Origin: a virus
Direction: 5' to 3' (one strand)
Length of the DNA stretch: 29,726 nucleotides
Virus record (IMG/VR): IMGVR_UViG_3300031785_000038
Location: 1-29,726 of that record
Of the stretch, positions 1 through 29,726 are shown in pieces. Numbering within the stretch: the first letter of the stretch is position 1; each line of letters starts with the position of its first letter. The notes beneath the pieces are model-generated. The model saw nothing but the letters and a program-made list of their open reading frames with translations. It was not told where the DNA came from and made no database searches. Both the position numbers and the translations under genes were made by a program.

Positions 1-3000
1 TATGAAATATTTTTAAATCACTATCATTACCTATAGATATTTTAGCACTATCAACAGCAGAACCTCCATCTGGTACTTGTATACCTGCAGCATTCATAAG
101 TGCGATTGTTGCAGCAGAATCAGTGCCCGGTGCTTGTCTTGCTTGTACGTATGCAGAGTCTACAAAAGTTTGAACTCTAGTGTTTGTATAATATAAGTTA
201 CTACCTTCAGTAAGATTACTTGTAGACTTTGTAGCTAATCGGTTATCAAATCTTGTATCTGTATAATATAAGTTTGTGCCTTCAGTTAAGTTTGTTGTTG
301 TAAAACCTGTGAAGTTACGTGTACTAATTTCAACTGCATGGCCCATGTAAGCATGAGATGAACATTGATAATGTAAAACTGGTGGAGTGGATTCTGTTAT
401 AGTTATTTCAGTATATGTTGCTGCAGTTGATACGCCTGTTGTAAATTGTGTAGTTCTTGCGGCATCATAATAAAATCTAAACGGATGACTCGACATATCG
501 CTCGAACTTAAATTAAAACGATATGTTCTTCCAAGTTTTAAGTTTACTATTGGTGATTCTGTACCATCAATATAATACGCATTTCCACTACCTTGACCTT
601 GATATACATGACTACCAGATTTTGCTGCAACTGTTACTGCAAAGGTTTTAGTAGTGGCGTCATGAGCATTTCTTTCAACTGCAGAGTTTGCAGAATCTTT
701 GGCAAAGAAATAATCACTATCGAAATTTTCTTTGGTATATACATCTTCAACATCAATGCTAAATTGTCCTGTTCCTGAATTATACGATAAGTCTCCAGCG
801 GCAGAAAACATTCCTCGTACATTTGCTGAATCAATGTTAAATTCACCTGATGTTACTGATAATCCTTTGTTTGCTGTAAAGTAACTTCTTATAAGTGGTC
901 TGTAAAAATTTGTAAGTTCAGATGAATCAATTTTTATATCACCTGAAGAGATTCCAATACCAGTTCCACCAGTAAAATGTGCACGTACTTCTGATGCACT
1001 CGGTCCAGTGTATGTCATTACACCTGTGCCAGAATCATAAGTAAATGAACCATCACCTCCAGCGTCTACAGCAAAAAGTGCAGCTTTTGCCGCACTATCG
1101 GCTCGAGCTACGGTATAATATAAGTTAGTCCCTTCAGCTAAATTACTTGTAGTTTTTGTGCCAAGTGCTGAGTCAAAGTCAGAATCAAATCCTAAGTACT
1201 CACCTTGAAAAGGTTTATTAAAAACAAACTTATCACCTGATGCTGAATATGTAAGTGTCGCTGATGCACCATTTATTGTTATGCCTGCACCGTCTGCGGC
1301 AGCTGCATCAGCCGCTGAATCTGCTAGTACTATATTCTTATCGTTTATACTTACGGTAGTTGAGTTTATTACAGTTTGTGTACCTTCAACCTGTAAGTTA
1401 CCAAGTATCTTAACTGTACCAGTATTATCACCTACAGTTGCAGGATCAATTATAAATTCTGCAGGGCCTCTTACCTGATTAAATGTAACGTTATCAGTGG
1501 TTGCAACAGGCTGTCCTATCGCTATGACACCAGTTGATGAATCATAAGTTACACCTGTTCCGGCGAGCAGTGATGCCTTTGCTGCACTGTCAGCTCTCGC
1601 GTCTGTATAATATAAATTTGTTGTGCCTTCTGGAACATCATCAGTATTAACTTGATTAGTACCTGTACCAAAGTCTATGTGAGTATCATCAATACCGTCT
1701 GCTTTTATACTTACGGCACCTGAAGTTACAGTAAAGTGTTCGGTATTAAATGATGCTATACCTTTGTTAGATGTGGTGGCATCTTCACCAGATATTTCAC
1801 CTGATGATATGTCGATACCTTCGCCAGCAGAAAAATGTGCTCTTACTTCTGAAGCTGATGGACCAGTATAAGTTAACTTGCCAAGTGCAGAATCATAGGC
1901 AAAAGATCCATCACCACCTGCATCAACTGCATTTATAAATCCTCTAATGTGTTGTCTAAAAAAGTTTGTAAGTTCTGACGAGTCAATCTTTATATCACCA
2001 GAATTAATTGCAATACCTGAACCACCAGTAAAGTGAGCTCTTACTTCACTTGCACTTGGACCCGTATATGTAAAAGTACCGGTAGTAGCATTGTATGCAA
2101 ATGATCCGTCACCACCTGCATCAGCTCCAGATATGTAACCTCTTATCGTTTGTCGATATAAGTTTGTTAATTCTGAAGAATCAAGACGTATATCGCCAGT
2201 TCCACTATTATACCCGATACCGTCACCACCGGTAAAGTGCGCGCGTACTTCGGCTGCGCTTGGTCCTGTATAAGTATATGCACCGGTTGATGAATCGTAT
2301 GAGAAAGAACCGTCACCACCAGCATCGACTGCCGCCATGTGTGCTCTTACTTCAGTAGCACTCGGTCCTCTGTATATAAATTTACCAGTCGCCGATTCAT
2401 AAGAAAAGGCTCCATCTCCACCTGAATCGACTGCAGAAAAATGAGCTCTTACTTCAGATGAGCTAGGTCCTGTATATGTGAAAACACCTGTTGAACTATT
2501 GTATGCAAAGCTACCATCGCCACCGGCATCAGTTGCTGAAAGATGAGCTCGTACTTCTGCAGGACTTGGACCTGTATAAGTTATAACACCAGTAGTAGCG
2601 TTATAACTAAAAGAACCATCACCTCCAGCGTCTGTTGCTGATATGTAACCTCTTATGTCTTGCCTAAAAAATGCTGATAATTCTGAAGAGTCAATATTAA
2701 GAGTATTTGTTGCATTACTATAATTTAAACCTACACCTTCAAGAACAGCACTATCAAGTGTTAAATTAAAATCACTGTCAAAATTTTCTTTAGTATAAAC
2801 TTGTTCTACATCAAACTCAAATATACCTGTGCTTGCATTGTATGATAAGTCACCGCCACTGGCAAACATGTTTCTAATTTGTTGTATAGAACCTTGTAAA
2901 TTAAAGTTTACTGGATCACCAGCGCTATCTGTAGCAGCAAACCCTCCACTTGAATCTTTTAAATCTATATTACCAAGATGTATCGTACCACCGCTTAAGT

Positions 3001-3361
3001 ATAAGTCTCTAAATTTTTTAGCACTATCACCTAAGTCAAAAGCACTATCTTGTGTAGGTACAATGTTTCCTTGTGTAGAAATACCTGTAACGACTGGAGT
3101 TGAACTTGAATCAATTTGAATTAAAAGTTTATCAGTACCTGGTGTGTAGAATTTTTCAATACCATTATCAGTTAAAAAATCAAAGTTCTTAAATGCATTT
3201 TCTGCAGAATCATATACAAGTATTTGACCATCTGATTTAGTGGCAACACTAAAATCGGTAAAATCGTCAATCGATATACCAGTTTGTGCGGTAGCTATCG
3301 GTGTACCAACTACAATCTTTTTTACAAAAGTGGTTTGACCTACGGTTACTTTAATTGCCAT
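1..3361 (-). CDS. Giant repeat-rich tail fiber / virion structural protein (3' end outside window)
   Basis: This frame is open from an ATG at 3361 to the left edge, giving 1120 codons without a stop; the C-terminus is missing. The start has a good ribosome site (AGAGGAATAG before ATG) and follows the upstream gene by 8 bases. The protein is built of repeats typical of phage fibers: seven copies of a block ending in TYTGPSxSEVRAHF, four of DSSELTNFFRQxIRGYI, and four of NLxEGTNLYYT. Around residues 925-1010 lies a cupredoxin-like module. The last visible residues, DSDLKIFH, match the start of a motif common in marine phage fibers. The role is inferred: an adhesin or long fiber on the baseplate rim, possibly followed by a C-terminal chaperone domain outside the window. 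Family type is fairly certain; receptor and exact position in the virion are unknown. Confidence 0.85.
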   Translation of the reverse strand, partial: MAIKVTVGQTTFVKKIVVGTPIATAQTGISIDDFTDFSVATKSDGQILVYDSAENAFKNFDFLTDNGIEKFYTPGTDKLLIQIDSSSTPVVTGISTQGNIVPTQDSAFDLGDSAKKFRDLYLSGGTIHLGNIDLKDSSGGFAATDSAGDPVNFNLQGSIQQIRNMFASGGDLSYNASTGIFEFDVEQVYTKENFDSDFNLTLDSAVLEGVGLNYSNATNTLNIDSSELSAFFRQDIRGYISATDAGGDGSFSYNATTGVITYTGPSPAEVRAHLSATDAGGDGSFAYNSSTGVFTYTGPSSSEVRAHFSAVDSGGDGAFSYESATGKFIYRGPSATEVRAHMAAVDAGGDGSFSYDSSTGAYTYTGPSAAEVRAHFTGGDGIGYNSGTGDIRLDSSELTNLYRQTIRGYISGADAGGDGSFAYNATTGTFTYTGPSASEVRAHFTGGSGIAINSGDIKIDSSELTNFFRQHIRGFINAVDAGGDGSFAYDSALGKLTYTGPSASEVRAHFSAGEGIDISSGEISGEDATTSNKGIASFNTEHFTVTSGAVSIKADGIDDTHIDFGTGTNQVNTDDVPEGTTNLYYTDARADSAAKASLLAGTGVTYDSSTGVIAIGQPVATTDNVTFNQVRGPAEFIIDPATVGDNTGTVKILGNLQVEGTQTVINSTTVSINDKNIVLADSAADAAAADGAGITINGASATLTYSASGDKFVFNKPFQGEYLGFDSDFDSALGTKTTSNLAEGTNLYYTVARADSAAKAALFAVDAGGDGSFTYDSGTGVMTYTGPSASEVRAHFTGGTGIGISSGDIKIDSSELTNFYRPLIRSYFTANKGLSVTSGEFNIDSANVRGMFSAAGDLSYNSGTGQFSIDVEDVYTKENFDSDYFFAKDSANSAVERNAHDATTKTFAVTVAAKSGSHVYQGQGSGNAYYIDGTESPIVNLKLGRTYRFNLSSSDMSSHPFRFYYDAARTTQFTTGVSTAATYTEITITESTPPVLHYQCSSHAYMGHAVEISTRNFTGFTTTNLTEGTNLYYTDTRFDNRLATKSTSNLTEGSNLYYTNTRVQTFVDSAYVQARQAPGTDSAATIALMNAAGIQVPDGGSAVDSAKISIGNDSDLKIFH
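332..590 (-). other. Cupredoxin-like domain inside the giant fiber
   Basis: Codons 925-1010 of the fiber read as a beta-rich module with GRTYRFNLSSSDMSSHPFRF followed about 40 residues later by HYQCSSHAYMGH. Candidate type-1 copper ligands are His959, Cys1000, His1003 and Met1006. The order (His, about 40 residues, Cys-x2-His-x2-Met) resembles plastocyanin and amicyanin. The motif is seen directly; copper binding is inference. It could instead be a fold relic used only as a binding surface. Confidence 0.6.
905..2700 (-). repeat. Dispersed DSSELTNFFRQxIRGYI fiber repeat, four copies
   Basis: A second repeat type occurs near 2650-2700, 2145-2195, 1935-1995 and 890-945. In protein the copies read DSSELSAFFRQDIRGYI, DSSELTNLYRQTIRGYI, DSSELTNFFRQHIRGFI and DSSELTNFYRPLIRSYF. 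They alternate with the 34-residue repeat, which gives the fiber a composite two-repeat architecture. Confidence 0.75.
2235..2640 (-). repeat. Four tandem copies of a ~34-residue (102 bp) fiber repeat
   Basis: Four consecutive copies of a unit with consensus SATDAGGDGSFxYxSxTG followed by xxTYTGPSxSEVRAHF lie head to tail within the fiber gene. Their EVRAH ends fall near 2542, 2438, 2338 and 2236. Three more copies are dispersed at about 2032-2121, 1833-1921 and 976-1063. Copies differ at many third codon positions, so they are old protein repeats rather than a recent expansion. Confidence 0.85.
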
Positions 3362-3369
3362 CTATTCCT

Positions 3370-3717
3370 CTAAGTAACTTGTGGAGTTACTTGTATACGA
3401 CCTTCAAGTATTCTCTCAACGATAGTGTTTCCAGAACTATCGTTAAAAGATAATTCGATATCATAAACATGTCTACCAGTTCGTAAAGCAGCAGTTTGTG
3501 CATTAGTTAATGATAAAGTGGTTATTCCTGCTGCAGCATTTGTGTTTACTACAGTAAATGCAGTTGCTTCACCGGCGCTGTCTGCATAATTTTTTTTAAT
3601 TTTTGCTGTTACTGTGTGACCAGATAGATTTTTTGCTGCACCGTTTTTATCGACTAAATGTAGTTCTATAGAGGTATCAGCACCTTGATCAAAGGTGAAT
3701 TCTTGAAATTGGGCCAT
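3370..3717 (-). CDS. Small virion structural protein, BppU-like/Ig-like beta domain
   Basis: A 115-residue protein starting MAQFQEFTFDQGADTSIELH. The pattern of a polar strand, LVDKNGAAKNLSGHTVTAKI and a closing beta-rich half resembles the N-terminal domain of BppU-type baseplate upper proteins and related Ig-like folds that hold fibers. No signal peptide or membrane segment is seen. It is the first gene after a late promoter (TATAAATA at 3778-3771) with a predicted leader of about 48 bases. It sits directly upstream of the giant fiber, so a role as fiber adaptor or fiber base is a reasonable inference. The domain match is by pattern only; it could be any small beta-sandwich structural protein. 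Confidence 0.7.
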   Translation of the reverse strand: MAQFQEFTFDQGADTSIELHLVDKNGAAKNLSGHTVTAKIKKNYADSAGEATAFTVVNTNAAAGITTLSLTNAQTAALRTGRHVYDIELSFNDSSGNTIVERILEGRIQVTPQVT

Positions 3718-3770
3718 GAAATACTCCAGTTGATTTCTTTGTCGGACGTTAACGCCCCTGCCATTTAATC

Positions 3771-3778
3771 TATTTATA
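3771..3778 (-). promoter_or_regulatory. T4-type late promoter (TATAAATA) for the fiber operon
   Basis: The minus strand reads TATAAATAG at 3778-3770, an exact match to the T4 late promoter box recognised by a gp55-type sigma factor. With the box at -13 to -6, transcription would begin near 3765, about 48 bases before the ATG at 3717. It is paired back to back with a second box on the plus strand at 3791-3798. Confidence 0.75.
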
Positions 3779-3790
3779 CAAAAACGTGTT

Positions 3791-3798
3791 TATAAATA
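3791..3798 (+). promoter_or_regulatory. T4-type late promoter (TATAAATA) for the glycosyltransferase genes
   Basis: An exact TATAAATA lies on the plus strand, followed by five bases (TATTC) and then ATG at 3804. With the standard T4 spacing (box at -13 to -6) the A of the ATG is +1, so the mRNA would be leaderless. No Shine-Dalgarno sequence is present upstream. Confidence 0.7.
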
Positions 3799-3803
3799 TA
3801 TTC

Positions 3804-4691
3804 ATGAATAATATTATATTTAGTTTGTATATTGATATTCCTGAAAGTGAATTAGATTATCAGCCTCCACATTATGGCAGTAAGATATCTAAAACACTTC
3901 ACACTAAACAGCAACTTAAAAAATATTACAATTGGTTAAAAGACATGCAAGTTAAGTATGCTAAAACGATTGGTGTTGAGTATAAACTTTTTGAGTATGA
4001 TGATGAATATAAAAGTTACCATAAATGGTTTAAAGAAACTTATCCACAAATAACTTCATATAACATAGTAAACTTTTATAAATTAAAAAAATTACATGAT
4101 TTAGTTGAAATACATGACAATGTTTTATATCTAGACTTTGATGTAGTGCCTATATCAAAAATTAATTTTTTTAATAATAATGATTTATCACAAGGCATTT
4201 ATATTCTTACTGGTACAGCTGAATCGCAAAAGCCAGTTGTTACTGATGATGGAATAGTTAAAGATGCAAAAAGAAGTCATAGTATAAGATCACCAACAGC
4301 AAAGTATTGGAATGCACGTGCACTTTGTTTAAATGAAGATATATTTGGTGACTATACAGTCTACAATACCGGTATAATTGGTGTTAATAAATTTTTCTTA
4401 GATAAATTAAATTATTTTAAAAATTTTGATATCATGATTCAAAAAATGGATAATTTAATAAAAAATAATGATATGTTTCCAGAATACATTAGAAACTTGT
4501 TTGCTTATGATAACGAAACTATTTGGGCATACAAGACTTTAAAACATAAGGTTGAAACAATAAAGCTAAATTCTGACTGGCATCATTTTATGGACAAGTG
4601 GAATTATATACCACACACTGTAAACTTTGTACATGCAATCAATAAAAACTTTGAGTACGTTAAAAATTATTATGAGAAGAATCGTATATAG
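3804..4691 (+). CDS. GT-A-like glycosyltransferase (first of three)
   Basis: From the ATG at 3804 the product has 295 residues. A GTG at 3786 is in frame but lies before the promoter box, so ATG 3804 is preferred. The segment NVLYLDFDVVP carries a DxD-type motif (Asp111-Phe-Asp113) that in GT-A enzymes binds the metal and nucleotide-sugar. YNTGIIGVNK (Asn188-Thr-Gly) is the sort of loop found in GT8/GT32-like enzymes, and a late acidic segment (DNETIWAYKT) may be catalytic. No signal peptide or membrane helix is seen, so it is probably cytoplasmic. It overlaps the next gene by 20 bases. Base composition is much more AT-rich than the flanking structural genes. Donor sugar and acceptor cannot be told. 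Expression from a late promoter points to virion proteins rather than DNA as acceptor (inference). Confidence 0.75.
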   Translation: MNNIIFSLYIDIPESELDYQPPHYGSKISKTLHTKQQLKKYYNWLKDMQVKYAKTIGVEYKLFEYDDEYKSYHKWFKETYPQITSYNIVNFYKLKKLHDLVEIHDNVLYLDFDVVPISKINFFNNNDLSQGIYILTGTAESQKPVVTDDGIVKDAKRSHSIRSPTAKYWNARALCLNEDIFGDYTVYNTGIIGVNKFFLDKLNYFKNFDIMIQKMDNLIKNNDMFPEYIRNLFAYDNETIWAYKTLKHKVETIKLNSDWHHFMDKWNYIPHTVNFVHAINKNFEYVKNYYEKNRI

Positions 4692-5439
4692 TATATTTAC
4701 AAATAAGATAGATGAACACCCATCTGCTGATAATTTTAAAAAAAATCAATTTGTAAAATATAAACACAAAATAATAGAAGCACAAAGTAGGTATGCTAAG
4801 ATTTGCAATGCAAGTTATAAGCTTTTTGAAACCACTAATACAAACTATAATGAAATACAATTTGAAAAGTTATACCTTTTTGATGAACTTGCAAATGATT
4901 ATGATGAAGTACTATATTTAGATTTTGATGTAATTCCTGTAAAAAATTCTATTATATTTAATAAATTTAATTTAAATAATATGTGTGCTTGCTCTATAAA
5001 CAAACATGAAGAGTTTATTCATAAATTAAATGAAGTTAAAAATTTAACTGAAATGCATATGTTCATAAAAACAACTTCAAAAAAAGCTATGCTATCAATC
5101 CATGATATAAACGGTAGTGATGATTTAATAAATACGGGTGTGTTATTAGCTAATAAAAAAGTAATAAAATCTATTGATTTGAAAAATACTTTAAAAGAAG
5201 CAAGTTTGACATTTAATAAATCGAAAGATGATAATATTTATTATGAAGACATAACAAAACTTTGGATAGAAAATAATGAAGCATTTTTTTCATACATAAT
5301 AGAAAAATATAATATTCCTTATACAAATATTGGCATATTATGGAACTTTATTTTAAATCATAAAATTAAAAATGTAAATCCAAGCGCTTATTTTTTACAT
5401 GTTATAAGTAAAGAGTTTGAAAAATGCTTAGAGTTATAG
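4672..5439 (+). CDS. GT-A-like glycosyltransferase (second of three)
   Basis: The likely start is ATG 4672 (MRRIVYSIFTNKIDEH, 255 residues). An in-frame TTG at 4627 would extend deep into the previous gene and is less likely. The product is a divergent relative of its upstream neighbour: it has DEVLYLDFDVIP (DxD at about residues 84-86) and INTGVLLANKK, matching the NTG loop. The N-terminal segment with AQSRYAKICNASYKLFE corresponds to MQVKYAKTIGVEYKLFEYD of the first enzyme, which suggests gene duplication followed by divergence. It overlaps the preceding gene by 20 bases and the following one by 16, so the three are translationally linked. No strong Shine-Dalgarno sequence is seen. GC content in a counted 60-base line was about 23%. 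The acceptor is unknown. Confidence 0.7.
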   Translation: MRRIVYSIFTNKIDEHPSADNFKKNQFVKYKHKIIEAQSRYAKICNASYKLFETTNTNYNEIQFEKLYLFDELANDYDEVLYLDFDVIPVKNSIIFNKFNLNNMCACSINKHEEFIHKLNEVKNLTEMHMFIKTTSKKAMLSIHDINGSDDLINTGVLLANKKVIKSIDLKNTLKEASLTFNKSKDDNIYYEDITKLWIENNEAFFSYIIEKYNIPYTNIGILWNFILNHKIKNVNPSAYFLHVISKEFEKCLEL

Positions 5440-5993
5440 CTGTTAACACAGGTACAAAATATTCTCAATGGTATGTTAATAATTTAAAACATATGATTGA
5501 TACTTATTCTAATTTAAATTATAATAAATTTGAAGTTATTACTAAAGATGAATATGATGGTGTGTTTAACAAATTACAAATGTTCGATATGTTTAGAGAT
5601 GGACAAAACATTTACTTTGATTTAGACGTTTGTATTTTAAAAGATTGTAATTTATTATTAAAAAGTGAATTTACACTATGCCATGCATGGTGGAGAGAGC
5701 ATGAACACACGCCGTTAAATTCTTCTATAATATCTTGGAAAGGTGATCAATCTAAAATATTTAATTTTTTTAATAATGATCCGGAATATTACATGTTAAA
5801 ATATTCAAGAGGTATCGATCAATTTATTTATGAAAATATAATATATGAAACATATAACTATTCATATGAAGTCAATTCAATTAAATATTTAAATGAAAAC
5901 AAATTTAATAATTATAACGTAGTGTTATTTAATCAAAGCTATCATCTTATGCATCGACAGGGGTGGTGGTCTTCTTACTTTCTTCCGCTATAG
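5424..5993 (+). CDS. Small GT-A-like glycosyltransferase (third of three)
   Basis: A 189-residue protein with GQNIYFDLDVCI (DxD at Asp66-Leu-Asp68), preceded by KLQMFDMFRD as in sugar transferases where an aspartate-rich strand binds the donor. SIISWKGD and SRGIDQFIYENI resemble conserved downstream segments of small capsule/LPS-type transferases. The final LMHRQGWWS may supply the terminal metal-binding His seen in GT-A folds. The start is ATG 5424, 16 bases inside the previous gene, with a weak AAAGAG upstream. Its last 47 bases overlap, in the convergent direction, the end of the minus-strand gene at 5947-6468. It is shorter than most full-length glycosyltransferases and could be a minimal domain. 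Confidence 0.65.
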   Translation: MLRVIAVNTGTKYSQWYVNNLKHMIDTYSNLNYNKFEVITKDEYDGVFNKLQMFDMFRDGQNIYFDLDVCILKDCNLLLKSEFTLCHAWWREHEHTPLNSSIISWKGDQSKIFNFFNNDPEYYMLKYSRGIDQFIYENIIYETYNYSYEVNSIKYLNENKFNNYNVVLFNQSYHLMHRQGWWSSYFLPL

Positions 5994-6468
5994 CAACAGC
6001 AGCTTTAATCGCTTCTAATAAATTTTTCGATTTTCTTAACTTGCTTTTTAAGTTTCTGCTTTTTGATTTTTTAATAGAATCAAGTTCAAATAGTTCTAAC
6101 TTAAATAAAAATAATCTTTCTTTATCTTCTTCTTCATTAAAATCTGCAAATATAGCATGCGCAATCATTTTATATAAATTACTTGACCCTTCACTTAAAT
6201 CATAAATCAACCCTCGTTCTTTACCAATTTTTACCACATCATTTTCAAATGCTTCGTTTTGTGCTCGTATCTGTTTATAAGTTGATTCATGTAAAGTATC
6301 GATATCCATGTGAGTAAGTAAGTTTTCCCAACTTGGATCACCTTCTTTTGCTTCAATATATTCAACTCTTGTTTCTTTACCATCAGGAGTTGTCCAATAA
6401 GCTTCAACTATTGTCCTGTCATTATTAGAAAAATGTGCTGTTAAAAAATCATGTCCCGGAATAGCCAT
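5947..6468 (-). CDS. Conserved marine T4-like phage structural protein, unknown role
   Basis: A 173-residue protein beginning MAIPGHDFLTAHFSNNDRTI, followed by EAYWTTPDGKETRVEYIEA and DPSWENLLTHMDIDTLHEST. I recognise this opening as a family that recurs in the structural region of T4-like cyanophages and pelagiphages, but I know of no assigned function. The C-terminal third is basic and helical (KKSKSRNLKSKLRKSKN) and may be a coiled segment. The ribosome site AAGGAGTT lies within the end of the upstream gene, whose stop is 2 bases away, so it is co-translated in the operon. It is the last gene of the long minus-strand chain and ends inside the opposing glycosyltransferase gene. Confidence 0.75.
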   Translation of the reverse strand: MAIPGHDFLTAHFSNNDRTIVEAYWTTPDGKETRVEYIEAKEGDPSWENLLTHMDIDTLHESTYKQIRAQNEAFENDVVKIGKERGLIYDLSEGSSNLYKMIAHAIFADFNEEEDKERLFLFKLELFELDSIKKSKSRNLKSKLRKSKNLLEAIKAAVAIAEESKKTTTPVDA

Positions 6469-6470
6469 CG

Positions 6471-7391
6471 TTAACTCCTTGCTATCTTTAAAAAAAATGT
6501 ATTTTGTGTTTGTGCAGTACCATTAGGAAACTCTTGAGCTCTATAATCATTTGCATTTACAAATCTTTGTTGATAATTACCACCACCATCAAGTCTCGTA
6601 TCAACCATACCACTACCTCGATTATTTCCACTACCATTGATGCTATATGTCAATCTAGAACCACTTGTATTTACAGTGTGATGCCTCATTTCTGCAAGCA
6701 ACATTGCGTCAAACGCTGCAGCTGTGTAAGTTTGTAAGTCATTGTCAGAATTGATTTGAAAAGGAACTGTTATTGATGGTGCTGTTCCTTGATTAGTTCT
6801 CATTAAATAATAATTTTGAATAGTAGTTGGTTGATCTAAAGTTTCGTTGATACCACCTGCTGTATAAGCTCCAGTGTTAGCTCTTGTATCGATAAAAACC
6901 GGTGTTGAAGATATAAGTGTGTGGTCTGATAGTGAAGTGGCTGTATGTATTCTAAACGTACCGTCTCTATCAGTGCCGTCAACAATTGAAGTCAATGCGC
7001 CGTCTATAAACGTATCAAACATATCTGTTGAGTTCATTGCTTGTATATTTGAGCCATCATAATACACCGGATATAATTTATTGTTAGTGTCTGTTGGAGC
7101 ACTTAGTGACGCATTAACTTGGCTTATTCTATCAAATACTACTGTTACTGTAGTCGGTTCTGCAGTTTCTCCTTCAGTTGGAAACCTGTCTGCTCTAGTT
7201 GCCGCGGCACCAGCCTGCAACCTAGTATCTGACATTGAATCTAAAGTTCCACCATTTGAAACTTGTGATAACGTTACACTTGGATTACTGCCATAAACAT
7301 ATATACATCTATTTTGTATAGCAGTTATCATTGATGAAGACATCTCTCTTAGATCGTTTCCATCATTATATAATGGCCTTCTTGCTGCCAT
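6471..7391 (-). CDS. Virion structural protein of the marine T4-like type
   Basis: A 306-residue protein starting MAARRPLYNDGNDLREMSSS. The features SVTLSQVSNGGTLDSMSDTR, LQAGAAATRADRFPTEGETA and LYPVYYDGSNIQAMNSTDMF are hallmarks of a structural protein repeatedly found near the baseplate genes of T4-like marine phages. It is rich in Thr, Ser, Asn and Gly and has no charged clusters or membrane segments, consistent with a beta-structured virion surface protein. It starts 2 bases after the preceding stop. The exact place in the virion is not known to me; a baseplate-periphery or neck-fiber role is inference. Confidence 0.75.
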   Translation of the reverse strand: MAARRPLYNDGNDLREMSSSMITAIQNRCIYVYGSNPSVTLSQVSNGGTLDSMSDTRLQAGAAATRADRFPTEGETAEPTTVTVVFDRISQVNASLSAPTDTNNKLYPVYYDGSNIQAMNSTDMFDTFIDGALTSIVDGTDRDGTFRIHTATSLSDHTLISSTPVFIDTRANTGAYTAGGINETLDQPTTIQNYYLMRTNQGTAPSITVPFQINSDNDLQTYTAAAFDAMLLAEMRHHTVNTSGSRLTYSINGSGNNRGSGMVDTRLDGGGNYQQRFVNANDYRAQEFPNGTAQTQNTFFLKIARS

Positions 7392-7393
7392 GG

Positions 7394-7828
7394 CTAACTA
7401 CCCGGTGAACGTATTGTTTTTAAAGTGCTACCTGATGAATCTTTAATTAAAAGTGACACTGGACTACTAAATTTAGTGCTAGTTAACGTATTTATTGGTA
7501 CAAAAAATCTACCTTGACTTGAATCAAATCCAATACCATTAGCACTATCTTTTTGAAAGTTTGACATAATACTTGTTTCTCCAGAGTCTGCTTTGATTAA
7601 AGCTAAAACTTCTGATGAGTCCATAGAATTTGCACTAATTAAAGATAATATAGTTGATGAATCAGTATTATTAGCTTTTACATTTATTGCGTTTATAGCT
7701 TGTACAATATCAGAATCAGCGCCTGTTGTGTTTAGTTGCGTTATATCACCAATGTGACTAGATATAGTATTTGTTTTAGTAACGAGTGTACTAATTGGAT
7801 CTGTTAAATTAATTATTGTTTTAGCCAT
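7394..7828 (-). CDS. Small fiber-like structural protein
   Basis: A 144-residue protein beginning MAKTIINLTDPISTLVTKTN. The N-terminal half (heptad-like NTISSHIGDITQLNT and DIVQAINAINVKA) looks like a trimeric coiled-coil shaft. The second half, with IGFDSSQGRFFVPINT, is beta-rich. It is unusually rich in Asp-Ser pairs (six or more). Its start overlaps the stop of the upstream gene by 8 bases, indicating translational coupling. A TATAAATA box inside the upstream gene (7962-7955) could give it a separate late transcript. Likely a short fiber or spike component; no named homologue recognised. Confidence 0.65.
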   Translation of the reverse strand: MAKTIINLTDPISTLVTKTNTISSHIGDITQLNTTGADSDIVQAINAINVKANNTDSSTILSLISANSMDSSEVLALIKADSGETSIMSNFQKDSANGIGFDSSQGRFFVPINTLTSTKFSSPVSLLIKDSSGSTLKTIRSPGS

Positions 7829-8030
7829 CTAACTTCTCTATTACTTTAGTTAACATACTTTTAATTTCACTAACTTCATTTTTTAAATTATTTAATTCTT
7901 GTTCTTTTTTTATTCTTTCAGCTTTTCTTTTTTTAGCTTGTTCTATTTCACTTCTATTTATATTGATAACAACATTTGTGTCTTTGTCTCTAACTAGATT
8001 TTCATGACCTTTTACTTTTAAATAGTTCAT
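7821..8030 (-). CDS. Short coiled-coil virion-associated protein
   Basis: A 69-residue protein, MNYLKVKGHENLVRDKDTNV then a lysine/glutamate-rich helix (IEQAKKRKAERIKKEQE) ending in a leucine-zipper-like LNNLKNEVSEIKSMLTKVI. The MNYLKVKGHxNLVRD opening is conserved in similarly placed short genes of T4-like marine phages. It overlaps its upstream neighbour by one base (TAATG) and its downstream neighbour by 8. Conservation of position between a large structural protein and fiber-like genes suggests a virion linker or assembly role (inference). Too short for a firm assignment. Confidence 0.7.
   Translation of the reverse strand: MNYLKVKGHENLVRDKDTNVVININRSEIEQAKKRKAERIKKEQELNNLKNEVSEIKSMLTKVIEKLDG
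7955..7962 (-). promoter_or_regulatory. Possible internal late promoter (TATAAATA)
   Basis: The minus strand reads ATATAAATAGAAG inside the codons for NININRSE of the 69-residue gene. It is an exact box followed by G, as at the other minus-strand promoters, and is about 127 bases upstream of the 144-residue gene. Being inside an AT-rich coding stretch, it may be a chance match. Confidence 0.3.
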
Positions 8031-9607
8031 TAGACGCTCAATGCTATTATTCTTAAATCAGTGATTCTTGGAACAAATGCGCTGTTTGTACTTCTAAATA
8101 CTATCTTAACTTGAAACTTTGTAAAAGCAGGTAACACACCGTTTTGACCACCAATTAAATATCTGTACTCTCTAAAAATACTTAGATTTTCATCAGTAGG
8201 TAAAGTAGTCTCTGGTTCTTGTAAAGTAAAAGACTTTTCAGTTATAACTTCATCAGCAGTACCTGTTCTAAAGTAAAGCTGAAAATCTGTACCGGTTGGT
8301 CTGTTTGCTGACAGTAAAACTTTAAGACCAACGGCATCTGTATCTAGAGTTACAATTCTTGTTAAGTGTTTTGCAGCTGAGCTACCTCCTGTAGCAGAAG
8401 TTTCATTTATAAAATTTATTGGTATGTTAAATCCAGTAGAGACAGCTGGATCTTGTTTATCTATTAAGTTATCGATAAGTGTAATAGAACTTCTTTGTAA
8501 GTCAATCATTGGCGAAACATTTGAATCATTAGTTGAAAGTAGCATTCTCATATCAAATGATTTAACACCAGAACCTAACTCTGCGGTTTCAGCACTATCG
8601 AATGCAATTAAATAAGGTTCTTTTGCTGCATTATTTTGATTTAATTTTATACCGTTAAAGCTAGTTGATTTTTGAAAAGATGTTTCACTTCCAGCATATG
8701 ACTTACCAGTTGTAGTTTTTATACCGGCACCTAAGCTTGTTCCTCGAGGAACTATCGTAGCACTGTTTGGATATATTAAACTGAAAGGTATATTTTTTGT
8801 AGCAAGTACATTTGCACCACCGCCAATCGCATCAGAATCGGCAGCTGAATCTGCTTCGAATGTATATCCGGTAAAATCTACTTTTGTTATTAATCTTCTG
8901 CCGTTTATAGATGCTGCACTTATTCCACCAACACCAGTTGAATCCACTCCACTTACTTGAATCGCATTACCTACCTGTAAGCCAGAGTTTATATGTGCCA
9001 TGGTTACAGTAGCATCACCCGAAGTTACTTTTACTGGATTTGAGATAAGTTTCTTTTGAGGTACAGAAGCATTATGTAAAATTGCTGTGGCACTAGTTTG
9101 TTTAAACTTTGCTTGATGTATTACAAAAGACAAGTCTTCATTCATAGATGGTAACCACGTAACACCGTTTTGTGAGTAAAAAAGATTACCTAGATCTGGT
9201 TGTTTTGCGGCTCTTCTTTCTGATGAACCAACTTGAAACTTGTCAATTTCAGCAACATAAATCTCATAATCTTTTGAGTCTGCAATAACTACAAGTGCAT
9301 AATCTTCTGAACCTTTTAAAAAAACTGGTTCATCAAACTTAAATTCTGTTGCTGTTAAAGCTGGACCTACAGTGTCAACATTTACATCACTTCCTGCTTT
9401 ACTTTTTATAGTTCCTGGAATTATTTTACTTGAAGAAGGAAATCCATTTACCATTGGTCTTAATTGAATTTGTACTGGTAAAGATGCATCTTTTGCCGCA
9501 AAGAATAAATCTACCTGTGTGCAGTATATTCCGTTTGGTTCATTAATAAAAAAGGATTGTGCTATTGGTTGTCTATTTACCTGATATCCTAGTGAAGTTA
9601 CTGCCAT
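8030..9607 (-). CDS. Large baseplate/tail structural protein with QPIAQSFFI opening
   Basis: A 525-residue protein. The N-terminal segment RQPIAQSFFINEPNGIYC, VDLFFAAKDASLPVQIQLRP and EPVFLKGSEDYALVVIADS is a beta-sandwich module. In other T4-like and SPO1-like phages it follows a DUF4815 region, often in one polypeptide. Here it stands alone, two bases after the DUF4815-type gene. NLFYSQNGVTWLPSMNEDLSF continues the same module. The C-terminal part (about residues 330-525) is a second beta domain, ending in a strand with FVPRITDLRIIALSV. The next gene starts in the stop codon (TAATG). Likely part of the outer baseplate or fiber attachment layer. Confidence 0.75.
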   Translation of the reverse strand: MAVTSLGYQVNRQPIAQSFFINEPNGIYCTQVDLFFAAKDASLPVQIQLRPMVNGFPSSSKIIPGTIKSKAGSDVNVDTVGPALTATEFKFDEPVFLKGSEDYALVVIADSKDYEIYVAEIDKFQVGSSERRAAKQPDLGNLFYSQNGVTWLPSMNEDLSFVIHQAKFKQTSATAILHNASVPQKKLISNPVKVTSGDATVTMAHINSGLQVGNAIQVSGVDSTGVGGISAASINGRRLITKVDFTGYTFEADSAADSDAIGGGANVLATKNIPFSLIYPNSATIVPRGTSLGAGIKTTTGKSYAGSETSFQKSTSFNGIKLNQNNAAKEPYLIAFDSAETAELGSGVKSFDMRMLLSTNDSNVSPMIDLQRSSITLIDNLIDKQDPAVSTGFNIPINFINETSATGGSSAAKHLTRIVTLDTDAVGLKVLLSANRPTGTDFQLYFRTGTADEVITEKSFTLQEPETTLPTDENLSIFREYRYLIGGQNGVLPAFTKFQVKIVFRSTNSAFVPRITDLRIIALSV

Positions 9608-9608
9608 T

Positions 9609-12600
9609 TTAGTTACCTTTTTTCATTGTTAATAATCGCCCTACTATCCTACCTATCGGCCTTAAAATAAATTTAGAGCTTACATCAAACAAACCTTGCG
9701 AAATGCTAAGCTTGTTTTTATTTCTTTTTGCTTTATAATAGTTTGTTAAAAATACTCCAGTATATTTATTACCAAGAATTTTAGCAATCTTAGGTCCATA
9801 CCAATCATAAGCTTTCATAACGTATGGATCCATTTTTCTTAATTTTACGCCATATCTTTTTAGTGAATTAAAGTGATCTTTTGTTATAAATCCATTATTA
9901 AATGTTGCCGTACATATGTATGTGCCATTACTATTATCATTACCGTTTGTACCTGATCCATTATCTGAGTTGCCGCTATTAGATTGACCGTTGTCATTAC
10001 CTCTCTGGCCGCCTCCACCACCTAGATAACTTGTATCTTCATAAACATTGTCAAAATCTCTACTATCAATAGTACTCGACCATGTACCAGGTCCAGTTTG
10101 GTTTGGAGCACCTGGAGTGATGTTAATTCCTTCACGATCTGGATCATCATCACCTGAGCTATGATTTTGGTACGTTGCATTGTCTCTTAACCTTACACCT
10201 TGTACACCTAACACTCTTGTTGATTCATACGTTCTATCAACTGTATCTAAGTAGCCAGACATTGAATAAACTGCTTTTCCTATAGATGTAGCAAAACTTT
10301 CTTTATCAGTGCTTATATCTAAAAGTTTAAACTGTCTTTCTCCTGTTCTAATTTTTATTGCATCATTAAATGGTACAATGAATGATCCAGCAACTGAGCC
10401 AGTTGCATCTGTTATTAACTCTGCATTACCGCTAGGGTGCGTGGTAGCATTTATTAAAGTATTTCCAAAATCTGAATCATAATCAGAATAAAACTGAAAG
10501 TTTTCTTTGTGAGTTAGTGCAGTTATATTATTTCCATCTAAGAATGCAAACATCTTTGTTGTTGGCCTTAAACCTTCTGCCTTAAAGAAAACTTTTCTTG
10601 GTCTTGCAAAAGGAAGTAATGCAGATTGAATAACTCTATCTTCAATAACTTCAAGAATTGTTTCGTCAGTTACTACTTTATTTACTACACCACTTACCTG
10701 TCCAGTTGTGCTACCTACTTTTAAATTTTCTAAAGGTATTCCACCCCAATTCCATGACCAGTTATTCCAGTTGTATGCTAGTTTAGTATCTAAACGTATG
10801 CCACCTGGTACAGTTTTTTCTGTTCTAATTTCTACAGCTCTCCACTCATCTGATGCGGGTGATAAAGTTAGTACTCCTTCGTAAATAACGACAGAAAAAG
10901 GGTTGATTTTTATTGATTTTGTCGCTAGATCTTGATTGATATACGGCGCTTCATCATAATCTATATAAATGTTATCACCTCTTCTTACTGTACCTAATGG
11001 TAAAGAAGTATCTGAGTCAAATATTAATCTAATGTTATCTTCAGTAAACGCTGGTCTTACGACATTTTCGATAGGATCAAGTGCAGCTCTATAATTTAAA
11101 GTACTTGTATCAGAAAACAATGCAGTGTTAAAATTATCTACAAAAAAACCAGACTTAGTTCTGTCATTACCTGCGGAATCAAGAACTTGAAAGTTTTTTG
11201 TATCGAGTTCAAGTGAATTTAAAGATGCAAATTCTTCTAACTTATCAACTCTTCTTTCGAGTTGAGCGATATCTTTCATGGTAAATCTTTTATGATCTAT
11301 CTTTTTTACAATAACATCTGAGTCATTTAAAGTATTTGCGTTTAATTTAAAATCATAAAGTGCTAATGTTCCACTAGGCTTTATAGGAGTTGATGGATTA
11401 AATCCTGAAGTACCAATTTCAACTCTTATAATTCCGTCTTTATCTATTACTAGTTTACCAGCTTTAGGAACAAAATATGCTATATCTGCAGTTACAAGTT
11501 GTGTAGGTTGAGGTAGTTCAATATGTCTGCCACCGGTACTTTGATCAGTAAATTCACCTGCAGAATCCATAGTTGATCTAAAATCTAAAAAGTCATATAA
11601 TCTTATTCTTCTACCATTTGAAAATCTAAACTTTGGTATTTGATCATAAGTAACCTGACCGGTATATGAATTTACTGCAAAGAAGTCTCCAGAAACACTG
11701 TGTTCAAAATGTCTATATTTCACAAAAACACCAGGTGTCGAAGCTGGAGCCGACTGTCCAGGTCTTAATAATAATCTTCCTAAGTCATAATGATTATCTC
11801 TTTGACCATCGTCTAATGTAAACCTGTTAGCAAAACTTACATTACTATCATCACCTTTTAAAATTTCTTGTACGTCAAATATATCAGCTCTTTGTAGCGG
11901 TACAAACTTTTGACCATTGCCATCTGAATCTATTCCTATAGTTATTGATCTTGTAGTTAAAACTTTATTTTTTATAGTTGCTTGACTTTTATTTACATAT
12001 GCAAGGATCTCTAACGGCGTACTTGCCGGTAAATTAGATATGGTTACTGAAGTTCCAGCTGGAGGAATTGAAAAACTTGCACCAACAAAGATGTCACTGT
12101 CTGTGCCAACTATCCAATCATCTGCATTTGTAAATTTTTCACCCGGTGCAGACAGTGAAAGTGAAGCCTGTCCTGATGGGTTTGAAGTAATTGGAAATCT
12201 TCGTTGAGCTGCATATGATATATCTGTAACTGATTGTGGTCTTTCTCTAGGTAATTGAAAAAGTGACCTGTTTTTTTCTGTTTCTTTAAGAACAGCCTTA
12301 CCATTTTCAAGAGTAGGTCTAAAATAACTTGAAGTACTTGTTCCTATACTTTTAACATTTCGAAACGCATTACCGCTATTTAATTTAACATCAAAAAGAT
12401 GAAATCTTAAATTATTTCCATCTTCATTTATTGCTTTTACTCTGGCCGTACCTATTGTACTACCTAGATAATCAACGCTATCTCTTAAATCTAATTTTTC
12501 AAAAGTATTTATGTCTGGCAAGCCAAATGTCGCTGAATCGCCAAACGTACTATTATCAACAAGAACATAATTACCAAAGTCTGTGCTTGTAGCATCATTT

Positions 12601-13667
12601 TCTATAGTAATAGTATCAGTTGCTTTTTGTAATCTTAAAGTAGTAGGAAAGTCACGTGACGCTCTAAACCCTTCTACTACTGCGGTTCCAGCACTAATTT
12701 CTAAATTAAGATGTGTGTCAGCAGAATCAAGGTTAAATTTCATTTTAAAAGGTTTGACTATATAATCACCAGAATTTTCAAATATTCTTTTTGCTACAAC
12801 CTTATTTGGTATGTTATATGAGTCATTATGACTTACAGCACTATATACAACGCCTTCTTTTACAGTTGCAACGTGTACAAAATTTTCATCAGAGTTAATT
12901 TCACTTTCTTCGGCGATAGTAAGATTAATTTTATATCTATCAGCTCCAGGCGCAGTTAAGTTAGGTGTCGCACCCTGATTATCAAATAATGTTGTATCAT
13001 CCACTGCTGTAACTACAGATTCTATAACTTTAAAACCTACATTTGTATTTACAGAATCACTATACTTTGATATTATTTTTGATTGATCTTGAGTGAATAC
13101 AAAGTGACCTCTTGCATAATAAATACCTGATAAAAGAGTTATAAGAATACCTACACCTACCGCTGGATTAGAATCCGTGTTTGTAGTTTGTACTGTCAAA
13201 ACCTCAGAGCCACCTGTTATATTTTCACCAGGTGTCACTCTTACTGCTGTGGTTCCTGAAAGTCCAGTTGGTGCACTTAAATATTGAACATATAGAGTTG
13301 CAGGATCTGAACCAGTAGCTGCTACTACTTGTAAAACTTTAAAACTGACAGCAGATGTACTACCACTAAAAGTAATACCAATTAATGTAGAAGTATCTGT
13401 AGGTAAAGCATTAGTTGTAGTATCTAACTTAATAAATTCATACTTTTGATTTATACTTGCACCACCAGGTTTGACAACTGCACCTTCTTTAAATACATTA
13501 TTACCAAACCTTGTTATTTGATTTTGTAAAATAGTTTGAAGTTGTGTTAGTTCTCTAGCTTGAACAGCTCTACCTGAGTTAAAAAGTATTTTATGAAAAT
13601 TTGCACTATCTGCAAAATCATCTTTAAAACTTGTGTTAAATGTAGTATTTGTAAGTGTTGTCGCCAT
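9609..13667 (-). CDS. Very large DUF4815-type baseplate/tail protein
   Basis: A 1352-residue protein. The N-terminus (SFKDDFADSANFHKILFNSG, then RAVQARELTQLQTILQNQIT) is the DUF4815 signature of phage baseplate or tail-rim proteins. Residues about 95-165 contain a GENITGG beta module. A middle section (FARPRKVFFKAEGLRPTTKM, then FAFLDGNNITAL) is typical of the same protein class. Residues 1215-1249 are a Gly/Asn/Ser/Asp linker, leading to a distinct C-terminal domain (YICTATFNNGFITKDHFNSL) with a basic end. The ribosome site AAGGA precedes ATG 13667, 9 bases after gp8. Function is structural. In T4, gp7 and gp10-12 occupy the comparable gene interval, but I do not equate it with any one of them. 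Confidence 0.85.
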   Translation of the reverse strand: MATTLTNTTFNTSFKDDFADSANFHKILFNSGRAVQARELTQLQTILQNQITRFGNNVFKEGAVVKPGGASINQKYEFIKLDTTTNALPTDTSTLIGITFSGSTSAVSFKVLQVVAATGSDPATLYVQYLSAPTGLSGTTAVRVTPGENITGGSEVLTVQTTNTDSNPAVGVGILITLLSGIYYARGHFVFTQDQSKIISKYSDSVNTNVGFKVIESVVTAVDDTTLFDNQGATPNLTAPGADRYKINLTIAEESEINSDENFVHVATVKEGVVYSAVSHNDSYNIPNKVVAKRIFENSGDYIVKPFKMKFNLDSADTHLNLEISAGTAVVEGFRASRDFPTTLRLQKATDTITIENDATSTDFGNYVLVDNSTFGDSATFGLPDINTFEKLDLRDSVDYLGSTIGTARVKAINEDGNNLRFHLFDVKLNSGNAFRNVKSIGTSTSSYFRPTLENGKAVLKETEKNRSLFQLPRERPQSVTDISYAAQRRFPITSNPSGQASLSLSAPGEKFTNADDWIVGTDSDIFVGASFSIPPAGTSVTISNLPASTPLEILAYVNKSQATIKNKVLTTRSITIGIDSDGNGQKFVPLQRADIFDVQEILKGDDSNVSFANRFTLDDGQRDNHYDLGRLLLRPGQSAPASTPGVFVKYRHFEHSVSGDFFAVNSYTGQVTYDQIPKFRFSNGRRIRLYDFLDFRSTMDSAGEFTDQSTGGRHIELPQPTQLVTADIAYFVPKAGKLVIDKDGIIRVEIGTSGFNPSTPIKPSGTLALYDFKLNANTLNDSDVIVKKIDHKRFTMKDIAQLERRVDKLEEFASLNSLELDTKNFQVLDSAGNDRTKSGFFVDNFNTALFSDTSTLNYRAALDPIENVVRPAFTEDNIRLIFDSDTSLPLGTVRRGDNIYIDYDEAPYINQDLATKSIKINPFSVVIYEGVLTLSPASDEWRAVEIRTEKTVPGGIRLDTKLAYNWNNWSWNWGGIPLENLKVGSTTGQVSGVVNKVVTDETILEVIEDRVIQSALLPFARPRKVFFKAEGLRPTTKMFAFLDGNNITALTHKENFQFYSDYDSDFGNTLINATTHPSGNAELITDATGSVAGSFIVPFNDAIKIRTGERQFKLLDISTDKESFATSIGKAVYSMSGYLDTVDRTYESTRVLGVQGVRLRDNATYQNHSSGDDDPDREGINITPGAPNQTGPGTWSSTIDSRDFDNVYEDTSYLGGGGGQRGNDNGQSNSGNSDNGSGTNGNDNSNGTYICTATFNNGFITKDHFNSLKRYGVKLRKMDPYVMKAYDWYGPKIAKILGNKYTGVFLTNYYKAKRNKNKLSISQGLFDVSSKFILRPIGRIVGRLLTMKKGN

Positions 13668-13676
13668 TTTTAATCC

Positions 13677-15074
13677 TTAAAGTGTAATTACAACCTTTAT
13701 ATCTTCTGTTTGATTAGCTGCTCTTGTTACTGGTGCTCTATTTTCTATATATACAATCTCTCCAGAAAGTTTTTCAACGTCATCTCTAGTAAATGCATCG
13801 CTATCAGCATCTACGCCAGCTGCAACTAGAGTGCCAGATTGACCACCACCAGTTATAGCTTCACCTTCTTGAAAAGGTTTAAAACCAGTTTCTTCAGATT
13901 GATGAAAGTATAGCTTGTCATTTTCTACTTCATCAACAAAAGCTTTTGCACCACTAGTTCCCCCAGTTATTGTTGCATCTAAAAATCCGGCATTAGCTGC
14001 GGCTTGTAATTTTAGAAATTTTAAAACTTTACCACTTGATGTAGTAAAAGGTGGACCATCGGCTGCACTATCTGATGAATGCAAAGGATTTCTTATAAGA
14101 GTAACTTGTCTAAAATCTTGTCCTACAATAAAATTACTATCTTCTATTCCATTTGGTTTTGTGTTAAACATTAATGAGGTTGCTTTTAATTCGTCACGAA
14201 CATCAGCACCTAATCCAGCATCAGGACCAATTATAGCACGTGCAGTTGCTTGTATGCCGCCTGCACTGTCAGGTGCGCTAATCGAAACACTTGCAAAATT
14301 AAATCCTTGTCCCATAGCCATTGTGCTATCTGTGCTTGAATCCATTTCAATCTTGGTTATATTACCTCCAGAAATAGATCCAGTTGCACTTGCTCTTACA
14401 CCATCACCATCAATCGTTATAGTTGGCGTACTTGTATAACCTGTACCTGCATTTGTTACTTTTATTCCAAGTATTTGACCATGCACGGCAGCATTTTGTA
14501 CTTGATCTTGTAAAATTTCAAATCCTGCTAAAGGCCTACCAAGTTCTGATGAATCAAGTATTTTTTCGACTGGCACGAAGTTTGATGATAAAAACTTACT
14601 TGATCTAGTAGCACTTAAAGAAAATAAATATTTCCAAACATAACCATCAGCAGTTTTTATCGGTTTAGTACCTGTACCTGTAGGTTTTACAGTTGAAGCG
14701 TTTACAACTCCTGCAGCTGTCTTACTCTGCTGTAAACAAATATAAACTTGATTGTCTTCTGTTAGTACATAGTAACTATTTGTAGCTGGTATGCTAGCAA
14801 AATCATCATCATAAGCATTATAAAAAGCTCCAGATGACCAGTTATATCGTGGTATAACATAACTTACGTCACTTGCTGATTTGATTGACTGTAATCCTGC
14901 TCTTACATTTCTTATAGTACGTGGTGTATCTGTTGGCGTAGTCACAGTTTCTGCACTATCATATGGTTCTGATTTTCCGATTCCAATATAATATCTTGCA
15001 GAGTCAAGTCTTGATTCATCAAAAATTGTTTGCGTTAATTGTTTTTTAAATGTATCTGTAATTATTGCTGGCAT
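13677..15074 (-). CDS. 8: Baseplate wedge subunit, gp8-like
   Basis: A 465-residue protein. The opening MPAIITDTFKKQLTQTIFDE, the YYIGIGKSEPYDS and IPRYNWSSGAFYNAYDDDF segments, YVWKYLFSL and the ending YIENRAPVTRAANQTEDIKV are characteristic of gp8 of T4-like marine phages. T4 gp8 has 334 residues, so about 130 extra residues are present. A glycine-rich insert with VTNAGTGYTSTPTITIDGDG (about residue 205) and a module with ATITGGTSGAKA and GEAITGGGQSG (about 365-422) account for much of this. gp8 dimers join gp6, gp7 and gp10 in the wedge. Ribosome site AAGGAAT; the gene follows the gp10-like gene by 10 bases. Identity fairly sure, including position in the wedge cluster. Confidence 0.85.
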   Translation of the reverse strand: MPAIITDTFKKQLTQTIFDESRLDSARYYIGIGKSEPYDSAETVTTPTDTPRTIRNVRAGLQSIKSASDVSYVIPRYNWSSGAFYNAYDDDFASIPATNSYYVLTEDNQVYICLQQSKTAAGVVNASTVKPTGTGTKPIKTADGYVWKYLFSLSATRSSKFLSSNFVPVEKILDSSELGRPLAGFEILQDQVQNAAVHGQILGIKVTNAGTGYTSTPTITIDGDGVRASATGSISGGNITKIEMDSSTDSTMAMGQGFNFASVSISAPDSAGGIQATARAIIGPDAGLGADVRDELKATSLMFNTKPNGIEDSNFIVGQDFRQVTLIRNPLHSSDSAADGPPFTTSSGKVLKFLKLQAAANAGFLDATITGGTSGAKAFVDEVENDKLYFHQSEETGFKPFQEGEAITGGGQSGTLVAAGVDADSDAFTRDDVEKLSGEIVYIENRAPVTRAANQTEDIKVVITL

Positions 15075-15084
15075 ATTCTATTCC

Positions 15085-16026
15085 TTATGATACCGCTGAT
15101 GTACTTTGGTTGCCGACTAAAAACCAGTTTGATCCGTCCCATATACAACTAGCACCTTGATTCTGTGTTAAAACAAATTTAGTACCTGCTGAAAAGTTTG
15201 TTGGTGTTACATGCATTGCACCTGCACCTTTGTTTGTAAAAATTTTGTATTCACCTACTGTTGTACCATCAGCCAATGAAACATCTAGTTGTGAACCTTT
15301 ATTACCTATGATTAAAGTTGCAGATGTACTTGCTGCACCATTTGCAGTTAAAGTAGAAGAACTAAAAGCTGCTTTATTTAACTCAACAGAACCTGTACCT
15401 TTTGGTGTCATTATTATATTAAGGTTTGCACCACCGCCTGTGGCTGATAATGTAGGTCCAGTCGTTGACGCACCATTTGCTATTGTTAATTCGTTCACTG
15501 CACTACCAGTTGCAGTTACTTTTATAAGTTCGTTTCCGTTTACATCATTTAAAGATGTTCCAATCTTTGCAGTATTTAATGTTGGTGATGTTAGTGTTTT
15601 ATTAGTAAATGTTTGAGTACCACCTATAGTTGCTAAAGTGCCACCACCAGTCGGTACTGTCATTGTACCACTGTTTGATATAGAAGCAATAATTGGTGTA
15701 GTTAAAGTTTTATTTGTTAGAGTATCGGTAGAATTCCTTAAAACTATAGTGCCTGTGGCATTAGGTATAGTAACAGTTCTATCTGCAGTAGGCTGATCAA
15801 CTATTAGTTTTGTTTCATGAGAATCAGCAGATGTGCCTTCATATATTATAGTACCTACTCCACCTGAATCTTTTATTATTACTTGAGTAGTTAAATTAGA
15901 ACTGTCACCACCAAGTTGTGTATATATTTCCTGAAAGTTTTGATTTATTTTTGTACCAGCAGAACGTAAGGTATCACCTGTACCATCGTTTGCTGCTGAA
16001 CCTATATTAATGTTTTGTCTTGTCAT
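15085..16026 (-). CDS. gp10-like baseplate/fiber protein with NKTLT repeats
   Basis: A 313-residue protein. The N-terminus RQNINIGSAANDGTGDTLRS, then AGTKINQNFQEIYTQLG, closely parallels the N-terminus of T4 gp10 (KQNINIGNVVDDGTGDYLRK). T4 gp10 is 602 residues, so this is about half length and lacks its C-terminal collar-like part. The middle has fiber-type repeats (DTLTNKTLTTPII, TQTFTNKTLTSPTL). The end (EYKIFTNKGAGAMHVTP then CIWDGSNWFLVG) is a compact beta cap. It follows a late promoter (16053-16046) with a predicted 14-base leader containing AGGA. Likely role: wedge pin trimer or short fiber. It could equally be called a short tail fiber. Confidence 0.7.
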   Translation of the reverse strand: MTRQNINIGSAANDGTGDTLRSAGTKINQNFQEIYTQLGGDSSNLTTQVIIKDSGGVGTIIYEGTSADSHETKLIVDQPTADRTVTIPNATGTIVLRNSTDTLTNKTLTTPIIASISNSGTMTVPTGGGTLATIGGTQTFTNKTLTSPTLNTAKIGTSLNDVNGNELIKVTATGSAVNELTIANGASTTGPTLSATGGGANLNIIMTPKGTGSVELNKAAFSSSTLTANGAASTSATLIIGNKGSQLDVSLADGTTVGEYKIFTNKGAGAMHVTPTNFSAGTKFVLTQNQGASCIWDGSNWFLVGNQSTSAVS

Positions 16027-16045
16027 TTTTTAATCCTAATAAGTC

Positions 16046-16053
16046 TATTTATA
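16046..16053 (-). promoter_or_regulatory. T4-type late promoter before the gp10-like gene
   Basis: The minus strand reads AGTATAAATAGAC in the 27-base gap between the gp7-like and gp10-like genes. Predicted start near 16040 gives a 14-base leader carrying AGGA upstream of ATG 16026. It allows the outer-wedge and rim genes to be transcribed apart from gp25-gp6-gp7. Confidence 0.75.
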
Positions 16054-17037
16054 CTAGAAAGATGAATCACTTAAATATCTTGTGAACATATCATTATCCA
16101 TTGTTTCAGTTGCTAATGAGAAGTCTGGTGTTGCTGTTCCAGCACTATCTCTAATATTACTATCATCAAAAGTAAATGAGTTCACTCCAATCAACTCATC
16201 GATGCTTGAATAAAACTTTTCTAATTCTACTGTAGTTAAATTTTGATATACATTAACTAATTGATTTAATCCTATTCTAACATCTGTGCCATTCGAATCT
16301 ATTAATAATGTTTCTTGTACAAATGGAATAGTTAAAGGAACTGAAGCTTCCGAAATTAATGACGGACCGGATAACACTGCTGAATCACTAAAAATTATTG
16401 AGTGATTAGAAGAATCACCAATTAAACTTAGTGTAGCTTCAGTATCTGATACAACCTGTCCTTCAAAATAAAAACCTGCAGGGTGTATGAACTTTTTATA
16501 TAATTCGTTCCACTTACTTACATCAATAGGTGTTTTTAACTGTAAACCAAATGTTTGAAACAACGCATTGTTTTGTATAAATTTTAAAGATTCAGTTCCT
16601 ATCGTACTTGCTGAATCACCAATATTAAATACAGATTCTTTGCCATAAACTACTTCTGCTTTGTTTTGAAAAAATAATCTAAAAAATTCTTCGGCAGAAA
16701 ATCTTGAACCTTTCAATCTTAAAAATTGTGCGAGTCTTCGAAGTGCGAATCTTGTGTCAGTAAAGTTACCACCAGTTTCTAAGTTTGCTGCTAACTCAAC
16801 AACGTAATTATTAAGTAACTCATTAGGCATTTCGCCTATATCTTTTGTTGCAAATATTTGTTTTAAATCGTCGCCGAACGAATGATTAGCATCAGCAGAA
16901 TCTAAGAAGTCATAATATTTTTCTAAGAACGTTACTAAAGTTGGAAACTCGCTCGTAAAATATTCAGGTAATGTTTCACGTACCTTCCTTACCTGAAAGT
17001 TTTTTAACCTTCTTTTACTTTGAAAGTCTATTGCCAT
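16054..17037 (-). CDS. 7: gp7-like baseplate wedge protein, short form
   Basis: A 327-residue protein lying directly downstream of gp6, as gene 7 does in T4. Its first 190 residues match in outline the C-terminal part of T4 gp7: an opening helix before YFTSEFPTLVTFLEKYYDFL, then ALRRLAQFLRLKGSRFSAEE FFRLFF and KFIHPAGFYFEG. T4 gp7 carries the corresponding FYSTKGIEASYKFLFKVLY and RFVHPVGFGFIAI. T4 gp7 is 1032 residues, so the large N-terminal beta domains are absent. gp7 clamps the gp6 dimer and anchors gp10. It begins in the gp6 stop (TAATG). Homology is by motif comparison from memory; a firm call needs a profile search. Confidence 0.65.
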   Translation of the reverse strand: MAIDFQSKRRLKNFQVRKVRETLPEYFTSEFPTLVTFLEKYYDFLDSADANHSFGDDLKQIFATKDIGEMPNELLNNYVVELAANLETGGNFTDTRFALRRLAQFLRLKGSRFSAEEFFRLFFQNKAEVVYGKESVFNIGDSASTIGTESLKFIQNNALFQTFGLQLKTPIDVSKWNELYKKFIHPAGFYFEGQVVSDTEATLSLIGDSSNHSIIFSDSAVLSGPSLISEASVPLTIPFVQETLLIDSNGTDVRIGLNQLVNVYQNLTTVELEKFYSSIDELIGVNSFTFDDSNIRDSAGTATPDFSLATETMDNDMFTRYLSDSSF

Positions 17038-18866
17038 TATAAAGTTACCTGTGTATTTTGAAAATCAAGAACAGCAAGTGAATTTGATAAGCTTGTATCA
17101 ATATCAAGAATAAAATTTCTAAGAGGTCTTACTGTATTTTGATTTGCTGGTGTAATATTAAAACTTAGTTCATTACCTTCAAATCCTGTAGGTTTAAATC
17201 CTACTAGAGAAATAGTACCACTGTTTTGATCATATGATCCTATGTTATCCACTTCTACTGTTCCGTCAACTGATATTATTTGTAATTTATTTGAACTTAA
17301 TAAGTTTCTAATAAAACAAGTTTTATTGTTAAAAGTAAAGTTAGTACTTCTTACTATATAATCAGTTGCATTAGGTGAGGCTATTATAACTGGAAATGTT
17401 AAACTATAAGCTAATGATACGTTTAAAGTTGGAACAATTGCCTGTCTTAGTCTTACTTCCATTTTTGAGTTTAATATTGCAGGATCTAATGCATCAACTA
17501 AAGTTAATATGTTTGATCTTCTAAAAACTTTATTGAATTTTTTTAGATTAGTATCAAAAAAGTTATTAATAAGGTTTTGAACCTGTGATTGAATTGCTTG
17601 TGGTGTTGAACTTGTTAAATCAGGATCTAAGTTGAAAGTAGTTGTAAGGACCATGTTAGTAGTTATTGGATCAACAAAATCCGTATCTATTGACATTATT
17701 GCTAGATTGTCTGTTAATTCATTTTTAATACGATCTTTAACGTCTTGTTGACTATCTAAAGTAATATTATCTTTAAATTTAAGACCAATAAAAACTTTTC
17801 CGTATATTCTTGGAATGTTATCATTACCACCAAATGAAGTAACATCATCTAAAAATGCACCAAACTTTGTTTGTATCAACGCTTTGTAGTCTTCAGCAGT
17901 TACTAATCTTCTTTGAGATGAGAAAGCTATAGGTGCATTTTGTCTGATTGATTCTATACTTTCTTTAAATGCGCCACCTGCAGATGCAGCTTCTGTAATT
18001 ACAGTAATATTATATTGTACACCATTGACATTAACTATACTATCAGTTGTAAAAGTTGTAGCGCCATTAGCTGCTGTTCCTGCAGTTGATAAATAATCGA
18101 TTTCTATTTTATTACCTGCCACAGGTGCTTTACCAGTAGAAGTACCATCGCCAAATATGATTTCATAAAAGCCATTTGGTACTTCTTTTATTTGAAAAAA
18201 AGTTGAATCGTCTGTTATTCTTATTGCATCAGTAATATTAGTATAAGTATCAAAAGTACTTGATCCACTTGTTGGAAATACCTTTACTCTTATAGTACTA
18301 ATATCCATAGTAGAATCAGGTATAACGTAAATTTGTGTATCACTTGTATCACCAACAAAAAATGTTTTTAATTTTTCAGTACCTTCAAATACTGGTATTG
18401 AAGTGCCATCATCTTTATTTAAAAATTGATATGCGCCATTACCATCATCTGTTCCAATAAAATTTTCTCTTGTTCTAAAAGAATATGTAACGTCATCAAC
18501 TGATGCAGTAAAAGTAGTTCCTCTCGGAAGTTGAATCGTAGTTGGTCTATTACCACCAGTTACAAGAACAGAAAGATTTAAACCAGCTTGTGAAGAAGTA
18601 AATGAACGAGGTACGTATCCTAAACCTTCTGCAAGTGCAACTACAGAACTTCTTAATTGTGCTGTTTTTATAAATGATTCATTTAAAGCAAAGTTTGCTG
18701 TTAGTCCATTAAAATGTGTATTATAAGCTAAAACGTCTAATATATTACTAAGGCCTGATGCTTCAAAATCATAATCTTGAAATTCAGTTTGTTGTTTTAA
18801 AAAATCTTTTAATCGATTTTTTATTGTATCAAAATCTAGTTGTGTTGATCTTATTGTTGTTGACAT
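17037..18866 (-). CDS. 6: Baseplate wedge subunit gp6 (Baseplate_J-like)
   Basis: A 609-residue protein (T4 gp6 has 660). The N-terminal half shows STQLDFDTIKNRLKDFLKQQ, FEASGLSNILDVLAYNTHFN and ALNESFIKTAQLRSSVVALA, the classical gp6/baseplate-J opening. RRLVTAEDYKALIQTKFG and VDPITTNMVLTTTFNLDPDL belong to its core. gp6 forms the continuous ring of the inner baseplate that controls the change from high- to low-energy form. It overlaps gp25 upstream and gp7 downstream by one base each (TAATG), a coupled 25-6-7 unit under the promoter at 19332-19325. Confidence 0.92.
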   Translation of the reverse strand: MSTTIRSTQLDFDTIKNRLKDFLKQQTEFQDYDFEASGLSNILDVLAYNTHFNGLTANFALNESFIKTAQLRSSVVALAEGLGYVPRSFTSSQAGLNLSVLVTGGNRPTTIQLPRGTTFTASVDDVTYSFRTRENFIGTDDGNGAYQFLNKDDGTSIPVFEGTEKLKTFFVGDTSDTQIYVIPDSTMDISTIRVKVFPTSGSSTFDTYTNITDAIRITDDSTFFQIKEVPNGFYEIIFGDGTSTGKAPVAGNKIEIDYLSTAGTAANGATTFTTDSIVNVNGVQYNITVITEAASAGGAFKESIESIRQNAPIAFSSQRRLVTAEDYKALIQTKFGAFLDDVTSFGGNDNIPRIYGKVFIGLKFKDNITLDSQQDVKDRIKNELTDNLAIMSIDTDFVDPITTNMVLTTTFNLDPDLTSSTPQAIQSQVQNLINNFFDTNLKKFNKVFRRSNILTLVDALDPAILNSKMEVRLRQAIVPTLNVSLAYSLTFPVIIASPNATDYIVRSTNFTFNNKTCFIRNLLSSNKLQIISVDGTVEVDNIGSYDQNSGTISLVGFKPTGFEGNELSFNITPANQNTVRPLRNFILDIDTSLSNSLAVLDFQNTQVTL

Positions 18867-19309
18867 TATCTTAACCTCGTGAGATTTAATTCTGTTGTTA
18901 CAGTTTCATTAGTATTGACAACTTTAAAAGTAACAGTAACTTTAACCTCATGCGAATCATCACGTAATAATGTGGCAACATTTAAAACGTTAGCTCTTGG
19001 TTCAAATATTCCAATCGTTTGTATTATTCTTTCTTTTACTTCTTCGTCGTTGAAGTTTGTAGTTAAATTAAATAATAGAGAGTTTAAGTTACCACCATAA
19101 CGAGGCAAAAATGGTTTTTCAGCAAAGTTTGTCAACAATATATTTTTAACAGCTTGTTTTACGGCTGCAGCGTGCTCTTTTTTAAATATGTCACCAGATG
19201 GTCTTTTAGCAAAAGATAAATCTATATCTCTCGAAAACTTAGTTTTCGAAGTTATAACTTGTTGAGAACCTATATTCCCATCTTCTACTGCAAAAGCTCT
19301 TGTTGGCAT
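18866..19309 (-). CDS. 25: Baseplate wedge subunit gp25 (GpW/gp25 family)
   Basis: A 147-residue protein, close to the 132 residues of T4 gp25. The segment DIDLSFAKRPSGDIFKKEHA, followed by AVKQAVKNILLTNFAEKPF, then PRYGGNLNSLLF, and an EPRANVLNVATLLRDDSHEV strand are the gp25-family signature (conserved EPR core). gp25 forms the inner core bundle with gp6 and contacts the sheath-initiating ring. It is the first gene after a late promoter; the predicted leader is only 10 bases with AAGGA at its 5' end. Confidence 0.92.
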   Translation of the reverse strand: MPTRAFAVEDGNIGSQQVITSKTKFSRDIDLSFAKRPSGDIFKKEHAAAVKQAVKNILLTNFAEKPFLPRYGGNLNSLLFNLTTNFNDEEVKERIIQTIGIFEPRANVLNVATLLRDDSHEVKVTVTFKVVNTNETVTTELNLTRLR

Positions 19310-19324
19310 ATTTTTCCTTTTTAC

Positions 19325-19332
19325 TATTTATA
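19325..19332 (-). promoter_or_regulatory. T4-type late promoter before gp25
   Basis: The minus strand reads TGTATAAATAGT in the 40-base gap between the needle gene and gp25. The predicted start at 19319 leaves a 10-base leader, AAGGAAAAAT, before ATG 19309, so the ribosome site would sit at the very 5' end of the mRNA. Confidence 0.78.
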
Positions 19333-19342
19333 CAAGTTCTAA

Positions 19343-19364
19343 CAATTCTTTATAAAGAGAATTG
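19343..19364 (-). terminator. Possible stem-loop at the end of the needle gene
   Basis: A 9-bp inverted repeat (CAATTCTTT paired with AGAGAATTG, one G-T pair) with a 4-base loop spans the stop codon of the needle gene, just before the late promoter for gp25. It lacks a clear U tract on the minus strand, so it may be a weak terminator, an mRNA 3' stabiliser, or nothing. Confidence 0.35.
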
Positions 19365-21404
19365 AGGCAATTCTTCATCTGTTCTAAGTACTTCTACTAA
19401 TTCATTTGTTGCTTGAGTAATATTATTATATCTCGTTTCAAATTCATTTTTATAAGTTACTTGATATGGTGGTATTATTTCTGGCATTGTTATTATTATT
19501 TGTACATTTAACGAATCATCTGGATTAAAGTTATCATAATCTAAAAACATTTTTTCATAATTTAAATTATCTTTAAAGTAAACTGCTAAATCAAAAGTTT
19601 TTTCAACAGCCATGTTTCCTTTATTATCAATTAATTCATACACCACTGTTCTTCCTCTTGACATTAAAAAGTTTATGCCATCACTCACATCTAAGTCTTC
19701 GCCAGATTCAGGTCTATATAATCCTTCAACAGGCACTAATCTAAAATTTTTAAATTGTGTTGGAGCATCAGATGAATTAATTAATTGTAAAACCCCTGTA
19801 TGTAACATATATTGTTTCGCTAATCTTAATCTTTCTTCATCTTCAAGTATATGAGTCAAAGTTACAGGATCACCATGAGGAGCTACAAATTTAGCCATAG
19901 TTATACCAGGTGCAAGTTTTGTTCTCATTGTTATAGGTAATCCTGCTGCAACTTGATTTACTGGATTAAAAGTTGGTGCTACATAGTAATCAGTTTTAAC
20001 GTTTGTTATTTTATCCGACTTATATAATTTTGCTGGATTTCTTGATCTGCCAAGTGGAACACTGCCTCTGACTGCTATCTTATCTTTACCAACTGTTCTA
20101 CCAGTAGCAGCTGGTGTCATTCTTGAAACATGTGGAGATAATACTCCATCAGTTATACATGCACCAATAAATGTTTCATTTCTTGCATTATTAGGATCTC
20201 TTAATTTTGATCTTACCTGCATAGTATTTAAATCTGTAGTTGATACACCGCCATAATGTTCTAATCTGTTTAACTTGTTAAATAATGCTCTGTCTTCATC
20301 AATCGATAATCTTTTAATTGCAACTGTAGAATTTTCAAGTGCACTATTCATTAATGTTTTAGTAGGTTGTTGAGTATTTTTATTCGTTGCTGTTGTATCA
20401 GTTGCGCTATGACCACCAGTACCTGCACCTGATCCTATTGCACCTGCAACCGCAGCTTTTGCAGATTGATTGGCATCAATTGCTTGAGTGGCAGTACCAA
20501 CTAAATCTCCTCTAAAAGTTGTTGAAGTCATCTCGGTTGAATTAATTCTAGGAATATGAGCCGTCTTACCATACATTACAATTTCTTCACCACCTATTGT
20601 TCCACTATCACCAGATACTGCTAAAGAAGAGGCTGCTAAGTTAATACTCTTAGAAGTAAAAGTAACTTCTTTCTCTGCTGTCATGAATAACGTTCCACCT
20701 GTATTATTATTCTGGTCTTCGCCTACAAATAAACTTTTTGATTTTTTAATAATATCATTATTATTACCGTGTACAAAATTCATTTTATCGCCACCTACAG
20801 TTTGCGATGTACCACCAAGTATTTGTTCTTCTTTGCTACCACCTATATCAAGGATATATCCTCTCTTAACTGTTTGTTCGACATCACCTTCACATTTAAC
20901 ATTAAAGTCTCCACCAACCTCAATATCGAAATCACCAGAAACTTTTAATTTTAAATTACCACAATAAACTAATTCACCATCGCCATCTACAATTACTTTT
21001 TCATCTCTTGCTGTTACTCTTACTGTATTGTTTGTAGAACCATAAACAACTGTACCATCTGCACGCATTTCAACGCCTGAGCCAGTCCTATGACGTATCA
21101 TTATTCTTTCACCATCAGGCGTATCATCTACTTCAATAACATGGCCTGATGCTGTTTCTTTTACTTCACTGTTTGGATATATGCTTGTCGGTTCTTTTTT
21201 TAATCCTAAATCTACTCCAGGGCACGAACCACTTACTTCAACATTTTTTCTTAATGTTCCTCTTGCAATGTTATTAACAGATGAAGCTTCTTCATATTCA
21301 ACTTTAGGAAATATTCCTAAAGGATCACTTTTTCCATTATCTCTTTGTTTAAGAGAGTTTGAAGCAGCTGTAGATAAAGTTTTTAACTCTTCTCTATTTG
21401 TCAT
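19350..21404 (-). CDS. Baseplate hub needle protein, gp5 C-terminal (beta-helix)-like
   Basis: A 684-residue protein. Residues about 75-260 match a gp5/VgrG-type triple beta-helix: YPNSEVKETASGHVIEVDDT, then ERIMIRHRTGSGVEMRADGT, then short strands such as GDFDIEVGGDFNVKCEGDVE. Neither an OB fold nor a lysozyme domain is present; these are in the gene at 23641-24489. A low-complexity Ala/Gly/Thr linker (about 310-350) joins a C-terminal domain (about 515-660). There VEGLYRPESGEDLD and SRGRTVVYELI recall, weakly, M15-type peptidase folds but without their zinc ligands. The start is ATG 21404, overlapping the upstream stop (ATGA). Likely the puncturing needle beneath the hub. Confidence 0.75.
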   Translation of the reverse strand: MTNREELKTLSTAASNSLKQRDNGKSDPLGIFPKVEYEEASSVNNIARGTLRKNVEVSGSCPGVDLGLKKEPTSIYPNSEVKETASGHVIEVDDTPDGERIMIRHRTGSGVEMRADGTVVYGSTNNTVRVTARDEKVIVDGDGELVYCGNLKLKVSGDFDIEVGGDFNVKCEGDVEQTVKRGYILDIGGSKEEQILGGTSQTVGGDKMNFVHGNNNDIIKKSKSLFVGEDQNNNTGGTLFMTAEKEVTFTSKSINLAASSLAVSGDSGTIGGEEIVMYGKTAHIPRINSTEMTSTTFRGDLVGTATQAIDANQSAKAAVAGAIGSGAGTGGHSATDTTATNKNTQQPTKTLMNSALENSTVAIKRLSIDEDRALFNKLNRLEHYGGVSTTDLNTMQVRSKLRDPNNARNETFIGACITDGVLSPHVSRMTPAATGRTVGKDKIAVRGSVPLGRSRNPAKLYKSDKITNVKTDYYVAPTFNPVNQVAAGLPITMRTKLAPGITMAKFVAPHGDPVTLTHILEDEERLRLAKQYMLHTGVLQLINSSDAPTQFKNFRLVPVEGLYRPESGEDLDVSDGINFLMSRGRTVVYELIDNKGNMAVEKTFDLAVYFKDNLNYEKMFLDYDNFNPDDSLNVQIIITMPEIIPPYQVTYKNEFETRYNNITQATNELVEVLRTDEELPQFSL

Positions 21405-23644
21405 TTAAATAATCCTTGTCTTATTTTTTTAGCAAGATCTGTGCTATTTGCTTTCAAATTAGATAGAAAATTATTTACCTGTCCACTATTTGTGTCGAAG
21501 TCTTTAATTCCAGTTTTTACACCTAAATCTGAAAAGCCTTTACTTGCGGCACCAAATGATTTATTTGCAGCATTTTGTATATCGTTATCTATATTTGATT
21601 TATTAGCTTCTAAATCATTCATCACATCTTTAAATTTTGCAATACCGGCATCTATTTCTTCTTGAATTTCTTCACCAGTTTTAGGATCTGTTCTTTCAAA
21701 TTTTTTAGTAATTCTTGAAGGATTAGTATTATTAATTTTAGTTTCTATCTCAGTAACAACCTTTTTTGGTATTAAATTTTTAGGTGGTTGAATTATTGCA
21801 AGTACTTTTCTATCTATAGTAGAATTTTCTTCATCTGATGGATCTTCAATTACTTGAAAATCAATATCAAACTTTTCTCTAACGGCGCCTACATCAAAAC
21901 CTGGTCCTGTTGACTGTTCCAATATTTCACTATCAGCATAAACATTTATTCCTGGAGTTATTTTTAATATCTTTCTGATAAAAAGTTCAAATGATTTATG
22001 TTGTTCAAAATTAACTGGATTATTTGGACCAGCAACAAACATAAACTCTAACCCTGTGTTTGCGTATTGATCACGTTCTGGATGTCTAACTTCATTAACA
22101 GGACGTCCTCTTTCAATTCTTCCGTCTGTTAAACACAAATAATGTGATTGAATACCAAACTTTGCAGATTGAAATTTCAATGTAAGCTCTGCTAATTCTC
22201 TTGCTTTTACTGGTGTTTCACCAGCAGCAATATTTCTTCGTATTAATTCTTCTTTATCTTCTATTAGCTTCTGCTCATGCAGTTTTTTGGCATTCATTTT
22301 ATCGGGCGGTCCATATCTATCATCACCTAAATATCCTACTGTTAAAACACTTATTGCATCATCTCTTAAAGAGTTAAGTCTTGGACTATTTGCTAATTCA
22401 TCAAACAATTCGTCATCTGTATCTATGAACTTAAATTCGTGTTTTGTACTATTTGCTCCATCAAAAGTTGAAGGTGAACCGGTAACAATTTCAGCAGCTT
22501 TTGGTTTGATTGTGGACGAAGTAAGTGATCCTTTTGGAAAAAATTTACCAACGTTTGTATCAAGTGATACTCTTCCAGTTACTTCATCTACTCCTTCAAC
22601 AAGTTTTGGAACAATTTTACCTTTAGGTAGTTTAACACCTTCAACAATACCAGGTATGCTTTGAGTAATACTAGGCAATCTTCCACTAAATATTCCTTTT
22701 AACTTTGCTAAACCATTTGCAAGGGCATTTGCACCTGAACGACTTGCACCTGGTATCAATCCATTTATATCAGTACTGAATCCTGCAAAGTTAAACTCAG
22801 GAGATTTATCTTTAATTTCTTGTCTTACACTTTTAACAATATTACTTGACGGTGTTTTTCCTTGAGACTTATCTGATATTGCTTCTCTTGCAGTAGTTAA
22901 AACTTTTGAAGTTATAGTTGAAGGTAAAACTTTTTCAGTTTCTTTTTTTATTTTTGTTTCTGACATTGTCGTGTGTTTCTTAAGCACATTAAAAAATGAA
23001 CCAGTACTTGCCATGGCAAAAACTGATTTATTTAAATTACCACTTGATTTCATATTTGTTTTTTGGAATAAACTTGACAATTCATTTTTAAGTGAATCTA
23101 CTTTATCAGCAGAACCGTCACCAGCACCCGGTAATAATTGCGCTACTGTAGGCCTGTTTCTAAAATCTAAAGTAGGTTTAGCACCACTTTGTAAACTTTG
23201 CAATCCGTTTTTTACTTCACCAGAATTATTCATCGAACTCATATTTGAAATAATATTTTTCATCTTTTCACTTTCGGCAGCTCCTTTTAAATCACTACCT
23301 ATTCCACCTAACATTACGTTTCTAAATTGTATCATTTCAGGCGTTGCTGTTTGTTGAAACTCTTCTTCGCTTATTTCTCTTATAAAATCAACAGCTATAA
23401 ATTCTTGTCTACCTGTTTGTAGTCTTATTGAAGTACCGTTAAATACAAACTTTGATGGATCGTTAAAAATGTTTTGTGATATAGCACCGGGATCATCAGC
23501 ATCTTTACGTGTTCTTTTTACTCTAAGACCAGTAAGCTGTGTAACTTTTATGTTTGGTGAAAATACAAATGTTATGCCGTCAAATGTACTTCCAGCGCCA
23601 TCGTTTCTATCTTTTCTTTTAATTTGTATTGAGCCACTACTCAT
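21401..23644 (-). CDS. Baseplate hub protein with degenerate amidase-like domain
   Basis: A 747-residue protein. Residues 1-100 are a beta domain (TFDGITFVFSPNIKVTQLTG, IRLQTGRQEFIAVDFIRE). Residues 110-400 are helical and Ser/Lys-rich. Residues about 430-592 follow the pattern of an Amidase_2/PGRP domain: GIQSHYLCLTDGRIERGRPV, NTGLEFMFVAG, then VYADSEI and GPGFD. Active enzymes have VxHWT, GHNDI and DPGFD at the corresponding points. Here only His501 remains, so cell-wall cleavage looks lost. The C-terminus (about 640-747) is a charged helical tail. It overlaps both neighbours by 4 bases (ATGA), between the lysozyme and needle genes, so it is probably a hub component. Location is firm, the amidase relation moderate. 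Confidence 0.65.
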   Translation of the reverse strand: MSSGSIQIKRKDRNDGAGSTFDGITFVFSPNIKVTQLTGLRVKRTRKDADDPGAISQNIFNDPSKFVFNGTSIRLQTGRQEFIAVDFIREISEEEFQQTATPEMIQFRNVMLGGIGSDLKGAAESEKMKNIISNMSSMNNSGEVKNGLQSLQSGAKPTLDFRNRPTVAQLLPGAGDGSADKVDSLKNELSSLFQKTNMKSSGNLNKSVFAMASTGSFFNVLKKHTTMSETKIKKETEKVLPSTITSKVLTTAREAISDKSQGKTPSSNIVKSVRQEIKDKSPEFNFAGFSTDINGLIPGASRSGANALANGLAKLKGIFSGRLPSITQSIPGIVEGVKLPKGKIVPKLVEGVDEVTGRVSLDTNVGKFFPKGSLTSSTIKPKAAEIVTGSPSTFDGANSTKHEFKFIDTDDELFDELANSPRLNSLRDDAISVLTVGYLGDDRYGPPDKMNAKKLHEQKLIEDKEELIRRNIAAGETPVKARELAELTLKFQSAKFGIQSHYLCLTDGRIERGRPVNEVRHPERDQYANTGLEFMFVAGPNNPVNFEQHKSFELFIRKILKITPGINVYADSEILEQSTGPGFDVGAVREKFDIDFQVIEDPSDEENSTIDRKVLAIIQPPKNLIPKKVVTEIETKINNTNPSRITKKFERTDPKTGEEIQEEIDAGIAKFKDVMNDLEANKSNIDNDIQNAANKSFGAASKGFSDLGVKTGIKDFDTNSGQVNNFLSNLKANSTDLAKKIRQGLFK

Positions 23645-24489
23645 TCTTCTGCCTCTTGAAATGAACCTATACCTAATTTATTAAATGTTTCTTGTGCAAA
23701 TGCGATTCTTGTTTTTGTGTGTGCAAGAGCTTTATTTGGCCTTTCATACTTATCCTGAAAAACTATTGTAGCCTCTTCAACGGTTTCAGTATTTCTTAAT
23801 TGTCCTAAGCCAAGAAAAGATTCTGTTTCTAATTCAAACTTTACAAATCTTAATTGTGCTTCCATTGTATTATAATTTAATCCGATTCTTGAAGAATATT
23901 GTACAAGTTTTTTAAATCTTTCACCTGCTGCTTTGGCTGGATTCCATTGTGCTATACCGAATGAATTTTCATCTTTAAATCCAGACCTTGCTAAAGGATT
24001 TATGTCACCGCCATTTGAAGTAGCACCAGATTCTACACAAAAATTACCTATCATACCACATGCCTGTTGAGGAGTAAAGAAACCTCCTATTGGTGAAACA
24101 AAAAAATTAAAAGCTTTTTCTATGTTTGTATTACCATCTAATTTTAAATTTATATCAGCTGTTGGTTGACTTACATCATTTCTTAAAGTTTCAATCTTAG
24201 GTATCGAACCAAGCACTAAAGGTAATTGAGAATCTTTACCATCTAAAAAAATACCGAAAACCTGTGCTCTATTTTTAAGTCTTGAGTTTCCACCTAGACC
24301 GGAACTGCCATCTTCTGTTACAGGAATATTTACTTGAGCCCAAGGTAAGTCTTCATCGGGTATATCAACAGTACTTTCACTGTGTACGCCATGAATTCTT
24401 ACTCTAACTCTATCTAATTTTAAAGGGTCATTGTTGCTTACAACTACTCCAATAAACCATCTAATAGAATCTCCATAATAAGCTTGCAT
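23641..24489 (-). CDS. 5: Baseplate hub OB-fold plus tail lysozyme, gp5 N-terminal-like
   Basis: A 282-residue protein. Residues 1-97 are a gp5/VgrG OB fold (RWFIGVVVSNNDPLKLDRVR, LPWAQVNIP, GIFLDGKDSQLPLVLGSIP). Residues about 122-275 are a phage tail lysozyme domain: QACGMIGNFCVESGATSNGG with Glu153 as the candidate catalytic acid, INPLAR, and NSFGIAQWNPAKAAGERFKK. It would cut peptidoglycan during penetration. T4 gp5 carries OB fold, a different lysozyme and the beta-helix in one 575-residue chain cut during maturation. Here the needle is a separate gene. It starts at the gp27 stop (TAATG) and overlaps the next gene by 4 bases. Confidence 0.85.
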   Translation of the reverse strand: MQAYYGDSIRWFIGVVVSNNDPLKLDRVRVRIHGVHSESTVDIPDEDLPWAQVNIPVTEDGSSGLGGNSRLKNRAQVFGIFLDGKDSQLPLVLGSIPKIETLRNDVSQPTADINLKLDGNTNIEKAFNFFVSPIGGFFTPQQACGMIGNFCVESGATSNGGDINPLARSGFKDENSFGIAQWNPAKAAGERFKKLVQYSSRIGLNYNTMEAQLRFVKFELETESFLGLGQLRNTETVEEATIVFQDKYERPNKALAHTKTRIAFAQETFNKLGIGSFQEAEE

Positions 24490-25835
24490 TATATTTTTGT
24501 CTCCTGGCCTAAGCTAGCTATTTTACCTAACAATAAAGTTGTTTCTGCTTTCTCATTAAAAAAATGATGAGTAGCACCCATTATAATATAATCACCGGAT
24601 TTTTTAGTATCAAAAACTGGTCTATTATCGTCAACACTTGAATTAGTATCTAAAAATGCAACTCTAATTGCTTTACCTAACGTATAGTTATTATCACCTG
24701 TTAAAAATTCTCTTGCTTTAACTGATATAGAAAGCGGAGACTTTGCTAAAAAATTTTTAAGAGCAGACATTTTAATTTTTTTGTTTTCGTTACCTTTCAC
24801 TGTTTCATCATTATAACTTCTAAATACTGTAGTTAAATTATTATAAGCACCAGAAGAACTTATAGAAGAAATAACTTTAGAATCATAAGTGCTTATATTT
24901 TTATCTTTTACTTTAAATTCATTTGAAAATGCATATCTTTTATTATCACCGCCTAGTAAATTTTTTGATATTACTTCTTGAAATAAATTTTCTACATTAA
25001 AATGAATTGATTCGCTTATTCCACTTAACGTATCATAAAAAACATTTTTAGAACCAACATTGCCATTTTCTATTAATCTAATTAAGTTTTCTGATGATTC
25101 ATAAGCGTAACTATCTATTGTATAGTACTTGAGAATTGATTCACTAATATTTGCGCTTGGTGCATAAATGTAAGGCGTTTCGAGATTTTGTACAGTTTGT
25201 GATAGCATTGTATCTAAATCTCTTACTACTATGTTATCAACTCCTAGAGGTGAATACACAAAGAATGGAAAACCAGAATCTGTTGTACATCTTTTTTTAA
25301 GCCACATGACAGCTTCTATTGGATGCATGTTTGGAATAATTACTTTCATATCCTTTATTGAATCAATGCCATCAATAAGAACTTTTTTATCTAAGTTCGT
25401 ATCTATTATTTTTTTAATTATACTTGTTGGTGAACCAGTGAAAGATTTATTGATATTAAGCACTGTTGATTCAAACATATGATATTCTGTGCAGTGTATT
25501 ACGACATTTTCTCTTCTTTCTTCAATTTTCTCGGTTTTTACTATCTTATCAATAACGAAATCTTTTCTTATCTCATTACCAGTATTAGCTTCTTCTGTTT
25601 CTACAAGAACTATTGAAAGTTTTTCACCGCCTTGAAAGTCCATATCTTGAACTATATTTTCTTCATCAGCAAAAGAAAACGTTGCAGTAAGATATGGTTT
25701 TTCAATATGTTCATAAATTTTCATCATATTTACAACTCTGGCAATATCAATACCGGTCGTTACTCTATCAGAAGTGATAACGGCTTCGGTTAAATGATAT
25801 TCAGTTGCTTTTTCAATAGACTGGTTTGCAGTCAT
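24489..25835 (-). CDS. 27: Baseplate hub subunit gp27-like
   Basis: A 448-residue protein (T4 gp27 has 391). Features are the N-terminal barrel segment RVVNMMKIYEHIEKPYLTAT, FSFADEENIVQDMDFQGGEK, the ENVVIHCTEYHMFES strand, IIKKIIDTNLDKK, and MHPIEAVMWLKKRCTTDSGF with PFFVYSPLG. This is the order of tube-like barrels and inserted domain found in gp27 and other phage hub proteins. gp27 trimers bridge the six-fold tube to the three-fold gp5 spike. Its position immediately before the OB-lysozyme gene supports the call. It lies 1 base after the gp53 stop and its stop overlaps the next start. Confidence 0.85.
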   Translation of the reverse strand: MTANQSIEKATEYHLTEAVITSDRVTTGIDIARVVNMMKIYEHIEKPYLTATFSFADEENIVQDMDFQGGEKLSIVLVETEEANTGNEIRKDFVIDKIVKTEKIEERRENVVIHCTEYHMFESTVLNINKSFTGSPTSIIKKIIDTNLDKKVLIDGIDSIKDMKVIIPNMHPIEAVMWLKKRCTTDSGFPFFVYSPLGVDNIVVRDLDTMLSQTVQNLETPYIYAPSANISESILKYYTIDSYAYESSENLIRLIENGNVGSKNVFYDTLSGISESIHFNVENLFQEVISKNLLGGDNKRYAFSNEFKVKDKNISTYDSKVISSISSSGAYNNLTTVFRSYNDETVKGNENKKIKMSALKNFLAKSPLSISVKAREFLTGDNNYTLGKAIRVAFLDTNSSVDDNRPVFDTKKSGDYIIMGATHHFFNEKAETTLLLGKIASLGQETKI

Positions 25836-25836
25836 C

Positions 25837-26568
25837 TTAGCCCCTTACAGCTTGTTTAAAACTAGAGGATAGTGTGTTGATTAGTTCTGGGCGAACTACA
25901 GTTATTTGTCTTAAGCTTTCATTAACAGCAAAGTATACATCTTCATGAGTTTTTTCAGTTAATAAACCACCAGGTCCTACAGTAAAATCTATGTCAACTA
26001 TTTTATTATTTCCATCTACATAATGACTTGCTGATTGAAACTCTTTAGTGCTTGAAACAACAATCATTGATTCAACATCGCCTGATGAGTTAGTTGAACT
26101 TATCGTTTCACCTGCTTGTCTGAAGTTTACTATCCCTTCAATAATTAATTGTCCTAAATCAATATTTCTTCTTATAATTTTACCACTTGCACCAGATGAG
26201 TTTCCTGTTACAGTTTGACCAACTTTAAATTTTGAAACAAGTGCGCTGTCTCTTGTTGTTAGTGTAGTATTTGGAAAAGCTTTCTTTATATATTCTTCAA
26301 ACTCATGTCGTATTAATGGCCAACCCTGTTCTCTTATATCGTCATTTAGAAGATAAAAAGTCCAGTAATGTAATGGAGTATCATATAAAATTTGTGATAC
26401 TTGATCGGGTCTAAATCCTTCTTGTATTGTAAATGTATTTAAAAAAGTTACTTCACTTTTTATTTGGTCTATTACTTCTGCATATACTGAAATATTTTGA
26501 AAAATAGTTTCATCGACTTCATCACCAAACTTATATCCAACATCTGGAAAATCGTTAAAATACAACAT
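25837..26568 (-). CDS. 53: Baseplate wedge subunit gp53
   Basis: A 243-residue protein against 196 in T4. The opening MLYFNDFPDVGYKFGD, the FRPDQVSQILYDTPLHYWTF and LNDDIREQGWPL segments, and the C-terminal NESLRQITVVRPELIN are the gp53 signature. gp53 joins neighbouring wedges around the hub. Residues about 113-170 form an inserted beta module (KVGQTVTGNSSGASGKI, then FRQAGETISSTNSSG) whose length matches the excess over T4. It is coupled to gp48 by a one-base stop/start overlap (TAATG). Confidence 0.9.
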   Translation of the reverse strand: MLYFNDFPDVGYKFGDEVDETIFQNISVYAEVIDQIKSEVTFLNTFTIQEGFRPDQVSQILYDTPLHYWTFYLLNDDIREQGWPLIRHEFEEYIKKAFPNTTLTTRDSALVSKFKVGQTVTGNSSGASGKIIRRNIDLGQLIIEGIVNFRQAGETISSTNSSGDVESMIVVSSTKEFQSASHYVDGNNKIVDIDFTVGPGGLLTEKTHEDVYFAVNESLRQITVVRPELINTLSSSFKQAVRG

Positions 26569-27833
26569 TAGAAACCTGCCTCTATATCTGCTCTATCAAG
26601 TGTTTGATTCTCAACAAAGCTTAAAGTTAAATCAATTTCATTTGGTTTACCATCAACTTTAAAGCCACCACCAGTTGGATTAATCGTGTGACTCATATTT
26701 CTAAGGTAACATTCTTTATATCTAGGTAAGTTTTGATTTTCTATTCCTTTAAAATTAAATCTTATCTTAAAGGCGTTTGGAAAATTAAAACCAAGCTTTG
26801 CATCAACATTTAACTTACCTACTGGAACATCAAAAGCTTTTGGATATAATTCTCTTCTAAAAAATTTTATAATGTCTTGAATAACTCTACCTTCTTGTGG
26901 AGAAGTAGCTATCAATTTAAAAGTAAAAGTAAACTCTCTTACATTTACTCCTTGAAATATTGTTCTTATGTTTGGATTAACAGTCATCTTTGTTATATTA
27001 CTTACAGCAGGTAAACTTCCGGAAGCAAATCTGTTTGCTCCTCTTACCGCAGCAAATCTTGCTAACTCAGTTCCCATCGGTCCTACATTAAAATCTTTAT
27101 CTAGTACTGCCTTTGTTGCGCTTTTTACATCATCAAACACCGCTTGTGTTGCAGCACTTAAACCACCAGACCCTTGCATTATAGCCTGTTCAGCTGCAGC
27201 ACCAGTTACACCAATACCTAAAGTTTGATAATTAACACCATCAACAAACGTTTGTGATATAGGAAAAAACATTTGTACTGTTCTTTCACCAAGCTTTGGA
27301 AAAAAACCAATAGGTGAAATAGTATTGTCTACTTTTTTTAATTCAGAATTTTCTGCCTTACTATCTTTTTTTTGTTTTACAAACGTTTGAGTAACTGCGG
27401 CATCAGAAGGTTGAAAATTGAGATTACCAAATCCTGTGTTAACACCATCAAGTTCTTCTGTTGTAGCCAAGTTTCTTCTTGCAAACTCGTTTTCACCTTC
27501 AAAGTCGCTAAACTGTGGATCAAGTTCTTTTTGAGATGCAATATTATCTTCAGCTTGTTTTAAATGAGATTTTTGTGATTTACCAGGTTTTGCTGATCTA
27601 AATTCCATAATTTGAAATGATACGCTTGCAGTGTAAGCAGGGTTACCTTCAATGTCTAATGGATAATTAAGTGAATCCCCGCCATCACCAGAAAATATTG
27701 ATTTTATAAGTGATAATCCTCTTTCTGCCAAATCTTGAAGTTGCGGTGCAGCATTTTCTAAGTTTTTAAATACGCTTCCTGATTGCCCTGCGATCTTTTC
27801 ACCAAGTGGACCGGCTTTATCGAATATTGACAT
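26568..27833 (-). CDS. 48: Baseplate tail-tube cap, gp48-like
   Basis: A 421-residue protein (T4 gp48 has 364). The C-terminal half, IRTIFQGVNVREFTFTFKLI, ATSPQEGRVIQDIIKFFRRE, RIRFNFKGIE-like strands and KECYLRNMSHTINPTGGG, is the T4 tail-cap signature. The central region 100-180 is charged and probably flexible. The protein would sit on the hub and start tube polymerisation. It is the first gene of the long minus-strand chain, after a late promoter at 27878-27871 with a leader of about 32 bases carrying AAGGAA before the ATG. Its relative gp54 has a similar fold, so the numbering is slightly less certain than the family. Confidence 0.82.
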   Translation of the reverse strand: MSIFDKAGPLGEKIAGQSGSVFKNLENAAPQLQDLAERGLSLIKSIFSGDGGDSLNYPLDIEGNPAYTASVSFQIMEFRSAKPGKSQKSHLKQAEDNIASQKELDPQFSDFEGENEFARRNLATTEELDGVNTGFGNLNFQPSDAAVTQTFVKQKKDSKAENSELKKVDNTISPIGFFPKLGERTVQMFFPISQTFVDGVNYQTLGIGVTGAAAEQAIMQGSGGLSAATQAVFDDVKSATKAVLDKDFNVGPMGTELARFAAVRGANRFASGSLPAVSNITKMTVNPNIRTIFQGVNVREFTFTFKLIATSPQEGRVIQDIIKFFRRELYPKAFDVPVGKLNVDAKLGFNFPNAFKIRFNFKGIENQNLPRYKECYLRNMSHTINPTGGGFKVDGKPNEIDLTLSFVENQTLDRADIEAGF

Positions 27834-27870
27834 TATAATTCCTTATACATATATTAAAGTATTATTGTTT

Positions 27871-27878
27871 TATTTATA
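27871..27878 (-). promoter_or_regulatory. T4-type late promoter for the hub operon
   Basis: The minus strand reads CATATAAATAAAAC at the divergent junction. The predicted start at 27865 leaves a 32-base leader before gp48 with AAGGA. The box overlaps the first base of the start codon of the divergent gp4 gene. Confidence 0.72.
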
Positions 27879-28384
27879 TGGTTTATTCAGGTCGTTACAT
27901 AGTTAAAAACAAAACAAAGTATAAAGGTGACTTTAATAACGTTATTTATAGGTCGCTTTGGGAACGTTCTGTGTTTGGTTGGTGTGATAATAACCCTTTA
28001 GTTAAATATTGGAGTTCAGAAGAAGTTGTCATTCCATATTACTATGAAGTCGACAAAAAATACCACAGATACTATGTAGATGTAAAAATAATATACGAAG
28101 ATAAAACACTATTAGTAGAAATTAAACCAGAAAAAGAAACTATGCCACCTACAGGCCAAAAAAGAACTAAACAATACATTGCAGAAGGTTTAAATTATAT
28201 TAAGAATATGAATAAGTGGGAAGCAGCAAATGAATATGCCAAAGATAGAGGCTGGGAGTTTCAAGTATGGACAGAAAAAACATTACAAGAAATGAAACTT
28301 TTATCAAAACCAGTACCGGGTAAATTAAAAAAGTATACACCATTAAAGCCATTTCGTAGAAGAAAACGTAAGAAAAAGTTATAA
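27878..28384 (+). CDS. 4: Head completion protein gp4-like, PD-(D/E)xK-nuclease-like
   Basis: A 168-residue protein (T4 gp4 has about 150). The motifs YKGDFNNVIYRSLWERSVFG, YWSSEEVVIPY, HRYYVDVKI and TLLVEIKPEKETMPP match gp4. The residues Glu29, Asp68 and Glu81-Ile-Lys83 are arranged as in PD-(D/E)xK nucleases, which is visible directly; nuclease activity is inference. gp4 acts on filled heads before tail joining. The start ATG 27878 has no Shine-Dalgarno sequence and no exact late box in front of it. A one-mismatch box (TATACATA, 27844-27851) lies upstream. It is divergent from gp48, with a 44-base gap. Confidence 0.85.
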   Translation: MVYSGRYIVKNKTKYKGDFNNVIYRSLWERSVFGWCDNNPLVKYWSSEEVVIPYYYEVDKKYHRYYVDVKIIYEDKTLLVEIKPEKETMPPTGQKRTKQYIAEGLNYIKNMNKWEAANEYAKDRGWEFQVWTEKTLQEMKLLSKPVPGKLKKYTPLKPFRRRKRKKKL

Positions 28385-28387
28385 ATA
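28380..28387 (+). promoter_or_regulatory. T4-type late promoter overlapping the gp4 stop
   Basis: An exact TATAAATAG box overlaps the TAA stop of the gp4 gene. Five bases (GAAAC) separate it from ATG 28393, so +1 by T4 spacing is the A of the ATG. No Shine-Dalgarno sequence is present, as at the promoter at 3791-3798. Confidence 0.72.
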
Positions 28388-28392
28388 GAAAC

Positions 28393-28983
28393 ATGAGTAA
28401 TTTATTTCAAAAACTTGAACTTGAAGCTTTTCGAAAAGGTATCACACCTAGAACGAGAGAATCAAGAGAATGGTTTCGTAAAAAAGTACAACAGTTAACA
28501 CGAGTTAATCGTTCACAACTTATTAGAAATCCAGAAGTAAAAGAAACAAATACACAAAGATATGGTTCAATGATAATGTTTACTTATGATCCAAAATTAA
28601 AAGATAAGTTACCTTACTATGATACGTTTCCGTTAGTAATACCAGTTGAACCAGCAAAAGGTGGTTTTAGAGGATTAAACCTGCATTATTTACCGCCAGT
28701 ATTAAGAGCAAAATTTTTAGATAGTTTATTAGAAACAACAAACAATGATAAGTATGATGAAAGCACGCGATTTAGATTAACATATAATTTACTTAAAGGC
28801 GCAGCAAGATATAGATATTTTAGACCTTGTATAAAACATTATCTATTAGAACATGTGAAATCAAGATTTGCTGAAGTTGCTTCACCAGAATGGGAGATTG
28901 CAACATTCTTACCGATAGCAAGATGGCAAAAACAAAGCGCTAATAGAGTATATTCTGAATCAAGAAGGATAGCTAATGGCTAG
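28393..28983 (+). CDS. Conserved T4-type late protein, function not recognised with certainty
   Basis: A 196-residue, very basic protein. It has an N-terminal Arg/Lys-rich helical part (KGITPRTRESREWFRKKVQQ), then GSMIMFTYDPKLKDKLPYYD, DTFPLVIPVEPAKGGFRGLN, LHYLPPVLRAKFLDSLLE and SPEWEIATFLPIARWQK. I recall this family from T4-like marine phages, where it has been given as structural or, less securely, as the gp2 DNA end protector. T4 genes 2 and 4 are close together, which fits the position here, but I cannot confirm gp2 by sequence. It has no membrane segment. It begins five bases after a late box and overlaps the next gene by 8 bases. Confidence 0.7.
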   Translation: MSNLFQKLELEAFRKGITPRTRESREWFRKKVQQLTRVNRSQLIRNPEVKETNTQRYGSMIMFTYDPKLKDKLPYYDTFPLVIPVEPAKGGFRGLNLHYLPPVLRAKFLDSLLETTNNDKYDESTRFRLTYNLLKGAARYRYFRPCIKHYLLEHVKSRFAEVASPEWEIATFLPIARWQKQSANRVYSESRRIANG

Positions 28984-29668
28984 TAGTGTAGATGAATTAA
29001 AAGCACTGGCAAATACCAAGTTAGGTTTTGCAAGACCAAATCGTTTTTTAGTAACTTTTCCAACTAGTTTTGGAGGAAGTGGTGGAATACTTGGCAGTGT
29101 ATTAGGGTTACTAAACATAGGTGGAGGCGGAGCTTCCGGAAGAGAATTAAATATATTATGTTCTAATACTACATTACCGGCAAAAGTAACTTTGACAAAT
29201 GAAAGAAGAATTGGTATGGAGTTTCAAAAAGTTGCTTATGGTTATGCTGTTGATGATATTAGTATGACATTTTATTTAATGAACGATTATGGTGTAAAAG
29301 AATATTTTGATGCTTGGAGAAACACCGCAATACCAGAAGAAGGTGGTAATGCATTTACAAGTAATTATAAAAGTACTTATGCTAAGAGTATAACCGTGCA
29401 TCAATTAAGACAACCATTAAAAGGTTTTAGTAGACAAGTTGGTCCGATTAGATTTGGATTGGGAATTGGAGGAGGAAGTGTATATTCAGTCGAGTTACTC
29501 GAAGCATTTCCTGTCGCTACAAGTGCGATTGAATTGAATAATGAACTGGACGGTTTAGTACAACTGACAGTTACTTTTGCGTATACAAACTGGAGAAGGG
29601 CATCTAATACGCAAGGGTTTATTAACATGGATATTGATACACCATTAGGTGGAATTGATGTATTATAA
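28976..29668 (+). CDS. Tail-tube-fold protein (gp19 family; gp19 or gp54-like initiator)
   Basis: A 230-residue protein. LGFARPNRFLVTFPTSFGG opens as gp19-type tube proteins do (RPNxFxV). LCSNTTLPAKVTLTNERRIG, EFQKVAYGYAVDDISMTFYL and DYGVKEYFDAWRN are the tube-fold core. The end (YSVELLEAFPVATSAIELNN, then VQLTVTFAYTNWRR) is the last tube strand pair. A glycine-rich insert lies at about residues 32-55. It is longer than usual gp19 (about 160-200 residues), and close to gp48 and gp53 genes, so it may be the tube-initiating baseplate protein (gp54) or a gp19 paralogue. Good ribosome site AAGGAT; start overlaps the previous gene by 8 bases. Confidence 0.8.
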   Translation: MASSVDELKALANTKLGFARPNRFLVTFPTSFGGSGGILGSVLGLLNIGGGGASGRELNILCSNTTLPAKVTLTNERRIGMEFQKVAYGYAVDDISMTFYLMNDYGVKEYFDAWRNTAIPEEGGNAFTSNYKSTYAKSITVHQLRQPLKGFSRQVGPIRFGLGIGGGSVYSVELLEAFPVATSAIELNNELDGLVQLTVTFAYTNWRRASNTQGFINMDIDTPLGGIDVL

Positions 29669-29678
29669 GGAGTAAATA

Positions 29679-29726
29679 ATGGCTTTACCACAGTTAAAGA
29701 ATGATGTGCCAAAGTATGAAATGACT
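29679..29726 (+). CDS. Baseplate hub assembly protein, gp26-type, N-terminus only
   Basis: Sixteen codons (MALPQLKNDVPKYEMT) are visible before the window ends. A strong ribosome site (AAGGAGT) lies 10 bases after the previous stop. The MALPxLxxPxYE pattern is how the T4 gp26/gp51-type baseplate assembly proteins of marine myoviruses usually begin. With so few residues this is a suggestion only. Confidence 0.55.
   Translation, partial: MALPQLKNDVPKYEMT

Follow-up and report, generated by a model that had tools for sequence, protein, structure and literature searches.

Three overlapping genes, GT1, GT2 and GT3, very probably encode real glycosyltransferases (GTs) in a 29,726-nt stretch of DNA (the window; IMG/VR record IMGVR_UViG_3300031785_000038) from a marine T4-like, pelagimyophage-like virus. 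Among relatives, GTs at this site accompany two minus-strand families, represented here by the genes at 5947–6468 (w5947) and 6471–7391 (w6471). We suggest, at just short of an even chance, that the trio performs late glycosylation of a virion adhesin, the most likely acceptor being the fiber-like protein 6471–7391 with w5947 as its partner.

The trio is on the plus strand with head-to-tail overlaps, opposed to the minus-strand virion operon, and is located between the fiber-assembly gene (3370–3717) and w5947. The minus-strand order is baseplate genes (PHROG matches to tail-tube cap, wedge, and hub/lysozyme), VrlC, fiber-like genes, and then the large fiber. A preliminary description had reported three overlapping genes with DFD, DFD, and DLD motifs running against the surrounding operon, and all of these ORFs and motifs are present. 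The start of GT1 was taken as the ATG at 3804, as the GTG at 3786 given by the ORF tool falls within the promoter region, and the start of GT2 as the ATG at 4672. The features are as follows.

2–3361, minus strand: large tail fiber, 1120 aa or more, incomplete at the window edge; Ser + Thr 22%, Asp 8%
3370–3717, minus strand: fiber-assembly protein, PHROG 'L-shaped tail fiber protein assembly' (E 3.5e-15); borders the cassette on the left
3771–3778, minus strand: divergent TATAAATA, facing the fiber genes; kept in most relatives
3791–3798, plus strand: late promoter motif of the T4 type, exact TATAAATA, 5 nt upstream of the GT1 ATG; putative function
3804–4691, plus strand: GT1, 295 aa; predicted GT-A fold, GT8-like; DFD at 4134–4142
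4672–5439, plus strand: GT2, 255 aa; divergent GT1 paralog; DFD at 4921–4929; overlaps GT1 by 20 nt
5424–5993, plus strand: GT3, 189 aa; predicted GT-A fold, separate family; DLD at 5619–5627; overlaps GT2 by 16 nt
5947–6468, minus strand: w5947, 173 aa, unnamed family; convergent with GT3, 47-nt overlap; candidate adaptor or chaperone
6471–7391, minus strand: w6471, 306-aa fiber-like protein; Ser + Thr 22%; candidate sugar acceptor
8030–13667, minus strand: VrlC, as two ORFs

The two VrlC ORFs in the window encode 1352 and 525 aa, and in phage Mosig VrlC is a single 6.1-kb gene. Matches to the gp5-like hub/lysozyme are also split in the window (19350–24489), over 23641–24489 and 19350–21404, and the 747-aa ORF between these two has no PHROG match.

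Predicted folds and sequence motifs of the three proteins

Searches of Pfam and PHROGs gave no significant match for GT1, GT2, GT3, or w5947. A profile search of solved-structure sequences left the GT1, GT3, and M92 families unmatched, M92 being a fourth cassette protein, and gave insignificant matches only for the 5947 and 6471 families and for A7, another GT family. The window's own GT1 does not match Pfam GT8 (PF01501), but 19 of the 40 members of the GT1 family do, with a best E of 5.5e-9. The AlphaFold2 model of GT1 has a pLDDT of 92 and a GT-A fold. Its nearest structure is domain 1 of chlorovirus A064R (Z 14.3, 3.4 Å over 188 residues), and the model gives Z values of 11–14 to A064R domain 1, LARGE1, UGGT, LgtC, and glycogenin. 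A GT-A fold is also predicted for GT3, with pLDDT 84, the five models ranging widely (48–84); its nearest structure is glycogenin (Z 14.8), and A064R is the top match in Foldseek.

The DxD motif is invariant in the alignments of metagenomic relatives. GT1 contains D111-F-D113 and N188-T-G190, and the NTG is fully or almost fully conserved across the alignments. The C-terminal motif of GT8 is HxxGxxKP. At the C terminus of GT1, H277 and K281 are invariant, but the Gly and Pro of the motif are absent in that form, so we describe GT1 and GT2 as GT8-like and do not file them as GT8. Taken together, the predicted folds of GT1 and GT3, the GT8 matches of relatives, and the invariant DxD indicate that the trio are very probably real glycosyltransferases. 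The preliminary description had proposed this and named structure prediction as the check, which for GT1 and GT3 came out in its favor.

GT1 and GT2 had also been described as divergent duplicates, with which their 26% identity (E 5e-15) agrees. The GT1 of the window is 42–56% identical to GT1 relatives and 24–30% identical to GT2 relatives, and the GT1 and GT2 proteins of different phages fall into separate groups; by sequence comparison, GT2 is an old paralog of GT1. The GT3 family is related by profile to M92 (hhalign 98.4%). Between the window and a near-identical contig, L011, there are only seven differences in GT3 (dN 0.009, dS 0.031), a pattern compatible with selection on the gene.

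Domain 1 of PBCV-1 A064R (PDB 2p6w, 2p72, 2p73) has its GT-A fold in common with GT1 and GT3, although identity is about 15% and the match in fold does not imply an equal donor or acceptor. A064R builds a virion glycan (PMC9614988). The α- and β-glucosyltransferases of T4 are likewise GTs of a T4-like phage, but they have a GT-B fold and act on DNA. Could the trio glycosylate modified bases of phage DNA as these enzymes do? We consider this most improbable, since the predicted GT-A fold of GT1 and GT3 differs from the GT-B fold of the T4 enzymes and of RB69 ORF003c (PMC6024577), a result that upholds the earlier distinction from agt and bgt. A PF00303 protein is present in relatives G001, G002, G004, and G008, and that of G002 resembles T4 dCMP hydroxymethylase, as this alternative would have it. 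However, in G002 a separate T4-type AGT (E 4e-25) lies next to the hydroxymethylase and far from the cassette, and Mosig, rated 75.7% complete, carries GT1 and GT3 without any match to PF00303 or AGT. The T4-like dCMP hydroxymethylase-type gene and adjacent T4-type AGT are found at 11176–11775 and 12866–13888 of G002 (the genome of L073) and also in L120, which suggests that the DNA of some pelagimyophage relatives is glucosylated.

Late promoter motifs and base composition

The preliminary description had the trio start at an exact late promoter, and an exact TATAAATA is indeed found at 3791–3798, 5 nt upstream of the ATG. Among the relatives compared, L026 alone shares the exact forward motif of the window, and L005 has it with one mismatch at equal spacing. 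The opposite-strand motif at 3771–3778, conserved in nearly all relatives examined, would drive the fiber operon. The count of exact TATAAATA in the AT-rich window is not above chance (8 sites against 5.9 expected, and at least 8 in 47 of 200 shuffles), so it is the position of the forward motif that speaks for a promoter. T4-like phages express their virion operon late, and GTs inside the operon, or behind a late motif, would be made with the adhesins. Late expression of the trio is likely from its sequence context.

At 12 distinct sites, exactly 5 nt separate TATAAATA from a following ATG, and no site has a gap of 0–4 nt. The sites with the 5-nt gap are in the window (3791–3804 and 28380–28393) and in L001, L006, L015, L026, L030, L062, L072, L079, and L088. 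The T4 spacing would put the transcript start at these sites on the A of the ATG, and thus some late mRNAs may be leaderless.

The GC content of the trio is 22–26%, compared with 29–38% in the other genes of the window, so that the low-GC island seen earlier is real. It is not a sign of insertion, as had been thought. The third-position GC of the trio, 0.15–0.20, equals that of the structural genes (0.10–0.23 elsewhere in the window), and the proteins are rich in Asn and Lys and poor in Gly, Ser, and Thr. Since third-position GC is unchanged, the drop stems from amino acid content rather than from foreign DNA, and low GC as a mark of recent insertion is ruled out.

Linkage to the 5947 and 6471 families

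A cassette-blind sample was obtained by using the C-terminal part of VrlC to pick loci, removing near-duplicates, and scoring the downstream genes. In the loci with enough sequence, a GT was present in 27 of 27 where the 5947 family is present, and in 0 of 13 where it is absent (p 8e-11, shared ancestry ignored). These counts include the A7 family, added post hoc after its position was seen; without A7, the comparison is 20/27 against 0/13 (p 1.3e-5, shared ancestry ignored). A GT also occurs in all 17 loci with a 6471-type protein and in 7 of the 20 without one, again with shared ancestry ignored. The fiber-assembly gene on the left side, by contrast, occurs both with and without GTs.

These results bear on the giant fiber (2–3361), which the preliminary description had suggested as a sugar acceptor. 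It adjoins the trio on the left, across the divergent pair of late motifs, and has a Ser + Thr content of 22%. This content is within the ordinary range of virion proteins in the window (12–30%), and it is the right-hand neighbors, not the fiber-assembly gene beside the giant fiber, that track the GTs. Thus, the linkage points to a 6471-type acceptor, and the giant fiber is an improbable one. Of the earlier proposal that late GTs glycosylate virion proteins, the late timing stands as likely, and the adjacent giant fiber as special partner is dropped.

A7 was called a GT from a DxD-like motif and weak Pfam matches only, and comparison with GT1 detected no relation. In the lineages with A7, the 5947 homolog is preceded by a gene for a fiber-like protein distantly homologous to 6471 (hhalign 97.2%, E 3e-11), so the fiber-like protein and 5947 appear to stay while the GT is exchanged. 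The nearest GT is on the same strand, no more than 50 nt after 5947 and inside the virion operon, in 16 of the 27 loci; this placement is support for late expression that does not depend on the promoter motif. In loci chosen by GT1 or GT3 relatives, the nearest GT is on the strand opposite to 5947 in 94 of 94 counts, duplicates included; the two samples were chosen differently, and the same-strand cases are mostly other GT families. From its position and distant homology, 6471 is a putative virion protein. A relationship of 5947 to the short tail-assembly chaperone of Melnitz was considered and found no support on comparison.

Genes 82–97 of Mosig EXVC030M (MT647606; genome announcement, PMC7892664) include homologs of GT1 (41%), GT3 (47%), 5947, and 6471 (51%), in the order of the window. 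Mosig differs in that its cassette has about 10 extra plus-strand genes, M92 replaces GT2, and an epimerase gene separates the 5947 homolog from that of 6471. Its GT1 and GT3 homologs were deposited as hypothetical proteins.

We propose that the trio is the minimal form of a glycosylation cassette that varies among marine T4-like (pelagimyophage-type) viruses. Three soluble GT-A enzymes would be made late, alongside the virion proteins, and would add sugars in succession to one of them, more likely the fiber-like 6471–7391 than the giant fiber. The 5947–6468 protein would be a dedicated partner, either adaptor or chaperone. The sugar-decorated adhesin might then change host binding or protect the particle. 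The genes, motifs, predicted folds, variability of the site, and linkage come from sequence and computation, and the late expression, acceptor, donor sugars, order of action, and benefit are inferred. There is no membrane segment in GT1–3 (maximum 19-residue hydropathy 0.78–0.85), which fits a cytoplasmic protein acceptor. Virion glycosylation in mycobacteriophages (Freeman et al. 2023, as cited in PMC12619734) is a precedent for glycans on tailed-phage virions, with other hosts and, as far as that citation goes, other acceptors (capsid and tail tube).

Might the enzymes instead alter the LPS or O-chain of the host and so block the adsorption of other phages (superinfection exclusion)? GT8 enzymes often build LPS, and soluble GT8 enzymes can work on the LPS core in the cytoplasm. 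The larger cassettes contain sugar-building genes, and the trio island appears to sit in the host recognition cluster. In Zaragoza-Solas et al. 2020 (PMC7029224), GT8, mainly an LPS family, is the commonest GT family of pelagimyophages, and their GT cassettes are read as O-chain modification. Against this stand the strict linkage to 5947 and a fiber-like gene within the virion operon, the likely late timing, and the lack of a flippase, polymerase, or membrane GT among the cassettes examined. No clear membrane segment was seen in the cassette proteins tested, and GT1–3 have none of the kind expected of gtrABC-type (serotype-converting) membrane proteins. We regard host LPS modification as the less likely reading, though it is the most serious alternative to glycosylation of an adhesin.

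Variability of the cassette and its biological meaning

The host recognition cluster of pelagimyophages, which lies between VrlC and gp14, has cassettes of GT8 and radical SAM genes downstream of VrlC, among tail-fiber genes (PMC7029224). The window shares with it the phage type, the position downstream of VrlC, and the GT8-like GTs; the VrlC side and the fiber genes are present, and the window stops before the gp14 side. The distance from the fiber-assembly gene to 5947 is 2.2 kb in the window and 1.8–17 kb in relatives. Larger cassettes contain radical-SAM, carbamoyltransferase, aminotransferase, methyltransferase, and nitroreductase-like genes. Radical SAM genes occur at the equivalent site in relatives and not in the window, which, with L081, has GTs only. 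No such cassette is present in HTVC008M, Melnitz, or the fairly close relative L127. The site is therefore filled in some related genomes and empty in others, the comparison that the preliminary description had asked for. Its term 'moron-like' calls for caution, as the unit gained and lost also takes in the minus-strand partners.

The radical SAM, nitroreductase-like, and carbamoyltransferase genes of the larger cassettes, and an oxygenase cassette among the fiber genes of HTVC008M, would also suit action on a small molecule, tRNA, or another host target, with the virion operon a tolerated insertion site. We give this little credence, because it leaves unexplained both the linkage to 5947 and 6471 and the GT-only versions in the window and L081. 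Annotated oxygenase genes (2OG-Fe(II) oxygenases, phytanoyl-CoA dioxygenases, Asp/Arg hydroxylases) adjoin fiber genes at 16403–19682 of HTVC008M (L107) and 2702–8955 of Mosig (L110), and these enzymes might hydroxylate virion proteins.

A scan of GTDB matched nine contigs with cellular labels, none of which gave a clear host homolog of the trio. Relatives of w6471 and w5947 lie beside GTs in L111, L112, L113, and L115, which are phage-DNA-like and look like mis-binned phage DNA. L114 has Mosig-type cassette genes only, L117 and L119 each have a w6471 relative, and L116 and L118 have cassette genes only. L111–L115 are short contigs filed as Flavobacteriaceae, Gammaproteobacteria, Pelagibacter, and Rhodobiaceae genomes.

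GT islands at this site were already known. What we add is the linkage to partner genes and the case for a virion acceptor; neither the 5947/6471 linkage nor the minimal three-GT form is in the accessible part of PMC7029224. More tentatively than the glycosylation of an adhesin itself, we propose a module gained and lost as a unit, consisting of a 6471-family acceptor, a small obligate 5947 adaptor, and interchangeable, mutually unrelated GTs, with optional sugar-building genes. The hosts of pelagimyophages, SAR11, rank among the most abundant bacteria, and GT islands are widespread in these phages. With the linkage to 5947 and 6471, what was a loosely defined 'host recognition island' becomes a specific module that has a named candidate acceptor, and Mosig, a phage isolated on a cultured host, is available for testing it. 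If the module reading is true, every phage lineage would have its own sugar-coated adhesin.
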